Source: Deltaproteobacteria bacterium HGW-Deltaproteobacteria-19
GTDB taxonomy: Bacteria; Desulfobacterota; Syntrophia; Syntrophales; PHBD01
DNA: 64,000 nucleotides
NCBI GenBank assembly: GCA_002841865.1
Contig: PHBD01000003.1
Coordinates: forward strand, 1 to 64,000
Direction: 5' to 3'
Positions 1 to 64,000 of the stretch are shown in pieces. Position numbers and translations under genes: made by a program. The notes beneath the pieces are model-generated. The model ran no database searches. It was not told where the DNA came from and saw only the letters and a program-made list of their open reading frames with translations. The stretch's first letter is position 1. Each line of letters starts with the position of its first letter.

Positions 1-179
1 GGGGAGGGGGGCTTCCCGGAGCGCGAATAGCGGCTTTTTCGGGGTACCCTGCCGTCGCAGCGCAGCGCCCGCAAAGTCATCTGTCTGAGCGCCGCCAGGT
101 GCGAGTTATGACTTTGCAGCGGAGCGAGACGCTGCAGGGTCGAAAAAACGCTTCTGAGCGCGAGGGAAGCCCTTCTCCC
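1..179. repeat. Large imperfect palindromic repeat
   Basis: An interrupted inverted repeat covers nearly all of the first 179 bases. The outer arms GGGCTTCCC (9-17) and GGGAAGCCC (164-172) pair. The inner arms GCAAAGTCAT (71-80) and ATGACTTTGC (108-117) pair perfectly around a 27-base loop, and the sequence between the arms is also largely complementary, including a T-rich and matching A-rich stretch. No ORF fits. It looks like a REP/MITE-like intergenic hairpin element that would fold strongly as RNA or cruciform DNA. The rest of 180-315 holds an A-run at 213-222 but no gene. Confidence 0.7.
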
Positions 180-233
180 ACATGCCAGCCTCCATCTCCG
201 CCTGATTCTCTATAAAAAAAAAATAAGGAAGGA

Positions 234-255
234 GCGGATTTGAGATCCACCCCCC
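234..255. repeat. Short GGATTTGA-ATCC intergenic repeat, copy 1
   Basis: A degenerate copy of a small palindromic motif (core GGATTTGAGATCC followed by a C-run). Better copies occur at 6261-6285 and 6329-6347. It lies in non-coding DNA between the big palindrome and the cold-shock gene. Confidence 0.4.
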
Positions 256-315
256 TCTCCCGTGCTCATGAACGAGGGCAACGCCGCAGACGACCGCTTT
301 TCAACAGCCCGCCCC

Positions 316-344
316 AAAAAAAAACCCCGGCCCATAGGCCGGGG
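316..344 (-). terminator. Rho-independent terminator of the cold-shock gene
   Basis: Stem CCCCGGCC (325-332) pairs with GGCCGGGG (337-344) over a 4-base loop. Read on the minus strand the hairpin is followed by nine Ts (316-324). It sits 24 bases past the stop codon of the cold-shock gene. Confidence 0.9.
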
Positions 345-367
345 CACCTTCCAGAATTCCGCCTGCT

Positions 368-568
368 TTATATAGGCTGAACCTTCACGGCAGCGGGGCC
401 TTTCTTGCCCTGCTCGATTTCAAAGCCCACTCGCTGGCCCTCCTGGAGCGTTTTGAAACCGGTTGACTGGATGGAACTGTAGTGAACGAACACGTCTCCG
501 CCTTCATCGTTCTCGATGAAGCCATACCCCTTCTTCTCGTTGAACCACTTAACCTTACCCTGTGCCAA
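368..568 (-). CDS. Cold-shock protein (CspA family)
   Basis: A 66-residue single cold-shock domain, the normal length for CspA-type RNA chaperones, which bind single-stranded RNA/DNA in the cytoplasm and melt RNA structure. RNP1 (KGYGFIE) and RNP2 (VFVHYSS) are both intact, and the N-terminal [15 protein letters not shown] signature is canonical. The start is TTG at 568, chosen because AAGGAGGG lies six bases upstream and no ATG fits the domain edge. It is monocistronic, with its own terminator downstream and a long structured leader upstream. The paralogue (CspA, C, D or E) cannot be assigned from sequence alone. Confidence 0.95.
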
Positions 569-720
569 AGTACTTCCCTCCTTTCAAACGAAATCCCCCC
601 ACCTTCCGGTGGAAAAAAAAAGGCCACGCCTTCCCGCAGCCTTCTGCGGGCAGCCCGTGACCTAAAAAAAGCGAAAATCTTGAATCACTACCTGACCTTC
701 ATTCCGGTTTATAGATACCC
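569..720 (-). promoter_or_regulatory. Structured 5' leader of the cold-shock gene
   Basis: On the minus strand the leader contains a stem CCCGCAG/CTGCGGG (633-639 with 644-650) and then a nine-T run (613-621), followed by CCACC-GGAA-GGTGG just before the ribosome site. The 11-base gap between the stem and the Ts makes it a poor intrinsic terminator. Long folded leaders control many csp mRNAs, so a regulatory role is likely but inferred. Nothing else is seen up to 831. Confidence 0.4.
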
Positions 721-831
721 TGTCAATACCCTATTATCGCCACCGGTGAAAAATGCGGTATCATCGAAACGACATAAATGCAAGTTTTTTCATCCCGTCG
801 ACAACGATTCCTGCGGAGCCGCCGTCCCGCA

Positions 832-1440
832 TCAGCAAACAGACAGCCTCTTCCGGACAACCTCCAGCAGGAGGCGTTCCCTGCCGCCATAGAAGTGGTC
901 CGCACCCGGGATGAGCTCGAAGTCGGCCCCGGCCCGCTGGGCCTCCTCCCGCACGAGCGCCTGATCGAGATAGGGATCCCGGTCGCCGGCGGTTACGAGC
1001 CGGACGTTGCCCGGCCAACCGCTGAAGTCGAATTCCATGAATCCTGCAGGAGGCGAGACAAGAATGGCCGGGAAGACGATCCCCGGAACCGCCAGAACCC
1101 TGGAAATCACCCAGGCCCCGAAGGAATAGCCCGCCAGTTCGGTGTTTCCGAATCCCTCCCCTGCCAGGAACGTGACCGCCGCCAGGACATCGTCCCGCTC
1201 TCCCCGGCCCTCGTCGTAGGCTCCGCCGCTCCGGCCGGCGCCCCGGAAATTGAAGCGGAGAGTCGTGAAGCCGGCACCGCCGTAAGCGACCACGAGGGTT
1301 TCCACGACGTTGTTGTCCATGCTGCCGCCCATCTGCGGATGGGGATGACAGATCACGACAGCCCGGTCACCGTCGTTCCTGGCCAGCCGGCCCTCGAGCG
1401 GGATGTCTCCCACGGGGAAAAAGACGGTCTCTTCTTTCAT
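832..1440 (-). CDS. Alpha/beta hydrolase (COG2945-like)
   Basis: A 202-residue cytoplasmic alpha/beta hydrolase. The nucleophile elbow is GYSFGAW with Ser106. The HPHPQMGGSMDNNVV stretch near residue 32 and the C-terminal His (about residue 182, GADHFYGG) are typical of the short COG2945 / dienelactone-hydrolase-like family. The substrate is unknown, probably a small ester or amide. The start at 1440 is preferred over an upstream in-frame ATG because GGAGGA lies seven bases before it. It is the last gene of the left-reading pepA-oppD-oppF operon, ten bases after oppF, so it is probably co-transcribed. Confidence 0.85.
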   Translation of the reverse strand: MKEETVFFPVGDIPLEGRLARNDGDRAVVICHPHPQMGGSMDNNVVETLVVAYGGAGFTTLRFNFRGAGRSGGAYDEGRGERDDVLAAVTFLAGEGFGNTELAGYSFGAWVISRVLAVPGIVFPAILVSPPAGFMEFDFSGWPGNVRLVTAGDRDPYLDQALVREEAQRAGADFELIPGADHFYGGRERLLLEVVRKRLSVC

Positions 1441-1450
1441 GCTTCCTCCT

Positions 1451-2476
1451 TCAGAGGGACGGGTCCCCGCCCACGAGTCCATAAAGATGGCAGGCAGTGG
1501 GATGTCCGTTCTCCCGATCCACCAGGGCGGGTACGTCCCGGCTGCAAATCTCCATCCGCCGGGGGCAGCGGGGATGAAACACGCAGCCGGACGGCGGATC
1601 GACGGCGCTGGGAGGATCCCCCGGCAGGACGATCCGCGCCTGGCGGCGGGAAGGGTCCGGATCGGGCACGGCCGACAGTAGGGCCTCCGTGTAGGGGTGC
1701 AGGGGGTGGCGGTCCAGGTCGGCGTTCCCGACCAGCTCGACGATCCTCCCCAGGTACATGACAGCGATGCGGTCGCTCATGAACCGCACGACTCCGAAAT
1801 CGTGGGTGATGAACAGGTAGGAAAGCCCGAACCGCTCCTGGAGATCCTTCAGGAGATTGAGAATCTGCGCCTGGATGGAGACGTCCAGGGCCGAGACGGG
1901 CTCGTCGGCCACGATCAGGTCGGGCCGGAGGGCCAGCGCCCGGGCGATGCCGATCCGCTGCCGCTGACCACCGCTGAATTCGTGGGGATAGCGGGTCGTC
2001 TGCTCCCGGGATAGCCCCACCGTCTCCGCGAGGCGCTTCACTTCCCCGGGGATATCCGCCGCCGGGGTGCCGTGAACCGCCAGGGGCTCGCCGATGATGG
2101 AGCCGGCGGACATGCGGGGATTCAGGGAAGAATAGGGATCCTGGAAGATGATCTGGACCCGGCGTCGATAGGCCTGCAGGGCGTCTCCCTCCAGGGAGGA
2201 GATGTCCTGTCCCTCGAAGAGGATCCGGCCCGCCGTGGGCTCCTCCAGGCGGAGGACCAGCCTGCCCAGGGTGGACTTTCCGCAGCCCGATTCGCCCACC
2301 AGCCCCAGGGTCTCCCCCCGCCGGATCCGGAGAGACACGCCGTCCACTGCCCGGACCGTTCCCTTCCGGCCGGGAAACCCGCCCTGCACGGGATAGCCCT
2401 TCCGCAGATCCCGGATGTCCACCAGCGCCTCCGGCGCTCTCCCCTTTTCCATTGAAACCACAGATCCCCCGCTCAT
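1451..2476 (-). CDS. Oligopeptide/dipeptide ABC transporter ATPase (OppF/DppF type)
   Basis: A 341-residue ATPase of the peptide/nickel uptake ABC family. It has Walker [10 protein letters not shown], signature [12 protein letters not shown], Walker [13 protein letters not shown] and the H-loop ITHD. The C-terminal oligopeptide-binding tail with paired cysteines ([14 protein letters not shown]) is typical of OppF/DppF and can hold an iron-sulfur cluster in some relatives. The ATG at 2476 overlaps the stop of the preceding ATPase as ATGA, so the two are translationally coupled. It should form a heterodimer with that ATPase. No permease is adjacent; candidate permeases lie at 13442-15261. Confidence 0.95.
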
Positions 2477-3456
2477 GAGCATTTCCAGCAGCGCACCCGG
2501 CGGCCCGGCGCCAAGGCGGTCACGGCAGGTTCCTCCCGCCGGCAGATCTCCATGACCTCGGGGCATCTTCCGGAAAAGCGGCATCCCATCGGCAGCGCAT
2601 CCAGGGACGGCACCGTTCCGGCGATGGCGGGCAGGCGCCCTTCCGCCCCGTCCGTACCCCGCGCCCGTGGGACCGAGGCCAGGAGCCCCGCTGTGTAGGG
2701 ATGGCAGGGGGTGGCGAACACGTCCGCCACGGTCCCGTACTCCACCACGATTCCGGCATACATGACCGCGACGAACTGGGCCGCCTCCGCGACAACCCCC
2801 AGGTCATGGGTGACAAGAAGAACCGACGTGCCCGTTTCCGCTTTCAGGCGCCCGATGAGGTCCAGGATCTGGGCCTGGATTGTCACGTCCAGGGCCGTCG
2901 TGGGCTCGTCGGCCAGCATCAGCCGCGGCTTCAGGCACAGGGCCATGGCGATCATCACCCGCTGGCGCAGGCCGCCGCTGAGCTGATGGGGATAGTCGCG
3001 AATCCGGCTCTCCGGGGATGGTATGCCGACCAGGCGAAACACCTCCACGACCCGCTCCAGGGCCTTCCGCCGCGGCAGCCTCTCGTGGACTTCCAGGACC
3101 TCCGCCACCTGGTCCCCCACCCGGAACACGGGGTTGAGGGAGGTCATGGGCTCCTGGAAGATCATGGAGATCTCCCGGCCCCGGATGCGCCGCATCTCCT
3201 CCTCGGGGAGGGCCAGGAGGTCGCGTCCTCCGAAGAGAATGCTGCCCGCGGTGATTCTCCCCGGCGGCGGCACAAGGCGCATGATCGAAAGGGCCAGGAC
3301 GGTCTTGCCGCATCCCGACTCGCCGACGATGCCCACGGTGTCCCCGGTGCGGACGGACAGGTCGACGCCGTCCACCGCCCGGACGGTCCCCCGGGCTGTC
3401 TCGAAATGGGTGGCCAGCCCCTCGACCTGCAGAATGTTCTCTTCGGCGGGATTCAC
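2473..3456 (-). CDS. Oligopeptide/dipeptide ABC transporter ATPase (OppD/DppD type)
   Basis: A 327-residue ATPase that pairs with the following OppF-like protein to power peptide import. Walker A GESGCGKT, signature [12 protein letters not shown], Walker [13 protein letters not shown] and the H-loop VTHD are intact. The C-terminal oligo_HPY tail carries [14 protein letters not shown]. The signature has Leu where Gln is usual after LSGG, which is tolerated in this family. The start is GTG at 3456, overlapping the pepA stop as GTGA, so pepA, this gene and the next form one tightly coupled operon. The context suggests peptides are imported and then cleaved by PepA. Confidence 0.95.
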
Positions 3457-4958
3457 GCGGGGGCGCTCCAGCGCTTCAGGACCTCAACCAGGAGACGGAC
3501 GCCGATTCCGGAGGCGCCCTTGGGCGTCCAGGGCCGGTCCTTCTTCAGCCAGGAAGCCCCGGCGATGTCCAGATGCGCCCAGGGTCCCTCGCCGGCGAAC
3601 TGTTTCAGGAAAAGGGCCGCCGTGATGGCCCCGCCGCTGCGCCCGCCGGTGTTTTTCCAGTCCGCCACGTCGCTCTTGATGAGCTCCACGTACTCCTCCC
3701 AGAGGGGCATTTCCCAGACCAGCTCCCCCGTCTCCGCTGCGGCGGCCCGAATCCGGGCGTTGAGGTCCGCGTCCTTCCCGAAGAGGCCCGTCCCGAGATC
3801 CCCCAGGGCGACCACGCAGGCCCCCGTCAGGGTCGCCATGTCGATGAGCGCCGCCGGGCGGTAGCGCTTCCTGGCATAGGAGAGGGCATCCGCCAGGATC
3901 AGCCGCCCCTCCGCATCGGTGCTCATGATCTCCACGGTCTGGCCCGAAAACGTCGTGAGCACGTCGCCGGGCTTATAGGCCTTGCCGTCGGGCAGGTTCT
4001 CCACCGCCGGTACCAAGCCGACCACGTTGAGGGGCAGGGCGATGTCCGCCACGGCCTGCAGCACCCCGAGGACGGCGGCCCCGCCGGCCATGTCCTCCTT
4101 CATCTCGCCCATGTTTTCCGCGGGCTTGAGGGAGATGCCGCCGCTGTCGAAGGTAATCCCCTTGCCCACCAGGACCACCGGGGCCGCCCCCCTCTTCCCT
4201 CCCCGGTACTCGACGGCGATCAGCCGGGGCGGTTCATTGCTGCCCCGGGCGACCCCCAGGAGTGCGTTCATGCCCAACTTCCGCAGGTCCGGCTCGCCGA
4301 AGACCTTCACCGCGAGCTTGCGGCCGGCGGCCATTTTCTTCGCTTCCTTCGCCATTCGGTCGGGGGTCATCTCGTTTCCCGGCGCGGAGACGAGGTCACG
4401 GGTGAAGCAGACGGCCCGGGAGACCGCCTCCGCCTCGGCAGCCGCTTTCCGGATGGCCTTCCCCCGCGCTCCGTCGGCCTCCATGATCGTGAACGACTGC
4501 AGGTCCCGGAATTCCTCCCGGTCGACGGTCTTGTAGGGCAGGTAGCGGTACAGGCCGAGGAGGACTCCCTCGACCGCCGCCGCAACGATCCGCTCCGGCT
4601 TCTCCTCCGGCAGGCCGATGTCCGTGGAGGCGGCGAGGTCCTTCGCGTCCAGCCTCCGGGCCTCCCGGGCGGCCGCGGCGAAGGCTCCGCGGATGCGGTC
4701 GAGGGTGACCTCTTTCCGCTTCCCGAGGCCGACCAGGATCAGCCGCCGGGCCGGCAGGGCCTTCCCGGTGTAGAGAAGCGCCGTTGCATGGAGCCTGGCC
4801 TTGAAATCGCCGGCTTTCAGCAGTTCGGTGACGAGCCCTCCGGAGGCCCTGTCGAGGAGGGCCGCGGAACCGGCGGGTTCCTCACCCTCGAACAGGAACA
4901 CTGCGGCGGCGGGCGTGACGAAACGTTCGAGATTTCCTTTTTTCATATCGATTTTCAT
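3453..4958 (-). CDS. pepA: Leucyl aminopeptidase (M17, PepA)
   Basis: A 501-residue M17 aminopeptidase, full family length. It removes N-terminal residues from peptides in the cytoplasm using two metal ions. The catalytic domain holds [15 protein letters not shown] (metal-binding Lys and Asp) and [14 protein letters not shown], the M17 signature, with Ser in place of the usual Asn. The N-terminal half is the usual variable domain. The start ATG at 4958 is preceded by GGAGATTC. A second in-frame ATG four codons on is possible but lacks a better ribosome site. It is first in an operon with two peptide-transporter ATPases, which fits a peptide-scavenging role. Confidence 0.95.
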
Positions 4959-5078
4959 GCGAATCTCCTGGATGGACGGGATGAAAACGGGGCAACTCTA
5001 ACACAGGCGGCCCAAATGTCAACGCCGGGCGATTCCGTCCGGCCGATCGTCCCGAAGGAACAAGCGGTCAATATTGCC

Positions 5079-5106
5079 TTGCCGGATCGGCCCGTTGTGG
5101 TATCCT
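5079..5106 (+). promoter_or_regulatory. Candidate sigma-70 promoter of the asparaginase gene
   Basis: TTGCCG (5079-5084) and TATCCT (5101-5106) are separated by 16 bases and lie 49 bases upstream of the start codon. The divergent pepA gene starts at 4958, so this short region must serve both directions. Confidence 0.45.
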
Positions 5107-5155
5107 CCCCGCGTCCTCACCGGATGAAAACGAAGACGCAAAGGAGGGCCTCCGG

Positions 5156-6223
5156 TTGAAAACGTTCCGCATCTTCATCCTTGTCATTCTTTTCACCGTC
5201 TTTTCAGGCCTTTCCTCACTCGAGGCCGACGGGCTCCCCCGCATCATGATCCTGGCAACCGGGGGAACCATCGCCGGCACGGGCACGCGCTCGACCCAGA
5301 CCGTGGGCTACGCGGCGGCGAAGATCGGCGTGGACGCGCTGATCGCCTCTGTACCCGAGCTGACCGGGATCGCCCGGGTGAGCGGGGAACAGGTGCTGCA
5401 GCTCGCCAACGAAAACATGACTCCGGCGGACTGGCTGAAGCTGGCCCGGCGGGTCAATCAACTCCTGGCAAAGAGCGACGTCGACGGCATCGTCATCACC
5501 CACGGGACGGACACGCTGGAGGAGTCGGCCTACTTCCTCAACCTCACCGTCAAAAGCATGAAACCGGTTGTCCTCACCGGCGCGATGCGGCCCGCCACGG
5601 CCATCAGCGCCGACGGGCCGATGAACCTCTACCACGCCGTTCTCCTGGCGGGATCGCCGTCCGCCGCCGGCATGGGCGTCCTCGTGATGCTCAACGACCA
5701 GATCAGCGCCGCCCGGGAGGTGTCCAAGACGAACACCACCGCCGTCGACACCTTCCGGACCCCGGATTTCGGCTTTCTCGGGTACATCATCGACGGGAAA
5801 CCCCTTTTCTACAGGGCCACCACGAAGCGCCACACGGCGACCAGTGAATTCGACGTCACGAACCTCGACACGCTCCCGGAAGTCGCCATCCTCTACGGGT
5901 ATGCGGGGGAGAACCGCACCCTCCTGGACGCGGCCGTCGCCAGTGGAGTTTCAGGGGTTGTAAATGCCGGCACCGGCAATGGAAGCATGTCCGGTCGGAT
6001 GCAGACCGCGTATCGCGAGGCGAGGGGAAAGGGCGTCGTCATCGTCCGGGCATCCCGGACCGGGAGCGGCTTCATCGCGCGGTCGGTGGAGGCGAAAGAC
6101 GACGCATATGATTTTGTCGTCGCGGGCAACCTGAATCCCCAGAAGGCCCGGATTCTCCTGATGCTGGCCCTCACAAAGACGAAGGATACGAAGGAAATCC
6201 AGCGGATGTTCATGGCCTACTGA
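5156..6223 (+). CDS. ansB: Periplasmic (type II) L-asparaginase
   Basis: A 355-residue asparaginase that hydrolyses L-asparagine to aspartate and ammonia. The first catalytic threonine is in ATGGTIAGTG and the second in THGTDTLEES; both nucleophile motifs are intact. A hydrophobic N-terminus of about 24 residues ending near LEADG looks like a Sec signal peptide, so the enzyme should be periplasmic as in type II enzymes. The start is TTG at 5156, with AAGGAGGG eight bases upstream; no ATG is available before the signal peptide. It is transcribed alone, divergent from pepA. Confidence 0.93.
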   Translation: MKTFRIFILVILFTVFSGLSSLEADGLPRIMILATGGTIAGTGTRSTQTVGYAAAKIGVDALIASVPELTGIARVSGEQVLQLANENMTPADWLKLARRVNQLLAKSDVDGIVITHGTDTLEESAYFLNLTVKSMKPVVLTGAMRPATAISADGPMNLYHAVLLAGSPSAAGMGVLVMLNDQISAAREVSKTNTTAVDTFRTPDFGFLGYIIDGKPLFYRATTKRHTATSEFDVTNLDTLPEVAILYGYAGENRTLLDAAVASGVSGVVNAGTGNGSMSGRMQTAYREARGKGVVIVRASRTGSGFIARSVEAKDDAYDFVVAGNLNPQKARILLMLALTKTKDTKEIQRMFMAY

Positions 6224-6260
6224 TCGCGGAGGGCCGGCCGGACACCCGATGGGGGAAAAC

Positions 6261-6285
6261 GGGGACGGATTTGAAATCCGCCCCC
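6261..6285. repeat. Palindromic GGATTTGAAATCC repeat, copy 2
   Basis: A near-perfect short palindrome (core CGGATTTGAAATCCG) flanked by G- and C-runs. It lies between the asparaginase and helicase genes and is related to copies at 234-255 and 6329-6347. Such G/C-flanked elements are probably dispersed genomic repeats; the family cannot be named from this window. Confidence 0.55.
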
Positions 6286-6328
6286 AAATGCCGTAAAAGG
6301 GGACAGGCTTGAATCCGGGAACGGAGAA

Positions 6329-6347
6329 GGATTTCGAATCCGTCCCC
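6329..6347. repeat. Palindromic GGATTTCGAATCC repeat, copy 3
   Basis: Core GGATTTCGAATCC followed by GTCCCC, 44 bases after copy 2. A partial copy (GGCTTGAATCC) lies at 6306-6316. Together they make a cluster of small palindromes in the 221-base gap upstream of mrfA. Confidence 0.5.
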
Positions 6348-6444
6348 GAACCGCGACGGCGGCATCCCCCGTGACAGCCCCCGCGCCCCGGGAAAGCGGT
6401 GGCCGCCGAATGATTGGAATCCATCCCCCTGTGCAGGCAAAAAC

Positions 6445-8817
6445 ATGAGCAGACTCACCCTCGATGAATGGCTGTCGCGCCTGGAAAAGAACCGGCGCTT
6501 CATGGAGAACGTTTCGGCCCTGAAGCGGATCCCCGCTCGGGAGGCCCGGTACGTCGACTATCCCGGCTGGGTCCACCCCCGCCTCCGGTCCGTCCTGGAG
6601 GCCCGGGGCATGCGCCGCCTCTGGAGCCACCAAGGCCAGGCGGTCGACCTGGTGCGCCAGGGGAAAGACATCGTCCTGGTGACCCCCACGGCGAGCGGCA
6701 AGACCCTCTGCTACAACCTCCCGGTCCTCCAGCGGATCCTCGAAGAGCCGGAGACCCGGGCCCTCTACATGTTCCCCACGAAGGCCCTCGCCCGGGACCA
6801 GATGCACGAGGTCCACGGCCTGATCACGGACCTCCGGGAGGACATCCGCACCTTCACCTACGACGGGGACACCCCGGACGACGCCCGCCAGGCCATCCGC
6901 CGCCAGGGCCACGTGGTGGTGACGAATCCCGACATGCTCCACGCGGGCATCCTGCCGCACCACACGAAGTGGCAGAAGCTCTTCATGAACCTCCGGTTCG
7001 TCGTGATCGACGAGCTTCACGTCTACCGGGGGGTCTTCGGCTCCCACCTGGCCAACGTGATCCGCCGCCTCGTCCGGATCTGCCGGTTCTACGGCGCGGA
7101 CCCGGTGTTCATCTTCTGCTCCGCCACGGTGGCCAACCCGCGGGAGCACGCCGAGGCCGTCCTGGAGCGGCCGGTGGCCCTCCTCGACGAGAGCGGCGCC
7201 CCCGCAGCCGCCAAAACCTTCATCCTGTACAACCCGCCCATCGTGAACCGGGAGCTGGGCATCCGCCAGTCGGCCCTCACGCCGGCCCGGCAGCTGGCGG
7301 GGAGCCTCGTGGAGGAGCGGATCCAGACGATCGTCTTCACCACCAGCCGCCTCAACGTGGAGGTTCTCACCCGCTACCTGAAGGACCGGTTCAAAAAGGG
7401 GAAGCCCCTGCCGGACACCTTTGTCACGGGCTACCGGGGAGGCTACCTGCCGAACCTGCGGCGGCAGATCGAGGCGGGTCTCCGGAGCAGGGACGTCATG
7501 GGTGTCGTCAGCACCAACGCCCTGGAGCTGGGCATCGACATCGGGGATCTCGAGGCCTGCATCATGGCGGGCTACCCCGGCTCCGTCGCCAGCACCTGGC
7601 AGCAGGCGGGCCGCGCGGGCCGGCGGGCCGGCCGGAGCCTGGCGGTCCTGATCGCCCGAAGCGCCCCCATGGACCAGTTCATCGCCGAGAACCCGGACTA
7701 CTTCTTTTCCCGCTCCCCGGAGCACTGCCGCATCAACCCGGACAACCTGCTGATTCTCCTCCACCACCTCAAGAGCGCCGCCTTCGAGCTGCCCTTCGAG
7801 CGGGGCGAGCGCTTCGGCCGGGAGAACATCGAGGAGCTCCTGGACTACCTGACGGAAAAGGGCGTCCTCCACCAGGCGGGAGAGCGGTGGCACTGGTCCG
7901 CCGAGAGCTATCCAGCCGACGAGGTGAGCCTCCGGAGCATCAACCCGGAAAACGTGGTCGTGGTCGACGCGAGCGAGCAGGGGAACCCGCGGATCATCGC
8001 CGAGGTGGACTGGGACGGGGCCTTCACGGCCCTTCACGAGGGGGCCATCTACATGGTCGAGTCCCAGCCGTACCAGGTGGACCGCCTCGACCTGCCGGGC
8101 AAGAAGGCCTACGTGCGGAAGGTGGACGTGGACTATTTCACCGACGCCATGACGTACACGAACGTCCGGGTCATCGACCGGTTCGTGGAGAAGCGCGAGG
8201 GAAGCGCCATCGTCGAGCACGGGGAGGTCCAGGTCGTCCGGAAAGTGGTGGGCTACAAGAAGATCAAGTTCTACACTTCGGAAAACCTTGGTTTCGGGGA
8301 CGTCCACCTGCCCGAGAGGGACATGCACACCACGGGCTACTGGTTCACCATCCCCCGGGACCTCCTGGATGCCCTTCCCTACACGCGGGAGGAGATCATC
8401 GACGGCCTGACGGGGCTGGCCTACGGTCTCCACCACCTGGCGGCGATGCTCCTGATGGCGGATCTCCACGACATCGACCGCTGCATCGGCGACAAGAGCG
8501 GCGAGTGGTTCGTCCGGCACACCGGGAGCGGCCGCGTAATCACGTCCTCCCCGCCGGGGGCCGACGAGGCGGAGCCCGCCCGGGAGGACGCCTTCGATCC
8601 GACGGTCTTCCTCTTCGACGCCTACCCCGGCGGCATCGGGTTCTCGGACCTCCTCTACGCGGAGCACCGAAGGCTCCTGGGATCGGCGCAGACCCTCCTT
8701 TCCTCCTGTCCCTGCCTCCACGGCTGTCCCTCCTGCGTCGGCCCCACCCTGGAGGTGGGCAACCGCGCCAAGGAGGTGGCCCTCACGGTCGTGAACCGGC
8801 TGCTGGAGCAGTTATGA
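6445..8817 (+). CDS. mrfA: MrfA/Hrq1-family DNA helicase with C-terminal Zn-Cys domain
   Basis: A 790-residue superfamily 2 helicase. Motif I is TPTASGKT, motif II DELH (within VVIDELHVYRG), motif III SATVANP and motif VI QQAGRAGRR. The C-terminus (DUF1998) ends with a four-cysteine cluster, CPCLHGCPSC. This layout matches the YprA/MrfA and fungal Hrq1 family, in which Bacillus MrfA is a 3'-5' helicase acting with MrfB in excision of mitomycin-type lesions independently of UvrABC. The next gene encodes an MrfB-like nuclease and overlaps it as ATGA, which strongly supports the assignment. It acts in the cytoplasm on DNA. Confidence 0.92.
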   Translation: MSRLTLDEWLSRLEKNRRFMENVSALKRIPAREARYVDYPGWVHPRLRSVLEARGMRRLWSHQGQAVDLVRQGKDIVLVTPTASGKTLCYNLPVLQRILEEPETRALYMFPTKALARDQMHEVHGLITDLREDIRTFTYDGDTPDDARQAIRRQGHVVVTNPDMLHAGILPHHTKWQKLFMNLRFVVIDELHVYRGVFGSHLANVIRRLVRICRFYGADPVFIFCSATVANPREHAEAVLERPVALLDESGAPAAAKTFILYNPPIVNRELGIRQSALTPARQLAGSLVEERIQTIVFTTSRLNVEVLTRYLKDRFKKGKPLPDTFVTGYRGGYLPNLRRQIEAGLRSRDVMGVVSTNALELGIDIGDLEACIMAGYPGSVASTWQQAGRAGRRAGRSLAVLIARSAPMDQFIAENPDYFFSRSPEHCRINPDNLLILLHHLKSAAFELPFERGERFGRENIEELLDYLTEKGVLHQAGERWHWSAESYPADEVSLRSINPENVVVVDASEQGNPRIIAEVDWDGAFTALHEGAIYMVESQPYQVDRLDLPGKKAYVRKVDVDYFTDAMTYTNVRVIDRFVEKREGSAIVEHGEVQVVRKVVGYKKIKFYTSENLGFGDVHLPERDMHTTGYWFTIPRDLLDALPYTREEIIDGLTGLAYGLHHLAAMLLMADLHDIDRCIGDKSGEWFVRHTGSGRVITSSPPGADEAEPAREDAFDPTVFLFDAYPGGIGFSDLLYAEHRRLLGSAQTLLSSCPCLHGCPSCVGPTLEVGNRAKEVALTVVNRLLEQL

Positions 8818-10097
8818 GCGTCCGCAACCGCCTCCAGCGCCTCACCGGCGAGGCACCCGTCCCCACTCCAAAAGAGGAGAAACCCCAGGTCACGGAGCTG
8901 CGGCGGCGGATCGAAGCGATCATGGATCGGCGCCGGGAACCGCCCCCGGTCCGGGCGGACCGGTTCCCGCCGCTAGGTGAGATTGTCTCCGGGGAAGAGA
9001 TCGAGACGCCCCACGGCTCCTTCTTCGTGGTCCGCGAGGACATCAGCGGCGGGTCCTGCCACGGCCACCGGCGCGTGGCGGACCTGTCGGGCCTCGACAT
9101 GGCCCGGGCGGCCATCCTGGGCAACGTGCACGGCCTGGCCGCCCTGGACATCGGAGACCTTCTGTTCCTCGACACGGAGACGACGGGCCTCGCCGGGGGG
9201 ACCGGCACGGTGGCCTTCCTGATTGGACTGGGCTGGTTCGAGGGGAGCCGCTTCGTCCTCCGGCAGCTCTTCCTCCGGGACTACGCGGAAGAGCGGGCCG
9301 CCCTGGCCCACCTGACGGAGCTGGCGTCATCGCGGAAGGCCCTCGTCACCTTCAACGGCAAGGCCTTCGACATCAACCTCCTGGCCGCCCGGTTCGTCAT
9401 GAACCGCCTCCCGAACCCCCTGGAATGCTTCCCCCACCTGGACCTGCTCCACCCGAGCCGCCGCCTCGTGGGGCGGCGCCTGGAGAACTGCCGGCTCGGG
9501 ACCCTGGAGGCGGCCCTGCTGGGGCTGCTCCGGGAAGACGACCTCCCGGGAAGCGAGATCCCGGAACGGTACTTCCGCTGGCTCCGGACACGGGACGGCC
9601 GGCTTCTGGGGGACATCTTCCGGCACAACCGCCTGGACATCATCTCCCTGGCGGCCCTGGCGGTCCACCTGTCGGAGTTGATCCTGCCGGAACCACCCCC
9701 GGCGGCCGATCCGCGGGACCTCCTGTCGGCGGCGCGCCTCCTGGCCGACCGGGGTGAACGGGCGGGAGCGGAGGAAATACTGGGACGGCTGACGATGCAC
9801 GGGTCCGGCCTTCACTCCCGGGAGGCCCGGGCGCAGATGTCGCTCCTCTGCAAGCAGGCCCGGCGGCGGGACGAGGCCGCCCGGCTGTGGCGGGAAATGC
9901 TGCGGGACGACCCCGGCGACGCCTTCGCCGCGGAGGAGCTGGCCAAGGACCTGGAGCACAACGAAAAAGACGCCCCGGCGGCCCTCGCCGTGGTGGACCG
10001 CTGGCTCGCCCGCGGATCCGGAACGGAGGAGGAGACGGCGGCCTTTCTCCACCGCCGGGAGCGCCTCCGGCGGCGTGCCGGATTGCCCACCCCGTAA
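8814..10097 (+). CDS. mrfB: MrfB-like DEDDh exonuclease with TPR tail
   Basis: A 427-residue ribonuclease-H-like exonuclease. The DEDDh residues are visible: Asp120 and Glu122 in LFLDTETTG, an Asp in FNGKAFDINLL, and His/Asp in HNRLDIISL. The C-terminal 130 residues are helical, with TPR-like repeats. This is the architecture of Bacillus YprB/MrfB, the nuclease partner of the upstream helicase. The start is the ATG of an ATGA overlap with mrfA; a much longer upstream open frame is a shadow of the helicase. The pair is the sole content of its operon. Confidence 0.9.
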   Translation: MSVRNRLQRLTGEAPVPTPKEEKPQVTELRRRIEAIMDRRREPPPVRADRFPPLGEIVSGEEIETPHGSFFVVREDISGGSCHGHRRVADLSGLDMARAAILGNVHGLAALDIGDLLFLDTETTGLAGGTGTVAFLIGLGWFEGSRFVLRQLFLRDYAEERAALAHLTELASSRKALVTFNGKAFDINLLAARFVMNRLPNPLECFPHLDLLHPSRRLVGRRLENCRLGTLEAALLGLLREDDLPGSEIPERYFRWLRTRDGRLLGDIFRHNRLDIISLAALAVHLSELILPEPPPAADPRDLLSAARLLADRGERAGAEEILGRLTMHGSGLHSREARAQMSLLCKQARRRDEAARLWREMLRDDPGDAFAAEELAKDLEHNEKDAPAALAVVDRWLARGSGTEEETAAFLHRRERLRRRAGLPTP

Positions 10098-10123
10098 TTC
10101 TCACCCCTTAAATACCGATGATT

Positions 10124-12895
10124 TTATTTAAGATACCTCTCGATTCGACGAACGTATGGATGGTGTTGAACATCTGCGGCGCCAGCCTCTTCATGAACCA
10201 GAATACCTTTGAATCGGACCGGGGAAAGGCTCGGTGGCATGTGACCGGTGTTGGATTCATGGGCTGCGGTACCGAGTGAGCCGGCCAGTACAAAAGCGCC
10301 ATAGGACGATGGTGGGAAGCCTTTGGCCTTCAATGCATCGCGCGCAGCAATCCAAGCTGCACCAAAATCGCCGCTTCGAGCCTTCTTATGAAAAACCTCC
10401 ATGAAGCTCCGGGTGGCCACGTCTTCCACGGGCCAGAGGGTGCTCAGCACTGCGGATGCGCCTCCAAGATAGAAACTGCGCACCAGACCCAGCATCTCAT
10501 CTCCTTCGATGACCTGTCCCATTCCGGTCTCACAGGCAGAAAGCACGACCATCCGGGCAGACAGTGGCTGTTCAAACAGCCTTTCGGCGGTGAGTGGCGA
10601 AGCGTATTTGCCGTCGGTGAGGAAAAGCGCAGACAGAAGGGGGTAAAACGGGTCGTAGAGAGCATGGGATGCCAGATGCAGAACATCAACTCCCCTCCCG
10701 ACCTGGCGACGCAGCTCTTTCTCTGTGGCCTGACTGCCGAGCAAGGGTGAAGCGCCATAGCAACGAGACACCTCTATGGCCTCTTCGCGCGCCCCTGGCA
10801 ATGGGGGCAGGATGCCACCAAAAGCAGGATCTCCCACCACGACGGCGCGAGGTGTTGCCGCTGGCGGGATCGAAGCACGGGCCACCCATCCGCCGGTGGG
10901 AAGCACTGCCACCGGAAATGAAAGATCCAGTGCTCCCCAGGGGATAAAATGGAAATCCCCGCTTGGCACAAAGTAGACAGAACGGAATGAGCCCCATGAA
11001 TGCGGATCGAGTGCATCCGAGAGATCCTGCAACGTTGAACGCTGCACATCTGCGTTGCGGCCCGGGATTGCATCGTTGAAGTTCGAAAGTCGCTTCTTGA
11101 GCACCCCCGTTGTCACAGGCAGGTCTTTGAGCTTGACTTCCCTGCGAGTGATTACAAGCAGCCTTAGAGGATCACCACCCTGGCCGGGCAATGCATACAC
11201 AAGAGCAGTATCCGGTGGCAGCATCGATTGAGCCGACTCCAGACTTACTGCCGATACAGCCAGGACATCCGCCAGGTCCGGGTCACGCCGTCGAAGGTCG
11301 AGAATCAGGGCCAAACGCTTTTCAAGCAGACGTCGCTCCCGTGCGGCATCGACAGGGTCGCGGTTTGAGATCGCATTCTTGCGCCTTCGCTCCTCAAGGA
11401 TCTCCCTGTCGAGATCCCGAATCCTGCCGGTGATCGCTTCCTGCCGGCCTGTAGCGACCATTCGATTCGCCAGCAATGAGACAAACGCTCTGGCGCGTCC
11501 GCGCTCCAGGTCTTCGAACAGACGGGGCATGTCTCCATTGCGCAAGTTGATGCGCGCCAGGCCGGCGTTCACCGCTTCCTTGCCAATGCCGAATTGAACC
11601 TTGGCATCATCAAACACAAGCGTACCAGCCAGAAGGTCGATCACATTCTGAGCGCGCCTGAATTCCCGCTCAGCTTCATCCCATCGACCCAGGACAATCA
11701 GGGATTCTCCCCGCAATGCACTCAGCCGCCACTGATAGTCGAAGAAGCCTCCCTTTTCTGCGAGCACGAGGGCCTTCGCTGCCTGGGCTTCCGCGAGGTC
11801 GGGTCTTCGGGCAGCAATCAATGCATGTGTCTTGAAGGTTTCGATCAGAACTTCGCCGGAGCGGGAGCCAAGGGCGTCAAAGAACTCCCTGGCCCGGGCA
11901 AACATGATCTGTGACCGTTCGGACATCACATCGGTTGCAAGCAATGCCGTGCCTAATGTGGCCAGGCTCATCCCGCGGGCCCAGAACACCTCCTCCCAGG
12001 GCTGGAAGTAGAGTCCATACAAAGGATGCCGACCAACAAACATCACGTTGTTCATGGTCTGGTTGGCAAGTTCCAGCCAGGGTATTGCCTCCCTGTACCG
12101 AGCCTTGGCCATCAGTGCGAGACCGAGCACGATATCGGAACGCACCTGCGCAGCAGTGACACGTGCAAGCTCCACCTGGTCGATCGGGGGTATCGCGTAT
12201 GTCGAAGGAAAGCGCCAATCGCCGAGGGCGCGGATGACCTGCACTGCATCTTCCGATGCCCCGTCCAGATCGCCTGCCCAGTAGCGCGCTTCGGCACGCA
12301 GGGCGCGTGACCCGTGGTTCTTTCCCGTGGCTGCCAGTTCATGGCGCTGGGTACGTGCAGTCTCTTTCTCGGCCAGATCCGGGCGTCCTGTCATAAGCAG
12401 GGTCAGGACACGAAGGTACGAGGCTTGCCACAGAAGGGCAGGATCGCCCCTTTCATCAGCCAGGACCTTGTCCAGATACCCCAGGGCCGCCTCTCCTTTT
12501 CCAGAAAGGAATGCGAGCAGTCCCTGCTCGAATTCCAGGGTCACTGTAAAGTTGAAATAGTGCTTCGAACCCGCCTTGGCGGGTTCATACTTGTATGGCG
12601 GAATGTAAATGCTGGAAAGTTCCATCTTCAGCTTTGCAGAAGGAAGACCGGAGAGGAATTCAGCCTCGGTTTTTCTCAGGGCAAGACCTCTCACGCTGCC
12701 ACTGCGCACTCCCAGCAGGACTTGCCTGCTATGCGTTGTACCGGATGAGAGGGTTGCCTGCACAAGGGGTTGTTCTTCCTGCTCGGGGAGGACCGTGGTA
12801 GACGGTGCATACGGGACCAGTGGTATCGGAAGGAGGGGCACGGCACACCCCCATAATACCAGCATGGTCACGCACACCAAAAACATCCGGCTCAT
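10124..12895 (-). CDS. CHAT-domain (caspase-like) lipoprotein with TPR repeats
   Basis: A 923-residue protein. The N-terminus has a hydrophobic segment and a lipobox-like LVLWGC, so it should be lipid-anchored in the periplasm. The central part (about 100-550) is helical, with TPR-like repeats. The C-terminal 350 residues form a CHAT protease domain, with the catalytic His in LHLASHALYDP and the Cys in VVLSACETGMG. CHAT enzymes are caspase-fold proteases, some of which act in bacterial immunity; this one is probably an exported regulatory protease with unknown substrate. The start at 12895 is chosen because AGGAGG lies eight bases upstream. It diverges from a sigma-4-like gene. Confidence 0.85.
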   Translation of the reverse strand: MSRMFLVCVTMLVLWGCAVPLLPIPLVPYAPSTTVLPEQEEQPLVQATLSSGTTHSRQVLLGVRSGSVRGLALRKTEAEFLSGLPSAKLKMELSSIYIPPYKYEPAKAGSKHYFNFTVTLEFEQGLLAFLSGKGEAALGYLDKVLADERGDPALLWQASYLRVLTLLMTGRPDLAEKETARTQRHELAATGKNHGSRALRAEARYWAGDLDGASEDAVQVIRALGDWRFPSTYAIPPIDQVELARVTAAQVRSDIVLGLALMAKARYREAIPWLELANQTMNNVMFVGRHPLYGLYFQPWEEVFWARGMSLATLGTALLATDVMSERSQIMFARAREFFDALGSRSGEVLIETFKTHALIAARRPDLAEAQAAKALVLAEKGGFFDYQWRLSALRGESLIVLGRWDEAEREFRRAQNVIDLLAGTLVFDDAKVQFGIGKEAVNAGLARINLRNGDMPRLFEDLERGRARAFVSLLANRMVATGRQEAITGRIRDLDREILEERRRKNAISNRDPVDAARERRLLEKRLALILDLRRRDPDLADVLAVSAVSLESAQSMLPPDTALVYALPGQGGDPLRLLVITRREVKLKDLPVTTGVLKKRLSNFNDAIPGRNADVQRSTLQDLSDALDPHSWGSFRSVYFVPSGDFHFIPWGALDLSFPVAVLPTGGWVARASIPPAATPRAVVVGDPAFGGILPPLPGAREEAIEVSRCYGASPLLGSQATEKELRRQVGRGVDVLHLASHALYDPFYPLLSALFLTDGKYASPLTAERLFEQPLSARMVVLSACETGMGQVIEGDEMLGLVRSFYLGGASAVLSTLWPVEDVATRSFMEVFHKKARSGDFGAAWIAARDALKAKGFPPSSYGAFVLAGSLGTAAHESNTGHMPPSLSPVRFKGILVHEEAGAADVQHHPYVRRIERYLK

Positions 12896-12951
12896 TGCTG
12901 ACCTCCTGAGCATCTGGAATGTTATCAATCAATAACTCACTCAACTCCCAG

Positions 12952-12979
12952 TTGACAATCCCCGACGTTGTGCTTAGTT
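12952..12979 (+). promoter_or_regulatory. Candidate sigma-70 promoter of the sigma-4-like gene
   Basis: Perfect TTGACA at 12952-12957, then 16 bases and a weaker TTAGTT (12974-12979). It lies in the 116-base divergent gap between the CHAT gene and the small regulator. Confidence 0.5.
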
Positions 12980-13011
12980 TATGCGAACTTTCCAACCAAG
13001 GAGACCCCTCC

Positions 13012-13296
13012 GTGAAAAACATGTATCGCTGCAAGAAGAAAGGACATCTGATTTCCGAGTCTTGCACTGAGATGACCTGCGAATGGCGGCTTTCAAACGA
13101 GAACTTCCTCAACTGTACCTGGGTCGCCTGCAATTACGGGCCTTTTACCCTGGAAGAGGTGGGCGAGATGATGGGCGTCACCCGGGAGCGGATCCGCCAG
13201 ATCGAGGCGAAAGCCCTCAAGAAGCTCCAGCACAAGAAGCGGCGCGACCAGTTGAAGGACTTTGCGTCCCCCGACAGCGACTGGGAGATGCCCTGA
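13012..13296 (+). CDS. Small Cys-rich protein with sigma-70 region-4 helix-turn-helix
   Basis: 94 residues. The C-terminal half is a typical region-4 helix-turn-helix ([20 protein letters not shown], then EAKALKKLQ) that normally reads a -35 box. The N-terminal 35 residues contain five cysteines, suggesting metal binding. No region 2 is present, so it cannot act as a full sigma factor; it may be a transcriptional regulator contacting -35 elements. The start is GTG at 13012, with AAGGAG nine bases before it; an upstream ATG in the same frame overlaps the promoter. It is alone, with a strong terminator downstream. Confidence 0.75.
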
Positions 13297-13358
13297 TCGT
13301 CCCGGCACACAACGTCCCGCATTCACGCAGGGATGGCACCGGGAGAATAGAAACGACG

Positions 13359-13393
13359 AAGGCCGGCCGGGTTTGACCTGGACCGGCCTTTTT
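13359..13393 (+). terminator. Intrinsic terminator
   Basis: AAGGCCGG (13359-13366) pairs with CCGGCCTT (13383-13390), followed by a T-run. An A-containing stretch on the other side may let it also stop the converging permease operon. Confidence 0.85.
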
Positions 13394-13441
13394 CTGTTCC
13401 ATTGTCGAATCCGCCGTTTCCCTGCCTCCGGTCCGGCCGGC

Positions 13442-14275
13442 TCAGCGCCGGAGCCTCGGGTCCAGGGCGTCCCGGATCCCCTCCCCCAGCAGGTTATACC
13501 CCAGGACCGTCACCAGGATGGCCAGCCCCGGATAGAGGGACAGCCACCAGGCGATGTCGATGTTGTCCTTCCCGGCGGTGAGCATGTTTCCCCAGCTCGG
13601 TGTGGGCGGCTGGACGCCGATCCCCAGGAAGCTGAGGGCCGATTCCGTCAGGATCGCCCCCGCCACGCCCAGCGTGGCCGCCACGAGGATGGAGGCCATG
13701 GCGTTCGGCAGCAGGTGGCGGAAGATGATCCTCGCATCGGAGGCGCCGATGGCCCTGGCCGCCAGGACGAAGTCCCGCTCCTTCAGGGAGATGAAGTCGG
13801 CCCGGACGAGCCGGGTAATCCCCATCCAGCCGGTGGCTCCGATGATGATCATGATGTTCCAGATGGACGGCTCCAGGAAGGCAATGACCGCCAGGATCAG
13901 GAAGAAGGTGGGGAAGCACAGCATGATGTCGACGAAGCGCATGATCAGCGCGTCCACCCACCGCCCGTAATACCCCGCCGCCGCCCCGAGGAGCGTCCCG
14001 ATGACAATGGCGATTCCCGTAGCCACGAACCCCACCTTCAGCGAGATCCCTGCCCCCCAGATCATCCGGCTCAGGACGTCCCGGCCGAGGGGATCCGTAC
14101 CCAGGGGGTGCTTGGCCGACGGGGGCTGGAGGATACTCTTGAGGTCGATGGCCCCCGCGTCGTAGGGCGAGATCCAGGGGGCCAGAAATGACAAGACAAA
14201 AAGAAGGACCACCACCGCAAGCCCTGCCACGGCCAGCCTGTTTTTCCGGAAGCGTTGCCAGAAGTCCCCTGCCAT
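13442..14275 (-). CDS. Dipeptide/oligopeptide ABC permease (DppC/OppC)
   Basis: A 277-residue inner-membrane permease with about six membrane segments. The conserved EAA-type cytoplasmic loop is ARAIGASDARIIFRHLLPNA, and HPLGTDPLGRDVLSR near residue 55 is a hallmark of the DppC/OppC/GsiD subfamily. The N-terminal segment before the first helix matches the OppC_N domain. The start ATG at 14275 begins the recognisable N-terminus; the frame stays open far upstream but encodes only a shadow of the next permease. It follows dppB by 11 bases. Together with DppB it forms the membrane channel. Confidence 0.93.
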   Translation of the reverse strand: MAGDFWQRFRKNRLAVAGLAVVVLLFVLSFLAPWISPYDAGAIDLKSILQPPSAKHPLGTDPLGRDVLSRMIWGAGISLKVGFVATGIAIVIGTLLGAAAGYYGRWVDALIMRFVDIMLCFPTFFLILAVIAFLEPSIWNIMIIIGATGWMGITRLVRADFISLKERDFVLAARAIGASDARIIFRHLLPNAMASILVAATLGVAGAILTESALSFLGIGVQPPTPSWGNMLTAGKDNIDIAWWLSLYPGLAILVTVLGYNLLGEGIRDALDPRLRR

Positions 14276-14286
14276 GCCGCCCCTCC

Positions 14287-15261
14287 TCACGAGACCCGGA
14301 TGCGGGGATCCGCCAGTGCGTAGGACACGTCCGCCAGGAGGTTCCCCAGGAGGGTCAGGACCGCCCCGATGAGGAGAATCCCCATCACGACAGGGTAATC
14401 CCGGGACATGACGGACATGTAGAAAAGCTGTCCCATGCCGGGGATCGCAAAAATGGTCTCGAAGATGACGCTCCCGCCGATCAGGCCCGGTACCGACAGA
14501 CCCAGGATCGTGATGACCGGGAGCAGCGCATTCCGGAGGGCGTGCTTGTAGATCACCGTCCGCTCCCGGAGCCCCTTGGCCCGGGCCGTCAGGATGTAGT
14601 CCTGGCGGATTACCTCCAGCATGTTGGACCGCATGTACCGGGAGAGCCCCGCAAGCCCCCCGAAGGCCGAGAGGCCCACCGGCAGGATCAGGTGCTTCAG
14701 GAGGTCCCACAAGGCCGCGCCCGGCGTCATGTATTCATAATTGAGGGAGCGGATCCCCGAGATAGGAAGCCATCCCAGCTCGACGCCGAAGAGGATCATC
14801 AGGAGCAGAGCCAGCCAGAACGTGGGCACGGCGAACCCGACGAAGACGAAGATCCCCGCCAGCCGGTCGAACCAGGAATCCTGGCGGACCGCCGAGAGGA
14901 CCCCGAGGGGGATGGCCACGGCCAGGATCAGGCCCATGGACAGCAGGTTCAGAAGGATCGTGATGGGCAGGCGCTCGAGAATCTTCCGGTCCACCGGCCG
15001 GCGGTCCTGGGAAAAGGACGTCCCCAGGTCCAGGACGGCGATCTTCTTGAGCCACAGCCAGTACTGGACGTGAAGGGGCTTGTCCAGGTCGTAGAGGGCC
15101 ATCAGGCGCTCTTTCGCCTCGGCGGAGGCCCGGGGGTTCATCTGGGTCTCCATGTCCGTGGGAGACCCCGGGGCCAGGTGCATCACGGTGAAGCAGATGA
15201 TGGTGATTCCCAGCAGGAGCGGGATCATGAAGAGAAGTCTCTTGGAGACGTAGCGGATCAC
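14287..15261 (-). CDS. Dipeptide/oligopeptide ABC permease (DppB/OppB)
   Basis: A 324-residue permease with six predicted helices. The N-terminus ([19 protein letters not shown]) is typical of DppB/OppB, and the EAA loop is [20 protein letters not shown]. It should pair with the following DppC. No substrate-binding protein and no ATPase is encoded here. The only ATPases in the window that could serve it are at 1451-3456, about 10 kb away. It lies 10 bases after the DUF2600 gene, so it is probably the distal part of the alr-ddl operon. Confidence 0.93.
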
Positions 15262-15271
15262 GGCCCCCTCC

Positions 15272-16333
15272 TCACCGCTCCCGGAACCGGCGATACGCCC
15301 AGCAGTGGAGGAAGAAAAAGATCGCCGCCGGGCCGCCCGTTCCCAGCAGTCTCCGCACCATCCGGCGGACCGACACCTGCCGGTCCACCTTCCGGTCCGC
15401 CAGGTAGATCCCCAGGAGCCCCCGGATGATCATCCGGTGGAACGGGGCCTCGGGAAGCGCGCGGACCGCCTCCTCCGCCCGGAGAAAGAGCCATTTCATC
15501 CGGTCCAGCATGTCCGCTTCGCCGGAATAGTAGGAGCAGAAGTTCAGGTCGCCGCCCTGGCGATCCTCCTCCTGGTCCACCAGGTAGTCCAGGAGGATGT
15601 GAAGCGCCTGGACCCAGGGGAACAGGGCTTTCTCCACCTGTCCGGCCCGTTCGGCTGGAAAGTTCTCCCGGAAGGCCGACGAGACGAGGCAGAAGATCCC
15701 CAGGGTTGAGCCCGTGGCCGCGGCAAACTCGTACCAGCGCAGGTCCGGCACCCCGTTCCTGTGCGACTCGAACCAGGACAGGAGCCGCGGGAGCCGCTCA
15801 TCGAGGCGAACGTGCTTGTGGACCTGGAGGTCGCCGTACAGGCCCTCCAGCCGGAGCAGGCCGGGGGCGATGGCGCCGTAGGACGGCACGCGCCGGAGCG
15901 CCTCCTGGCATGTCCGGACGAGGTCCGCCAGGTATCCCCCGTCGTCCCGCTCCGCATGGAGGCGATACCAGTCGGTCCGTACGGATCCCGGAACGAGGGC
16001 CTGCGGCATGGACTCGTGGAGGGCCCGGAAATCCTCCGGGTCCTGGGAGGTGCTGCGGTCGCAGAGGTTGTCGAGATAGTCGCTGATCGTCTGGTAGGCC
16101 ACGATAAACCTGACGGCCTCCTCGAAGGCGTCTCCCGCCAGGAGGGCGTAGATGCCGCCTCCCTCGCAGTGAAACGATTTCGTTGCGATGCTCAGGAGGG
16201 CCTGCCGACGCAGTTCCGGATCCGGAATGGCCCCGGCCCGGGCGGTCCAGATCTGCAGGTGGCGGTGGACCCGGGGGCGGACGTCGAGGAAGATCCGCGT
16301 CGTCATGGCAGCGAGGTTTCCGGGGACGGTCAT
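15272..16333 (-). CDS. DUF2600 (tetraprenyl-beta-curcumene synthase-like) protein
   Basis: 353 residues, all-helical. The Asp-rich stretches SDYLDNLCD (near residue 84) and [10 protein letters not shown] (near residue 250) resemble the diphosphate-binding motifs of the YtpB/DUF2600 class of large terpene synthases, which in Bacillus cyclise a C35 prenyl diphosphate. [14 protein letters not shown] near residue 53 is also typical of the family. The product in this organism is unknown. The start ATG at 16333 has GGAGGG eight bases before it. Its place between ddl and dipeptide permease genes is unusual and may be functionally meaningful. Confidence 0.8.
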
Positions 16334-16358
16334 GGCAGGACCCTCCGCGCACCCCCTT

Positions 16359-17414
16359 TCACAGGGGACCTCGCTTCTCCCGGTGGATCTTCCGGGCGTT
16401 CTCGATGAGACGCGAGATGATCATGGAGGGCAGCATCCCCGCACTGGCGGCCTGCTCGAAGAAAAAGGACGAGGGGGCCATGCCCGAGGAGGAATTGGGA
16501 TCCGTGACGAGGATCCGGCCGTCGGTCGTGTAGAAGCCGTCGATCCGGCCGTAGGACCGGAAGCCGAGGGCATGGAAGGCCCGGAGCACCTCTTCCAGGA
16601 TCCGCTTGACCGCCTCCGGGGGGATGGTCTTGGGGGGTGTGAATTTGCGGCAGCGGCCCGGCATGTACTTGTCGTCGTAGGTGTAGAAGTCGCTCTGGGG
16701 ATGGATTTCCGTCAACCCCAGGGGCTCGATGACGCCGTCCTCCTCGAGGACGATGGAGGAAAACTCGACGCCCTCCAGGAATTCCTCCACCAGGACCGCG
16801 TTGTCCCACCGCAGGGCCTCGATCATGCCCGCGTCGAGGGAGGCCTCGTCCCGGATGATGGTGACGCCGATGCTGGATCCCTCGCGGGTCGGCTTGGTGA
16901 CGCAGGGCCACGGCAGGGCCTCCCGGATGCGCCGGAGGACTCCCTCCCGGTCCGACTCCCACTCGGCCCGGCGGACCATCAGGCTCCGCGGGACGTCCAG
17001 GCCCGCCTCCCGGAGGATCATCTGCTGGATGTGCTTGTCCATGCCCAGGGCCGACGCCAGGACGCCCGGTCCCGTATAGGGGATCCCGAGCAGCTCCAGG
17101 AGACCCTGGATGCACCCGTCGTCGCCGTACTTCCCATGGAGGGAGATGAAGGCGAAATCGATCTCTTTCCGGAGTTCTTCATAGGTAACGGGGCGCGCCT
17201 GCCGCTCGAGCTGCTCGGTGATGTCGACGGTCGTGTTCTGCGGGATGAGCTGCCAGGGTAGGATCCACAGGCGGCCCCGTTCGTCCATGAACAGGGGAAC
17301 CCCTTCGTAGAACTCGGGATCGAGGTTGTCGTGGACGTTCCGTCCACTGTTGAGGGAGACCTCCTTTTCCGAGGAAAGGCCTCCCATGATGATGCCGATT
17401 TTCAGTTTGTCCAT
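16359..17414 (-). CDS. D-alanine-D-alanine ligase family ATP-grasp enzyme, divergent
   Basis: 351 residues with the Ddl N-terminal signature GGLSSEKEVSLNSG, the central GKYGDDGCIQGLLELLGI and the ATP-grasp KPTREGSSIGV. The family joins two D-alanines for peptidoglycan. The metal-binding end motif is unusual: where Ddl has E-x-N-T-x-P-G-M, this protein has DPNSSSGMAPSSF, so the glutamate is Asp and the conserved proline is Ser. The key Asn remains. It may be a normal Ddl variant or a ligase for another D-amino acid or hydroxy acid. It lies 44 bases after an alanine racemase gene, which would supply D-Ala. Confidence 0.8.
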   Translation of the reverse strand: MDKLKIGIIMGGLSSEKEVSLNSGRNVHDNLDPEFYEGVPLFMDERGRLWILPWQLIPQNTTVDITEQLERQARPVTYEELRKEIDFAFISLHGKYGDDGCIQGLLELLGIPYTGPGVLASALGMDKHIQQMILREAGLDVPRSLMVRRAEWESDREGVLRRIREALPWPCVTKPTREGSSIGVTIIRDEASLDAGMIEALRWDNAVLVEEFLEGVEFSSIVLEEDGVIEPLGLTEIHPQSDFYTYDDKYMPGRCRKFTPPKTIPPEAVKRILEEVLRAFHALGFRSYGRIDGFYTTDGRILVTDPNSSSGMAPSSFFFEQAASAGMLPSMIISRLIENARKIHREKRGPL

Positions 17415-17458
17415 GTGTCTTTCGATTTAGCCGCCCCTGCCGGGGCCGGCCCTTTCTT

Positions 17459-19402
17459 TCAGGAATCCCAGATAAAGGTGACGCCGCTGTTGGGGAAGAT
17501 CCACTCGTCGTCGGCGATGGTGAGCGTGGTGGCTTTGCCCTGCTCCCGGGCGACCCGCGGGTACGGGTGCTTGCCGGCGAAATAGCTGACTTCCCGGACG
17601 CGGCGAAGGTTTGCCTTCTCGTAATTGAAGGAAATCTGCAGCCCCCGGGTCGGGTAGGCGACGAATACTGAAAACAGGTTGTTTTTCTTTGACTTTTTCG
17701 TGGCGATCTCGAAGGCGAAGCGCACCGGACGGTTGAGCTTCTTCTTCAGAAGATCGCCGCCGCACCAGACCTCGAAGCCCCGGGGAGTGTTCTCCGCCCG
17801 GAGGATGGGGACGTCCTCCCCGTCGATCGTGACCCGCTCGATCCGGAAGTCCCGCTCCGTCACCGCCTCGTCGCCCAGGTTCAGGAGCCACCGGTACTCG
17901 CAGCGCTTCTCCTCGAAGAGGGCCTCCAGCTGCTCGTTGTTCATGGCGCAGCCGATCATGAAGACGGGCTCCCGGAGGGCCTTCGTGTACTCCACCCGGG
18001 TCAGAACCCGGAAGAACTCCCCCCGTTTGCGCTTCCCGTTCTCCGGAGAGGCCTCGGAGACCTCGATGTCGTAGCGGAAGCGGTCCCGGAGCTCCAGCTG
18101 CCGGTCCTCCTTCCCGAAGAGGGTCTCGAACATCTCCGAGAAAATGGCGTCCCCCATCTCCTCGCTCTGGGCCCGGGTCTGGAAGCAGTGGCGGATGATG
18201 CTGTCGATGCGGGCGACGGACTTCTCCTCCCCGGGGATGTAGATCCGCCGGAGGCGCGGCTCCACCGCATCGGCCCGGCCCTTCTGGACGAAGACCCGGG
18301 GAGCCCGCTTGCCGAGGGCACACAGGACGTCATAGCTGATCGTGTTCGTCCGGGCGGCGATCTCGTTGGCGGAGATGTACTCCGCCCCCTGCCGGCCCAT
18401 GAGAACCACCTCGTCGCCGATCCCGCAGTCGGGGATGCGGCTCACGTCGACGGTGCACATGTCCATGGAGATGCGGCCGACGATGGGCGCCCGCCGGCCG
18501 CGGATGAGGACTTCGCCTGCGTTCGACAGCATGATCCCGTACCCGTCTCCGTAGCCCACAGGAATCGTGGCGATGCGGGTGGGGCGGTAGGTGATGTAGG
18601 TGCGGTTGTAGCCGATGCTGTAGCCCTCGGGGAACTCCTTCAGGAGGACGACCCGCGTCTTGAAGCTCATGACGGGAGACAGGTCCGCCTTGTCCTTCGT
18701 GTCCGGCCCCGGGTAGATGCCGTAGGTCATGATGCCCGGCCGGACCAGGTCCAGGTTGTATTCGGGGAAGTTCAGGACGGCCCCGCTGTTGGACATATGC
18801 TTCAGGGGAATCCGGATCCCGTTTTCATCGAGCTTCGCCAGGAGGTCCCGGAAATGGGTCCACTGGCGATTGTTATAGTCCACCAGGATCTCGCTGGAGG
18901 ACAGGTGGGTGAAGATGCCCTCCAGGTCCAGGTTCGGCATGTCCAGGACCGTGCGGATCAGGTCGAGGGCCTCGTAGTGGATCGTTCCGCCGCGGCCCAT
19001 GCCCGTGTCCACCTCGATGTGCACGGAAACGCGGATGCCCGCCTTTCGGGCGCTCCTCTGCAGCTCCCGTGCGAAGGACGCGTCGGACACCGACGGCGTG
19101 AGGCCGTACTTGACGATCTGGCCGATCTCCGAATCCGGGGAGGGGCTGAGAATGACGACCGGGGAGGTGATGCCGCTGGCGCGGAGCTGGACACCCTCGT
19201 CTGCGTTGGCCACACCGAGCGCCCAGGCGCCGTTCCGGAGGGCGACGCTTGAGAGTTCGAGGGCGCCGTGGCCGTAGGCATCGGCCTTCACGACCTGCAT
19301 GATCCGGACGTCCGGGCCGACCAGGCGCTTCAGTTCCTCCCAGTTCCGGGAGAAGCTGTCGAGATCGACTTCGACCCAGCTTCTGTATTTCTGCTCTTCC
19401 AT
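17459..19402 (-). CDS. alr: Alanine racemase with unexplained 270-residue C-terminal extension
   Basis: 647 residues, against about 370 for ordinary Alr. Residues 1-375 are a complete PLP-dependent alanine racemase: Lys39 in VVKADAYGHG, the second catalytic Tyr in SIGYNRTY, and RPGIMTYGIYPG and VGRISMDMCTVDV. Residues about 380-647 match no family I recognise. This part starts with a helical segment rich in charge, contains two Cys (VFMIGCAMNN and EEKRCEYRW), becomes beta-strand-rich and ends in DDEWIFPNSGVTFIW. It has no MurF or Ddl motif. It heads the operon with ddl, the DUF2600 gene and the dpp permeases. Confidence 0.88.
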   Translation of the reverse strand: MEEQKYRSWVEVDLDSFSRNWEELKRLVGPDVRIMQVVKADAYGHGALELSSVALRNGAWALGVANADEGVQLRASGITSPVVILSPSPDSEIGQIVKYGLTPSVSDASFARELQRSARKAGIRVSVHIEVDTGMGRGGTIHYEALDLIRTVLDMPNLDLEGIFTHLSSSEILVDYNNRQWTHFRDLLAKLDENGIRIPLKHMSNSGAVLNFPEYNLDLVRPGIMTYGIYPGPDTKDKADLSPVMSFKTRVVLLKEFPEGYSIGYNRTYITYRPTRIATIPVGYGDGYGIMLSNAGEVLIRGRRAPIVGRISMDMCTVDVSRIPDCGIGDEVVLMGRQGAEYISANEIAARTNTISYDVLCALGKRAPRVFVQKGRADAVEPRLRRIYIPGEEKSVARIDSIIRHCFQTRAQSEEMGDAIFSEMFETLFGKEDRQLELRDRFRYDIEVSEASPENGKRKRGEFFRVLTRVEYTKALREPVFMIGCAMNNEQLEALFEEKRCEYRWLLNLGDEAVTERDFRIERVTIDGEDVPILRAENTPRGFEVWCGGDLLKKKLNRPVRFAFEIATKKSKKNNLFSVFVAYPTRGLQISFNYEKANLRRVREVSYFAGKHPYPRVAREQGKATTLTIADDEWIFPNSGVTFIWDS

Positions 19403-19504
19403 GACCTGTTAAGATCCGTGTCTCTGCTAAGGGATATTTCGCTACCTTCGGCAACGGAAGGGACGGGACGGCTCCGCGCAGCGCCCCGACGGCGGGACTG
19501 GAAG

Positions 19505-19539
19505 AAAAAAACGCGCGGACGGTCGTCGCTACGCCGCGC
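19505..19539 (-). terminator. Intrinsic terminator after the cyclase gene
   Basis: On the minus strand GCGCGG pairs with CCGCGC (19534-19539 with 19513-19518) and is followed by a seven-T run (19505-19511). It separates the cyclase gene from alr. The rest of the 140-base gap shows no gene. Confidence 0.7.
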
Positions 19540-19542
19540 CGT

Positions 19543-21798
19543 TCACTTTCTCGTCATGGTGAAGACGCCGTCCCACTCGCCCTCCGGCGGTTGCTCCTTG
19601 AGAGACTGACAGCGGGAAATATAGAGTTCCGACGGCGCATCTCTGTGATTGATATTGAGGACCTGACGGAACAGGGCGATTGCCTCGTCCCAGCGCCCTT
19701 CCTTATACCGGGTGAGCCCTTCCTCGAAGACATTGATCCATCGCTCCCAGCGGTCGGCGTCTTTCTGCTCCCCCAGGAGTTCGTAGATCTTGACCGGGAG
19801 CTTCTTGCCCTTCACCCGGACGGAATCCAGCTCACGGCAGATGAATCTGTCCTTGACGGCCTCGTACGTGAACTCGCTGATAACGATGTTGGTCCCGTAT
19901 TCCTTGTTGATCCCCTCGAGGCGGGAGCCCAGGTTCACACTGTCTCCCATGACGGTGTAGTCGAAGCGCATCTGGGAGCCCATGTTGCCGACGACCATGT
20001 CTCCCGTGTTGATGCCCACGCCGATGTCCATCCGCGGGCGGCCTTCGGATTCCCATTTATTCTGGAGTTTCCGCAGTTCTTCGAGCATCTCCAGGGCGGT
20101 CTGGCAGGCCCGCTCGGCGTGGTCCGGCTGATCCAGCGGAGCGCCCCAGACGGCCATGATGGCGTCGCCCATGTACTTGTCCAGGAGGCCATTGTACTTG
20201 AATACCAGGTCCGTCATGGAGGTGAGGTATTCGTTGAGCAGGTGGACCAGCTCTTCCGGCGAGAGCTTCTCCGAGATCGTGGTGAACCCGCGGATGTCGG
20301 AGAACAGGACGGTCAGCTTCTTCTTGTCCCCGCCGAGCTTCAGCTTGGTGGGATCCTTCAGCATCTCGTTGATGACCGAGGCCGTCAGGTAATACTGGAA
20401 GGCCCCGCGGATCTTCTGCTTTTCCCGCTCCTCCGTGATGTAGCGGTATATGGTGACGGCCACGTATACGGTCAGGATTGACAGCACCGGGTAGATCAGG
20501 TTCAGCCAGAGGTTCATCCGGGTGAACAGCAGGGTGTTCACGAAGACGAAGCCCGCCAGGATGACGGCGCTCAGGAGAAGGCCGCGGACAGCACTGAACC
20601 GGGGCAGCACGAGGCCGACCAGGAGTCCGAGGCCGATGATGCTCAGGAAATCCACCAGCGACGTCCAGGCGGTGCGTTCGAGGAAGTTTTGCTTCAGGAT
20701 GTTGTCGATGACAGTGGCATGGATCTCCACCCCGGGATAGACGGAGCTGAAGGGGGTTACCCGGAGATCATAGATCCCGATGGCCGTCGCCCCGACAATG
20801 ATGATCTTGTCCTTGAACGTATCGGGATCCAGCCTCCCATTCAGGATGTCGGAGATCGAGTAGTGGGGAAACGTCTTCCCGGGACCGAGATAGTTGATCA
20901 GGATCCGCCCCGCCTCGTCGGTGGGAATCCGGATATCGGCGATCTGGACGCCTTCCACTCCGAAATCGGCAAGTTTGAGGACCAGGGGCTCTGCGTCGAA
21001 ATACTGCTGCAGAAGTGCCAGCGACAGGGGGTTGTAGAAGTTGTCTTCAATCTTGATGACCAGGGGAGACCATCGGATCACGCCGTCCGCATCGGGAAAT
21101 GCATTGAAATAGCCGCTGTTCTGGCCTGCCTCCGATACGGCCGGAAGGTTCGGCTCCGCCGTGTAGGCATGAATGAACGCGTTTTCGTCGGGCTTCACCC
21201 CGGCTTTGGCCTCCACCATCTGGTACCGGGAACTGGCGATGAAGTCCAACCGCTCCTCCGCATCCTTCTCCGTGAGATGGGCCACGTCCCTCTTGGAGAG
21301 ATGGAAGAAGTACCCCAGGGAGACGTTTTCCGCCTTCTCGACGGCCCGCGCCAGGGCTGCATCCGTGTCGGCGCCGGCCCGCTTGCGCTCCAGAACCTTC
21401 ATCACCGCGGGGCTTGCCGCTCCTCCCGCCTTCAACTCCTTCGCGAGGGCACCCAGGGCCTGGAGGCTCGAGTTCTCGTCAGGCTCGGCGAACACGATAT
21501 CGAAGCCGATCGCCTTGGCCCCGTCCTTCTTCAGCATTTCCACAAGGCGGGCCATGGTCGTCCGCGGCCAGGGCCAGCGCCCCAGTTCGCTCAGGCTCTT
21601 CTCGTCCACCGTGGCAATGACCACCGTATCGAGGGGCGCAACGTTGCCCCGGGAAACCATGCGCAGGTCCAGGGTTTTCAACTCCATGAAATGGAGAAAG
21701 GACGGGTTCACAAAGAAGAGAGTGACGATTACAAAGATGACGGCAATCGTGATGGTCAGGGGGGATATTGTGAAGAGCTTCCCGAGTTTATCCTTCAT
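19543..21798 (-). CDS. CHASE2-domain class III adenylate/guanylate cyclase
   Basis: 751 residues. There is an N-terminal membrane segment (about 14-32), then a periplasmic CHASE2 sensor (about 35-370, with GRWPWPRTTMARLV and GAKAIGFDIVFAEPD), three membrane helices (about 382-460), and a class III nucleotide cyclase domain (about 490-690). The metal-binding Asp residues are in VLFSDIRGFT and DKYMGDAIMAVWG, and GDSVNLGSRLEG closes the catalytic core. A short TPR-like tail follows. It should turn an extracytoplasmic signal into cAMP or cGMP; nucleotide choice is not settled here. It is a single gene with its own terminator, 127 bases before tRNA-Thr on the other strand. Confidence 0.92.
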   Translation of the reverse strand: MKDKLGKLFTISPLTITIAVIFVIVTLFFVNPSFLHFMELKTLDLRMVSRGNVAPLDTVVIATVDEKSLSELGRWPWPRTTMARLVEMLKKDGAKAIGFDIVFAEPDENSSLQALGALAKELKAGGAASPAVMKVLERKRAGADTDAALARAVEKAENVSLGYFFHLSKRDVAHLTEKDAEERLDFIASSRYQMVEAKAGVKPDENAFIHAYTAEPNLPAVSEAGQNSGYFNAFPDADGVIRWSPLVIKIEDNFYNPLSLALLQQYFDAEPLVLKLADFGVEGVQIADIRIPTDEAGRILINYLGPGKTFPHYSISDILNGRLDPDTFKDKIIIVGATAIGIYDLRVTPFSSVYPGVEIHATVIDNILKQNFLERTAWTSLVDFLSIIGLGLLVGLVLPRFSAVRGLLLSAVILAGFVFVNTLLFTRMNLWLNLIYPVLSILTVYVAVTIYRYITEEREKQKIRGAFQYYLTASVINEMLKDPTKLKLGGDKKKLTVLFSDIRGFTTISEKLSPEELVHLLNEYLTSMTDLVFKYNGLLDKYMGDAIMAVWGAPLDQPDHAERACQTALEMLEELRKLQNKWESEGRPRMDIGVGINTGDMVVGNMGSQMRFDYTVMGDSVNLGSRLEGINKEYGTNIVISEFTYEAVKDRFICRELDSVRVKGKKLPVKIYELLGEQKDADRWERWINVFEEGLTRYKEGRWDEAIALFRQVLNINHRDAPSELYISRCQSLKEQPPEGEWDGVFTMTRK

Positions 21799-21862
21799 GG
21801 CCCTCCCTCCGGCAAAGATGCGGCGAGCATACCAGACCGCCCCCGAATGTCAAGGGAAAGGC

Positions 21863-21891
21863 TTGACAAGCCTCAATCCTTGGGGTAAAGA
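21863..21891 (+). promoter_or_regulatory. Candidate promoter of tRNA-Thr
   Basis: TTGACA (21863-21868), 17-base spacer, TAAAGA (21886-21891), 34 bases before the mature tRNA 5' end. The -35 is a perfect match. Confidence 0.6.
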
Positions 21892-21925
21892 CGTCCTCTA
21901 TTTTTCAGCCATTCAGACGCACCGT

Positions 21926-22001
21926 GCCGATGTAGCTCAGCTGGTAGAGCAGGCGATTCGTAATCGCCAGGTCAGGAGTTCGAATCTCCTCATCGGCTCC
22001 A
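21926..22001 (+). tRNA. tRNA-Thr (anticodon CGU)
   Basis: A 76-base cloverleaf with CCA encoded. The acceptor stem GCCGATG pairs with CATCGGC. The D arm is GCTCAGCTGGTAGAGC, the anticodon stem GGCGA/TCGCC encloses TTCGTAA (anticodon CGT), and the T arm contains GTTCGAATC. The 3' half from 21957 is duplicated at 28791-28839, where it marks the far end of an integrated element, so this copy is the reconstituted functional gene. Confidence 0.97.
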
Positions 22002-22005
22002 GGGA
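21957..22005 (+). repeat. attL: 3' half of tRNA-Thr
   Basis: A 49-base direct repeat running from the anticodon loop to four bases beyond CCA, identical to 28791-28839. It keeps the tRNA gene intact at this end. Confidence 0.95.
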
Positions 22006-22013
22006 AATCAAGG

Positions 22014-22037
22014 GGTTACAACTTCAGGGTTGTAACC
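22014..22037. repeat. Inverted repeat GGTTACAA/TTGTAACC beside attL
   Basis: GGTTACAA (22014-22021) and TTGTAACC (22030-22037) flank eight bases and overlap the integrase stop codon. The motif TTTTGTAAC recurs at about 22069 and near the other end at 28668. These may be arm-type integrase sites or a terminator of the integrase gene (the stem is followed by TTTT on the plus strand). Confidence 0.4.
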
Positions 22038-23093
22038 TTTTGTGCTTTTTGGAGCCCATTGTAACCGTTTTGTAACTGTCCGGCCTGCTGATCGCTGAAT
22101 TGCTGCCGCTTCCGGGCCGCTTCCTTCAAGTCCTCCTGCGAGACGATGTTGTAGCGGTCGAACACGCTCCGGGTCTTGTGACCAGAGATGGTCATAGCCA
22201 CCCGTTCGGGGATGCCTGCCCGAATCATGTTCCTAACGCCACTGCGCCTCAGATCATGAAAGAGCAGTCCCGGCCTGCCTATTTTCCCGCATGCTGTTGC
22301 CCATACCTTGCGGAAGTCGCCAATAGGCATGCCCCTTCTGTGGAAGACGTGAAAACAATCCATCCTCCGATTCCGGTACACAAACTTCATCATTGCCAGA
22401 AGGTCAGACTCCATGTAGAGGGTCCGTCCCTCTCCGTTCTTGGTCTCGCCGGGTTCCAGCCTCACGATACCGTCCTTAAGGTTCACGTGGCTCCACTTTA
22501 GTCCGATAACCTCTTCCCTTCGCCATCCGGTGAAGTAGGCAAAGGTCAACACGGGCTTGAGGTAGTCAGGCAATGCAGCAAGCAACGCCAGATAGTCTTC
22601 ATGCTCGATGAAACCCTTTCGGACGTTGTTCTCCTTCAGCATCAGGATGAAAGGAACCTGTGCGATCTTCGGTGGTGTGCACTGGATTGCGAGATTGAAG
22701 GCCCGCTTGAGCGCTGCCAGTTCACGGTTCACCGAAGCGTTGGCCATCCTCTCGGTAAGACGCTTGTCGATGTAACCCCTGATTCGGGAAGTATCGACAT
22801 CAACAACTCTCATGCCTCCGAAGACCTTGGATAGCAGAGACACACTCCACTCGACCTTACGCAGAGATCACTTACCGTTGATCCGGTAGTCCGTGAGCAA
22901 GTCATCAAACAGCTCGTCAATCTTGACCCGCTCAAAGCAAAGCCCCGGCAACTTCCCTTGAGAGATTTCACCTTCCCGAAGCTTCAAGAGCCTCTTCGCT
23001 ACCTCCATTTTGTCACTGTTGCTAGACTCGGCAAAAGCCTTACCGTTCCGATAATACTTGATCCAAAGGGTCTTTCCGCGCCTATATATGCAT
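22016..23093 (-). pseudogene. Tyrosine integrase, interrupted by stop and frameshift
   Basis: The catalytic half (from 22843, GTG) is intact in sequence: Arg in TGWRREEV, His-x-x-Arg in FHDLRRSG and Tyr in SVFDRYN. The arm- and core-binding N-terminal part continues in the same frame upstream (IYRRGKTLWIKYYRNGK to LLTDYRINGK) but is cut by an in-frame TGA at 22868-22870, exactly inside the core-binding domain. The only ATG at the proper N-terminal position (23091-23093) is in the wrong frame, so a second lesion (one-base shift) is likely. Without the N-terminal domains the enzyme should not recombine its sites. Readthrough of TGA is possible but unsupported. Confidence 0.85.
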
Positions 23094-23554
23094 CAATAAT
23101 CCCGCCGCATTCCTCAAATCCACCCGGAACCGACGATCTACCCAACCCTTGGTCTTCCCCTCATGTCCCGCTCGGATCGCTGATCCTTGCCCGGGAATCA
23201 GGGCTGGCGCGATCTGTTGCTGGAAAAACCGGCGATGTTTTCTTTCGGGCGCTTCGATCATGCCAGTGTCATGCCTCTCGTCTACACAAGGCGAAGAAGC
23301 GTTATGTGTTCGGAACATCATGATAGCATATCATTATAATGCTTGCTTTTTTGATAATCAGGTAGTATCGGTCCATCAATGTGTCGGTTGTGCTTCGGTG
23401 TTGGACGCTAAACCAGACTGAAGGGAACTGTCATGCTCTGAAAATCAATGAACCCCGCTTTCCTGTGAAGGCGGGGTTTTCTATTGGTGATACTCAGTAA
23501 TCCCCATAACGATAATTCACAATGACACTGGTTCTAAAGGAGGGGCTCATACAA
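23094..23554. other. Gene-free AT-rich stretch before the STAND gene
   Basis: Small open frames exist on both strands but none has a ribosome site plus recognisable protein features. One left-reading frame of 79 codons (23082-23321) ends in the integrase start region and looks like chance. The stretch holds the hairpin terminator at 23451-23480 and presumably the STAND gene promoter, which I cannot place convincingly. Confidence 0.5.
23451..23480 (+). terminator. Intrinsic terminator upstream of the STAND gene
   Basis: AACCCCGC (23451-23458) pairs with GCGGGGTT (23471-23478), with TTTT after it. It would insulate the STAND gene from transcription entering from the tRNA side, or act as a leader attenuator. 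Confidence 0.75.
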
Positions 23555-26500
23555 ATGGGTAATATTAGAGTTAATGATCAATTTCAGTCAGATAAGGAAA
23601 TCGAAGCCGCTAAAATGGAAATTATGGACTTAACCAAGATTGCTTCGACATTCCCCCAGATAGAAAAACCAAGCATCAATCGTGAAACCATAATTATGAC
23701 ACTCGCCGATATGCTCAGTAATGACACAGAAGTTGTCATTGTCAACGGACCAGATGGTATTGGCAAAACGACTCTACTTTCCCAGTTTGCTAGGGAATTC
23801 CCCAATAATTCATTTAGCTTGTTTGTCCGCTCGTGTAGTCGATATGCATATGACTCTGTGATGCTTATGAGAGACCTTTGTAACCAGATAGGATGGGTTC
23901 TCAAGAAAGGCACCTACGGCGGTGGAATAGACGTTGATCTTGGGCAATTATTTAATGGACGGCTTTATGATCTTCAAAAGCAAGCTAATTTAGAACGGCA
24001 AACATATTACTTCATTGTTGATGGATTAGAGGAGATCCCCGAAGAGGATTGTCATGAGAGAGATATGATCCTGAATCTTCTCCCATTCGGCATCCCTCGT
24101 TTCCGGTTTATTTTATCAGGACCACTTGAGTCTCTGAATAAACGATCGCAGAAAATCAATGGAATAGTCCCTTTCATATTGATCGGGTTCACTTTTGAAG
24201 AAACGCGCGCATATTTTGAGGGTCTCGTTGATGATCGCTCACAATTGGAATTCATTCATAAAATGTGTAAGAGGCAACCGGGGAATTTGGCTAGCATGCG
24301 ACGGTTATTACAGTCAGGTAAAAGCCTAGATGATCTATTGGAAGAATTTCCTAAATCGCCTCCAGAGTGGTTTGAATTAGAATGGCGAGTTGTTGAAAAT
24401 GACGATCATGTGTTGCGCCAAGCTCTAGCTATTCTTGCATTTGATCGACGCTATCATTCCATAGAAAGCCTTTCTAGGCTGTGCAAAACTGATCCCGTCG
24501 AACTAGAAAAGAGACTAGCACGCTGTAGTTTTGTCGAGCGTCGAAATGAGGGCCATAGTATAGAGTATGTCTGCGATGTATTCAAACGCTTCGCCATGAA
24601 TAGACTGTCTACAATACGTCGAGACGTATTAGATCTAGTAATCTCCGAGCTATTGGTAACTCCTGAAAGCGCTGATGCGCTAACAAATTTACCCAGTGTT
24701 CTCCATGAGGCAGGCCGATATGATGAATTACTTAATTATCTTTCTCCTATGCACATTGGTCGCCTTATTGATTGTGGAGACTCATGGGTTCCACTTCATC
24801 AGAAAGCAGAACTTGGTGTTGAGACTGCTCTTAGCCTGTCACGCGATGGCGATCTACTGAGATTCGGACTTCAAAGAGCTATGATTGCGAGCATCGAGAA
24901 TGCTGAACCATGGCGTTCTGAAATTGAGGCTTATGTAGCGCTTGATGATTTCTCGGCAGCCCAAGCTCTAGTCCAACGAATGGTTACGAAAGAAGATCGC
25001 CTTCAGCTACTTGCGGTAATCACGAAGGCAAAAAAGATGAAGTCTATACCTATCGAGATAGAGTTAAATGACCAAATCCATCAACTTTATCGCATGATTG
25101 ACCGCAAGAGTCTCGGTGACCGAGGAATCGAGATTGCTTCGGACTTACTCTATACGCATCCTGAACTGGCAATAGAACTTGTTCAGGAGTGTGCCGGCAA
25201 AGAACGATCAGAGGACAGACTAGATTTGGCCCTAGCAAAGCTCTCTGTTAATGCATTTGTGAAGAGACAAGAACACCTTGAAAATATGATGTCAACGCAA
25301 GAGGCTCTTAGTGCAAAGGTAAAGGATCCGAAAATTCAAAAATTCATAAACACCATATCAATCTTCTTTGGCGAATACACCGCTGAAGGAATTGTAAACG
25401 ATGTGAATAAATGGGAAAAATCTGCAGATCGAATTTATGCACTGACGGCATGGGCTGCTGTTAATGCAGAACGGCCGGACTCCGCGATTGTCTTAGAACA
25501 TGCTTTGAATACAATTCTTAAAGCAACAACATACACGGCCAATGCCAAAGTTTATAAAGACTTAGCTTTGCCACTGGTGCATATGCCTGACCTAGGGCAA
25601 GTAAAGGTGTTCATTGGTAGATTTGATGGATTGAAAGGTCCTATCGAATCTGCAGGCCCAACTGTTGAGTATGTGGCACTCCAAGGAACTTTAGCCGAGG
25701 CAGAAGCACGATATGACAAAAATGCCGCCGCTGATCGTTTACTAGATTTATTCATCTACTTGGATTCCTTAGCAGATCCGGGAACAAAACTAGAAGCTTT
25801 TGCTATTTTGGCATGTGCTCTAAAAATAATAGATCAAGATAAGATGTTTGAAGGGAGTCATGGGATACATTCTGCTACACTGGATGGCTTAAAGACAGTG
25901 GTCGATGAAATCCTTATGACCACGGCAGACCATTATAAAGCTGTTCGCCCTGCGATTGCGGCATTAACGCGAAGTGATAAGATAATTGCGCTGGAAGTTA
26001 TTAACAGGCTAAATACGTTAACATCACGGGAGTCGGCACTTGTAAGATTTATGAGTGCCGCAGCTGCAGAGCATCCTTCAGAGTATAATTTTTCAATGCT
26101 GGCAAAAGCATATAATAGAATTAGAACCATACCAAAACGTGCGAAGGCAACGCATGCGGTCATAAGGGGATTGTTGAGTCAAAATAAGAACATGTCTGTC
26201 TTCATTACTAATTTAACGGATTTGGCTCCGTGGGTCATGGACATTCCTGATGCCGAGGAGAAATGCCAGGCCATTTGCGAGCTTTATGAGATCCTCATTG
26301 AGCATAAGAATACTATTTCAACTTCAATACTTGAAACATTGCTTAAAGAACTGGAAATTGTCTGGGCTAAAATTGATTCTGGTTGGGCTAGGGTAAATAC
26401 TGGTTTCAAAATAGTTGCCATAATGGCTAAATGTTCTCCTGATGTGAGCCGTGATTTCTTGGCAAAAACTATAAAGGAAAGAAATGAAATCATTTTGGAT

Positions 26501-28543
26501 TGCAAAGATACGGCAATGAGCTACATCTTTTGTATATATCTTACTATCCGTTGCTTTAGTGGTTTGATAAAGCGCAAACTCTATAAAGAGGAAGACTTTC
26601 AAGTACTTGAAGAACTCATAAATAACATCCCCTCCATCGGTGTTCACGCTGCGATATGGAGCAACCTAGCATTGAAGTGCCTCATTGCAAATGACAAAGA
26701 CCGTTGTCTGAAAATTGTATCAGATCATGTTCGCCCGATATCAGATTCTGATCTCATTGGCGATGAAGAGACGCGGTGGCGTGTAATCACATCCGTTGCG
26801 CCAACTTTATACAGCTGTCATCCAGGTTCGACCAGACAGTTGTTAAACAAACTACCAATGCCTTACAAAGACGAGGCTTATTATGATATATGTTCATTCC
26901 TGATTAACAATGAAGTTCCCTCCGAGATTTACGATTATGCAAACAAATCATCCAATAGAATCGATTATGACATATTTATTGATGTTTACGAAGCCATGAT
27001 GAATTGTGAAGCAGATGATATAGTATATCACACATTAAAGTCACTTGTGGATAACATTTATAAACGTCTGCGGAAAGAATTCAGTAAAATTCAGATTACA
27101 GATATTCTGCAAAAGTTAAAGACTCTGATTGACATTAAATTACCTAATCCCGACTACATAAAGCACGAGGGGTACAAAATTCTTGCAGAGGCTCAAATAG
27201 CAAGATTGGAACGTGACAAGAACTCTTGGGATAATTTCATATCGAGGGCAAGGTTAATTCCTAATATCGCTGACAGAGCTTTTGTTCTGATGGCAATAGC
27301 CGACATTATGCAGAAGCCGGAAAAAGCTTCTACGCTGTTTAAGGAAGCGAGGGCATTAATTACAAAAATGTCTTCTTTTGAGGATCGCTATAATCATTAT
27401 AAGCACTTGGCTGATATATGTGCCTATACTGACAAGCAGTTGAGTAAGGATTGCCTGCAACAAGCATGGAATGAAACAACGCCAATGGACCTCGCAGATC
27501 TTCCGAAATATCGGCGTCGTATTATTGATTTAGCCCATAGAATTGATCCCGAGTTCGCGGCTAGCTTAGCATCTGAGTCCGATGATGATCCTGGGCGGGA
27601 ATTTGCTAGGAGGCAGGCAAAAGAGCGTATTGAACTACTGAAACAACGAGAACAGGTTTCTTCCGGTGATAAGGAAACATTGAAATCAGAACAAGATAAC
27701 GAACATTGTAAAGAATTGGCGAAGATGATGTTAGCTGGACTCAATTCCAACAGAATTAATCCAGTTCACATTGAGTTAACAAGGCCTTACATAAACCAGG
27801 CCAGTCGAATGAATCTGCAGGATGCGTTTGATGTGTTCGCTTGGGTGATTGAAAATGCCGTACGCCGGTATTCGGATACTGAGCATGTTAACACTTTTCT
27901 GCGTCCTCTTCACGAAGCTTCTAGGTTGTCCGCCGAATTAGCTTTTAGGATTGCAGCTCGTATTCGCTCTATTAATGACTCGGGAATCTCAGCAACACGC
28001 CACACAGAACTATCCATTACTAATGTCATTCACACAGGGGAACGGGAAAAAGCCTTAACTCTTCTGAAGGAATTTGCACTTAAGTCATCTGGCTTCATCA
28101 AGATCACAGACCCATACTTTGGACTTGATGAACTTGAGATAGTTAAGTTGATTCGGAGTCAGAATTCGACTGTGCCAATCTACATCGTTACTAGTCGAAA
28201 GCATCAACAAGATGCTCACGTCCCGCAACCTTGGGATGATGCATATCAATCGCATTGGCGAATGGCGATTTCCGATTCTGATCCAGGTGAAGTCACTCTG
28301 ATAATGGTTGGCAGGGGTTCGCTAGGGCAACATCCGATTCATGATCGTTGGTGGTTGTCAGAAAATGGCGGAGTCAGAATAGGGACCTCCCTAAACTCAA
28401 TTGGTTGCGGGAGAATCTCCGAAGTATCTCCGATTTCAGAGACTGATGCGCATGCTCTCATGGTAGAAGTAGATCAGTGCATCTCAGGCCAAATTGTCAC
28501 ACGCATTGGTGAAAATATTCGTCATTCATCTTTCAGGCTCTAA
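23555..28543 (+). CDS. Giant STAND NTPase with C-terminal PLD/MIT_C-like domain (candidate defence protein)
   Basis: About 1662 residues. A short N-terminus precedes a NACHT/AAA-type P-loop domain: Walker A GPDGIGKTT (Lys71), Walker B YYFIVDGLEE (Asp156) and sensor-like FRFILSGP. Residues about 300-1480 are helical repeats, the usual STAND target-sensing scaffold. The last 150 residues carry KITDPYF (Asp1519), PIYIVTSRK, then IHDRWWL (His1596) and GVRIGTSLNSIG. This pattern resembles the phospholipase-D-like MIT_C fold and is the likely effector. The ATG at 23555 is chosen because AAAGGAGG precedes it; an ATG 11 codons upstream has no ribosome site. Low GC and an island location fit an Avs-like antiviral sensor, but target and activity are inferred. 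Confidence 0.8.
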   Translation: MGNIRVNDQFQSDKEIEAAKMEIMDLTKIASTFPQIEKPSINRETIIMTLADMLSNDTEVVIVNGPDGIGKTTLLSQFAREFPNNSFSLFVRSCSRYAYDSVMLMRDLCNQIGWVLKKGTYGGGIDVDLGQLFNGRLYDLQKQANLERQTYYFIVDGLEEIPEEDCHERDMILNLLPFGIPRFRFILSGPLESLNKRSQKINGIVPFILIGFTFEETRAYFEGLVDDRSQLEFIHKMCKRQPGNLASMRRLLQSGKSLDDLLEEFPKSPPEWFELEWRVVENDDHVLRQALAILAFDRRYHSIESLSRLCKTDPVELEKRLARCSFVERRNEGHSIEYVCDVFKRFAMNRLSTIRRDVLDLVISELLVTPESADALTNLPSVLHEAGRYDELLNYLSPMHIGRLIDCGDSWVPLHQKAELGVETALSLSRDGDLLRFGLQRAMIASIENAEPWRSEIEAYVALDDFSAAQALVQRMVTKEDRLQLLAVITKAKKMKSIPIEIELNDQIHQLYRMIDRKSLGDRGIEIASDLLYTHPELAIELVQECAGKERSEDRLDLALAKLSVNAFVKRQEHLENMMSTQEALSAKVKDPKIQKFINTISIFFGEYTAEGIVNDVNKWEKSADRIYALTAWAAVNAERPDSAIVLEHALNTILKATTYTANAKVYKDLALPLVHMPDLGQVKVFIGRFDGLKGPIESAGPTVEYVALQGTLAEAEARYDKNAAADRLLDLFIYLDSLADPGTKLEAFAILACALKIIDQDKMFEGSHGIHSATLDGLKTVVDEILMTTADHYKAVRPAIAALTRSDKIIALEVINRLNTLTSRESALVRFMSAAAAEHPSEYNFSMLAKAYNRIRTIPKRAKATHAVIRGLLSQNKNMSVFITNLTDLAPWVMDIPDAEEKCQAICELYEILIEHKNTISTSILETLLKELEIVWAKIDSGWARVNTGFKIVAIMAKCSPDVSRDFLAKTIKERNEIILDCKDTAMSYIFCIYLTIRCFSGLIKRKLYKEEDFQVLEELINNIPSIGVHAAIWSNLALKCLIANDKDRCLKIVSDHVRPISDSDLIGDEETRWRVITSVAPTLYSCHPGSTRQLLNKLPMPYKDEAYYDICSFLINNEVPSEIYDYANKSSNRIDYDIFIDVYEAMMNCEADDIVYHTLKSLVDNIYKRLRKEFSKIQITDILQKLKTLIDIKLPNPDYIKHEGYKILAEAQIARLERDKNSWDNFISRARLIPNIADRAFVLMAIADIMQKPEKASTLFKEARALITKMSSFEDRYNHYKHLADICAYTDKQLSKDCLQQAWNETTPMDLADLPKYRRRIIDLAHRIDPEFAASLASESDDDPGREFARRQAKERIELLKQREQVSSGDKETLKSEQDNEHCKELAKMMLAGLNSNRINPVHIELTRPYINQASRMNLQDAFDVFAWVIENAVRRYSDTEHVNTFLRPLHEASRLSAELAFRIAARIRSINDSGISATRHTELSITNVIHTGEREKALTLLKEFALKSSGFIKITDPYFGLDELEIVKLIRSQNSTVPIYIVTSRKHQQDAHVPQPWDDAYQSHWRMAISDSDPGEVTLIMVGRGSLGQHPIHDRWWLSENGGVRIGTSLNSIGCGRISEVSPISETDAHALMVEVDQCISGQIVTRIGENIRHSSFRL

Positions 28544-28790
28544 TTATCAAATAGAGAAGCCCTTAAACAAGATAACCCGTCCCAAAAACCGGTCCAGATT
28601 TGCGATGATAAGGCCAGTTTCAATGCCGCGAGGGATGCAGTCAAGAGGATAGAGATGTGTAACCCTTTTGTAACCGTCAGACCCGAAAATAAGCCAATAG
28701 AACCCAACGTATTCCAACTTGCCCCTCGTAACCCATCGATCTGCAATCGGTTATTTTTTTACTGAGAAAGCGCCTGATTGCCAGATTCGT
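28544..28790. other. Gene-free right end of the island
   Basis: No credible gene. GTAACCCTTTTGTAACC at 28659-28675 resembles repeats next to attL and may be an integrase arm site. No terminator is obvious directly after the STAND gene. Confidence 0.4.
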
Positions 28791-28839
28791 TTCGTAATCG
28801 CCAGGTCAGGAGTTCGAATCTCCTCATCGGCTCCAGGGA
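28791..28839 (+). repeat. attR: duplicated tRNA-Thr 3' half
   Basis: Identical over 49 bases to 21957-22005. It lacks a tRNA 5' half, so it is not a tRNA gene. From 28840 to 29030 there is no gene. Confidence 0.95.
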
Positions 28840-29030
28840 CAGCAAGGGTTTAGCCGGTTGCATGCAGGTTGCTGATGTGTACGTCACCAACATTTGGCTT
28901 GTAACATTCACGATCCCTCACAAATAACGCTTGCATATCTTTTTCGTATGGCCTTAGTATTCCTCTAATATTTTAACAATCTTGCAGGTTCTTTCCTTTT
29001 AATCAGGGAGGCTTTATGGATCGGCCCGAC

Positions 29031-29063
29031 AGCCCCGTTTCTCGGAAGAGGACGGGGCTTTTT
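29031..29063 (+). terminator. Intrinsic terminator
   Basis: AGCCCCGT (29031-29038) pairs with ACGGGGCT (29052-29059), followed by a T-run. It lies inside the longest open frame of the next gene, which argues that the real start codon is downstream. Confidence 0.75.
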
Positions 29064-29090
29064 GTTTCCTGGTGTTTCCGCCCGGGGGGC

Positions 29091-29672
29091 ATGTTTCTGA
29101 ACCTTCCTGCCGTTTCAAAATGGCCGATCGTCTCTTTTGTGCTCCTGATGTTCCTGGTGGGCTGTTCCGGCTTCAAGTACGCGGAGAAGGTCGATCCGGC
29201 CCGGCTCGACCAGAAGGTCCAGAAGAAGTCGTCGCGGGTGCATGCACAGGCGAACGACTGGAGAAATTCAGGGGTAATCGTCCAGAGAAACGCTTCGTAT
29301 CAGATATCCGCCCGGGGCCGCTGGCGTGCCGGCATTCTATGCGGATGGACGAGCCCCTCCGGAGTCGAGACCCACAGATCTTCCTGCCCGCCCGTCAATA
29401 ACGTCGTCCGGAAATGGAGCGCCGGCGCTCTGATCGGCAAGATCGGCGAGAATGGCGAGCCCTTCGGGGTGGGCTACGAGTATCTTTTCACCCCGAAAGA
29501 GGAGGGAACCCTCTATGAAAAGAACATCACGGGAACGGGAGTTCACACCCAAGCCGTGGGGATCGGCGCCGAGTGGAAATCCGAAACCACCATGGTCGAC
29601 ATCTTCTTCAAAAACAACGTAGTTTACGATATCAAATCAAGGACTTCGAGCAAGACGAAGGTGCACTATTAA
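29091..29672 (+). CDS. Putative lipoprotein of unknown function
   Basis: 193 residues. The N-terminus has a short charged region, a hydrophobic core (WPIVSFVLLMFLVGC) and the lipobox FLVGC-SG, so it should be a lipoprotein. The mature part contains IGKIGENGEPFGVG and is beta-rich, loosely like carbohydrate-binding lectin-type folds (PA-I-like), but I would not assign a function. The ATG at 29091 is preferred: an upstream ATG at 29016 has a good ribosome site, but its frame runs through a terminator hairpin and would put 25 extra residues before the signal peptide. It stands alone. Confidence 0.7.
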   Translation: MFLNLPAVSKWPIVSFVLLMFLVGCSGFKYAEKVDPARLDQKVQKKSSRVHAQANDWRNSGVIVQRNASYQISARGRWRAGILCGWTSPSGVETHRSSCPPVNNVVRKWSAGALIGKIGENGEPFGVGYEYLFTPKEEGTLYEKNITGTGVHTQAVGIGAEWKSETTMVDIFFKNNVVYDIKSRTSSKTKVHY

Positions 29673-29731
29673 GTGATCGGCCTTCCCTCCGGAACCCGGC
29701 CCGGATCTTCCAGTGCCGGCGCAGCCGCCGG

Positions 29732-29980
29732 TCACAGGCATAACGACCATGAATCCGACTCTGCCTGGTAGCGTAAAAGGCAGATGCGGCCGTCCGCGGT
29801 CTTCACCTTGAAATAGTTGACGACGGCCCTGCCGCTATCCAGACCGCCTTCATACCAGCGGTCGGTGATTTCGAGTATCTCGCGGCGCTCCCCTTCACAG
29901 GTGAAGGCGATGGGGCGCTCATTCGCCTTGAAACCGCTGTAGCATTCCACTGATATTTCCTTGAATTCCGGATTCGTCAT
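29732..29980 (-). CDS. Small conserved cytoplasmic protein (DUF6504-like)
   Basis: 82 residues, no signal or membrane segment. FTCEGERREILEITDRWYEGG followed by a short strand and VKTADGRICLLRYQ resembles small beta-rich bacterial proteins of the DUF6504 kind; the role is unknown. An alternative GTG start lies three codons upstream (29989) and cannot be excluded. It converges with the lipoprotein gene. Confidence 0.6.
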   Translation of the reverse strand: MTNPEFKEISVECYSGFKANERPIAFTCEGERREILEITDRWYEGGLDSGRAVVNYFKVKTADGRICLLRYQAESDSWSLCL

Positions 29981-30173
29981 CTTCCGCACCTGTCGATTCC
30001 ATCAGGGAAAAGCTATATCGGTCCGGGCTGTCCCGACTATAAAGCCTTGTTTCAAATCACTACATCACGTATCCGATCAAGCATCAAGCCCGTTTGGCCG
30101 ACTACGGCCATTTCGGATTATTCCGGACACTGGTGGTCAGATTTACTTTTGCACTGGAAGGGAGACATCGACC

Positions 30174-30827
30174 ATGAAGACGGACCGTAACCACGCCAAC
30201 CGAACCCGATACCGGCCCGGCCAGGAGAAGGGTCACTACGAGAGCTTCTTCCAGCGGGCGAACCACCCGTCACGTCCCCTGGCCTTCTGGATCCGCTACA
30301 CCATCTTCAGCCCCCAGGACCGCCCCGCGGATGCCATCGGCGAGCTCTGGGCGGTTTATTTCGATGGCGAGACCGGCAATCACATAGTGGTGAAGAAAGA
30401 AGTGCCCATTCGGCAATGCGACTTCGGCAGGGAGGCGTTGTCGGTTAAAATCGAGGATGCCCTTTTGAATGATGATGGACTGAAAGGCGAGGCGTCCTCC
30501 GGCGGCCACCAGATTTCCTGGGACCTCCGGTTTTCAGGGCAAATGGACCCGCTCTTCCTGCTGCCGCTCGGCTCCTATGAGGCCGGCTTCCCCAAGGCGA
30601 AAAGCCTGGTGGGGCTGCCCATGGCCGTCTACAACGGCGTGCTCGCCGTGGACGGCCGGGAAATTGCCGTCGACGACTGGGTCGGCAGCCAGAATCACAA
30701 CTGGGGAAGCAAGCACACGGACCAGTATGCCTGGGGCCAGGTGGCGGGCTTCGACACCCATCCCGACAGCTTTCTGGAGATCGCCACCGCGCGCGTCAGG
30801 ATCGGCCCGATCTGGACGCCTTTGTAA
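30174..30827 (+). pseudogene. AttH/CrtC-like protein, 3' end cut off by prophage insertion
   Basis: 217 residues remain. SQNHNWGSKHTDQYAWGQVAGFD near residue 180 is the strongly conserved core of the AttH/hydroxyneurosporene-hydratase-like lipocalin-fold family, whose members usually run about 100 residues longer. Here the frame ends four bases into the putative left end of the Mu-like prophage (TG at 30823). ATG 30174 has GGAAGGGAG before it. The remainder of the gene should be found beyond the prophage right end, outside this window. The protein is probably non-functional; its original substrate is unknown. Confidence 0.75.
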
Positions 30828-31041
30828 GGCGTAACGTATTCGGCGACAAATGGGATTATGCGAGACAAGACGGGATGTGATGAGCGAAATGGGACATATT
30901 ATATAAGAATGTGGCCGTGTTATACTTTTTGGGCCGCGCGCATCGCACCTCAGACGTCCTGTTACCAACAGTTATGTCGCAGAATACGTTAATCTGAAAA
31001 CCAGTGCATAGAGAAGTGATATCGGCGACAGATTTGTTTTG
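30823..31041. repeat. Prophage left end with candidate transposase-binding sites
   Basis: AACGTATTCGGCGACAAA (30832-30849) recurs inverted at 30972-30990 (reverse complement AACGTATTCTGCGACATAA) and directly as ATATCGGCGACAGATTTG (31019-31036). A weaker copy, ATGCGAGACAAGACGGG, lies at about 30858-30874. Multiple copies in mixed orientation next to a TG terminus are what Mu-type transposase needs at attL. No gene is seen between 30828 and 31114. Confidence 0.65.
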
Positions 31042-31114
31042 CGACTGCTAGCGATTTTGCTGCTATGAATTTTGGATCCCACGTCTGATCTGTAAGGCCC
31101 TTATTGACAGGAGA

Positions 31115-31426
31115 TTAATCAGCCGATGAGGCTAATGCACAAGCAAAAAAGAAAATGACCCATAATCCGAGATAAACAATAATCATTATTGTGTACCAGT
31201 TGAGAAACACACCAGATATTGCCCATATTTTATAAACCCAATATGCCTGGGCTAGCACTGGAAAGAATATGCTCACTATAGCCGATAATAAACCAGCAAA
31301 TTTATAAGCAATTATCACTGTAATGCCGTGAATGACTATGCCGAGTCCAGCAATGGCCAACCGACTCACGCCGCCCAACAAGCAACCCAAAACACCAGCC
31401 CCAGCTTTCATAGGATTAGCGCTCAT
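31115..31426 (-). CDS. Small membrane protein, last gene of the Thoeris operon
   Basis: 103 residues with about three hydrophobic segments (LAIAGLGIVIHGITVIIAY, LLSAIVSIFFPVLAQAYWV, and a C-terminal TIMIIVYLGLWVIFFF). A Gly-rich N-terminus precedes them. AAAGGAGGTGG lies directly upstream of ATG 31426. It is AT-rich like the rest of the cargo. No family recognised. It lies 84 bases after the CsgG-like gene in the same direction and may belong to the defence operon or be an independent phage cargo gene. Confidence 0.65.
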   Translation of the reverse strand: MSANPMKAGAGVLGCLLGGVSRLAIAGLGIVIHGITVIIAYKFAGLLSAIVSIFFPVLAQAYWVYKIWAISGVFLNWYTIMIIVYLGLWVIFFFACALASSAD

Positions 31427-31510
31427 AGGCCACCTCCTTTTACGCTATCCATATTGACAAAGGATTGAGATAAAAACAAGATCGCCGAATGAAGTGAGGG
31501 GAATGATCAC

Positions 31511-32185
31511 TTACTCGAATTTGTCACTCCAATTCATCATCATATAGAAAAGCAGCGACTCCAGTATCGCCTGCGGCGGGTCAATGAGACCCTTAGGAAA
31601 ATATCCTGACGCTGAATATATAATTTCTCCCGATTCAACATCAATTACTCTTAGCGTCGCCGATACATATGACGTTATCTGTAGGCGCTCAGGTATCCAT
31701 TCACTTTTTGAGCAATCTAAACCCATGAAAGGAATCATATGAGGATTACGGCCTTCACAGACGGATCTGTGGGTGCGAATTATTGATTCATATTGGCCAA
31801 CTCCACCGACAACCACACCCTTGACGCCGAGTATTTTCCCTATCTTTATGGCTTGATTGTCATTCACCAAACCACTTAACAACAATTTTTGTTCATCTAA
31901 GACATTATTGAGGCGTGATCTCTCAACAACCTTGAAACCGGCTCTGCCCAAAATAATGCTCGCCAAACCCTGAGCGATTTGACCCGAATTCGGGGCGTTC
32001 GGAGCATCTGAAAAGGGCAGCACGGCTAGATTATTATACCTCGCAAAATCGCGGCTCCTCACGAATTTACTGATCTGAGGATAGACGGTGGTGTCTTCAG
32101 TACCAGGGTCTGCATGTCCTGTAATACATATAGGACCCAGGAATACTATTAATACAATGAAGAAAATTCTAATCATCGTCATCAT
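31511..32185 (-). CDS. CsgG/LpoB-like exported protein
   Basis: 224 residues with an N-terminal signal peptide (IRIFFIVLIVFLGPICITG; no good lipobox). The mature part holds LAVLPFSDAPN, a short helix, GFKVVERSRLNNVLDEQKL and IGKILGVKGVVVGGVGQY, the arrangement of the CsgG / FlgO / LpoB-like fold found in curli-secretion lipoproteins and envelope accessory proteins. It is shorter than CsgG and lacks its transmembrane strands, so it is a periplasmic accessory protein rather than a pore. It starts 21 bases after thsA in the same direction. A role alongside Thoeris is not described to my knowledge and is an inference from position only. Confidence 0.7.
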   Translation of the reverse strand: MMTMIRIFFIVLIVFLGPICITGHADPGTEDTTVYPQISKFVRSRDFARYNNLAVLPFSDAPNAPNSGQIAQGLASIILGRAGFKVVERSRLNNVLDEQKLLLSGLVNDNQAIKIGKILGVKGVVVGGVGQYESIIRTHRSVCEGRNPHMIPFMGLDCSKSEWIPERLQITSYVSATLRVIDVESGEIIYSASGYFPKGLIDPPQAILESLLFYMMMNWSDKFE

Positions 32186-32206
32186 GCATACTCTTTAGGC
32201 GAGGTT

Positions 32207-33133
32207 TTAGTTGGCCGCTGTTCCAATTCTGTCGCTATTATTCATGGCAAAATCTGCATACAAACACACATGATTGAGATAATTTCCGAGCGCAACAAAA
32301 TCGATTTGATGCTTTAGAACATCGTCCCCGTTCAAAACAATGGTGAGATTTTCGCAGAATGTCTTCTCTGAACAAGCAGCAATAAATGACTTTATGATCT
32401 CCTGCATAATCAATTGCCTCCCCTGCTTAAGTCTAGTAAAGCCCGATCCAAGAACAGGTATTACAAGAGGTTCTTTAAGGCCTCTTTGTCCGATAAACAC
32501 CCAGAGCTGTCCCAATGACTGTAGGAGATCCTCAAATGTACCCTCTGCCACACCGTGCTCATTTATATTAGCAATAGCCACAAAGTATCCTGTTCTCTTC
32601 TTTGGGTTCAGTCTTACGACTTGGCCAATCGGATATCGTTTTGTTTTGCCGACTCGTCGCCTAGGTAATTCTTCACATGGAGTCCCATTCAACTCAGCAT
32701 CTAGTTCCTTGTCCAATAATATCGCATCTCCATAATATTGCTTAGTAAATTGTCCCTGTACGCTTTTTTCTGAAATTAGATTTCTGGATATGTGTGTGTC
32801 AAACGTCGTGTTTGAGCCAACGATAACGGCACCCTCAAATGAGAATATGTTTCCAATAGCAATTGATATGGCTACATCATGATCTTTTAACTTTTCCGTC
32901 ACTCTTAAGATCGGTCTACAAATATACAAAGCTATTAATCCTCCAGAAAGAAAAAACACCCACCTATAATTCTGAATAAGCGTTGGAAGTTGAGTGTCTT
33001 TAAAGAAGCGGTCTGAAATCACTATACACAGCCACAGCGCTCCAAATGAACTTAATAAAGAAGAAAGCCCTTTTAATGATGTTATATTTAGAGCAAGCTG
33101 CTTTAAATAATAAAAAGATCTATATATGTTCAC
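32207..33133 (-). CDS. thsA: Type II Thoeris effector ThsA (two TM helices plus macro-like domain)
   Basis: 308 residues. Two membrane helices lie at about 23-42 and 56-75. The rest is a macro-like (DUF6430) domain: IAIGNIFSFEGAVIVGSNTTFDT, a conserved acid-rich linker, then IPVLGSGFTRLKQGRQLIMQ near residue 230. This TM-macro build is that of type II Thoeris ThsA, in which the macro domain binds the signal made by the TIR protein (His-ADPR in studied systems) and the membrane part disrupts the membrane. The GTG start at 33133 overlaps the thsB stop as GTGA, so the two are translationally coupled. The DNA is AT-rich against the phage backbone. Confidence 0.87.
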   Translation of the reverse strand: MNIYRSFYYLKQLALNITSLKGLSSLLSSFGALWLCIVISDRFFKDTQLPTLIQNYRWVFFLSGGLIALYICRPILRVTEKLKDHDVAISIAIGNIFSFEGAVIVGSNTTFDTHISRNLISEKSVQGQFTKQYYGDAILLDKELDAELNGTPCEELPRRRVGKTKRYPIGQVVRLNPKKRTGYFVAIANINEHGVAEGTFEDLLQSLGQLWVFIGQRGLKEPLVIPVLGSGFTRLKQGRQLIMQEIIKSFIAACSEKTFCENLTIVLNGDDVLKHQIDFVALGNYLNHVCLYADFAMNNSDRIGTAAN

Positions 33134-33633
33134 AGTCCGAGGCTCTTATATATTTCTTCGTTATAATAATAAGGACCAGTCTTTCCTTCTGCCCTCGCTG
33201 ACTCTTCAAAAGACGGCCATTTTTCCAATGTAAATTGCATTATTGCCGAATTGAAACTAATGTGTATTGCTAGAGCTTTGGTAATAATTGGCGGACATCT
33301 TTCCGAGTCCATTGATCTCTTTCCGTTCAGGTTCACAACAATTATAGACATTTGCCGTCTAATGGCCTGCTCGATCTCCCATCTCACAAATTTATACAGA
33401 TACCTCGTTTTTTCACCGACAAGCAAAACGAACACCTTCGAATTGCGCAGGCGCACGGATAGCTGTTGTTTAATAGACTCCTCTGTACTTGTATCTCTCG
33501 CAGTATTCAAATCGTGGGCGTTATAGAAATTGAAAGGCATATTGTCATTTTGTTTCCATGCCGTCATAAGGCGATAATAGCGTATGTCTGAATCTCCATC
33601 GAACGAAACAAAAGTCTTGTTTTTATACGACAT
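33130..33633 (-). CDS. thsB: Thoeris sensor/enzyme ThsB (TIR-like, DUF1863)
   Basis: 167 residues with a single TIR-like domain. YKNKTFVSFDGDSDIRYYRLM is the beta-A and following loop of the ThsB/DUF1863 family, NSKVFVLLVGEKTRYLYKFV is the central strand and loop, and VRWEIEQAI carries the presumed catalytic Glu. ThsB proteins sense phage infection and build a nucleotide signal from NAD that activates ThsA. ATG 33633 is chosen because AAAGGAG precedes it; an in-frame ATG six codons earlier has no such site. Its stop overlaps the thsA start, and the pair makes a complete two-gene type II Thoeris system. Confidence 0.87.
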   Translation of the reverse strand: MSYKNKTFVSFDGDSDIRYYRLMTAWKQNDNMPFNFYNAHDLNTARDTSTEESIKQQLSVRLRNSKVFVLLVGEKTRYLYKFVRWEIEQAIRRQMSIIVVNLNGKRSMDSERCPPIITKALAIHISFNSAIMQFTLEKWPSFEESARAEGKTGPYYYNEEIYKSLGL

Positions 33634-33651
33634 AGGAATCTCCTTTCTCAA

Positions 33652-34041
33652 TCATCGTCTAGGCATAGCTAGTTGAACAATCGTAAATGATTCGCCTCCG
33701 TATGCATTATTTACGATAAGTCTATAATCTTCTATACGATCATATTCGAGTCCTTTAAGATCTTTCCATCGGGTTCGAACTGAAATGATCCTCTCTTCTT
33801 TTAGACTATCGAAAAAATCTCTAGTTTCCCAAGATCCAGTCCATTTCTGTAATACGTTTTGCCCTGCCCTCAGGTTAATCGCGTTCTCATGTAAAGTATT
33901 CCTATAAGATGACAATTCATTCTTACTGTCAGTGTCTAATTGACCAAGTGCCTCCCTCTTCTCTAGTCCTATAACGGCTGCGATTATCCAGTCGCGTAAC
34001 CAGACATCATTGGCCGGCGTAATACATAGAGCCAATAGCAT
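33652..34041 (-). CDS. Hypothetical protein upstream of thsB (start uncertain)
   Basis: 129 residues as read from ATG 34041, which lacks a ribosome site. The N-terminal 20 residues are hydrophobic; the rest is soluble and charged, with ETRDFFDSLKEERIISVRTRW. No family recognised. A small frame starting at 34117 overlaps the beginning in another frame and encodes a good hydrophobic helix; joining the two would give a membrane-anchored protein of about 150 residues. So this may be one gene with a frameshift or programmed shift, or two coupled genes. It lies 18 bases before thsB and probably shares its transcript. Confidence 0.5.
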   Translation of the reverse strand: MLLALCITPANDVWLRDWIIAAVIGLEKREALGQLDTDSKNELSSYRNTLHENAINLRAGQNVLQKWTGSWETRDFFDSLKEERIISVRTRWKDLKGLEYDRIEDYRLIVNNAYGGESFTIVQLAMPRR

Positions 34042-34117
34042 CGATGGCAGAAAGAATTGCGACGGCTATCAATATTACGTCCTTATTATCCTTTAAAAAT
34101 GAAGAGAGTGAATCCAT
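34007..34117 (-). CDS. Tiny membrane peptide or 5' part of the preceding gene
   Basis: 36 codons. After MDSLSSFLKDNKD comes DVILIAVAILSAIDAIG, a strong membrane helix. It overlaps the start of the 129-residue frame by 35 bases in a different frame. A likely operon promoter sits 23-50 bases upstream of its ATG. It could be a genuine small protein, but a single-base frameshift relative to the next frame explains it equally well. Confidence 0.4.
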   Translation of the reverse strand: MDSLSSFLKDNKDVILIAVAILSAIDAIGSMYYAGQ

Positions 34118-34139
34118 GTTATCGCCCACATGATGTGCA

Positions 34140-34167
34140 ATAATATTTGAAATGGGTTGGAAGCCAA
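34140..34167 (-). promoter_or_regulatory. Candidate promoter of the Thoeris operon
   Basis: On the minus strand TTGGCT (34162-34167), a 16-base spacer, then TATTAT (34140-34145), ending 23 bases before ATG 34117. It would let the defence genes be expressed in the lysogen independently of phage early and late promoters. Apart from a weak hairpin at 34304-34322, 34168-34324 shows nothing. Confidence 0.45.
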
Positions 34168-34324
34168 GGGCAGAAGAAAATTGTCGTGCTACTTTGCAAT
34201 TTCTTTCATAGTGTTAGGCAAATATCGGCATTCTCATGCACGCATCATATTTCTTATCTTCAGATTTTAGATTTCATTTGTCTTGAAAGAGAAAGATTTT
34301 CATATACACAATATTCGTGTATTG

Positions 34325-35020
34325 TTACCTCTCTAATTCTCTCCCGTACCAGATCACCTTTCCATTGACGCGAACGTGGTCAGCGGGCGCTTCGATCGGT
34401 TCATACTGCTTATTGTCGCTGATGATGCGAAGGCGGCCTTCAGGGAAGAGGATCTGGACGCGCTTGATCATAATCTCATGGTTGATGGAGATCGCGTAGA
34501 TGCCGCCCTGAGGCGCAATGGAAGTCTTATTGTGATCAACCAAGACCAGATCACCGGAGAGTAGCGTGGGTTCCATGCTGTCCCCCTGGACTTTGATCAA
34601 AGACATGTTCTCGGGTTTTCCCTTCCTCGTGATCCAGTCCTTCCTAAAGGCAAGCATCAAATCCACGGCGTTGTCGGGCGAAAGACCACCTCCAGCGCTG
34701 ATTTGACCTCGCACCTGTCGGACCAAAACAAAGTCCTCAGGTGGAAAATCCGGCACCGCTGATTGATCGCGAGTCAATGAAAATGGCTGCCCCGTTCCCG
34801 AGAGCAGCCATTCAAGCGTGCATCCGTAGAGATCGACTATCTTCCTTGCATTCTCCGAATTGGGCTTGTTGCGGCCGTACTCAATGTTCTGGTAGGTGCT
34901 ATAATTTATTGCTAAGGCCTTCGCTGCCTCTTGTTGGTTGAAACCACGCTCTTTTCGAAGCCATATAACTCGCTCCGAGAGCTTCTGAGGCACGCCTTCA
35001 TTTTTATTCTTCTCGTTCAT
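34325..35020 (-). CDS. CI/LexA-like prophage repressor with S24 peptidase domain
   Basis: 231 residues. The N-terminal XRE helix-turn-helix (about 12-70) has FNQQEAAKALAINYSTYQNIEYGR. The C-terminal S24 domain has the Ala-Gly cleavage pair in QISAGGGL, the catalytic Ser in VQGDSMEPTL and the Lys in IMIKRVQ. It should hold the prophage silent by binding the ACGTTGTTC operators at 35050-35170 and be inactivated by RecA-stimulated self-cleavage, unlike the repressor of Mu itself. ATG 35020 has GGGAGAG just upstream; a longer frame from 35077 would overlap the operators. It diverges from the ner-like gene, and its transcript points towards the Thoeris cargo. Confidence 0.9.
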   Translation of the reverse strand: MNEKNKNEGVPQKLSERVIWLRKERGFNQQEAAKALAINYSTYQNIEYGRNKPNSENARKIVDLYGCTLEWLLSGTGQPFSLTRDQSAVPDFPPEDFVLVRQVRGQISAGGGLSPDNAVDLMLAFRKDWITRKGKPENMSLIKVQGDSMEPTLLSGDLVLVDHNKTSIAPQGGIYAISINHEIMIKRVQILFPEGRLRIISDNKQYEPIEAPADHVRVNGKVIWYGRELER

Positions 35021-35049
35021 TCTCTCCCAAGCCAATGTCCGAAATGGAT

Positions 35050-35170
35050 GAACAACGTGGGTGTCAACGTTGTTCACAAACGTTGTTCGCGTTGTTCATT
35101 CTATTATTCGTTAATGTATTCGATATCTTGCGTGTTGTTATTGCCGGATATGGCCTCGCAAACGTTGTTC
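35050..35170. promoter_or_regulatory. Repressor operators: repeated ACGTTGTTC
   Basis: Direct copies of ACGTTGTTC at 35067-35075 and 35080-35088, a GCGTTGTTC at 35089-35097, another exact copy at 35162-35170, and an inverted copy (GAACAACGT) at 35050-35058. They lie between the divergent repressor and ner-like genes and bracket the predicted early promoter. The repressor is the obvious ligand. Confidence 0.75.
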
Positions 35171-35183
35171 TCCCAAAAAGGCC

Positions 35184-35212
35184 TTGACTGTTCATCTAAT
35201 TGGGAGTAATAG
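35184..35212 (+). promoter_or_regulatory. Predicted early promoter of the prophage
   Basis: TTGACT (35184-35189), 17-base spacer, TAATAG (35207-35212), 45 bases before the ner-like start and directly next to the operator at 35162-35170. It would transcribe ner, the transposition genes and the rest of the early block. Confidence 0.6.
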
Positions 35213-35256
35213 GTTCAGTAAATAAGCTAATCCTCCGTAAAAAAGGGAGACCCTTC

Positions 35257-35568
35257 ATGGGCAACAGGAAGCCCACCCCGTCAATAACCAGGAAGCCGAA
35301 ATCAATGGACATGAGAGCTGTCGACATCCGGCTCGCCCTGCTTCGCGCTGGCGTAACCCAGGCTGACATCGCCCGGAGGGTCGGCGTCTCACAGACCGCC
35401 GTCCATCGGATCATCGAAGGGATGAATGTCTCCCACCGTATCCGGAAGGCCATTTCCGAGGCCATCGATACCCCTCTGGGGTTGATCTGGCCCTCGGCCT
35501 ATTTATTCGGCGGCCCGAGGAAACCGGGCCGGCCGAGTTGTAAACCGGTGGAAAGAAGAGCTGCCTGA
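35257..35568 (+). CDS. Ner-like (Nlp family) DNA-binding regulator
   Basis: 103 residues. The helix-turn-helix is GVTQADIARRVGVSQTAVHR, followed by IIEGMNVSHRIRKAISEAI and a typical PLGLIWPSAY end, as in Ner/Nlp proteins. Mu Ner turns down both early and repressor promoters after induction. Here the gene is first on the early transcript, as in Mu. ATG 35257 has AGGGAGAC before it; an upstream TTG-type start would overlap the promoter. The basic tail (RKPGRPSCKPVERR) may add DNA contact. Confidence 0.85.
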   Translation: MGNRKPTPSITRKPKSMDMRAVDIRLALLRAGVTQADIARRVGVSQTAVHRIIEGMNVSHRIRKAISEAIDTPLGLIWPSAYLFGGPRKPGRPSCKPVERRAA

Positions 35569-35609
35569 CTGACTTTTGGTTGTCTTAACCAATTTTTGGC
35601 GGTCCTGCA

Positions 35610-36086
35610 ATGTCAAAAAGCAAAAAAAGAATAGACATTCACCAGCTTTCCATCTTCGAAATCCTGGAAAGCGCCCAGTCCTCGGCCCCGGTGCATAACA
35701 ATCCACCCGGGAGCCTGGATGTCGACCGACAGTTCCGGGAGGTCGTCAGCGAGGCCCTTCGGAAGTGTCCCCTCTCCCGCTACCAGGTGGTGGCGCGGAT
35801 GAGCGAGCTGGTCGGCCAGGACATTACGAAGACGATGCTCGACAGCTGGACGGCGGAATCCAAGGAGGGTCACCGCTTTCCGGCTGTTTTTTTGCCCGCC
35901 TTCTGCGAGGCGACGGGATCCCAGGAGCCCCTCCGGCTCTTGGGTCAGCTCGTGGGCGTCTTCGTCCTCCCAGGACCCGAGGCCCTCCGGGCGGAGATCC
36001 GGAAGATCGAGGAGGAGATCGAGAAGAAGCAGGCGGAGAAACGGAAGCGGATGACCTTCCTCAAGGAAATGGAGGCAGAGCGATGA
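35610..36086 (+). CDS. Early prophage protein of unknown function
   Basis: 158 residues. The middle part (about 35-110) is compact and helical (LSRYQVVARMSELVGQDITK), and the C-terminus is a highly charged coiled coil (about 125-158). No signal or membrane segment. Similar proteins occur just before transposase A in other Mu-like prophages, with no assigned role. The ribosome site is weak. Its stop overlaps the next start as ATGA. Confidence 0.75.
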   Translation: MSKSKKRIDIHQLSIFEILESAQSSAPVHNNPPGSLDVDRQFREVVSEALRKCPLSRYQVVARMSELVGQDITKTMLDSWTAESKEGHRFPAVFLPAFCEATGSQEPLRLLGQLVGVFVLPGPEALRAEIRKIEEEIEKKQAEKRKRMTFLKEMEAER

Positions 36087-36286
36087 CGGCGAGAGAGATC
36101 GCAGAAATGATGGCCAGGACTGAACCCAGGATGCTTGTCCGCTGTTGGCAAGACCTCGCTGGGCGGCTCCTGGAATGGACGGAGTGGTTGATCGACAGCC
36201 CCGCCCTGGCGAAGGCTATCTGGGGCTTCCTCCTTTTTGCAACGGGTTATTTCCTGGGCGTCATCGTCAACGTCCTGAACAGGTAG
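36083..36286 (+). CDS. Small single-pass membrane protein
   Basis: 67 residues. Residues about 44-64 (IWGFLLFATGYFLGVIVNVL) form one membrane helix near the C-terminus; the N-terminal part is amphipathic (REIAEMMARTEPRML). It is coupled to the previous gene by ATGA and ends just before transposase A. No family recognised; it might affect the membrane or superinfection, but this is a guess. Confidence 0.65.
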   Translation: MTAREIAEMMARTEPRMLVRCWQDLAGRLLEWTEWLIDSPALAKAIWGFLLFATGYFLGVIVNVLNR

Positions 36287-36289
36287 GAG

Positions 36290-38539
36290 ATGATGGAACA
36301 GACGTACACGGCGAAACAGGTCGCAGAGATCGTCGGCGCATCACGGGTCACCATCATGCGCCGGGCCAAGAAAGAGAACTGGACCTTCGTTACCAAGAAC
36401 GGAAAGGGCGGCCCTCAAAACGAGTACCCCCTCCCTTCTCTTCCGGCCGACATCCAGGAGGCCATCATTAATAAGGAAGGCGCCCGCCCGGAACTGCTCC
36501 CCGTCCTGACGCCCGCAGCGGCTGCCAAGGCGGTTGAAGTCCTCCGGCAGGAAGGAAGCCCGGCGCCGGCGCCGATGGAGCTGCCCACTATGACCCAGGC
36601 CATGACGGAACCGCGTCCCTCCTGGACCGCCGAGACGGCCATCAGCGAGCAGGATCTGCAGAACGAGCGGGTCCGGAACATCCTCGCCATCCTCCGGGAG
36701 GCGGAGACGGTCCCGCGGATCTGGACGAAGGGCAAGCGAAAGTGGATCGAGGCCGTGGCCTTCAAACACGGTGTCACCTGGCAGGCCATCTACCGCTGGA
36801 TGAAGAAATACGACCAGCGGGGCATCGCCGGCATCTGTCACCGAAAATCATCGAAGGACCAGCCCCGGAAATGGACCCCCGAGGCGGTGGACTTCTGGAT
36901 CTCCCTCTGTGCGAAGCGGGAGCACCGGGCCATGAAGCGCCGAGACCTGTACGATATCCTCGTGGTCGAGGCAACACGGCGGGGCTGGCGGATCGGCGGG
37001 TACGAATCCGCCAACTGGTGGTTCGATAAACGCTGGAATCCCCTCATGGAGGCCATGCAGAAGGGCGGCCTCCGGGCACTGGACAACGTCTTGCCCCCGG
37101 TCCTCCGGGATTATTCCGATCTGGCCCCCTTCGAGATCATCGTTGGCGACCAGCACCGGTTCGACCGCTGGGTGGTGGACGAGGAGACCGGCGAGGTCTA
37201 CCGGCCGGAAGGCTACGTCTGGCAGGATCTCCGTACCCGGGTAATCTACGGCGCCGCGGTCGACCGCCGGTACGACGCCTGGCTGATCGGCCTGGCCCTC
37301 CGGATCGGTGTCGCCTGCTACGGCGCCTTCACCAGCGTCTACACCGATAACGGAAAACCCGAGTGCTCGAAGTTTCTCACGGGGATCCTGGCGAACCTCC
37401 GCTCCCTGGGGATGGAATGGGAACGCACCTCCGAGGTCATGATGGACGTCCTGGACCTGGACGGGGAGGACATCGCCCCGAACATCATCCTCCCGGGGAC
37501 CCACCGGAAGGCCGTCGTCAAGAACGCCAAGGCCAAGATGATCGAGAAGACCTTCGACAACCTGGAGACGATCATGGCCAGCCGCCTGGCCCTCCCCGGG
37601 CACACGAAACGCCTCAGCGACGATATTCATGCCCAGGACATCGACCAGCAGGAAGCCCAGGCCCTGGCCAAGTCCGGCAAGCTTCTGACCGCCCGGGAAT
37701 TCGCCCTGGCGATGTATCGGGCCTGCGATCACTACAACCGGACGAAGTCCCACCGGGGCGTCCTTCGGGAATGGTCCTGGAAGCCGCGGCCGAAAGAGGC
37801 CACCCCCTACGACTGCCTGAAGGCCTGCTACGAGGAGGGATGGCGCCCCCGGATGATCTCCTCCGAGGCAGCGGACCTGATCTTCCTGGCCCGGGGCAGC
37901 CGGACCGTCCACATGGGCCGGATCGCTTTCGACAACGATTTCTACGAACACGACGCCCTCCTGGAGCTCCACAAGGAGAAGGTCGACCTTCGGTACAACC
38001 CCATGACGATGGACGAGCTCCACGTCTTCCGGGGCGGCCGGTACCTCTGCACCGCCGTCCCGGTGGAGCGGTCCAGCATGAAGGACATGGACCTGGCGGC
38101 CCGTAAGATCGCCGAGAAACGGGAGCGGAGGAAACGCTTCGCCGAGGAGTTTAAGAGGATCTCCTCCCTGGCCCCCGACTTCCGGGAATACTCGAAGGTC
38201 CCCGAGATGGAACGGGCGGCGGCGATCATAGGCGAGGACCGGAAGCGCCGGGCCATCGAGCAGAAGGAATTCCACCGGCCCCTGACCCAGGAAGAGCTGG
38301 ACCGGGCGGTCGAGCGGATGGAGCAGGGGGTCCCCTTGCCGGTAAAGACATCGAAACCCCTGCCGGGCCGTCCGACCTACTTCCTGGACGACTTCAGCCG
38401 GTTCGAGTGGATCATGAACTTCCTCCAGGCCGGGGGCACCCTGGCGGAGGAAGACGAGGCCTTCCGGACCCGCTATATGGCGGGCCTCACGGAAGGACAG
38501 CGGGATTATTGGGACTCTTATGTATCTTATGGAGGCTGA
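36290..38539 (+). CDS. Mu-type transposase A (DDE)
   Basis: 749 residues. An N-terminal Mu-type winged helix (about 1-70, YTAKQVAEIVGASRVTIMRR) is followed by a second helix-turn-helix region (about 120-230), the catalytic core with Asp287 (IVGDQHRFD), Asp353 (VYTDNGKPE) and Glu419 (KMIEKTFDN), and the Mu C-terminal domain with a basic tail that in Mu contacts MuB. It cuts and joins the phage ends to target DNA. ATG 36293 is an equally possible start because the AGGAG lies very close to 36290. Directly upstream of B, as in all Mu relatives. Confidence 0.95.
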   Translation: MMEQTYTAKQVAEIVGASRVTIMRRAKKENWTFVTKNGKGGPQNEYPLPSLPADIQEAIINKEGARPELLPVLTPAAAAKAVEVLRQEGSPAPAPMELPTMTQAMTEPRPSWTAETAISEQDLQNERVRNILAILREAETVPRIWTKGKRKWIEAVAFKHGVTWQAIYRWMKKYDQRGIAGICHRKSSKDQPRKWTPEAVDFWISLCAKREHRAMKRRDLYDILVVEATRRGWRIGGYESANWWFDKRWNPLMEAMQKGGLRALDNVLPPVLRDYSDLAPFEIIVGDQHRFDRWVVDEETGEVYRPEGYVWQDLRTRVIYGAAVDRRYDAWLIGLALRIGVACYGAFTSVYTDNGKPECSKFLTGILANLRSLGMEWERTSEVMMDVLDLDGEDIAPNIILPGTHRKAVVKNAKAKMIEKTFDNLETIMASRLALPGHTKRLSDDIHAQDIDQQEAQALAKSGKLLTAREFALAMYRACDHYNRTKSHRGVLREWSWKPRPKEATPYDCLKACYEEGWRPRMISSEAADLIFLARGSRTVHMGRIAFDNDFYEHDALLELHKEKVDLRYNPMTMDELHVFRGGRYLCTAVPVERSSMKDMDLAARKIAEKRERRKRFAEEFKRISSLAPDFREYSKVPEMERAAAIIGEDRKRRAIEQKEFHRPLTQEELDRAVERMEQGVPLPVKTSKPLPGRPTYFLDDFSRFEWIMNFLQAGGTLAEEDEAFRTRYMAGLTEGQRDYWDSYVSYGG

Positions 38540-39229
38540 ATGAAAAACGAATTTATCGACACGGCGAACGTCAACAAGTTCCGGTCCCTCTGCCAGGAGA
38601 TGGAGGATCCCTCCTCCCTGGCGGGTCCGTCCCTGGCTATGGTCACTGGCCCCGCGGGGCGCGGGAAGACCGAGGCGGCCAAACACTACGCCGTCCATTC
38701 CAGCGCGGTCTACATCCCGCCCTTGAATACCCGGACCCCGGCGATGGTCCTCCGGGAGATCACTTTCGAGTTGGGGAAGGTCCGGCCCGGCCGGTCCGAG
38801 AGCTGCCTGTCCGTCATCGGCGAGGAGATGGCCAAGGAACGCCGCCTGATCTTCATCGACGAGGCGGATCTCCTGCCCATGACCATCCTGGAGATGCTCC
38901 GGAACCTGAACGAGCGGTATGCCTGTCCCCTGGTCCTGATCGGCGAGGACGAGCTGAAGGGGAAGATCGAATCCCGCCGGCGTCTGGCCAGTCGGATCCG
39001 CCGGCGGATGGAGTTCTCCCCGGTGACCCAACAGGACGTGGCCTTCTTCTTCAAGCGCTGCCTGGAACTGAAACTGACGCCGGACGTGGCGGCCCTGATC
39101 CACAAGCACGGCCGGGGCGACTGGCGGCCGGTCCTGACGGCGGCCATCGGCGTCGAGCGGGCGCTGAAGGCCTCGGGTCTCGATGAATGCACCCTGGAGC
39201 TGGCGAAAGATGTCCTCCGGAACGCCTAA
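38540..39229 (+). CDS. Mu-type ATP-dependent target activator B
   Basis: 229 residues, an AAA+ ATPase with Walker A GPAGRGKT (Lys43) and Walker B RLIFIDEAD. MuB binds target DNA in an ATP-dependent way, delivers it to transposase A and gives target immunity. It is shorter than Mu B (312 aa) and lacks the N-terminal helix-turn-helix, as in many Mu-like prophages. Its ATG directly follows the transposase stop codon. Confidence 0.93.
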   Translation: MKNEFIDTANVNKFRSLCQEMEDPSSLAGPSLAMVTGPAGRGKTEAAKHYAVHSSAVYIPPLNTRTPAMVLREITFELGKVRPGRSESCLSVIGEEMAKERRLIFIDEADLLPMTILEMLRNLNERYACPLVLIGEDELKGKIESRRRLASRIRRRMEFSPVTQQDVAFFFKRCLELKLTPDVAALIHKHGRGDWRPVLTAAIGVERALKASGLDECTLELAKDVLRNA

Positions 39230-39713
39230 AACCGGCCTGGCCCGGCGCATGCGGGAGTGGATGAAAGACCGCAACGGGGTTTTTACATGCCGGCAGATTT
39301 GCGACAGCCTGAACATTCCTCCCGGACTTGAAAGAGGAAAGGTCCAGAGTGCGCTTCGGGAATTCCATATCCGGGGCGAACTGGTCCCTGTTCAGGACAA
39401 ACGAATTCGGCGACAGCCTGTTGTACGCTACCGCTACATGCCTTCCAAAACATTCGGGAGGCGGCCTTCGGTGCTTCGCGGCAAAGTCCTCAAGGCCATG
39501 CGGATGATCAGCTTCCATGAGCCTTTCGCTGTGACGGACATCGAGCGAATCAGCGGAGCAAGAACGAACTACATCCAAAGGATTACCTGCCGCCTCCTTG
39601 AAGAGGGGTATTTGAGGCAGGAAGGTTTCCGTCCCCACCCCTCCGGTAATGGAAAGCAGCCTCTGTACCGGATCATCGACACGAACCGTTTCCGTCTGGA
39701 GGTCATGGAATGA
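39210..39713 (+). CDS. Early prophage protein with winged-helix-like domains
   Basis: 167 residues, basic. Two helix-turn-helix-like units are visible: GVFTCRQICDSLNIPPGLERG (about 19-40) and FAVTDIERISGARTNYIQRI (about 107-126). This suggests a DNA-binding protein with two winged helices. It overlaps B by 20 bases and the following gemA by four (ATGA), so it is translated within the early operon. The ATG at 39210 is preferred over an in-frame upstream one at 39183, which would enlarge the overlap with B. Its function is unknown. Confidence 0.75.
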   Translation: MSSGTPKTGLARRMREWMKDRNGVFTCRQICDSLNIPPGLERGKVQSALREFHIRGELVPVQDKRIRRQPVVRYRYMPSKTFGRRPSVLRGKVLKAMRMISFHEPFAVTDIERISGARTNYIQRITCRLLEEGYLRQEGFRPHPSGNGKQPLYRIIDTNRFRLEVME

Positions 39714-40198
39714 ATGCCGCGACGATCCCCGGGACGACCTTTCCCTTCCCGGTCCACGAACGGAAGGGGCCGCCTCCGATTCGTTCGGATGCCCAGGCGA
39801 AGCAGCGCCGGGGGCTCCTGGCCAAGATCCACATTGCTTGGAAGGAAATGGGGCTCAACGAGGGGGAACGAGAGATGATGCTTCGGGCCTTCAAGGTTTC
39901 CACGGCGGCGGATCTTACACTTCAGCAGCTGGAGGACCTGGTGAAGCTCCTGAAGCATTACGGCTGGAAACCCGTCAAGACGCGGCGTCCCGCCGGCAGG
40001 GCGGAACACATCAAAGCCCTTCGAGCCCGTTGCCTGGAGCTGGCCGGCGAGATCCGGAACGGGGAGAAGCGCCTGGCAGGCCTGGCCGAGCGGATCTGCG
40101 GGACCGGGCAGCTTGCCTGGTGCCGGGATGCCGGCAAGCTGGAGAGGCTTCTGGCTGTCCTGGGGAAGATCAAGGAAACAGAATCGGCGACAACCTGA
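39710..40198 (+). CDS. gemA: GemA-family protein (DUF1018, Mu gp16-like)
   Basis: 162 residues. AKIHIAWKEMGLNEGEREMM and the following LTLQQLEDLVKLLKHYGWKP are the core of the DUF1018 family, named after Mu gp16/GemA, which affects host gene expression and DNA supercoiling. The C-terminal third (about 95-162) is an extra helical segment. It overlaps the upstream stop as ATGA. Confidence 0.85.
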   Translation: MNAATIPGTTFPFPVHERKGPPPIRSDAQAKQRRGLLAKIHIAWKEMGLNEGEREMMLRAFKVSTAADLTLQQLEDLVKLLKHYGWKPVKTRRPAGRAEHIKALRARCLELAGEIRNGEKRLAGLAERICGTGQLAWCRDAGKLERLLAVLGKIKETESATT

Positions 40199-40218
40199 CC
40201 GGAAAGGGAGGTTTCATC

Positions 40219-40617
40219 ATGACGGAAAACATCATCAACAGCTCGGACAATCGGATGCGGCTCCTGGGGAAACTGACGGAGCATATCGGCGCCCACAATG
40301 CCGTGGGCATGGCGGAACTGTATGAGGCGGTCTTCGGCCGTCCCTGGAACCACAAGATCAACGACACCCGGGATCTGCGCCATCTCGTGACGATCCTGCG
40401 GGAAGAAGGGGTTCCCATCTGCTCCGTGTCATCCCAGAGTGGCGGCGGGTACTACCTGGCCGCAGCGGGAAGCGAGCTGACGGACTATCTCCGCCGGGGG
40501 GAACGGCGGGCACTGTCCATCCTGTCCAGGAACGCCCGGATCAAGAAGATCTCTCTCCCCAACTACCTGGGGCAGATCAAGCTGGGCATGGAGGGGAAGC
40601 ATGAAGAAGCAGCCTGA
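40219..40617 (+). CDS. Early winged-helix-like prophage protein
   Basis: 132 residues. LVTILREEGVPICSVSSQSG followed by GGYYLAAAGSEL is the pattern of a winged helix with its wing, as in small phage and plasmid regulators that share the YYLA element. GGAAAGGGAGG precedes ATG 40219. It overlaps gam by 17 bases. A role in replication or control of the early operon is likely but not shown. Confidence 0.72.
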   Translation: MTENIINSSDNRMRLLGKLTEHIGAHNAVGMAELYEAVFGRPWNHKINDTRDLRHLVTILREEGVPICSVSSQSGGGYYLAAAGSELTDYLRRGERRALSILSRNARIKKISLPNYLGQIKLGMEGKHEEAA

Positions 40618-41068
40618 ACCGATCGGGAAGGTCAAAAGTGAAGCCGAGGAGCTGCTGCTGGCCATCGCCGTCTCTCAAACGGGCATCGATCTCCTGACGG
40701 AACAATTTAATGGGGAGATCGAACGCCTGAAGGCCCACTACGAAGGGATGATGGCCCCGATGAAGGCCGTTGTGGAACGGGACGGGAAAGCCCTCCTGGG
40801 CCTCATGAAGGCGAACAAGGCGACTCTCTTCGATGGGACGGACGTCATTCGCCTGGTCAACGGTACCCTGATCCGGGAGGCCGGCGACAAGGTAACCATT
40901 CCCAAGTCCGCCTTGGCCAAGTGTGAAGAGTTGGGCTTCACGGAAGTGATCAAGACCGTCAAGAGCCTGGACCGCGACGCCGTCGAGAAATGGCCCGACG
41001 AGCGCCTCTTCCTGATCGGCGCCACACGGAAGCCCGGCGAGAAATTTGAGTACGAGCTGAAACGATGA
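40601..41068 (+). CDS. gam: Gam-like host-nuclease inhibitor
   Basis: 155 residues. The N-terminal coiled coil (EELLLAIAVSQTGIDLLTEQ and on) followed by a compact domain ending in DERLFLIGATRKPGEKFEYEL is the Mu Gam fold, a Ku-like dimer that binds DNA ends and protects them from RecBCD-type nucleases. Position in the early operon matches Mu. It overlaps the neighbours on both sides by a few bases. Confidence 0.88.
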   Translation: MKKQPEPIGKVKSEAEELLLAIAVSQTGIDLLTEQFNGEIERLKAHYEGMMAPMKAVVERDGKALLGLMKANKATLFDGTDVIRLVNGTLIREAGDKVTIPKSALAKCEELGFTEVIKTVKSLDRDAVEKWPDERLFLIGATRKPGEKFEYELKR

Positions 41069-41646
41069 AATTTCGGTGTCCTTACTGCTCTAAGGAATGT
41101 GACTATCTGGAGATCCGGCTGGAGGGAGATCTCCTAACCATCATCAAGATGCAGGTCGTCTTCGGCAAGCATGCCCACCTGGTCTGGACCTACACAGAGC
41201 TTTTCGGTATCCGGCCCATGCGGTCACGGGCGAAGAAGATCAGGGTCCTGCAGGAAGAAATGAAGAGCCTCTTTCAGGCGGAAGCCTTCACTTATAACCG
41301 CCGGACATATCGGATCAGCACGCAGGGAATCGCTGAGGCTCTGAACATCATCGTCCATCGCCATTTCGATGACCCCCTGGAGAATCACAATTACCTGAAG
41401 AAGATCATGATCACGATCGCTGAACGGGAGGCCCGGGAAGCCGGGCGATCAGCGGAGCAGGGACTGAAAAAGAGGGAGGAAATTCAGAGGACTGGAGGAG
41501 GGCGGAAGAAAGAGAATCTCTCTGTGGAAGGACAAGAGAGGCTTTCATTCATCAGCTGGGACATGCCATCGGCTGTTCTTACTGACGAACAAATCGAAGA
41601 AAACAAACGGCGGGTCAAGGGCCTGCTGTTGTCTCTGGGTGGCTGA
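41065..41646 (+). CDS. Early prophage protein with N-terminal zinc-knuckle-like motif
   Basis: 193 residues. The first residues, KFRCPYCSKECDYLE, look like a partial zinc ribbon with three Cys. The middle (about 60-115) is helical and basic, and the C-terminus is charged. Such proteins are common before com or mor genes in Mu-like phages, without an assigned role. It is coupled to gam by ATGA. Confidence 0.7.
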   Translation: MKFRCPYCSKECDYLEIRLEGDLLTIIKMQVVFGKHAHLVWTYTELFGIRPMRSRAKKIRVLQEEMKSLFQAEAFTYNRRTYRISTQGIAEALNIIVHRHFDDPLENHNYLKKIMITIAEREAREAGRSAEQGLKKREEIQRTGGGRKKENLSVEGQERLSFISWDMPSAVLTDEQIEENKRRVKGLLLSLGG

Positions 41647-41723
41647 TAATGGAACCCCTGTCGGGTTCTGCAATGCAAAAGAAGGTGGTCACTTTGCCCC
41701 TCGGTCAAAAAACCAATGGAGAC

Positions 41724-41864
41724 ATGACACCACTTCCAGAAATCCGCTGTCTGCGATGTCACCGTTTGCTCATGAAAGGAAGGATCAGGAAGGTTGAGAT
41801 CAAGTGCCCAAAGTGTGGCTGCATACTTTTTCTTTCCGAAACTGCATGTTACTCCGTTCCGTAG
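41724..41864 (+). CDS. com: Com-like zinc-finger translational regulator
   Basis: 46 residues. IRCLRCHRLLMKG and VEIKCPKCG give the four Cys of the Mu Com family, a small RNA-binding protein that in Mu opens the mom mRNA for translation. GGAG three bases before ATG 41724 supports this start; a longer upstream frame adds no conserved residues. No mom gene follows; instead the next genes run on the opposite strand (Abi and type I RM). Its last 16 bases overlap the 3' end of the abi gene. Confidence 0.8.
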   Translation: MTPLPEIRCLRCHRLLMKGRIRKVEIKCPKCGCILFLSETACYSVP

Positions 41865-42721
41865 GCCGTGGGTGAGAATAACTTAAAATCTTCGACTACA
41901 TGAAGTTGACTTATATCAATGTCCTTAAAAAAGTGTGCGTCATCGACGATATCTTGCATCCGCAGCCCATCTATTTGTGACGCTATATGATAAAAGACAA
42001 AAATTGTTGCTGGCTCATTCAATTGTGCTCTTATTAAGTCATAATATAATTGTTTGAATTCTACATTATTAATGTATACATAATTCAAAAGGTGGATAAA
42101 AATATCGATGAAATGACCATAAAATACATGTATCTCAGAGTATAATCCTTTATAAGCATTTATAATTGTATCCGGATTTTTATAATCATCAAGATCTTTA
42201 CTAAGTTCGGCGCGTTTCCTTTTTAAGTGTTCAAGAATAATTCCAAAAGAACGTTTACCCTCTTGGCTGCTAACACTACCGCCAAAGCGGGCTCGAGATA
42301 TATTTATATCATCTATGACTGATTCTAAAAGGTTTAGTAATTGAAAAAATGTGTTTTCAAACCGCTGAAGACTACTGGTCTTATTTTGAATCTCAAGTTC
42401 CTGTTTCTGTCCTTCTAACTCTTTCCGTGTTAGCTGGAGTTCTTCCCTTTGAAGAATTAGTTCTTTTCGCTGAAGAAAAATTGCATAGATAACACCAGCA
42501 AAGGCCAATCCGGAGAACAAAGCATTCACAGCACCGAACATGTCTCCGAACGTGCCGCGCTGCGGCCAACCTTCTAGAATAGGACATGAAACGATCAAAC
42601 ACCAAGAGGCTGCCCACAGTCCACACACAGAAGTGGCAAGTAATACTGGCAAGAACCATTCCTTCTTGTTCGATTTTTCTTCCATTGATTGGTCCGTCGA
42701 AGGAGATTCAATTTCCGTCAT
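41849..42721 (-). CDS. Putative phage abortive infection protein (putAbiC family)
   Basis: 290 residues. Two membrane helices (about 22-44 and 60-82, with FGDMFGAVNALFSGLAFAGV between and within them) are followed by a coiled coil rich in Glu and Gln (about 85-112) and then SSLQRFENTFFQLLNLLESV. This is the layout of the putAbiC family of membrane proteins linked to abortive infection. The gene is strikingly AT-rich against its GC-rich neighbours. It lies 30 bases after hsdM in the same direction, so it may be expressed with the RM system. The mechanism is unknown. Confidence 0.8.
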   Translation of the reverse strand: MTEIESPSTDQSMEEKSNKKEWFLPVLLATSVCGLWAASWCLIVSCPILEGWPQRGTFGDMFGAVNALFSGLAFAGVIYAIFLQRKELILQREELQLTRKELEGQKQELEIQNKTSSLQRFENTFFQLLNLLESVIDDINISRARFGGSVSSQEGKRSFGIILEHLKRKRAELSKDLDDYKNPDTIINAYKGLYSEIHVFYGHFIDIFIHLLNYVYINNVEFKQLYYDLIRAQLNEPATIFVFYHIASQIDGLRMQDIVDDAHFFKDIDISQLHVVEDFKLFSPTAYGTE

Positions 42722-42751
42722 TTGAGTAATGGCCTCCCCCGCTTTGCCGGT

Positions 42752-44515
42752 TTACCTGCCCATACTTGCTCTCAGTTCTGCCAGTGCCTCGGCAATCTCC
42801 CGCCCCTTGTTTTCGATAATGCGGATCAGGTCTTCGGGTGTCCGCTCGTCTACTTCCGGCTTCCTGTTCGGGTTCACGGCCTTAAGGTCGTAAACTGCAT
42901 CCTCAATCTCCTGGGCCTTGGAAGCCAGTTCCCGCGCTTCGCGTGTTAGTTCCTTGGTCTTCCCATCCGCTTCCATGATGGCTTTTTCATCGCGCGGGGT
43001 GGCCTTTTTCAGGTCCTTGAGCCGTTCATTCCATTGTGCCGCTTGCTGGCCCTTGGTCGTGGCCTGCTCTTTAAAAGGCCGGGCCTCCTCAGCAGCGACA
43101 CGCTTGCGTTCGTCGATGTCCACGGTCCAAGACAAATCACTGTCGGCCCGTGTCGGCAACAACTCGAAAAATCTATCGAAGTGATTGATCGTCAGAGGTG
43201 TTTTCTTGCGAACCTTGATGTCCGTCAGGTCGTAATACCAGATTTTTTGTGTCTGCTGGCCCTTGGTAAAGAAAAGAAGGTTCGTTTTAACACCCGCGCC
43301 TGCCGCCGTAAACACGCCGCCCGGCAGACTGACCAAGCACCACAGATCACAGTCATCAAGCAGTTTACGCTTGGTTTTGACGAAAGCATCTTCATTGGTG
43401 CGGAACAGAAGCCCCTCGTCGAGAACGATACCGCACCGGCCTCCATCTCGCAGGCAGCGGATTACATGCTGAAGAAATAGCACCTGCGTCGCGCCGGTCT
43501 TATAGTCAAAGTTGGTCTGGGCTTCCTTGCCTTCCTTGCCGCCGAAAGGCGGGTTGGTCAGGACCACATCGAAGGTCTGCGGCGCTCCTTCAAATAGTCC
43601 GCCGTATATTTCCATTCCCGTTAGCGTGTTGCCGTGCCAGAGGTTCGGCTTGTCTATGCCGTGCAGGACGAGGTTTGCGAGGGCGATGGGATAAATAAGG
43701 TTTTCTTTTTCCCTGCCCCAGAATGACCTCTGTTTGAGCGTTTCCAGTTGGTCAGCCGTGGCTTCGTTGCCGAGCTTTCCCGTGATGTTCTCGAAGCTCT
43801 GGGCGAGGAAACCACCTGTCCCGCACCCGGGATCATAAATAGTCTCATCTGCCTTGGGGTTGATGACCTGGACCATCGCCTTGATAACTTGGCGCGGGGT
43901 GAAAAACTGCCCGCCGTCGTTACCCTTCTCGCCCATCTTCAGGAGCAGTCCCTCATATACTTGCGACAGTGTGAAGACATGCGTCTGATCCACCGCCTCG
44001 GCGGTTAGCTGGTCCACCTTGTCCAGCACATCCAGAAAGTTCCGCTCCGTGTCGATTCGCACCCGCTCGACGCCTGTCATGATCTCGCTGATGACTTTCT
44101 GGCGTGGGGAGGCATCAGATAGGTTCTTCAAACCTTTTAAGTGCGGCAGCAATTCTGTATTGACGAAGTTGAAAAAGGCGTTTTGCGGTGAGTCTTGCAG
44201 TTCGACTCGCTTGTTGGTCTGCCCCTCCAGCAGAGTCTCCGGCGGTGCCGCCCAGTCTCGCCAGCAATAAGGCGCTACCAGCGAGGCCCTGAAAGGCACA
44301 CCCAGTGCCTCGGACTCCTGTTCCTCGCGTTTTTCTTTCTCGTCGAGGATGCGCAGGAAAAGAATCCAGGTCAGTTCGGGGACATATTGCATAGCCCCTG
44401 CGCAGTTGCCGCGGCGCATGATGTCGCAGATGCTCTTGACCGCCTGATCAACCGATTGCTGGGTGGCAAGTCGTTTTCCGTTACCGTTGTTATTTTTCTT
44501 TCGTCCTCGTGCCAT
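42752..44515 (-). CDS. hsdM: Type I restriction-modification methylase HsdM
   Basis: 587 residues. An N-terminal HsdM_N domain (about 20-150) is followed by the N6-adenine methylase core with SAM motif DPGCGTGGFL and catalytic NPPFGG. A long charged coiled coil (about 470-587) ends the protein and probably contacts HsdS. It needs HsdS to find its site. It starts one base after the hsdS stop. It is part of an R-S-M operon reading against the phage genes, so it is cargo with its own promoter. Confidence 0.95.
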   Translation of the reverse strand: MARGRKKNNNGNGKRLATQQSVDQAVKSICDIMRRGNCAGAMQYVPELTWILFLRILDEKEKREEQESEALGVPFRASLVAPYCWRDWAAPPETLLEGQTNKRVELQDSPQNAFFNFVNTELLPHLKGLKNLSDASPRQKVISEIMTGVERVRIDTERNFLDVLDKVDQLTAEAVDQTHVFTLSQVYEGLLLKMGEKGNDGGQFFTPRQVIKAMVQVINPKADETIYDPGCGTGGFLAQSFENITGKLGNEATADQLETLKQRSFWGREKENLIYPIALANLVLHGIDKPNLWHGNTLTGMEIYGGLFEGAPQTFDVVLTNPPFGGKEGKEAQTNFDYKTGATQVLFLQHVIRCLRDGGRCGIVLDEGLLFRTNEDAFVKTKRKLLDDCDLWCLVSLPGGVFTAAGAGVKTNLLFFTKGQQTQKIWYYDLTDIKVRKKTPLTINHFDRFFELLPTRADSDLSWTVDIDERKRVAAEEARPFKEQATTKGQQAAQWNERLKDLKKATPRDEKAIMEADGKTKELTREARELASKAQEIEDAVYDLKAVNPNRKPEVDERTPEDLIRIIENKGREIAEALAELRASMGR

Positions 44516-44516
44516 A

Positions 44517-45128
44517 TCAAATCTCCCCGTCGAATGCCCGGCGCATTAGAGCCGCCGGCAGGGCGTTGATTGTTTGTAGCTCTTCTTCAGCTGCCATACG
44601 GCCTTTCTCCACTATCGCCATCTGTCTTTTGAGTAAACCCGCGATGCGCCGTTGTTCCGCAAGAGGTGGGAGGGGGATTTCGAGTTGTTCAAGGTCATGT
44701 CGGCTTATTGCTTCAAATGTGCTTCCTGCACCCTTCTCAGTTAAATGACTCTCGAAATGGCGAATGGCAAAGAGAATGAAATCGCGATCTGAATTGCCTC
44801 CGCACCGAATCGCCGCGAGTCCTCGACCAATGCAGCATTTCACATCGGCGACGTTGGTTGGCCCTACCGGTGCCCTCACAGAAATAAGAATATCGCCCGG
44901 AAGGGCAACCTTTTTCGGCTCAACGCACCAAACGCGTGGAACAGGGTTCAAAAGGCCAAAATCTGCCTTGCCTTGAAAGAAAGGTAATCCTTCGGGAATC
45001 TTTCGATAGGTTGAACCAGGAGGTGACTGCCCAGCAATTATATCGCATACCTCCCCCAGCCTCCCCCAGCGCCAGCCCTCGGGGAGTTTACTTTTTGCTT
45101 CTTTCGCCTGTTTTGTGTCCACATTCAT
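44517..45128 (-). CDS. hsdS: Half-size type I specificity subunit HsdS (one TRD)
   Basis: 203 residues, half of the usual about 400. It has one target-recognition domain (about 17-150: LPEGWRWGRLGEVCDIIAGQ, then LPFFQGKADFG and LISVRAPVGPTN) and one conserved helix (about 155-203, IPLPPLAEQRRIAGLLKRQM). Half HsdS proteins can dimerise and read a palindromic bipartite site. Truncation of a longer gene is the alternative, but the frame ends cleanly with MRRAFDGEI, a normal HsdS C-terminus. It overlaps the hsdR stop by four bases. Confidence 0.88.
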   Translation of the reverse strand: MNVDTKQAKEAKSKLPEGWRWGRLGEVCDIIAGQSPPGSTYRKIPEGLPFFQGKADFGLLNPVPRVWCVEPKKVALPGDILISVRAPVGPTNVADVKCCIGRGLAAIRCGGNSDRDFILFAIRHFESHLTEKGAGSTFEAISRHDLEQLEIPLPPLAEQRRIAGLLKRQMAIVEKGRMAAEEELQTINALPAALMRRAFDGEI

Positions 45129-47617
45129 GCGGCGAACATCCTCGTTTTGGTTTCTCGGAGTAGTTCATATGGTTTACCTGCGGCTTGTAGCGCTGCCAGC
45201 CCACCAGCCAATTTGACTTCCGGTGTCTGGAATATCTGCGGATTCTCCAACCCCTCGGTACCGCCTCGCTCGAACTGGCTGGCAATGGCGCGGATCGTGT
45301 CGGCGGTTCGTTGCGACAGGGTTTTCATCCAATCTTCATTCTTATAGGTAAAGGCCATTGTGCGATCTTGGCGTGTACGCGGGTTCATGCCCCAGCCAAG
45401 TTCGCCCAGTACGTCATAGAGGTCATAATCCTTCCTGTCATCCACCATCTGTACGACGGTCGGCGAATAGCCGGATGTTACCAGGGCGTCGATGAGCTCC
45501 CGGCGGGAGGGCGGGTCAATCCAGCGGCCTCGGAAGTCGTCCAGCGTGTGAACCTCCTGAACCAGCCGGGCAGCCAGGCGGGCCTTGTACTCCTCGACGG
45601 GAATGGGCGTGGCCTTTCCGTCCACGTCGGTGACGATGTAACGGCCGGCGTCGGTGATATGAACGTCGAATCCCTCGACGCTGATGGTCGGTTCCGGCGG
45701 CGGTGGTGGTTCGGGACCGGGGCCTTCACCGCCGGTACGCGGTTGCTTCGTGATGAAATCTTCTCCGAAAAGGCGCGTTGCATCGGTGTAGTCATACACA
45801 CGAAACATCAACTTCCCTGTTGGTGTGTTGATGCGAGTGCCTCGTCCGACCATCTGGTAAAAGCTGATAGGGCTTTTGAGGTACCTGAAAAAGACGATGT
45901 TCAGAATGCAGGGGACATCCACCCCTGTGGATAGCAGGTCCACCGTGGTAGCGATGAAGTGGCTGCGTGTAGAGGCCCGCAGGTCCGGGAGCTGGTCATT
46001 GCCGCTGCTGGCAGCGGTGCACTTGAAAGCATAATATTCCAGGCGCTGTTTGCCATGCTTGGCTGACCATTGGGCGTAGAGATTGTTCATGCAGACAGCC
46101 ACATCGTCGGCATGACGGTCGCGGGCGCAGAAAATGATGGATTTCTGCTCGGGACCGCCGGTATCAATCAGATACTTGAAAAGGTCCTGGCACATAGCCA
46201 AGACGCGGTCGGGCAACAGGATGCGATCTTCATATTGGGTTTTCTGGTAAATTTCTTCTATTTGTTCTGCGGTTATGGGCTGGCCGGTGATGGCGTCCAC
46301 GGGACTACGGGCGATGATCTGTTCTTTGGTGATGCCGGTGTCGTCGAGGTTGACACGGCCCTTCTGAATTTCGCAGGCGGCAAGGTAGCCGTCCTCTATG
46401 GCCTGGGCGATGTCGTATTCATAAGCCGGTTCGCCGAAATAGGCGAGGTTGTTGGCTGTGATTTCTGCGTCGGCCAAAACTTCCTTCTCGATGCCGTAGG
46501 GTATGGGAAGATCAACGTGTTGGGCTATTCCCACAATCTTTGCCTGTCCTTCGGCGGCCAGCGGCAATTCCTCCAAGGAAGCTGTTTTGCGCTCCTCCGT
46601 CTGCCGCTTGAGGCGTTCCACCAGTTGCCGGGGGGTTGCGGTGAGACCAATATGCACAGCGTTCTTGTTCCGTGTGAGCACTTGAGACCACTTGCCCCAG
46701 GCTGAACGGTGGCATTCGTCGATGACCACATGTGTGAAGTAGTCCTCGGGGTAGTACGTGGTCAGGAAGGTGGCGTCGCCGTTTTCGTTCCCGATACCGA
46801 GCGTCTGGTATGTGGCTATGTGGACGCGGGCGTTCTTGGCGTTGTTCGTGCCGTCCGGTTTGCGGAATACTTCGGCTGCATCTGCACCAAAGGCATTCTG
46901 GAAGGCCTTGAGGGCCTGAGTACGGAGTTCGTCACGGTCGCAGACGAACAAGGCGCGTGTCATTTGCCCGGCGTCGGATATTCTTTTGAGCAGGTTTACG
47001 GCGATGAATGTTTTACCGGAGCCAGTGGCCAGTGCCAACAGCGCCCGCTTGGGTTTTCCAGCCATTTCGCATTGAGCAATCCTTTCCATAACGGCACGGA
47101 TTGCTGCGTCCTGGTAGTAGCGTCGGGTTCCTTCGCCGCCAGGGTATCGTTGCAAGAGCGGTCTGGCGGCCGATGATTCAAACGTGTAGCCCATGCCCTT
47201 CTCATAGCGAGCACGAAGCTCGGCTGGGGAAGGAAAGTCCGCCATAGGCTTCGGTGCGGAGGTCAACCCCGAGAAGCAATCAAACTCGACGAACTGATGG
47301 CCGTTGGACGATAAGATAAACTTAACGTTGTGCTGCCTGCATTCAGCATAGCCTTTGGCTTGATCAAGGCCGTGACCGGGTGGAAGGCTTTCTTTCTTGG
47401 CTTCAATGAGGGCCAGAGCGACGGGCTGTGTATCGACATTCACCTTGACGCGTAGGACGTAGTCGATCTTCCCGCGCGAGCGTCGTCGTGCCTTGCCGTT
47501 GATGATCTCGACCGTGCCCGCCGTTTCTTCACGCCTAATAAGGTCTTCCGTCCAGCCGCACTTGTGAATGGCTGGATCGATGAGTTTTGCTCTGGTATCG
47601 GCTTCGTTCAGTTGCAT
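45125..47617 (-). CDS. hsdR: Type I restriction endonuclease HsdR (EcoEI-type)
   Basis: 830 residues. The N-terminal nuclease domain has IDYVLRVKV and LALIEAKKE (the PD-(D/E)xK-type core). Then come the SF2 translocase motifs: Walker A ATGSGKT, DECH within VVIDECHRSAWGKW, GLTATP and QMVGRGTR. The C-terminus is the EcoEI-type HsdR tail with NPRTRQDRTMAF near residue 765. It cuts unmodified DNA after translocation. GGAGGA lies before ATG 47617. First gene of the R-S-M-Abi operon, preceded by an inverted repeat in its leader. Confidence 0.93.
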   Translation of the reverse strand: MQLNEADTRAKLIDPAIHKCGWTEDLIRREETAGTVEIINGKARRRSRGKIDYVLRVKVNVDTQPVALALIEAKKESLPPGHGLDQAKGYAECRQHNVKFILSSNGHQFVEFDCFSGLTSAPKPMADFPSPAELRARYEKGMGYTFESSAARPLLQRYPGGEGTRRYYQDAAIRAVMERIAQCEMAGKPKRALLALATGSGKTFIAVNLLKRISDAGQMTRALFVCDRDELRTQALKAFQNAFGADAAEVFRKPDGTNNAKNARVHIATYQTLGIGNENGDATFLTTYYPEDYFTHVVIDECHRSAWGKWSQVLTRNKNAVHIGLTATPRQLVERLKRQTEERKTASLEELPLAAEGQAKIVGIAQHVDLPIPYGIEKEVLADAEITANNLAYFGEPAYEYDIAQAIEDGYLAACEIQKGRVNLDDTGITKEQIIARSPVDAITGQPITAEQIEEIYQKTQYEDRILLPDRVLAMCQDLFKYLIDTGGPEQKSIIFCARDRHADDVAVCMNNLYAQWSAKHGKQRLEYYAFKCTAASSGNDQLPDLRASTRSHFIATTVDLLSTGVDVPCILNIVFFRYLKSPISFYQMVGRGTRINTPTGKLMFRVYDYTDATRLFGEDFITKQPRTGGEGPGPEPPPPPEPTISVEGFDVHITDAGRYIVTDVDGKATPIPVEEYKARLAARLVQEVHTLDDFRGRWIDPPSRRELIDALVTSGYSPTVVQMVDDRKDYDLYDVLGELGWGMNPRTRQDRTMAFTYKNEDWMKTLSQRTADTIRAIASQFERGGTEGLENPQIFQTPEVKLAGGLAALQAAGKPYELLRETKTRMFAA

Positions 47618-47643
47618 CGTTCCTCCGCAGCGAACGCGGAAAA

Positions 47644-47688
47644 CCCCGATCCAAGTTGTGACTCAATGTTGCACAACTCAAATCGGGG
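47644..47688. repeat. Inverted repeat in the hsdR leader
   Basis: CCCCGAT (47644-47650) pairs with ATCGGGG (47682-47688), and inside it GTTGTG (47655-47660) pairs with CACAAC (47672-47677). It lies 27-71 bases before the hsdR start and could be an operator or an RNA hairpin that delays expression of the nuclease. Confidence 0.6.
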
Positions 47689-47756
47689 CGTTCCCGCTTA
47701 GAATATGAATCGGGAACATGCGAATGAATGGACACCTTCTTTGCACTGAAAACCGC

Positions 47757-47784
47757 TTGACTTATCGCAAAGAGACGGTAAAAT
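47757..47784 (+). promoter_or_regulatory. Near-consensus promoter reading into the late genes
   Basis: TTGACT (47757-47762), 16-base spacer, TAAAAT (47779-47784). The match to sigma-70 is very good, unlike Mu late promoters, which need the activator C. Transcription would start near 47791 and meet the terminator at 47865-47907. Confidence 0.65.
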
Positions 47785-47864
47785 TACAATTATATTTTTG
47801 AGCGGTCCGACCGCCTATAACTGCGCAGCCGCCTGACTGATTCGGCGGCGGAGAGAGGCTCACG

Positions 47865-47907
47865 AAGCCCGGTTCTGGAGACAACGTCTCCGGGGCCGGG
47901 CTTTTTT
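47865..47907 (+). terminator. Strong intrinsic terminator in the late leader
   Basis: AAGCCCGG (47865-47872) pairs with CCGGGCTT (47896-47903), with an inner GGAGAC/GTCTCC stem and a six-T run at the end. A second hairpin (GCCGCC with GGCGGC) lies in the leader at about 47829-47850. Together with the promoter at 47757 it would yield a short RNA of roughly 115 bases unless terminated transcription is overridden. Confidence 0.8.
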
Positions 47908-47918
47908 GTTTTCTGCTC

Positions 47919-48113
47919 ATGGCCAGCGACGACACGATCGACATGCTTTACCAGGCCCGACTCAGCGCCCGCATCGCCCGGGATCATTTGGCCGGATCCG
48001 CAGTCTACACTCGGGAGCAGGTGCTGGCCGAGCTGGAGGATGCGGGAACGATCCTGACGTACCTGATCCTGAACCACAAGCACCGGGGGAATGATGGCCA
48101 GCCGCAATCCTGA
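47919..48113 (+). CDS. Small late-region protein of unknown function
   Basis: 64 residues, helical and soluble (MLYQARLSARIARDHL). It starts 11 bases past the terminator T-run with no clear ribosome site. It overlaps the endolysin start by 23 bases. It is not a holin, since there is no membrane segment. The start and reality of the gene are moderately certain. Confidence 0.55.
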   Translation: MASDDTIDMLYQARLSARIARDHLAGSAVYTREQVLAELEDAGTILTYLILNHKHRGNDGQPQS

Positions 48114-48570
48114 AGACCTGACACCGGCCCTGCAGGCGAAGTACCGGCTCTTCGATGAGCGGATGAAGGCGGCGGGGATTCCCTACCGCCTCACCTGCAC
48201 GGCCCGGACGGTCAAGGAACAGATCGCTCTCTACGCTCAGGGCCGGGAAGCACTGTCCAAAACGAACTGGCTCCGGAAACTGGCCGGGCTGCTCCCCATC
48301 AAGTTGTTCGAGAACCGGAAGAAAGTCACCTGGACGCTGGCTTCGAAGCACATCGTGGATCTAGACGACGGGAACCCAAACAACGACAAGGCCCGGGCCT
48401 TCGATATCGCCATCGAGAAGGACCGGCGGCCCAGTTGGGATCTCAAGGCCGACGTCAACACAAACGACATCCCCGACTACGAGGAGGCCGGCCGGATTGG
48501 GGAATCCGTAGGCCTCAGATGGGGCGGCCGCTTCCGGAAGCCCGACTACGTCCATTTTGAACTGCCCTGA
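48091..48570 (+). CDS. M15-type peptidase, phage endolysin
   Basis: 159 residues, resembling L-alanyl-D-glutamate / VanY-type peptidases that cut peptidoglycan cross-bridges. The zinc ligands are visible: His in ASKHIVDL, Asp in KARAFDIAI and His in DYVHFEL. There is no signal peptide, so it needs a holin to reach the cell wall. A second ATG directly after the first (48094) is also possible. It is the first recognisable gene of the late operon. Confidence 0.88.
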   Translation: MMASRNPEDLTPALQAKYRLFDERMKAAGIPYRLTCTARTVKEQIALYAQGREALSKTNWLRKLAGLLPIKLFENRKKVTWTLASKHIVDLDDGNPNNDKARAFDIAIEKDRRPSWDLKADVNTNDIPDYEEAGRIGESVGLRWGGRFRKPDYVHFELP

Positions 48571-48583
48571 CGGGAGAATGACC

Positions 48584-49117
48584 ATGAAGGATCCGAACCG
48601 TGTTCTGACCATCGAAGACATCATGGGGATCCAGACGTTCCCGATGATTGTCTTCTCGGATGCCCTCTGTTCCTGGATCGGGACGGCCATTAAGGTACAC
48701 CAGGCCTGGAGCTACAACCACGTCATGTGGCTCAAGGCGCCCGGCGTTCTGGCCTCCCAGGATGCGACGTTTAAGACGGTTCCCCTTTCCAACTATCTGC
48801 AGGGCGCCCATCGCCTGAAGTTCTGGACCAATCCTCGGTGGAGCGACGAAGAGCGGCTGCGGATCCTCCAGGCCATCGAATCGGATCTCGAACTGCCCTG
48901 GTACCGCCGTCTTTATGATCCCGTGGCGATCGTCGGCCAGGCCCTGCACCTGGATTGGATCCAAATGCCCTGGGTCAACATCTGCTCCGATCGGGCCGGA
49001 TACCTGGCCTTGGTGGACCCCGAATACAACCTGAAACATCCCGACCCGGCCGACGTCAACCGCTGGCTGGATTCCCGGGGCATTTACGACGTCTACGGCA
49101 GATTCATCCCGGACTGA
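48584..49117 (+). CDS. Permuted papain-fold (YebB/YiiX-like) phage protein
   Basis: 177 residues. The likely catalytic His is in WSYNHVMWLKAPG near residue 44, and the Cys in PWVNICSDRAGYLALV near the C-terminus. His-before-Cys is the order of circularly permuted NlpC/P60-type peptidases or acyltransferases. It could be an additional wall- or lipid-modifying enzyme for lysis or entry. ATG 48584 follows GGGAG by eight bases; an ATG two codons earlier is too close to it. It lies 13 bases after the endolysin. Confidence 0.6.
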   Translation: MKDPNRVLTIEDIMGIQTFPMIVFSDALCSWIGTAIKVHQAWSYNHVMWLKAPGVLASQDATFKTVPLSNYLQGAHRLKFWTNPRWSDEERLRILQAIESDLELPWYRRLYDPVAIVGQALHLDWIQMPWVNICSDRAGYLALVDPEYNLKHPDPADVNRWLDSRGIYDVYGRFIPD

Positions 49118-49125
49118 GAACGATC

Positions 49126-49386
49126 ATGGACGACATCGACCTGGCCCAGCAGCATGACGAGATGTACCGGCAGCAGGCCCTGAAGGCCCACTTCGCCGGA
49201 CGGTCGAATACCCTCCTTGAAGAGTGCCGAAGGCCCGGCCCGTTCCCGGAAGGGGCGGGACCGGGCCGGAGGCTATGCCGGAAGTGCGGCGAGGAGATCG
49301 AGCCGGAACGGCTGGAGGCGGTGCCCGAGGCGACCCTGTGCATCGACTGCCAGCGTACCCATGAAAGGGGGCGCCGGCATGGGTGA
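49126..49386 (+). CDS. TraR/DksA-type C4 zinc-finger protein
   Basis: 86 residues. CRKCGEEIEPERLEAVPEAT then LCIDCQ gives the four-Cys zinc finger of the TraR/DksA family, which binds the secondary channel of RNA polymerase. The N-terminus (DLAQQHDEMYRQQALKAHF) is the helical tip, with the Asp residues typical of TraR. It may favour phage transcription. It starts eight bases after the previous gene and overlaps the next by eight. Confidence 0.82.
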   Translation: MDDIDLAQQHDEMYRQQALKAHFAGRSNTLLEECRRPGPFPEGAGPGRRLCRKCGEEIEPERLEAVPEATLCIDCQRTHERGRRHG

Positions 49387-49693
49387 GCATTGGCAGCTTT
49401 TCCTGTTCCTGGCGGGCCTCGTGGCGGCCTGGACCCTGATCCTCCTGGGGTTCGTGAAGACTTCCCTGAAACGGAGCCAGGAAGAGACCGACAAGCGCCT
49501 GGCCGGCATCGGAGAGACCGCCAAGGACTATGCCCGGCTGGAGCGGGCCTTCCTGGAGCTGAAGGCGGAGTTGCCGCTCCAGTACGTGCGGAAGGAGGAC
49601 GACATCCGGCAGCAGGTGACCATCAACGCCAAGCTGGACCGGCTGGCCGAGAAGATCGACGAGCTTCGAGCAATGAGAGGATCCGATGAGTGA
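49379..49693 (+). CDS. DUF2730 (Mu gp25-like) membrane-anchored coiled-coil protein
   Basis: 104 residues. One N-terminal membrane helix (about 6-25, LFLFLAGLVAAWTLILLGFV) is followed by a long coiled coil (about 30-100). This is the build of Mu gp25 (DUF2730), located as here before gp26-gp28. A spanin-like lysis role has been considered for such proteins, but is unproven. It overlaps its neighbours by eight bases at each side. Confidence 0.75.
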   Translation: MGEHWQLFLFLAGLVAAWTLILLGFVKTSLKRSQEETDKRLAGIGETAKDYARLERAFLELKAELPLQYVRKEDDIRQQVTINAKLDRLAEKIDELRAMRGSDE

Positions 49694-50000
49694 AATCGAC
49701 CTGAAGAAAGTGCAGCGCGAGAGCACCCGGTGGCTGATCCTGGCGACCCTCGACGCGGCCAGGCCCATCGGCGCAAACGAGCGGCTGATCCTGTCCACGG
49801 TCCAGGAGGTCATCCGGGACGTGACCCTCCTCGATATCCGCCGGGAGCTCGACTACCTGGACCATCGAAAACTCCTGGAGATCAAGGGGAAGGACACCTG
49901 CCACGGCTGGACCGCCGAGCTGACCCGGGACGGCGTTGATGTCGTCGAGTACACTGTGGAATGTGACCCCGGCATCGCCCGGCCGAAGAAGTGGTGGTGA
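49686..50000 (+). CDS. Mu gp26-like winged-helix protein
   Basis: 104 residues. RWLILATLDAARPIGANERL and DIRRELDYLDHRKLLEIKGK show a winged helix-turn-helix, as in Mu gp26, which always precedes gp27. Its exact function is unknown. It overlaps gp25 by eight bases. Confidence 0.78.
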   Translation: MSEIDLKKVQRESTRWLILATLDAARPIGANERLILSTVQEVIRDVTLLDIRRELDYLDHRKLLEIKGKDTCHGWTAELTRDGVDVVEYTVECDPGIARPKKWW

Positions 50001-50002
50001 CG

Positions 50003-50524
50003 ATGCCCGCGCGATCGAAGATCACGAAACTGCCCCCGGAGGTGAAGGCCGAGCTGGACCGGCGCCTGATCGGCGGCGGTTTCGCCGACTACACCTCCCT
50101 GGCCGAGTGGCTGGAGGGGCAGGGATTCGAGATCTCCCGTTCGGCGATCCACCGCTACGGCCAGGAGTTCGAGGAGAAGCTCTCGGCCCTCCGGATCGCC
50201 ACGGAACAGGCCCGGGCCATCACCGAGGCCGTGGGGGACGAGGAGGGCGTCATGGGCGACGCCCTGACTCGGCTCTGCCAGGAAAAGGCCTTCCAGGTCC
50301 TGGTGGAGATGCAGTCCCTCGACCCGGAGCAGATCGACTTCAACAAGCTGACCGTGGCCGTGGCCAAGCTGAACAAGACCTCCGTGGACCAGAAGAAGTG
50401 GATGGCGGAAGTCCGGTCCAAGGCCCGGGTGGCCGCGGATGAGGTGGTCAAGACAGCCAAGCAGGGCGGGCTCTCGGAGGAGAAGGCCGAGGAGATCCGC
50501 CGGCGGATCCTGGGGATCGTATGA
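50003..50524 (+). CDS. DUF3486 (Mu gp27-like), small terminase subunit
   Basis: 173 residues. PPEVKAELDRRLIGGGFADY and then YTSLAEWLEGQGFEISRSAI (about 12-50) are the DUF3486 signature. The family sits before the large terminase in Mu-like phages and is regarded as the small subunit that recognises DNA for packaging. The C-terminal part is helical and charged. Its stop overlaps the terminase start as ATGA. Confidence 0.85.
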   Translation: MPARSKITKLPPEVKAELDRRLIGGGFADYTSLAEWLEGQGFEISRSAIHRYGQEFEEKLSALRIATEQARAITEAVGDEEGVMGDALTRLCQEKAFQVLVEMQSLDPEQIDFNKLTVAVAKLNKTSVDQKKWMAEVRSKARVAADEVVKTAKQGGLSEEKAEEIRRRILGIV

Positions 50525-52068
50525 CGATGGGCACCCTCCAGAACGATTTCGACCAGGCCCGGCAGGGGACGGGGATCCTCCTTCCCTACCAGGCCCGCTG
50601 GGCGGCCGACCGCGCCCCCGTCAAGGTCATGGAGAAGTCCCGCCGGATCGGGATCTCCTGGGGCGAGGCGGCGGATTCCACCCTGTACGCCTCCGAGCGG
50701 GGCCGTGGGGAGAAACGGAACGTCTGGTACATCGGCTACACGAAGGACATGGCCCTGGAGTTCATCAACGACTGCGCAAATTGGGCCAGGGCCTACAACC
50801 TGGCGGCATCCGGGATGGAGGAATACGAGGAGGTCGACCAGGAGGAGTACGAAGGCGTCGTCCAGGAGAAGAAGATCCTCGCCTTCCGGATCACTTTCCA
50901 GTCGGGCTGGCGGATCACGGCGCTTTCCTCCCGTCCCTCGAACCTCCGCGGGAAGCAGGGCCGGGTGATCATCGACGAGGCGGCCTTCCACGACGACCTG
51001 GCGGGGCTCCTGAAGGCGGCCCTGGCGCTTCTCATCTGGGGCGGCGAGGTCCGGGTCATCTCCACCCACAACGGCGACGACAATCCCTTCAACGGCCTGG
51101 TCCAGGACATCCGGTCCGGCCGGAAGCCCTACAGCCTCCACCGGGTGGACTTCGACGAGGCCCTGGCGGACGGGCTGTACCGCCGGATCTGCGAAGTCCT
51201 TGGGCGCCCCTGGTCTCCCGAGGCGGAGGCGGCCTGGCGCCAGGAGGTGATCGACTTCTACGGCGAGGATGCCGAGGAGGAGCTGTTCTGTGTTCCCAGC
51301 CAGGGGAGCGGAACCTTCTTGACCCGCGCCCTGATTGAGACCTGCCTGTCCGACGAGATCCCGGTGATCCGCTACGAGCAGCCGAAATCCTTCGCCGAGT
51401 TGGCGGACCACCTCCGTTATGCCGAGGTCCAGGACTGGTGCGAGGAGACCCTCCTCCCTTGGCTCAAGCCCCTGCGATGGGAACGCAACTCCGTGGTGGG
51501 CGAGGACTTCGGCCGGAGCGGAGACCTTTCCGTCTTCATTCCCCTGGAGGAACAGCAGAACGCCAACTGGCGGGCCGTCTTCCACCTGGAGCTTCGGAAC
51601 ATGCCGTTCCAGCAGCAGGAACAGATCCTCTACTACATCTGCGACCGCCTCCCCCGGTTCCGATACGGCGCTTTCGACGCCCGGGGAAACGGCCAGTACC
51701 TGGCCGAGCGGGCCATGCAGCGCTACGGAGCCTCCCGGATCGCCCAGGTCATGCTGACGGAGCCCTGGTACCGGGAGAACATGCCCCGGTACAAGGCGGC
51801 CTTCGAGGACCGGGCCATCCTCCTGGCGAAGGACGCCGACGTCATCGAGGACCACCGGGCCTTCAAGGTGATTCGGGGCATTGCGAAGCTTCCGGAGACA
51901 AAGACGAAGGGCCAGGACAAAAAGCAGCGCCACGGGGACTCCGGCATCGCGGGGGCGATGGCCTGGCATGCCGTCCACGCCGAATGGGGCGGGGACATCG
52001 AGTTCGAGTCCACCGGCGTCCGGCGCACCACCGCCGGGACCAGCATGGCAAACTACATGAGGCAGTGA
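50521..52068 (+). CDS. Terminase large subunit (Mu gp28-like)
   Basis: 515 residues. The ATPase part has the Walker-A-like KSRRIGISW and Walker B VIIDEAAFHDDL, with the coupling motif STHNG. The C-terminal nuclease domain begins near GEDFGRSGDLSVFIPLEE (about 325) with its acidic residue. It packages phage DNA into the prohead by headful. It is preceded by gp27 and followed by the portal one base later, as in Mu. Confidence 0.93.
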   Translation: MTMGTLQNDFDQARQGTGILLPYQARWAADRAPVKVMEKSRRIGISWGEAADSTLYASERGRGEKRNVWYIGYTKDMALEFINDCANWARAYNLAASGMEEYEEVDQEEYEGVVQEKKILAFRITFQSGWRITALSSRPSNLRGKQGRVIIDEAAFHDDLAGLLKAALALLIWGGEVRVISTHNGDDNPFNGLVQDIRSGRKPYSLHRVDFDEALADGLYRRICEVLGRPWSPEAEAAWRQEVIDFYGEDAEEELFCVPSQGSGTFLTRALIETCLSDEIPVIRYEQPKSFAELADHLRYAEVQDWCEETLLPWLKPLRWERNSVVGEDFGRSGDLSVFIPLEEQQNANWRAVFHLELRNMPFQQQEQILYYICDRLPRFRYGAFDARGNGQYLAERAMQRYGASRIAQVMLTEPWYRENMPRYKAAFEDRAILLAKDADVIEDHRAFKVIRGIAKLPETKTKGQDKKQRHGDSGIAGAMAWHAVHAEWGGDIEFESTGVRRTTAGTSMANYMRQ

Positions 52069-52069
52069 C

Positions 52070-53572
52070 ATGGCCGAAGAGACGAAACGCCCGCCCGTCA
52101 TCACCGACGAAGTCGCCACCATCGAGAAGGACATCGACATCTTCGCCGGCTGGCTGAAGCGCCTGGAGAATCCGGACCCGGTCCTTCGCACCGAGGCGGC
52201 CGGGAAGGGCCTGAAGCTCTACGACGAGGTGGACCGGGACGCCCATGCGGGAAGCGTGCTGCAGCAGCGGATCCTCGCCGTCGTGGGGAAGGAATGGGAC
52301 GTGATTCCGGCAAAGTCGAGCCGGAAGCTGGGCCGGCCTGCTTCGACATCCCAAGAGCAGGTTGTCGCCGATTTTGTTTCGGAGGTTCTGGAGAACTGCA
52401 ACTTCGACCAGGCCCGCCAGGAGATCCTGAAGGCCGTCCTGTACGGTTTCTACGGCCTCGAAACCCTCTGGGAGCCGAGGGATACGGCGATCGTCATCCG
52501 CCGGATCCTGGGCAAGCACCCCCGGCGCTTTGTCTTCACGCCGGAGCGGGAACCGCGCCTCCTTACTCCCCGGGACATGGTTGACGGAGAGGCCCTTCCG
52601 GAACGGAAGTTCGTGTTCCTCACCTGGGGCGATTCGGACAACCCTTATGGCCGGGGCCTGGGGCAGAAACTCTGGTGGGCCGTCTGGTTCAAGAAGCACG
52701 GAGTCAAGTTCTGGCTCGTCTTCCTTGAGAAGTTCGGCATGCCCACGGTGAAGGGCAAGTACCCGGCAGGGACTGGTCCGGAGCAGAAGAAGGCACTCCT
52801 GGAGGCCATCGAAGCGATCCAGAACGACACGGGGCTCACCATGCCCGACACGATGGACGTGGAGTTTCTGGAGGCCTCCCGGGCCGGCACGGTGACCCAC
52901 GAGCAGCTCTGCAATTACATGGACCGCCAGATCTCGAAGGCCGTCCTGGGACAGACGGCCTCGACGGAGGGAACCCCCGGGAAGCTCGGCAACGAAGAGT
53001 CCCAGGAGAATGTCCGCCAGGAGTTGATCGAGGCCGACGCGGATCTCCTGGATTCCTGCCTGAACGAGACGCTGGTCCGCTGGATCGTGGACTTCAACTT
53101 CCCCGGAACGGCGGCCTACCCGAAGCTCAAGACCTATGCCGCGGCCAAGCCCGATCTGAAGCAGCAGTCCGAGATCGACAAGACCCTGGTTGTGGACATC
53201 GGCCTCCCCGTGGGGACGGCCTACTTCTACGAGACCTACGGGATCCCGGCGCCGCAGGAGGGCGAGGAGACCGTTGGAAACACGAAGAAAGCGGCGGCCA
53301 AAAAGGAGGAAAAGGCGGCCTTTGCGGAGAAGGCGGGACGCCTCTTTCCCGACCAGGACGCCCTGGACCGGGCCGTGGAAGGGTTGTCCCTCCAGGGCCA
53401 GGCGGAGGGGATCCTGAAACCCCTGGTGGAGATGATCCAGGCGGGGAGCAGCTACGAGGAGATCCTGGAGATCCTCGAAGAGGCCTATCCGGCTCTGAAC
53501 GACCAGGCCCTGGAGGACATGCTGGCCCGGGCCATGTTCGCGGCCGAGACCTGGGGGCGCCTGAATGCCTGA
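52070..53572 (+). CDS. DUF935 portal protein (Mu gp29-like)
   Basis: 500 residues. The DUF935 signature runs through RDAHAGSVLQQRILAVVGKE, YGFYGLETLW and GTVTHEQLCNYMDRQISKAV. The portal is the dodecameric ring through which DNA enters and leaves the head. The C-terminal 90 residues are charged and helical, typical of the internal crown. Its 3' end overlaps the gp30 start by eight bases. Confidence 0.93.
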   Translation: MAEETKRPPVITDEVATIEKDIDIFAGWLKRLENPDPVLRTEAAGKGLKLYDEVDRDAHAGSVLQQRILAVVGKEWDVIPAKSSRKLGRPASTSQEQVVADFVSEVLENCNFDQARQEILKAVLYGFYGLETLWEPRDTAIVIRRILGKHPRRFVFTPEREPRLLTPRDMVDGEALPERKFVFLTWGDSDNPYGRGLGQKLWWAVWFKKHGVKFWLVFLEKFGMPTVKGKYPAGTGPEQKKALLEAIEAIQNDTGLTMPDTMDVEFLEASRAGTVTHEQLCNYMDRQISKAVLGQTASTEGTPGKLGNEESQENVRQELIEADADLLDSCLNETLVRWIVDFNFPGTAAYPKLKTYAAAKPDLKQQSEIDKTLVVDIGLPVGTAYFYETYGIPAPQEGEETVGNTKKAAAKKEEKAAFAEKAGRLFPDQDALDRAVEGLSLQGQAEGILKPLVEMIQAGSSYEEILEILEEAYPALNDQALEDMLARAMFAAETWGRLNA

Positions 53573-55829
53573 CGTGGACCTGGGATATGCCATCGGGCTC
53601 AAGCCCGAGGAGGCCATCCGCTACTTCCGGGAGAAGGGTTACGCCTTTGCCTGGAACTGGCAGGAGATGTGGCAGGAAGCCCATGCCAAGGCCTTCACGG
53701 TGGCCAAGGTGACCCAGCTGGACATCCTGGAGGACATCCGGGGGGCCGTCCAGAAGGCCCTCGATGAGGGGACGACCCTGCGCGATTTCCAGAAGAACCT
53801 GACACCCATTCTTCAGGCGAAGGGTTGGTGGGGCAAGCAGGAAGTCCCGGATCTGGCCGGTGCTACCCAGGAAGTGCAGTTGGGCTCCCCCCGGCGGCTG
53901 AAGACGATCTACCGGACGAACCTGCAGACGTCCTTCATGGCGGGCCGCTGGAAGGAGCAGCTGGAGAATGCCGATGATCGGCCCTACCTCCAGTACGTGG
54001 CCGTCATGGACCGCCGCACGAGGCCGTCCCATGCGAGGCTCCACGGCCGGGTCTTCCGGTACGACGATCCCTTCTGGAAGGCCTTCTACCCGCCCAACGG
54101 CTGGGGTTGCCGGTGCCGCACCCGGGCTCTCAGCGAGTCGAATGTCCAGGCCCGGGGCCTGACGGTCCACAAGACGGACCCCGCCCAGATCCGTTGGGAG
54201 GACCGGATCATCAACCGCGCCGGCGAGATGCGTCCTGTTGCAGTCTACCGGGACCTGCTCCTGGGCAGATTCGAGACAGACCCCGGCTGGAGCTACAACC
54301 CCGGAGAGGCCAAGTGGAACCTGGAAGATCTCCTCCAGCAGCGCCTGACGCGCAAGAAGGCGGCCCGGAAGCCCAGGGCACCCAAGAAAACGACCCCGGC
54401 GGGCTTCAATCCCGAGGATCTGCAGCCGATTCCGGACAGCCGGAAAGGCAGCATGCCCGGCGGGCTCTACGAGAACAGCCAGGGGCAGCGGTACTATGTG
54501 AAGTTTTACCAGGACCCGAACCATGCCCGGTCGGAATTTGCGGCCAACGCGATTTACCGGAAGCTGGGTGTCGAGGTCCCGGAACTCCGCCTGGCCGAGA
54601 TGGCCGCCCCGGGAGGCGAGCGGAAACTAGCCCTCATCAGCACCTGGCGGGACGACCTGAAGCGGATCGGCGCGGCGGACATGGTCAAACACCCGGAAGA
54701 GCTGGCCAGGATCTTCCAGGCCTCCGCCCTGGTCAAGAACTGGGATGTCGTGGGTCTCGAGTACGACAATCTCCTCCTGGCGAAGAACGGCCGCCTGGTC
54801 CTCATCGACAGCGGCGGAAGCCTCCGTTTCCGCGCCCAGGGAGGCGCCAAGGCCTTCGAGGACATTCCCCTGGAGGTCAAGAGCTTCCGAGATCTCCGGC
54901 TCAACCAGCAGTCGGCCAAGGTCTTCAACGAGGCCTTCGGGAAGGACGCCTGGCTTGAGGCCCGGGGGGCCGAACCACTCCTGGGGCTGGAGAAGGCGGC
55001 TGTCCGGAAGATCTTTCGGGAGGCGGGATTCGACGCGTCGGAAGTCGACAGCCTCACGGACACCCTCTGGAAGCGACGCCAGTGGCTCATCGACCGCTAC
55101 GACATAGAGAACAAGCTGGTTCCCCAGGGGTTCGGCAAGCACCTGGAGGAGTTCAAGAAGTGGGGAACGACGGCCTGGACGCCCAATGAGGTGGGCGGCC
55201 TGGTCAACGGTGCGGTCGAGAGGGGTTTTGCCGCCGAGGTGGAGGCCCTGGTCGGGAAGTTCGAGGCCTACGTGAACAGCACGATCCACCCCTGGGGACG
55301 GGGGGTTCTGAGGAACTTGTTCAGGGAATGGTCGTTCGGCTCATCGTCGGAAGGCGGGGCAACGATCAAGCTCTGGACAGAATCCCGCTTCGGAAAGCTT
55401 ACGAAATACCACTCGGGCCGGACGTCCCGGCGCGAGGTTTCCTCCGCACTGGATGATGGGATTCGACGTTCCCTGGAGAACGCGCGGATCCCCAGGGAGA
55501 CGGTCTTTGAACTCCTCGACGCCGAGTACGAGTTCCAGCAGTACCTGATGCGCCGGCTCCACGGATATGACGAGATCACGGCGATCCGTTTCATGTCTCG
55601 GTCCGAGTTCGCGAGCAGCTTCAAGCGGGGGGCTTTTTCGGGAAATTCCGTCCAGTCCGTGACCGTAAAATCGGACGGCTTCGGGGGGCAGCGGATTGTC
55701 CGGATGTATCACCGCGTCGAGAACACAATCAAAACGTACTACCAGGGGCTCAAGTACATGCACTTCGGCAGGAGCGAGTCGGAATACATCGTCATTGGGA
55801 GGGCGGTCCGTGCGGACGTTATTCGATAA
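53565..55829 (+). CDS. MuF/gp30 minor head protein with kinase-like and putative ART-like C-terminal domains
   Basis: 754 residues; plain Mu gp30 is about 430. Residues 1-270 are the minor head protein domain (SPP1 gp7 / MuF), with AVMDRRTRPSHARLHGRVF and PPNGWGCRCRTR. After a basic linker, residues about 295-540 resemble HipA/PI3K-type kinases: Lys313 in YYVKFYQ, Asp401-Asn402 in EYDNLLL and Asp415 in LIDSGGSL. Residues about 545-754 end with FGRSESEYIVIG, whose Glu738-x-Glu740 resembles the ExE motif of ADP-ribosyltransferases, preceded by an Arg (AIRFMSR); this part is tentative. MuF proteins fused to polymorphic toxins are known. Its stop overlaps an opposite-strand gene by 11 bases. Confidence 0.82.
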   Translation: MPDVDLGYAIGLKPEEAIRYFREKGYAFAWNWQEMWQEAHAKAFTVAKVTQLDILEDIRGAVQKALDEGTTLRDFQKNLTPILQAKGWWGKQEVPDLAGATQEVQLGSPRRLKTIYRTNLQTSFMAGRWKEQLENADDRPYLQYVAVMDRRTRPSHARLHGRVFRYDDPFWKAFYPPNGWGCRCRTRALSESNVQARGLTVHKTDPAQIRWEDRIINRAGEMRPVAVYRDLLLGRFETDPGWSYNPGEAKWNLEDLLQQRLTRKKAARKPRAPKKTTPAGFNPEDLQPIPDSRKGSMPGGLYENSQGQRYYVKFYQDPNHARSEFAANAIYRKLGVEVPELRLAEMAAPGGERKLALISTWRDDLKRIGAADMVKHPEELARIFQASALVKNWDVVGLEYDNLLLAKNGRLVLIDSGGSLRFRAQGGAKAFEDIPLEVKSFRDLRLNQQSAKVFNEAFGKDAWLEARGAEPLLGLEKAAVRKIFREAGFDASEVDSLTDTLWKRRQWLIDRYDIENKLVPQGFGKHLEEFKKWGTTAWTPNEVGGLVNGAVERGFAAEVEALVGKFEAYVNSTIHPWGRGVLRNLFREWSFGSSSEGGATIKLWTESRFGKLTKYHSGRTSRREVSSALDDGIRRSLENARIPRETVFELLDAEYEFQQYLMRRLHGYDEITAIRFMSRSEFASSFKRGAFSGNSVQSVTVKSDGFGGQRIVRMYHRVENTIKTYYQGLKYMHFGRSESEYIVIGRAVRADVIR

Positions 55830-56106
55830 AACCGAGTTCCTCCTTCCACTGGTCGAGCTCTACCTGGATTTCGGGCGTCACCGGATACGCATCGAGGACA
55901 AGGTCATGGAGACCGGGGCAAAGGCCGCGAATTCCCTCATAATTGGCGGCGCTGATCTGGAGCTGGCGCAAGCCGACAGATACGGTGAGCCCCTTTTCAA
56001 GGAAGTCTTCCCAGGTACGGAGCCGGTCGATCCAGGTGTAGTCCCATCCCGTTTCCGGCAGGGGCTGGAGCGCGTCGTATCGTTTTTTGATGGCCTCTTG
56101 ATCCAT
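55819..56106 (-). CDS. Small protein, candidate immunity partner of the MuF effector
   Basis: 95 residues, acidic, soluble, Trp-rich in the first third (TGWDYTWIDRLRTWEDFLEK). No family recognised. It is third in a left-reading operon that meets the MuF gene tail to tail with an 11-base overlap. Phage polymorphic toxins normally have their immunity gene next to the toxin 3' end, so this gene is the best positional candidate, but sequence alone does not prove it. Confidence 0.7.
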   Translation of the reverse strand: MDQEAIKKRYDALQPLPETGWDYTWIDRLRTWEDFLEKGLTVSVGLRQLQISAANYEGIRGLCPGLHDLVLDAYPVTPEIQVELDQWKEELGFIE

Positions 56107-56109
56107 GTT

Positions 56110-56421
56110 TCACGTCCTCTTCTGATGCCGGTAGAGGGCCGTCCAGACGTCCAGGCAGGCGTCATGGTAACGGTCGTCGCCGATCGAGTTCTTGAAGTTG
56201 CCGTAGTCGATGGCCTCCACCTCCCGTCGGATCGCCTCGGCGACTTCCGCCTTGGGCAGGAAGGCCCGGTACAGGTAGTCGCGGCCGGGTGTCCTGGACA
56301 CCGTTGCCTTGGGGAACAGAGCCTGGATCTGGCCCGGGAAGCGCGAGCGGACGACCAGGGTGTCCGGATCATCATGATCCTGAACGACAGACAGAAATCC
56401 ACGGTTCGTGAAAACCCACAT
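56110..56421 (-). CDS. Conserved hypothetical protein of the MWVFTNRGFLSVV family
   Basis: 103 residues. It opens with MWVFTNRGFLSVVQ and has DTLVVRSRFPGQIQALFP, DYLYRAFLPKAEVAEAI and a final NFKNSIGDDRYHDACLDVW. This is a widespread small bacterial family with no known function to me, seen in chromosomes and mobile elements. AAGGAGG precedes ATG 56421. It is middle gene of the three-gene operon, 11 bases after the ribbon-helix-helix gene and three before the 95-residue protein. Confidence 0.8.
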   Translation of the reverse strand: MWVFTNRGFLSVVQDHDDPDTLVVRSRFPGQIQALFPKATVSRTPGRDYLYRAFLPKAEVAEAIRREVEAIDYGNFKNSIGDDRYHDACLDVWTALYRHQKRT

Positions 56422-56432
56422 CTTGCGCCTCC

Positions 56433-56591
56433 TTATGATTTGCGGCGGTCCGGCTGGTCGGCCCGGTTGTCCTGGCGGATGAGCATCCGCACATACGCGG
56501 AAATGCTGAGACCAAGGCTCTCTGCCTTGTCTTCCGCCATGCGCTTCGTCTCCGGATCGGTCCGGACGGCCAGAAGCAGCGTCTTCTTCAT
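56433..56591 (-). CDS. Ribbon-helix-helix DNA-binding protein
   Basis: 52 residues. KKTLLLAVRTDPETKRMAED and then AESLGLSISAYVRMLIRQ form the strand-helix-helix pattern of CopG/RelB-type proteins. It should bind DNA as a dimer and repress its own operon, as antitoxins do. Its promoter has an inverted repeat directly over the -35 region. First gene of the opposite-strand operon at the MuF toxin-like 3' end. Confidence 0.78.
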   Translation of the reverse strand: MKKTLLLAVRTDPETKRMAEDKAESLGLSISAYVRMLIRQDNRADQPDRRKS

Positions 56592-56598
56592 GACTCAT

Positions 56599-56632
56599 AT
56601 GTTAAGCGTTTGTATGCTGAATGTCAATACAA
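56599..56632 (-). promoter_or_regulatory. Promoter and operator of the RHH operon
   Basis: On the minus strand TTGACA (56622-56627), 17-base spacer, TAACAT (56599-56604). The start of transcription would be at or within a few bases of ATG 56591, so the mRNA is almost leaderless. TTGTAT (56610-56615) and ATACAA (56627-56632) form an inverted repeat around the -35 box, a likely RHH operator. Confidence 0.6.
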
Positions 56633-56648
56633 AACGGAAGGCCGCCGG

Positions 56649-57092
56649 ATGATCCAAATCACCCTCCAGGACTTGGGCGTCCAGGACATGCTGGCCCGGC
56701 TGTCCAAGCGAACGAAGGATCTGTCGCCGGTCATGCGGCGGATCGCCGGGATCCTTCACGATGCCGTGGAGGAGAACTTCGAACGCCAGGGGCGGCCCGC
56801 CTGGGTTCCCCTGAAGCCCCGGACGATCCGGCAGCGGGCAAAGTTCGGTTACTGGCCAGGGAAGATCCTCCTGCGCCGCGGCGAGCTGGCAGCGTCCATC
56901 AGCCGGAAATTCGACGCCCGGAGCGCCACGGTGGGAACGAACCGGATCTATGCAGCCATTCACCAGTTCGGGGGCCAGGCTGGTCGGGGGCACAAGGTGA
57001 CGATCCCCGCACGGCCCTTTCTCGCCGTCACAGACCAGGACCTGGGCGAGATCGCGACGGCCATCCAGAACTACCTGACGAAAGGGGTGTGA
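56649..57092 (+). CDS. Virion morphogenesis protein (Mu gpG-like)
   Basis: 147 residues. DAVEENFERQGRPAWVPLKP and IPARPFLAVTDQDL are typical of the Mu G / phage-tail-completion family, which helps join head and tail. ATG 56649 is the first that suits the family start, with GGAAGG 12 bases before it; an in-frame upstream ATG at 56610 falls inside the divergent operator. Late transcription must cross the opposite-strand RHH operon to reach it. Confidence 0.85.
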   Translation: MIQITLQDLGVQDMLARLSKRTKDLSPVMRRIAGILHDAVEENFERQGRPAWVPLKPRTIRQRAKFGYWPGKILLRRGELAASISRKFDARSATVGTNRIYAAIHQFGGQAGRGHKVTIPARPFLAVTDQDLGEIATAIQNYLTKGV

Positions 57093-57094
57093 AC

Positions 57095-58201
57095 ATGCCC
57101 GAGTTCAACGGTTTTAATGACTGGATCCCCATCTTCCGGGGCGGCCGGCAGGTGGACGCGAGTGGCCGGGAGCACGACGGGGATGCCCTGATCGAGAAGG
57201 CCGTGGCGACCTTCGACACAGCGAAACACGAGCCGCCGATCGTGATCGGCCACCCGGCGGACAACACCCCCGCCTTCGGCTGGGTAGCAGGACTCAAGAA
57301 ACAGGGCGACCTGCTCCTGGCCAAGTTCAAGCAGGTGCAGCCAGAGTTCGAGGACATGGTCCGGCGGGGTCTTTTCAAGAAGCGTTCGGCGGCCTTCTAC
57401 AACGACGGGAGCCTGCGCCACGTGGGGTTTCTCGGGGCCATGCCGCCGGCAGTGAAGGGGCTGGCCGACGTGGCCTTCTCCGAGGGAGAAGCTGTGTCCT
57501 TCGAGTTCAGCGAGGATATCCGGGCCGCGCCGGCCGGGGCGGACCCGTCAACGGCAATCACAACCCATTCCGAAACGAGGAAGGAGGAAAAAAGCATGAA
57601 GTTCGAAGAGTTCATCCAGAAGTTAAAAAGCCTGATCGGCGAGGCAGGAACCCAGGTAGCCGATCCGTCGGCGGGGAAGACATTCTCCGAGGTGGACATC
57701 GAGACGGCCCGAAAGCAGGCAGCCGACGAGGCGGCCCGTCAGGAGCGGGAAAAGCTGACCGCAGAATTCGCCGAAAGGGAGCGCACGGCGCGCCAGGCGG
57801 CCCGTAAAGCCGAGATCTTCTCCTGGTGCGAGTCCATGGTCAAGGCGGGGAAGATGACGCCCGCGTGGGTCAAGTACGGGGTGCCGGACATGATGCTCGC
57901 TTTCAGCGGCATGGAGGGCGAGATCGAGTTCGGAGAGGGGGACGGCAAGGTCAAGGCCACCCTCTACGACCGATTCAAGACCTTCTTCGAGACGGAGATG
58001 CCGAAGGTGATCGAGTTCAAGGAGATTGCCACCCGGGACAAGGACACCGGCGGCCAGGGGGATGCGGGAAACAAGCTCGAAGCCCTCGTCGCCAAAAAGA
58101 GGGAAACCGACAAGAACCTGACGTACAGCGCGGCCTTCGCTGAGGTCCAGCGGGAGAACCCCGATCTGGCCCGGGAATACCATCAGGAAATCGGCGGCTG
58201 A
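57095..58201 (+). CDS. Mu gpI-like head maturation protease with scaffold
   Basis: 368 residues. The N-terminal 160 residues are the Mu I protease domain (GHPADNTPAFGWVAGLKKQG, FKKRSAAFYNDGSLRHVGFL). The C-terminal 200 residues are the charged, helical scaffold. The protease cuts scaffold and capsid during head maturation. ATG 57095 lies two bases past the gpG stop. A second, strong internal start at 57596 should produce the scaffold alone. Confidence 0.87.
   Translation: MPEFNGFNDWIPIFRGGRQVDASGREHDGDALIEKAVATFDTAKHEPPIVIGHPADNTPAFGWVAGLKKQGDLLLAKFKQVQPEFEDMVRRGLFKKRSAAFYNDGSLRHVGFLGAMPPAVKGLADVAFSEGEAVSFEFSEDIRAAPAGADPSTAITTHSETRKEEKSMKFEEFIQKLKSLIGEAGTQVADPSAGKTFSEVDIETARKQAADEAARQEREKLTAEFAERERTARQAARKAEIFSWCESMVKAGKMTPAWVKYGVPDMMLAFSGMEGEIEFGEGDGKVKATLYDRFKTFFETEMPKVIEFKEIATRDKDTGGQGDAGNKLEALVAKKRETDKNLTYSAAFAEVQRENPDLAREYHQEIGG
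57596..58201 (+). CDS. Internal-start scaffold protein (Mu gpZ-like)
   Basis: 201 residues in the same frame as the protease. ATG 57596 has a perfect AAGGAGG (57581-57587) eight bases before it, better than that of the protease itself. Mu makes a separate scaffold Z from inside I in the same way, so a nested product is expected. It begins KFEEFIQKLKSLIGEAGTQV and is mostly coiled coil. Confidence 0.75.
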   Translation: MKFEEFIQKLKSLIGEAGTQVADPSAGKTFSEVDIETARKQAADEAARQEREKLTAEFAERERTARQAARKAEIFSWCESMVKAGKMTPAWVKYGVPDMMLAFSGMEGEIEFGEGDGKVKATLYDRFKTFFETEMPKVIEFKEIATRDKDTGGQGDAGNKLEALVAKKRETDKNLTYSAAFAEVQRENPDLAREYHQEIGG

Positions 58202-58226
58202 TCCGCCGGGAAAGGAGCATCGGAAC

Positions 58227-58991
58227 ATGGCATCGGAAAACAAGATTTTGGACCTTTCCTTCCCGGCGGCGGAGGACCTTTCCAACGACCAGTACCGGTT
58301 CGTGGTCCTCAACGCCAGCGAGCAGGTCCGCCGGCCCGACAGCGCCTCAGAGGTCGCTCTCGGCATCCTGCAGAACGCGCCGGTAGCGGGTGAAGCGGCA
58401 GCCGTTCGGCTCATCGGCCAGTCGAAGTTCCAGGCCAACGCGGCCCTCGGAGTCGGGACCTTCATCGGCCCGGAATACGTCTCCGCGACGGACGCCGGCA
58501 AGGCGCAGGACAACGCCGCGAACCTGGCCTATGCGCGCGGCTATGTCCTGGAGGCCGCGGAAGCCGAGGATGGCCTGGGGTCCTGCCTGCTCTTGGGCAT
58601 GGTTCCGGCCATCAACGACGCCGTGAAGAAGCTCACGACGGTTGCCACAAAAACCACCGCTGACGTGGTCACCTACACAGCGGCGGAACTGGTCGGCGGG
58701 CTTATCCTCCGGGATCCCAACGGCGCCGGCAGAAACGACGTCTCGCCGACGGCGGCTCAGATCGTCGGGGCTGTGGCGGGAGCGATCGCGTCTTCGAGTT
58801 TCGAGTTCGTCATTCGCAACACGGCGGATGCAGCTGAAACCATCACGCTCACGGCAGGCACCGGCATCACCCTGAACGGCACCATGACGATCGCCCAGAA
58901 CAACTCGAAGCGGTTCCTGGCCGTCATCACCAATGCCGGGACCGGAACGGAGGCCGTCACGATCTACAGTCTGGGGACCACGGTCCACTGA
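58227..58991 (+). CDS. Head decoration-like protein with extra C-terminal beta domain
   Basis: 254 residues. The N-terminal 130 (NDQYRFVVLNASEQVRRPDS, VRLIGQSKFQANAALGVGTF) match DUF2190-type capsid decoration proteins found between scaffold and capsid genes. The C-terminal 100 residues are beta-rich with Thr/Ala-rich repeats (ETITLTAGTGITLNGTM), like surface-exposed domains. It may stabilise or decorate the capsid. GGAAAGGAG precedes the ATG. Confidence 0.75.
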   Translation: MASENKILDLSFPAAEDLSNDQYRFVVLNASEQVRRPDSASEVALGILQNAPVAGEAAAVRLIGQSKFQANAALGVGTFIGPEYVSATDAGKAQDNAANLAYARGYVLEAAEAEDGLGSCLLLGMVPAINDAVKKLTTVATKTTADVVTYTAAELVGGLILRDPNGAGRNDVSPTAAQIVGAVAGAIASSSFEFVIRNTADAAETITLTAGTGITLNGTMTIAQNNSKRFLAVITNAGTGTEAVTIYSLGTTVH

Positions 58992-59061
58992 GAAACAGCC
59001 CTCCGCCTCCTGGACCTGAGAGCCGGGAGGCAGGGCATTCCGATGAAAGGAGTGCAAAGAC

Positions 59062-60048
59062 ATGCCGCAGCCCAATGTGAAGGAACAGATCGTTGCGGGA
59101 CCCCTGCAGAACGTCTCCGTTCAGTTCCGCAACGAAGAGTACATCGCCGATCGCGTCTTCCCCATCCTGGACGGCGCGGATCCGAAGGCAAAGATCACCA
59201 TCTACAACCGGGCGGACTGGTTCAGGGACGAGGCGGGTATCCGCACGGCGGGAACCAGGGCGAAGCGGGGCGGATACAAGCTGGACGACGTCTCCTTCTC
59301 GACCAAGGAGTACGCCTTCGCCAAGGAAGTGACCGACGAGGACCGGCGGTTCGCCAAGTCCAAGAACGCCCCCCCTCTCCAGCCGGATCAGGACGCGATC
59401 GAGTTTGCCACCGACAAGGTCGATCTCAAAAAGGAAATCCGCACCGGGGAATTGATCACGACCGGGACCTGGGCCGACGGCAATGCCGGCGGCGAGGATG
59501 CGGAAGGACTCTGGTCTCCGGCCGGGTCGACCAATACTTTCCTGGCGGACATCACCAAGGCCAAGAAGGCCATCAAGAGCAAGACCGGCAAGAAGGCGAA
59601 TGTTCTCGTCCTGGACGAGTCGACCTACCTGGCCCTGAAGGAGTGCGAGGCGATCCTGGACAAGGTCAAGTACACCCAGCGGGGAGTCCTCGGCAAGGAC
59701 CTGCTCGCCGCTCTCCTGGAACTCGACGAGGTCCTGGTCGGAGGGTCCATCAAGAACACGGCGAAGGAGACCAAGACCGGGACTGAGTTCACGGGCGTCA
59801 ACATTTGGGAAGTGAATGCCGGAAAGGGGATGGGGTTCCTCTTCCACAAGCCGAAGAAGATCGGCTTGAAGACGGCGACGGCGGGCCTGCAGGTCCGGCT
59901 GGCTTATGAGGACGGCCAGCCGCGCCGGGTCACCACCTGGCGGGAGGCAGCGGAACACCAGGACGTCTACGAAGCGGCGGAAGAGACCGACATCGTCGTG
60001 GTTCACGCCGACCTCGGCTACCTGTTCAAGGACACCTACGCAACCTGA
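59062..60048 (+). CDS. Major capsid protein
   Basis: 328 residues. It follows protease/scaffold and decoration genes as Mu T does, and FPILDGADPKAKITIYNRAD and SFSTKEYAFAKEVTDEDRR near the N-terminus look like the N-arm and E-loop of an HK97-fold capsid of the Mu-like siphovirus kind. The C-terminal P/A domain ends in DIVVVHADLGYLFKDTYA. It is expected to form the icosahedral shell. Confidence 0.85.
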   Translation: MPQPNVKEQIVAGPLQNVSVQFRNEEYIADRVFPILDGADPKAKITIYNRADWFRDEAGIRTAGTRAKRGGYKLDDVSFSTKEYAFAKEVTDEDRRFAKSKNAPPLQPDQDAIEFATDKVDLKKEIRTGELITTGTWADGNAGGEDAEGLWSPAGSTNTFLADITKAKKAIKSKTGKKANVLVLDESTYLALKECEAILDKVKYTQRGVLGKDLLAALLELDEVLVGGSIKNTAKETKTGTEFTGVNIWEVNAGKGMGFLFHKPKKIGLKTATAGLQVRLAYEDGQPRRVTTWREAAEHQDVYEAAEETDIVVVHADLGYLFKDTYAT

Positions 60049-60104
60049 TGAAACGATGGCCGGGGGCGGGCCACCCGCCTCCGGCCACCCCGAAGGGGTG
60101 AGAC

Positions 60105-60560
60105 ATGGCCTACAGCACCCAGACAGACATTGAGGAACAAGTTTCCCAGGCGGAACTGATCGAACTCACCGACGATACCGGCGCAGGTTCTGTGGATACC
60201 TCCGCGGTGGCCCGGGCGATCGCCGACGCCGATGCGGAGATCGACGGCTATTGCGGGGCTCGCTACACGGTCCCGTTTTCGCCCGCGCCGGCCATGATCC
60301 GCAAGCTCTCCGTGGATATCGCCGTTTACAACCTGTTCTCTCGCCGGTCGAACCTCAAAATGCCCGAGGATCGGCAGAAGCGATACGACAACGCCGTCCG
60401 GTTTCTTCGGGACGTCTCCCGGGGTCTCATCTCCCTGGGAGCCGACGCCCCGGCGGAGCCGGACAGCGGGCTTCCCAGGGCCTCGACGGACCGGGCCGAC
60501 CGGATCTTCACCACGGGCAGGCCCTCGGCGGGCACCTCCGGGAGCCTGGACAACTACTGA
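60105..60560 (+). CDS. DUF1320 (Mu gp36-like) head completion protein
   Basis: 151 residues. YSTQTDIEEQVSQAELIELT and ADAEIDGYCGARYTVPF are the DUF1320 signature. The family sits after the capsid gene in Mu-like phages and is probably a head-tail connector. GGGGTGAG precedes the ATG. Confidence 0.87.
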   Translation: MAYSTQTDIEEQVSQAELIELTDDTGAGSVDTSAVARAIADADAEIDGYCGARYTVPFSPAPAMIRKLSVDIAVYNLFSRRSNLKMPEDRQKRYDNAVRFLRDVSRGLISLGADAPAEPDSGLPRASTDRADRIFTTGRPSAGTSGSLDNY

Positions 60561-60573
60561 AGGCGGCAGGGTC

Positions 60574-61068
60574 ATGTACACCATCGAACAGATCGAAGAC
60601 GCCATCACGACAAGGCTGGCTCCGCTGAAAGTCGGTCACGAGGGAACGGAGCCGGATCCGCCCGCCGTCTGGCGGACGGTCCGGACGATCAAGAGCTACC
60701 AGGGAGAGCTGGACGACGAGGAGTCGATCGCCCGGGCGACGAAGCTCTTTCCGGCCATCCTTGCCGTCTACGGGGGATCTGAATACGCCTCCCACGGTGC
60801 CAGAAAGGTCGAGAAGATGCGGTTTCACCTGTTCGTCTGCGACCGCAGCCTGCGGGCCGAGGAGGAGGCGCGGCGCGGCGGCTCCGGGAATCCCGGGGTC
60901 TATGCCCTTCTGAACGGGGTCCGGGACCTCCTGGTGGGGCAGCGGCTGTCCCTGGAGATCTACCCGTTTGAGCTGTCCCGGGAGGAGGCCGTCTGGTTCG
61001 GCAAGGGGATCTCGATCTACGGCGCCCTGTACGAAACAGCCCAGCCGCACCTGTACCCGGGCGGATAG
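60574..61068 (+). CDS. DUF1834 (Mu gp37-like) tail terminator-type protein
   Basis: 164 residues. It opens MYTIEQIEDAITTRLAPL as DUF1834 proteins do, with LSLEIYPFELSREEAVWFG towards the end. Position and size agree with Mu gp37, thought to close the tail tube. 13 bases after gp36. Confidence 0.85.
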   Translation: MYTIEQIEDAITTRLAPLKVGHEGTEPDPPAVWRTVRTIKSYQGELDDEESIARATKLFPAILAVYGGSEYASHGARKVEKMRFHLFVCDRSLRAEEEARRGGSGNPGVYALLNGVRDLLVGQRLSLEIYPFELSREEAVWFGKGISIYGALYETAQPHLYPGG

Positions 61069-61082
61069 AAAGGAGGATCGCG

Positions 61083-61241
61083 ATGCCGATGGAGGATCGC
61101 TGCAATACCGGAGAGACCCGCTGGCTCGACCGGGCGGGCAAGGAACTGACTGAATCGGAATACCTGGAAACGCAGAAAGACCAGGAGAAGGAGGTAGGCA
61201 ACGATGCTGAAAGCCCTGCTGCAACTGGCAGCGAAAGCTGA
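61083..61241 (+). CDS. Very small phage protein in the Mu gp38 position
   Basis: 52 residues, charged, no membrane segment (CNTGETRWLDRAGKELTESE). AAAGGAGG precedes ATG 61083 at ideal distance. It overlaps the tail tube start by 38 bases. It sits where Mu has gp38 (DUF2635), but the sequence is too short for a firm link. Confidence 0.6.
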   Translation: MPMEDRCNTGETRWLDRAGKELTESEYLETQKDQEKEVGNDAESPAATGSES

Positions 61242-62127
61242 GGGAACGGAAGGGAGCGCCGAGACCCTGGCGGGTGCGGACGCCCTCCTGGTCATGAACC
61301 CGTCCTTCAAGCCTTCGATCGAAATGGGACCCCGGGACAACTACAGCTCCTCCCTGTCCCGCTGGTCTTCCGTACCGGGGAAACGTTCCGCCGTCATCGA
61401 GTTCGACGTGGAACTGAAGGGATCCGGGACGGCGGGAACGGCCCCGGCCCTGGGGAAACTCCTCAAGGCCTGCGGGTTTGGGGAAACCGTCGTGGCCGGC
61501 ACCTCCGTCACGTACAAGCCGGCATCCGCGTCCATCGGCTCCATGACCCTGGCCCTATACTGGAACGGTGTCATCGAGGAGATCTGGGGCGCCCGGGGAG
61601 ACGCGAGCCTGAAACTGGAGGACGGGAAGCCCGGGATCCTGCACTTCACTTTCACGGGGGCCGACTTCTCCGTCGCCGACGGGGCCATGCTGACCTCGGG
61701 GGTCGCCTATGAATCGACCGTCCCCCCGGCCTTCTTGAACGCCTCCATCACGATCGACTCCTATGCCGCCCTGGTGGGCGCCCTGGAGTTCCGGATGGGG
61801 AACAAGGTGGCCCTCCGGCCCGACGCGAACGCCGCGAGCGGCCACAAGAGCGCCGTCATCACCGGCCGGGAACCGGTCCTGTCGATGGATCCCGAGTTTG
61901 TGACCGTGGCTACCTATGACTTCTTTGGGAAGCTCCGGAGCGGGAACCTGGGCGCCCTCACGGCAACCCTGGGAGCCGCGGCGGGAAACATCTGCACCAT
62001 CACGGCCCCGAAGGTTCAGTACACGAACATCACGCCCGGCGACAAGGATGGGCTTCTTTCTCTGGGCATGGATTGCCTCCTCACCCGAAACGCCGGCGAC
62101 GACGAGCTGTCGATCGTCTTCACCTGA
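61204..62127 (+). CDS. Phage tail tube protein
   Basis: 307 residues, beta-rich. MLKALLQLAAKAEGTEGSAE, FKPSIEMGPRDNYSSSLSRW and GKPGILHFTFTGADFSVADG fit the lambda-V / tail-tube family of Mu-like siphoviruses. No sheath gene precedes it, so the tail should be flexible and non-contractile, as in D3112 or B3 rather than Mu. Its ATG lies at the end of a GGAGAAGGAGG stretch. Confidence 0.8.
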   Translation: MLKALLQLAAKAEGTEGSAETLAGADALLVMNPSFKPSIEMGPRDNYSSSLSRWSSVPGKRSAVIEFDVELKGSGTAGTAPALGKLLKACGFGETVVAGTSVTYKPASASIGSMTLALYWNGVIEEIWGARGDASLKLEDGKPGILHFTFTGADFSVADGAMLTSGVAYESTVPPAFLNASITIDSYAALVGALEFRMGNKVALRPDANAASGHKSAVITGREPVLSMDPEFVTVATYDFFGKLRSGNLGALTATLGAAAGNICTITAPKVQYTNITPGDKDGLLSLGMDCLLTRNAGDDELSIVFT

Positions 62128-62141
62128 TCGGAGTCCCTAGA

Positions 62142-62540
62142 ATGGAAAAGACCTACGCGATCAACGGCAAGACCTACGTCCAGCGTCCCCTGGTCCTCGG
62201 CCAGGCGGCCCAGCTCCTGGCCCTCCTCAAGGGCGTTTCCATCCCCGGAGAGGCGACGGCCCTGGGCATCGTCGCCGCCCTGGGGGAACGGATCCCCGAC
62301 GCCCTGGCCATTGCCCTCACCGAAGAGGGGATGAGCCCCCGGGACAAGAACGTGACGGCTCTGGCGGAGGAGCTTGCCTTTGCCCTGCCTCCGGAGACGG
62401 CCCTGGAGGTGGTGGACCATTTTTTCGAACTGAACCCCCTCTCTTCCTGGTTGAACCAGGTCGCGGACCTGATGAACCGGATCGGGACGGGGATGAAATC
62501 GACGGCGGCGCCTGGCTCGACGAGCTCTGTGTCCTGTTGA
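62142..62540 (+). CDS. Tail assembly chaperone (short form)
   Basis: 132 residues. It follows the tail tube and precedes the tape measure, where tail chaperones lie in siphoviruses. It starts with TYAINGKTYVQRPLVLGQAA and is otherwise helical. A slippery TTTTTTC at 62420-62426 is in the correct phase (T.TTT.TTC) for a -1 shift, after which the -1 frame is open to 62776, giving a longer fusion as with lambda G and GT. Confidence 0.78.
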   Translation: MEKTYAINGKTYVQRPLVLGQAAQLLALLKGVSIPGEATALGIVAALGERIPDALAIALTEEGMSPRDKNVTALAEELAFALPPETALEVVDHFFELNPLSSWLNQVADLMNRIGTGMKSTAAPGSTSSVSC

Positions 62541-62776
62541 CCGCCGGGGACATCACCCGCCGCGATCGTGTGATCTGGACGGTCACCCTGCGCGACGCGG
62601 CTGCCTGGGCCAGGGCAGCCCTCCGGCAGCGTTACGAGTGGCTGGAATGGGTCGCCCAAGCCCTGGGGGCAAAAACGAAGCGGAAGGGAAAGGAAACCAG
62701 GGAGAAACGGTGCCGGCACCCCCTGGTCTGCAGGATCTGCCGGAAACCCTGCACAAGCCGTCTGACGGAACACTGA
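62142..62776 (+). CDS. Tail chaperone frameshift product (long form)
   Basis: Predicted about 211 residues: 95 from the zero frame to TTTTTTC (62420-62426), then 116 in the -1 frame to the stop at 62774-62776. The -1 frame is free of stops over the whole overlap and reads as protein (GGAWLDELCVLLTAGDI, RRDRVIWTVTLRDAAAWARA), whereas a separate second gene would need a TTG start at 62537 without a ribosome site. A small hairpin (CCTGG-TTGAA-CCAGG, 62446-62460) lies 19 bases past the slip. The C-terminus is basic, with four Cys. Confidence 0.65.
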
Positions 62777-62780
62777 GGCC

Positions 62781-64000
62781 ATGAGCAACACCCGGATCCA
62801 GCTGATCATCGAGGCCGTGGGCAAGGTCGACGAAGCCTTCAACGGGCTGAAGCGCCACTTGAAGGACTCCCAGGTCGAGACGGAGCGTTTGAACACCAAG
62901 ACGACCGATCTGACGTCCAGCATCGGTCGCCTGGTGGCCTCGTTCGCCAGCCTGGCGACCGCCCTGGCCGCGGTGAAAAACGGGATCTCCTACCTGGCCA
63001 GGATCGAGACGGCGACCCTCGGCATTGCCTCCGCCTTCATGACCGGCGGCAAGTACATCGACCAGACGAGCCAGAAGGCCCTGGCCGCCGGGGATGCCCT
63101 GAAGGCCGCCCAGGGGGACGCCCGCAAGATTATAGAGGAGTTGCAGTACGCCAACCTGCAGACGATCGCCACCCTGGACGAGTTGGTCAACGCCTACCAG
63201 GTGAGCCTCCCGGTCGCCCTGGCCAAGGGATTCAACCGGCAACAGGTCAAGGAGTTTACCGTGGCGATGGTCCAGGCAGCCGGCGCCATCGGGCTCCAGA
63301 TGAACCAACTGGGGGAGGAGACCCGGTCCCTCCTGACAGCCGCCATCGATCCCCGGAACAGCCGGATCGCGACGGTCCTGGGGATCCGCAACGAGGACAT
63401 CAACAAGTTCAAGGGGGACGCGGACGGACTGTTCGACTTCCTCATGGACAAGCTCTCGGCCTACCGCGTCGCCGGCGTCGAGGCCCAGAACACTTGGGCC
63501 GGCCTCTGGTCCAACTTCAAGGACATCCTGTCGCAGTCACTGGGTAAGGGTATCGAGCCCCTTTTCGACGCCCTCAAGACGGAACTGAAATCGGTCGCCG
63601 ATTCCATTGTCGTCATCGACGACCAGGCAAAGAAGATCCGCTGGAACCCCCAATTTCTGGAAGGGGTCAACAACTTCCGGGATGGGCTCCAGGCCTGCAT
63701 CGCCGAGGTCTACCGCCTGGGGATGCTTCTGGACAAGCTCGGCGGCTCCTTCGCCGCCGTCATGCACAACGTCACCCTTTCCGGCCTGAGGGGGAACGAC
63801 CGCTGGGCAAAGATGAACGACGAGTACCGCGGGCGCTACATGGCGTCCGAGAAGGCCCTGCAGGACATGGCCATGCGGTCGATGGGCTGGAAGCCCGTCA
63901 CTGCGGAGATCGACAAGCAGATGCGCGAGGCCGCGGCGCAGGGAAAGAAGAAGTTCGAGCAGCTGCAGGTCGACGTCGGCGGCGAGGATCCCGGGACCCG
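62781..64000 (+). CDS. Tape measure protein (cut by window end)
   Basis: At least 406 residues without stop at the window edge. The N-terminus (IQLIIEAVGKVDEAFNGLKR) and coiled-coil regions, then a hydrophobic segment (LVASFASLATALAAVKNGI) and LGIRNEDINKFKGDADGLFD, are typical of tape measure proteins, which set tail length. The expected full length is over 800 residues. It starts four bases after the chaperone frame ends. Confidence 0.88.
   Translation, partial: MSNTRIQLIIEAVGKVDEAFNGLKRHLKDSQVETERLNTKTTDLTSSIGRLVASFASLATALAAVKNGISYLARIETATLGIASAFMTGGKYIDQTSQKALAAGDALKAAQGDARKIIEELQYANLQTIATLDELVNAYQVSLPVALAKGFNRQQVKEFTVAMVQAAGAIGLQMNQLGEETRSLLTAAIDPRNSRIATVLGIRNEDINKFKGDADGLFDFLMDKLSAYRVAGVEAQNTWAGLWSNFKDILSQSLGKGIEPLFDALKTELKSVADSIVVIDDQAKKIRWNPQFLEGVNNFRDGLQACIAEVYRLGMLLDKLGGSFAAVMHNVTLSGLRGNDRWAKMNDEYRGRYMASEKALQDMAMRSMGWKPVTAEIDKQMREAAAQGKKKFEQLQVDVGGEDPGT

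Follow-up and report, generated by a model that had tools for sequence, protein, structure and literature searches.

The window analysed here, a stretch of 64,000 nucleotides from Deltaproteobacteria bacterium HGW-Deltaproteobacteria-19 (GTDB order Syntrophales; contig PHBD01000003.1, positions 1 to 64,000), carries on its reverse strand a 647-codon open frame that begins with ATG (17459-19402) and encodes an alanine racemase continued by a long C-terminal extension. The gene, its parts and its two immediate neighbours are the following:

17459..19402, (-) strand: alanine racemase fusion gene, encoding 647 aa from an ATG start; single PF00842 match in the source genome
18710..19369, (-) strand: Ala_racemase_N (PLP barrel), residues 12-231; Pfam PF01168, E 4.7e-65
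18293..18673, (-) strand: Ala_racemase_C, residues 244-370; Pfam PF00842, E 1.1e-46
18089..18289, (-) strand: conserved linker with a helical hairpin, residues 372-438; helices predicted at 394-411 and at 414-429, of low confidence in both models
17462..18088, (-) strand: predicted beta-sandwich domain, residues 439-647, from alignments A1 and A2 and the AlphaFold2 model; M1 aminopeptidase N-terminal-like fold
16359..17414, (-) strand: D-alanine--D-alanine ligase (Ddl) gene, 44 bases downstream of the racemase; Pfam PF01820 and PF07478
19543..21798, (-) strand: CHASE2-adenylate/guanylate cyclase gene, 140 bases upstream of the racemase; Pfam PF05226 and PF00211

A first-pass annotation made from the sequence had called the racemase part complete and the extension an addition rather than a substitution, and both statements hold. 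The two Pfam domains are covered near end to end (profile positions 1-220 of 220 for PF01168 and 1-126 of 127 for PF00842), so the racemase is complete, and the NCBIfam model TIGR00492 ("alr") scores 353.7 bits over residues 8-372, where its cut-off is 168. By this curated cut-off and by both Pfam domains being whole, the protein classifies as an alanine racemase; at E <= 10, Pfam finds the two racemase families in the 647-aa protein and nothing else. Among solved structures, 49 PDB sequences of 356-417 aa match at E <= 1e-20, and the nearest of them, 4y2w and 4luy, align from residue 7-9 to residue 371. Given these lengths and this end of the alignment, residues 372-647 are an addition: the fusion has the entire catalytic protein in common with the known enzymes (TIGR00492; 4y2w, 1sft), whereas these are too short to contain its 276-residue C-terminal module.

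All 63 fused proteins of alignment A2 share the residues K39, R137, R221, Y265, M313, D314 and Y357. We take K39 to be the PLP lysine and Y265 the catalytic tyrosine, as in the Geobacillus enzyme, and the pair expected of an alanine racemase is thus present without exception. Y357, which presumably has a role in the choice between alanine and serine, is kept, and this argues for alanine, not serine, as the substrate. That the fusion racemises alanine is predicted from its racemase-family membership and its catalytic residues. Position 130 (window 19013-19015), seven residues before R137, is occupied by glutamate in all 63 Syntrophales enzymes aligned. Most racemases have a carbamylated lysine there, for which the Bacillus anthracis racemase substitutes asparagine plus chloride (PMC2743695). 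E130 would be a genetically fixed negative charge beside the PLP-binding arginine and would serve the same job as the carbamylated lysine.

The extension (residues 372-647) measures 276 aa and ends in ...DDEWIFPNSGVTFIWDS, in agreement with the roughly 270 residues and the C-terminal sequence first described, but it contains four cysteines instead of the two originally counted. Two of them, C485 and C501, occur without exception in the 63 fused proteins, whereas C406 is shared by 62 and C547 by 58 of these. Further conserved motifs of the sandwich are CEYR (501-504), which is invariant, and the near-invariant YPTRG (583-587) and WxFPxSGVxFxW (634-645). The earlier impression that the extension matches no nameable family is borne out by searches at permissive thresholds, which found no sequence family in Pfam, NCBIfam, PHROGs or PADLOC, and its profile has no match among PDB sequences. 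Two weak hits were discarded, namely DUF2808 (E 0.1 in one of 28 extension members, attributed to chance) and SMYD2, the sole phmmer match in the PDB (E 0.5 to 1.4). Judged by its sequence, the extension holds a domain without a name in the libraries searched, and search listings of the literature on alanine racemase C-terminal extensions or added domains and on the Syntrophus racemase yielded no description of this fusion.

An AlphaFold2 model of the extension built from 28 sequences (pLDDT 77.9, pTM 0.72) shows two low-confidence helices (model residues 25-61) and a beta-sandwich mostly at pLDDT 80-95. Structural comparison with VIA-align matched this sandwich to lpg2210 (4g2a; Z 11.8), to the putative protease BDI_1141 (3kd4; Z 11.5), which we take to be a DUF3857 protein, to oligosaccharyltransferase chains that are presumably ribophorin I (Z ~10.5), to the TFIID chain 7edx_B (presumably TAF2; Z 10.5) and to many M1 aminopeptidases (Z ~10). 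These matches cover residues ~434-647, with 145-173 residues aligned at an rmsd of 3.1-3.8 and 7-14% identity. Foldseek also retrieved M1 aminopeptidases (E ~1e-5, probability 1.00), with a TM-score of only 0.33-0.38 of the query, and a viral structure library yielded three matches at E <= 0.001, an M1-like aminopeptidase and two uncharacterised giant-virus proteins. The predicted sandwich has the saddle-like shape of Peptidase_M1_N, and the model points to a fold similar to that of the N-terminal parts of M1_N (PF17900), DUF3857 (PF12969), ribophorin I and TAF2 proteins, not to family membership.

Sequence comparison gives no support to a descent from M1 peptidases or DUF3857. None of the 28 extension members matches PF17900 at E <= 1, and neither they nor the full protein match PF12969. 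Profile-profile comparison by hhalign gave the extension a probability of 0.9% against 12 M1_N sequences (12 of 17 PF17900 loci fetched) and of 0.2% against 18 DUF3857 sequences (18 of 20 loci), in a test that is weak for such distant folds, as the control pair of M1_N and DUF3857 itself reached only 19.9%. Unlike M1_N-type proteins, the sandwich has no Pfam match or profile-profile similarity and is not joined to a peptidase domain: no catalytic M1 domain is found in the 647-aa protein by Pfam at E <= 10, and M1_N was absent from 10 of 10 Syntrophales genomes tested. A full-length model from 63 rows has a mean pLDDT of 77.9 and a pTM of 0.52, with residues 376-399 below 50; given this pTM and the poor linker, we claim no arrangement of the domains.

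Within the surveyed class, which we take to be Syntrophia, order Syntrophales, the extension was detected at E <= 0.001, as a full or partial match, in 139 of 155 genomes. These represent 53 of 53 genera and include 90 of 92 good assemblies; a few of the 139 matches are incomplete or broken in frame, whether at a contig end or elsewhere (e.g., G045, G044, G056 and G107). Among relatives, 89 of 100 genomes carry it, and 71 of 72 good assemblies. The 16 class genomes without a match are explained by their assemblies, since 13 have no PF00842 match at all and in the other three (G098, G130 and G147) this match runs to within 5, 0 and 2 bases, respectively, of the sequence end. No intact racemase without the extension was found in the class, these 16 genomes included; wherever an assembly contains both parts, they are joined. 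In 16 of 16 genomes chosen across it the fused gene is the sole PF00842 match. Of 138 stretches found by a pattern scan of named genomes, 118 were confirmed, and the record titles among the best 80 of these 118 read Syntrophaceae, Syntrophales, Syntrophus, Smithella or something broader (such as Deltaproteobacteria). The name given here to the class rests in part on these titles.

That a sequencing or assembly error fused two genes is vanishingly improbable, as the same joined frame occurs in independent genomes of 53 genera, and identity to the window's extension is 46 to 94% across 28 aligned ones. Both of the explanations that the first-pass annotation had held against its own observation, a known family and a sequencing-error fusion, thereby fall away, and the observation of a racemase with an extension is confirmed, well beyond what chance would give. 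The module was most simply gained once, before the lineage diversified.

Outside the class, the extension profile returned from 394 phylum genomes 17 genomes of the same order and one marginal match (G498; E 0.003 over 34 residues), which by eye falls inside a hybrid histidine kinase, between its receiver domain and its helical C-terminal part, and was rejected as chance. A survey of racemases matched 283 of 296 phylum genomes, with frame lengths available for 150 rows among the matches listed. The 12 class rows have frames of 649-700 codons, and 136 of the 138 non-class rows have frames of 258-493; the two longer ones owe their extra length to N-terminal sequence only (a long upstream frame in G370, MurF-Alr in G434) and were rejected as carriers of the extension. 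Other phyla were covered by the pattern scan, which detects close relatives, and a distant relative could exist there. Mobile or viral relatives were found neither in 72,556 plasmid records nor in 50,697 phage records at E <= 1, and 20 stretches of viral contigs that fit a pattern encode none.

Two known forms of racemase joined to another protein part differ from the Syntrophales fusion. VanT membrane serine/alanine racemases (NF033131, NF033132) likewise join a racemase domain to another domain, but their extra part is an N-terminal membrane domain, whereas here the racemase begins at residue 8 and the additional part is C-terminal; the fusion scores below both VanT cut-offs (341.7 against 460 and 212.9 against 900, respectively). 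In MurF-Alr (PRK11930, NF008897) the partner MurF is also N-terminal, and the Syntrophales fusion has no MurF part, matching NF008897 only from profile position 454 on with 324 bits against a cut-off of 804. MurF-Alr does occur in the same phylum, in the genome G434 mentioned above, where it was named by eye from the frame sequence.

Conservation was measured on 71 fused proteins, that of the window and 70 others with frames of 600 aa or more from a set of 86 loci. Their mean pairwise identity amounts to 0.683 for the racemase, 0.759 for residues 372-436 and 0.568 for residues 437-647. Among the stretches compared in the 63 rows of alignment A2, 412-438 shows the highest conservation (0.89 to 0.93), and 26 of the 209 sandwich positions are invariant. 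In a Nei-Gojobori comparison with the sister species G001, dN/dS is 0.115 for the racemase, 0.14 for the sandwich and 0 for the linker, the last being a rough zero from only 65 codons (dN 0, dS 0.096). The extension is under purifying selection.

Gene neighbours were counted among the best 80 of 118 named loci wherever enough flanking DNA was present. The cyclase adjoins the racemase upstream in 46 of 67 loci; Ddl adjoins it in 43 of 71 and is missing or elsewhere in 28 of 71, and loci of the Smithella type have no ligase neighbour and retain the extension. A link to D-alanine use is thus frequent, not obligatory. In 23 of 61 loci the racemase is followed downstream by two D-Ala-D-Ala ligase genes, and these often flank a gene for a conserved protein of ~260 aa (L034, L035, L042, L104 and others), of which the one member scanned, from L034, has no Pfam match; the genes after the second ligase in such loci are presumably Mla-like transport genes.

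The window contains several other features that we record as side observations. A tRNA-Thr gene followed by a phage-integrase gene (21926-22843) suggests that a mobile element starts just upstream of the racemase operon. Further along lie a frame of 1673 codons with low GC3 (0.38) and no Pfam match at E <= 1e-5 (23522-28543), genes for an N6-adenine methylase and a restriction helicase that form a restriction-modification system in the putative mobile region (42752-47617), and a phage Mu F-like protein in one frame with a match to dinitrogenase reductase ADP-ribosyltransferase (DRAT; 53565-55829, E 2e-11). The latter is situated within a possible Mu-like prophage together with a Mu transposase (36290-38539). 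On the other side of the racemase, 10124-12928 encodes a 934-aa protein with a CHAT protease-like domain at its C-terminus.

As to what the extension does, we tentatively propose a docking or regulatory module that couples the production of D-alanine to its use, a reading that we consider possible at somewhat less than even chances. The single housekeeping alanine racemase of Syntrophales carries a two-part C-terminal module, of which the highly conserved linker would pack on the racemase dimer near the entryway or on a partner, while the sandwich would provide a surface by which the racemase docks to a D-alanine consumer or to envelope machinery. The first candidate for this consumer would be the adjacent D-Ala-D-Ala ligase, and D-alanine would thereby be made where and when it is used. 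This proposal is favoured by the presence of the module throughout the lineage on a sole racemase, by a linker more conserved than the catalytic domain, by the fold match of the sandwich to domains that are non-catalytic parts of larger proteins and by the adjacency of Ddl in 43 of 71 loci. The linker's low confidence in a single-chain model despite its conservation would be expected if a dimer or a partner were needed for order, but it may simply reflect shallow alignments. Against the proposal stand the 28 of 71 loci at which Ddl is not adjacent, including those of the Smithella type that retain the extension, and the moderate similarity of the predicted fold by Foldseek (TM-score 0.33 to 0.38), which no profile similarity to M1_N or DUF3857 accompanies. 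An extended version, in which a regulatory or scaffolding domain confined to Syntrophales makes the sole racemase the hub of a complex leading from D-Ala to D-Ala-D-Ala, with the linker gating the entryway, the sandwich docking the ligase or an envelope protein and the supply of D-alanine controlled at this point, seems unlikely to be right in full.

The same conservation could instead be read as that of an allosteric sensor, with the sandwich binding a small molecule (D-Ala, D-Ala-D-Ala, a UDP-muropeptide or a nucleotide) and the linker relaying this to the active site. Such a role would suit the position of the most conserved part directly after the racemase, the polar and aromatic motifs CEYR, YPTRG and FPxSG, which are invariant or near-invariant and resemble a surface or pocket, and the cyclase gene upstream in 46 of 67 loci; we nevertheless hold it to be rather doubtful, as the extension has no likeness to any ligand-binding family in Pfam or NCBIfam and the cyclase is not adjacent everywhere. 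A purely structural module, which would make the racemase dimer more stable or larger and play no part in regulation, would fit the lock-in of a domain of single origin that is kept throughout the lineage, and the sandwich is indeed less conserved than the racemase (0.568 versus 0.683). However, a linker conserved beyond the catalytic domain and 26 invariant sandwich positions in 209 exceed what a buttress usually needs, so that we judge this explanation distinctly unlikely. Least probable by function is a second enzyme, with D-alanine or a cell-wall precursor as its substrate, or a module that binds a metal via its conserved cysteines (C485 and C501 throughout, C406 and C547 nearly so): we see no catalytic signature, cysteines can be buried structural residues, and the best fold matches are non-catalytic N-terminal parts of larger proteins, a likeness in the model that speaks mildly against a module acting on D-alanine, one of the three possible roles (sensing, binding or acting on the product) that the first-pass annotation had suggested.

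As an enzyme of cell-wall synthesis, alanine racemase is essential, a drug target and otherwise very uniform in architecture, and in the anaerobic Syntrophales it has been rebuilt across one whole bacterial lineage. The predicted sandwich would add a sequence-unrelated example of the M1_N-like fold, here joined to a PLP enzyme. A sole racemase with an obligatory 276-residue module suggests that D-alanine is controlled or channelled at a step where this kind of control is not assumed. The Syntrophales fusion offers a clean test system for the role of a racemase tail.
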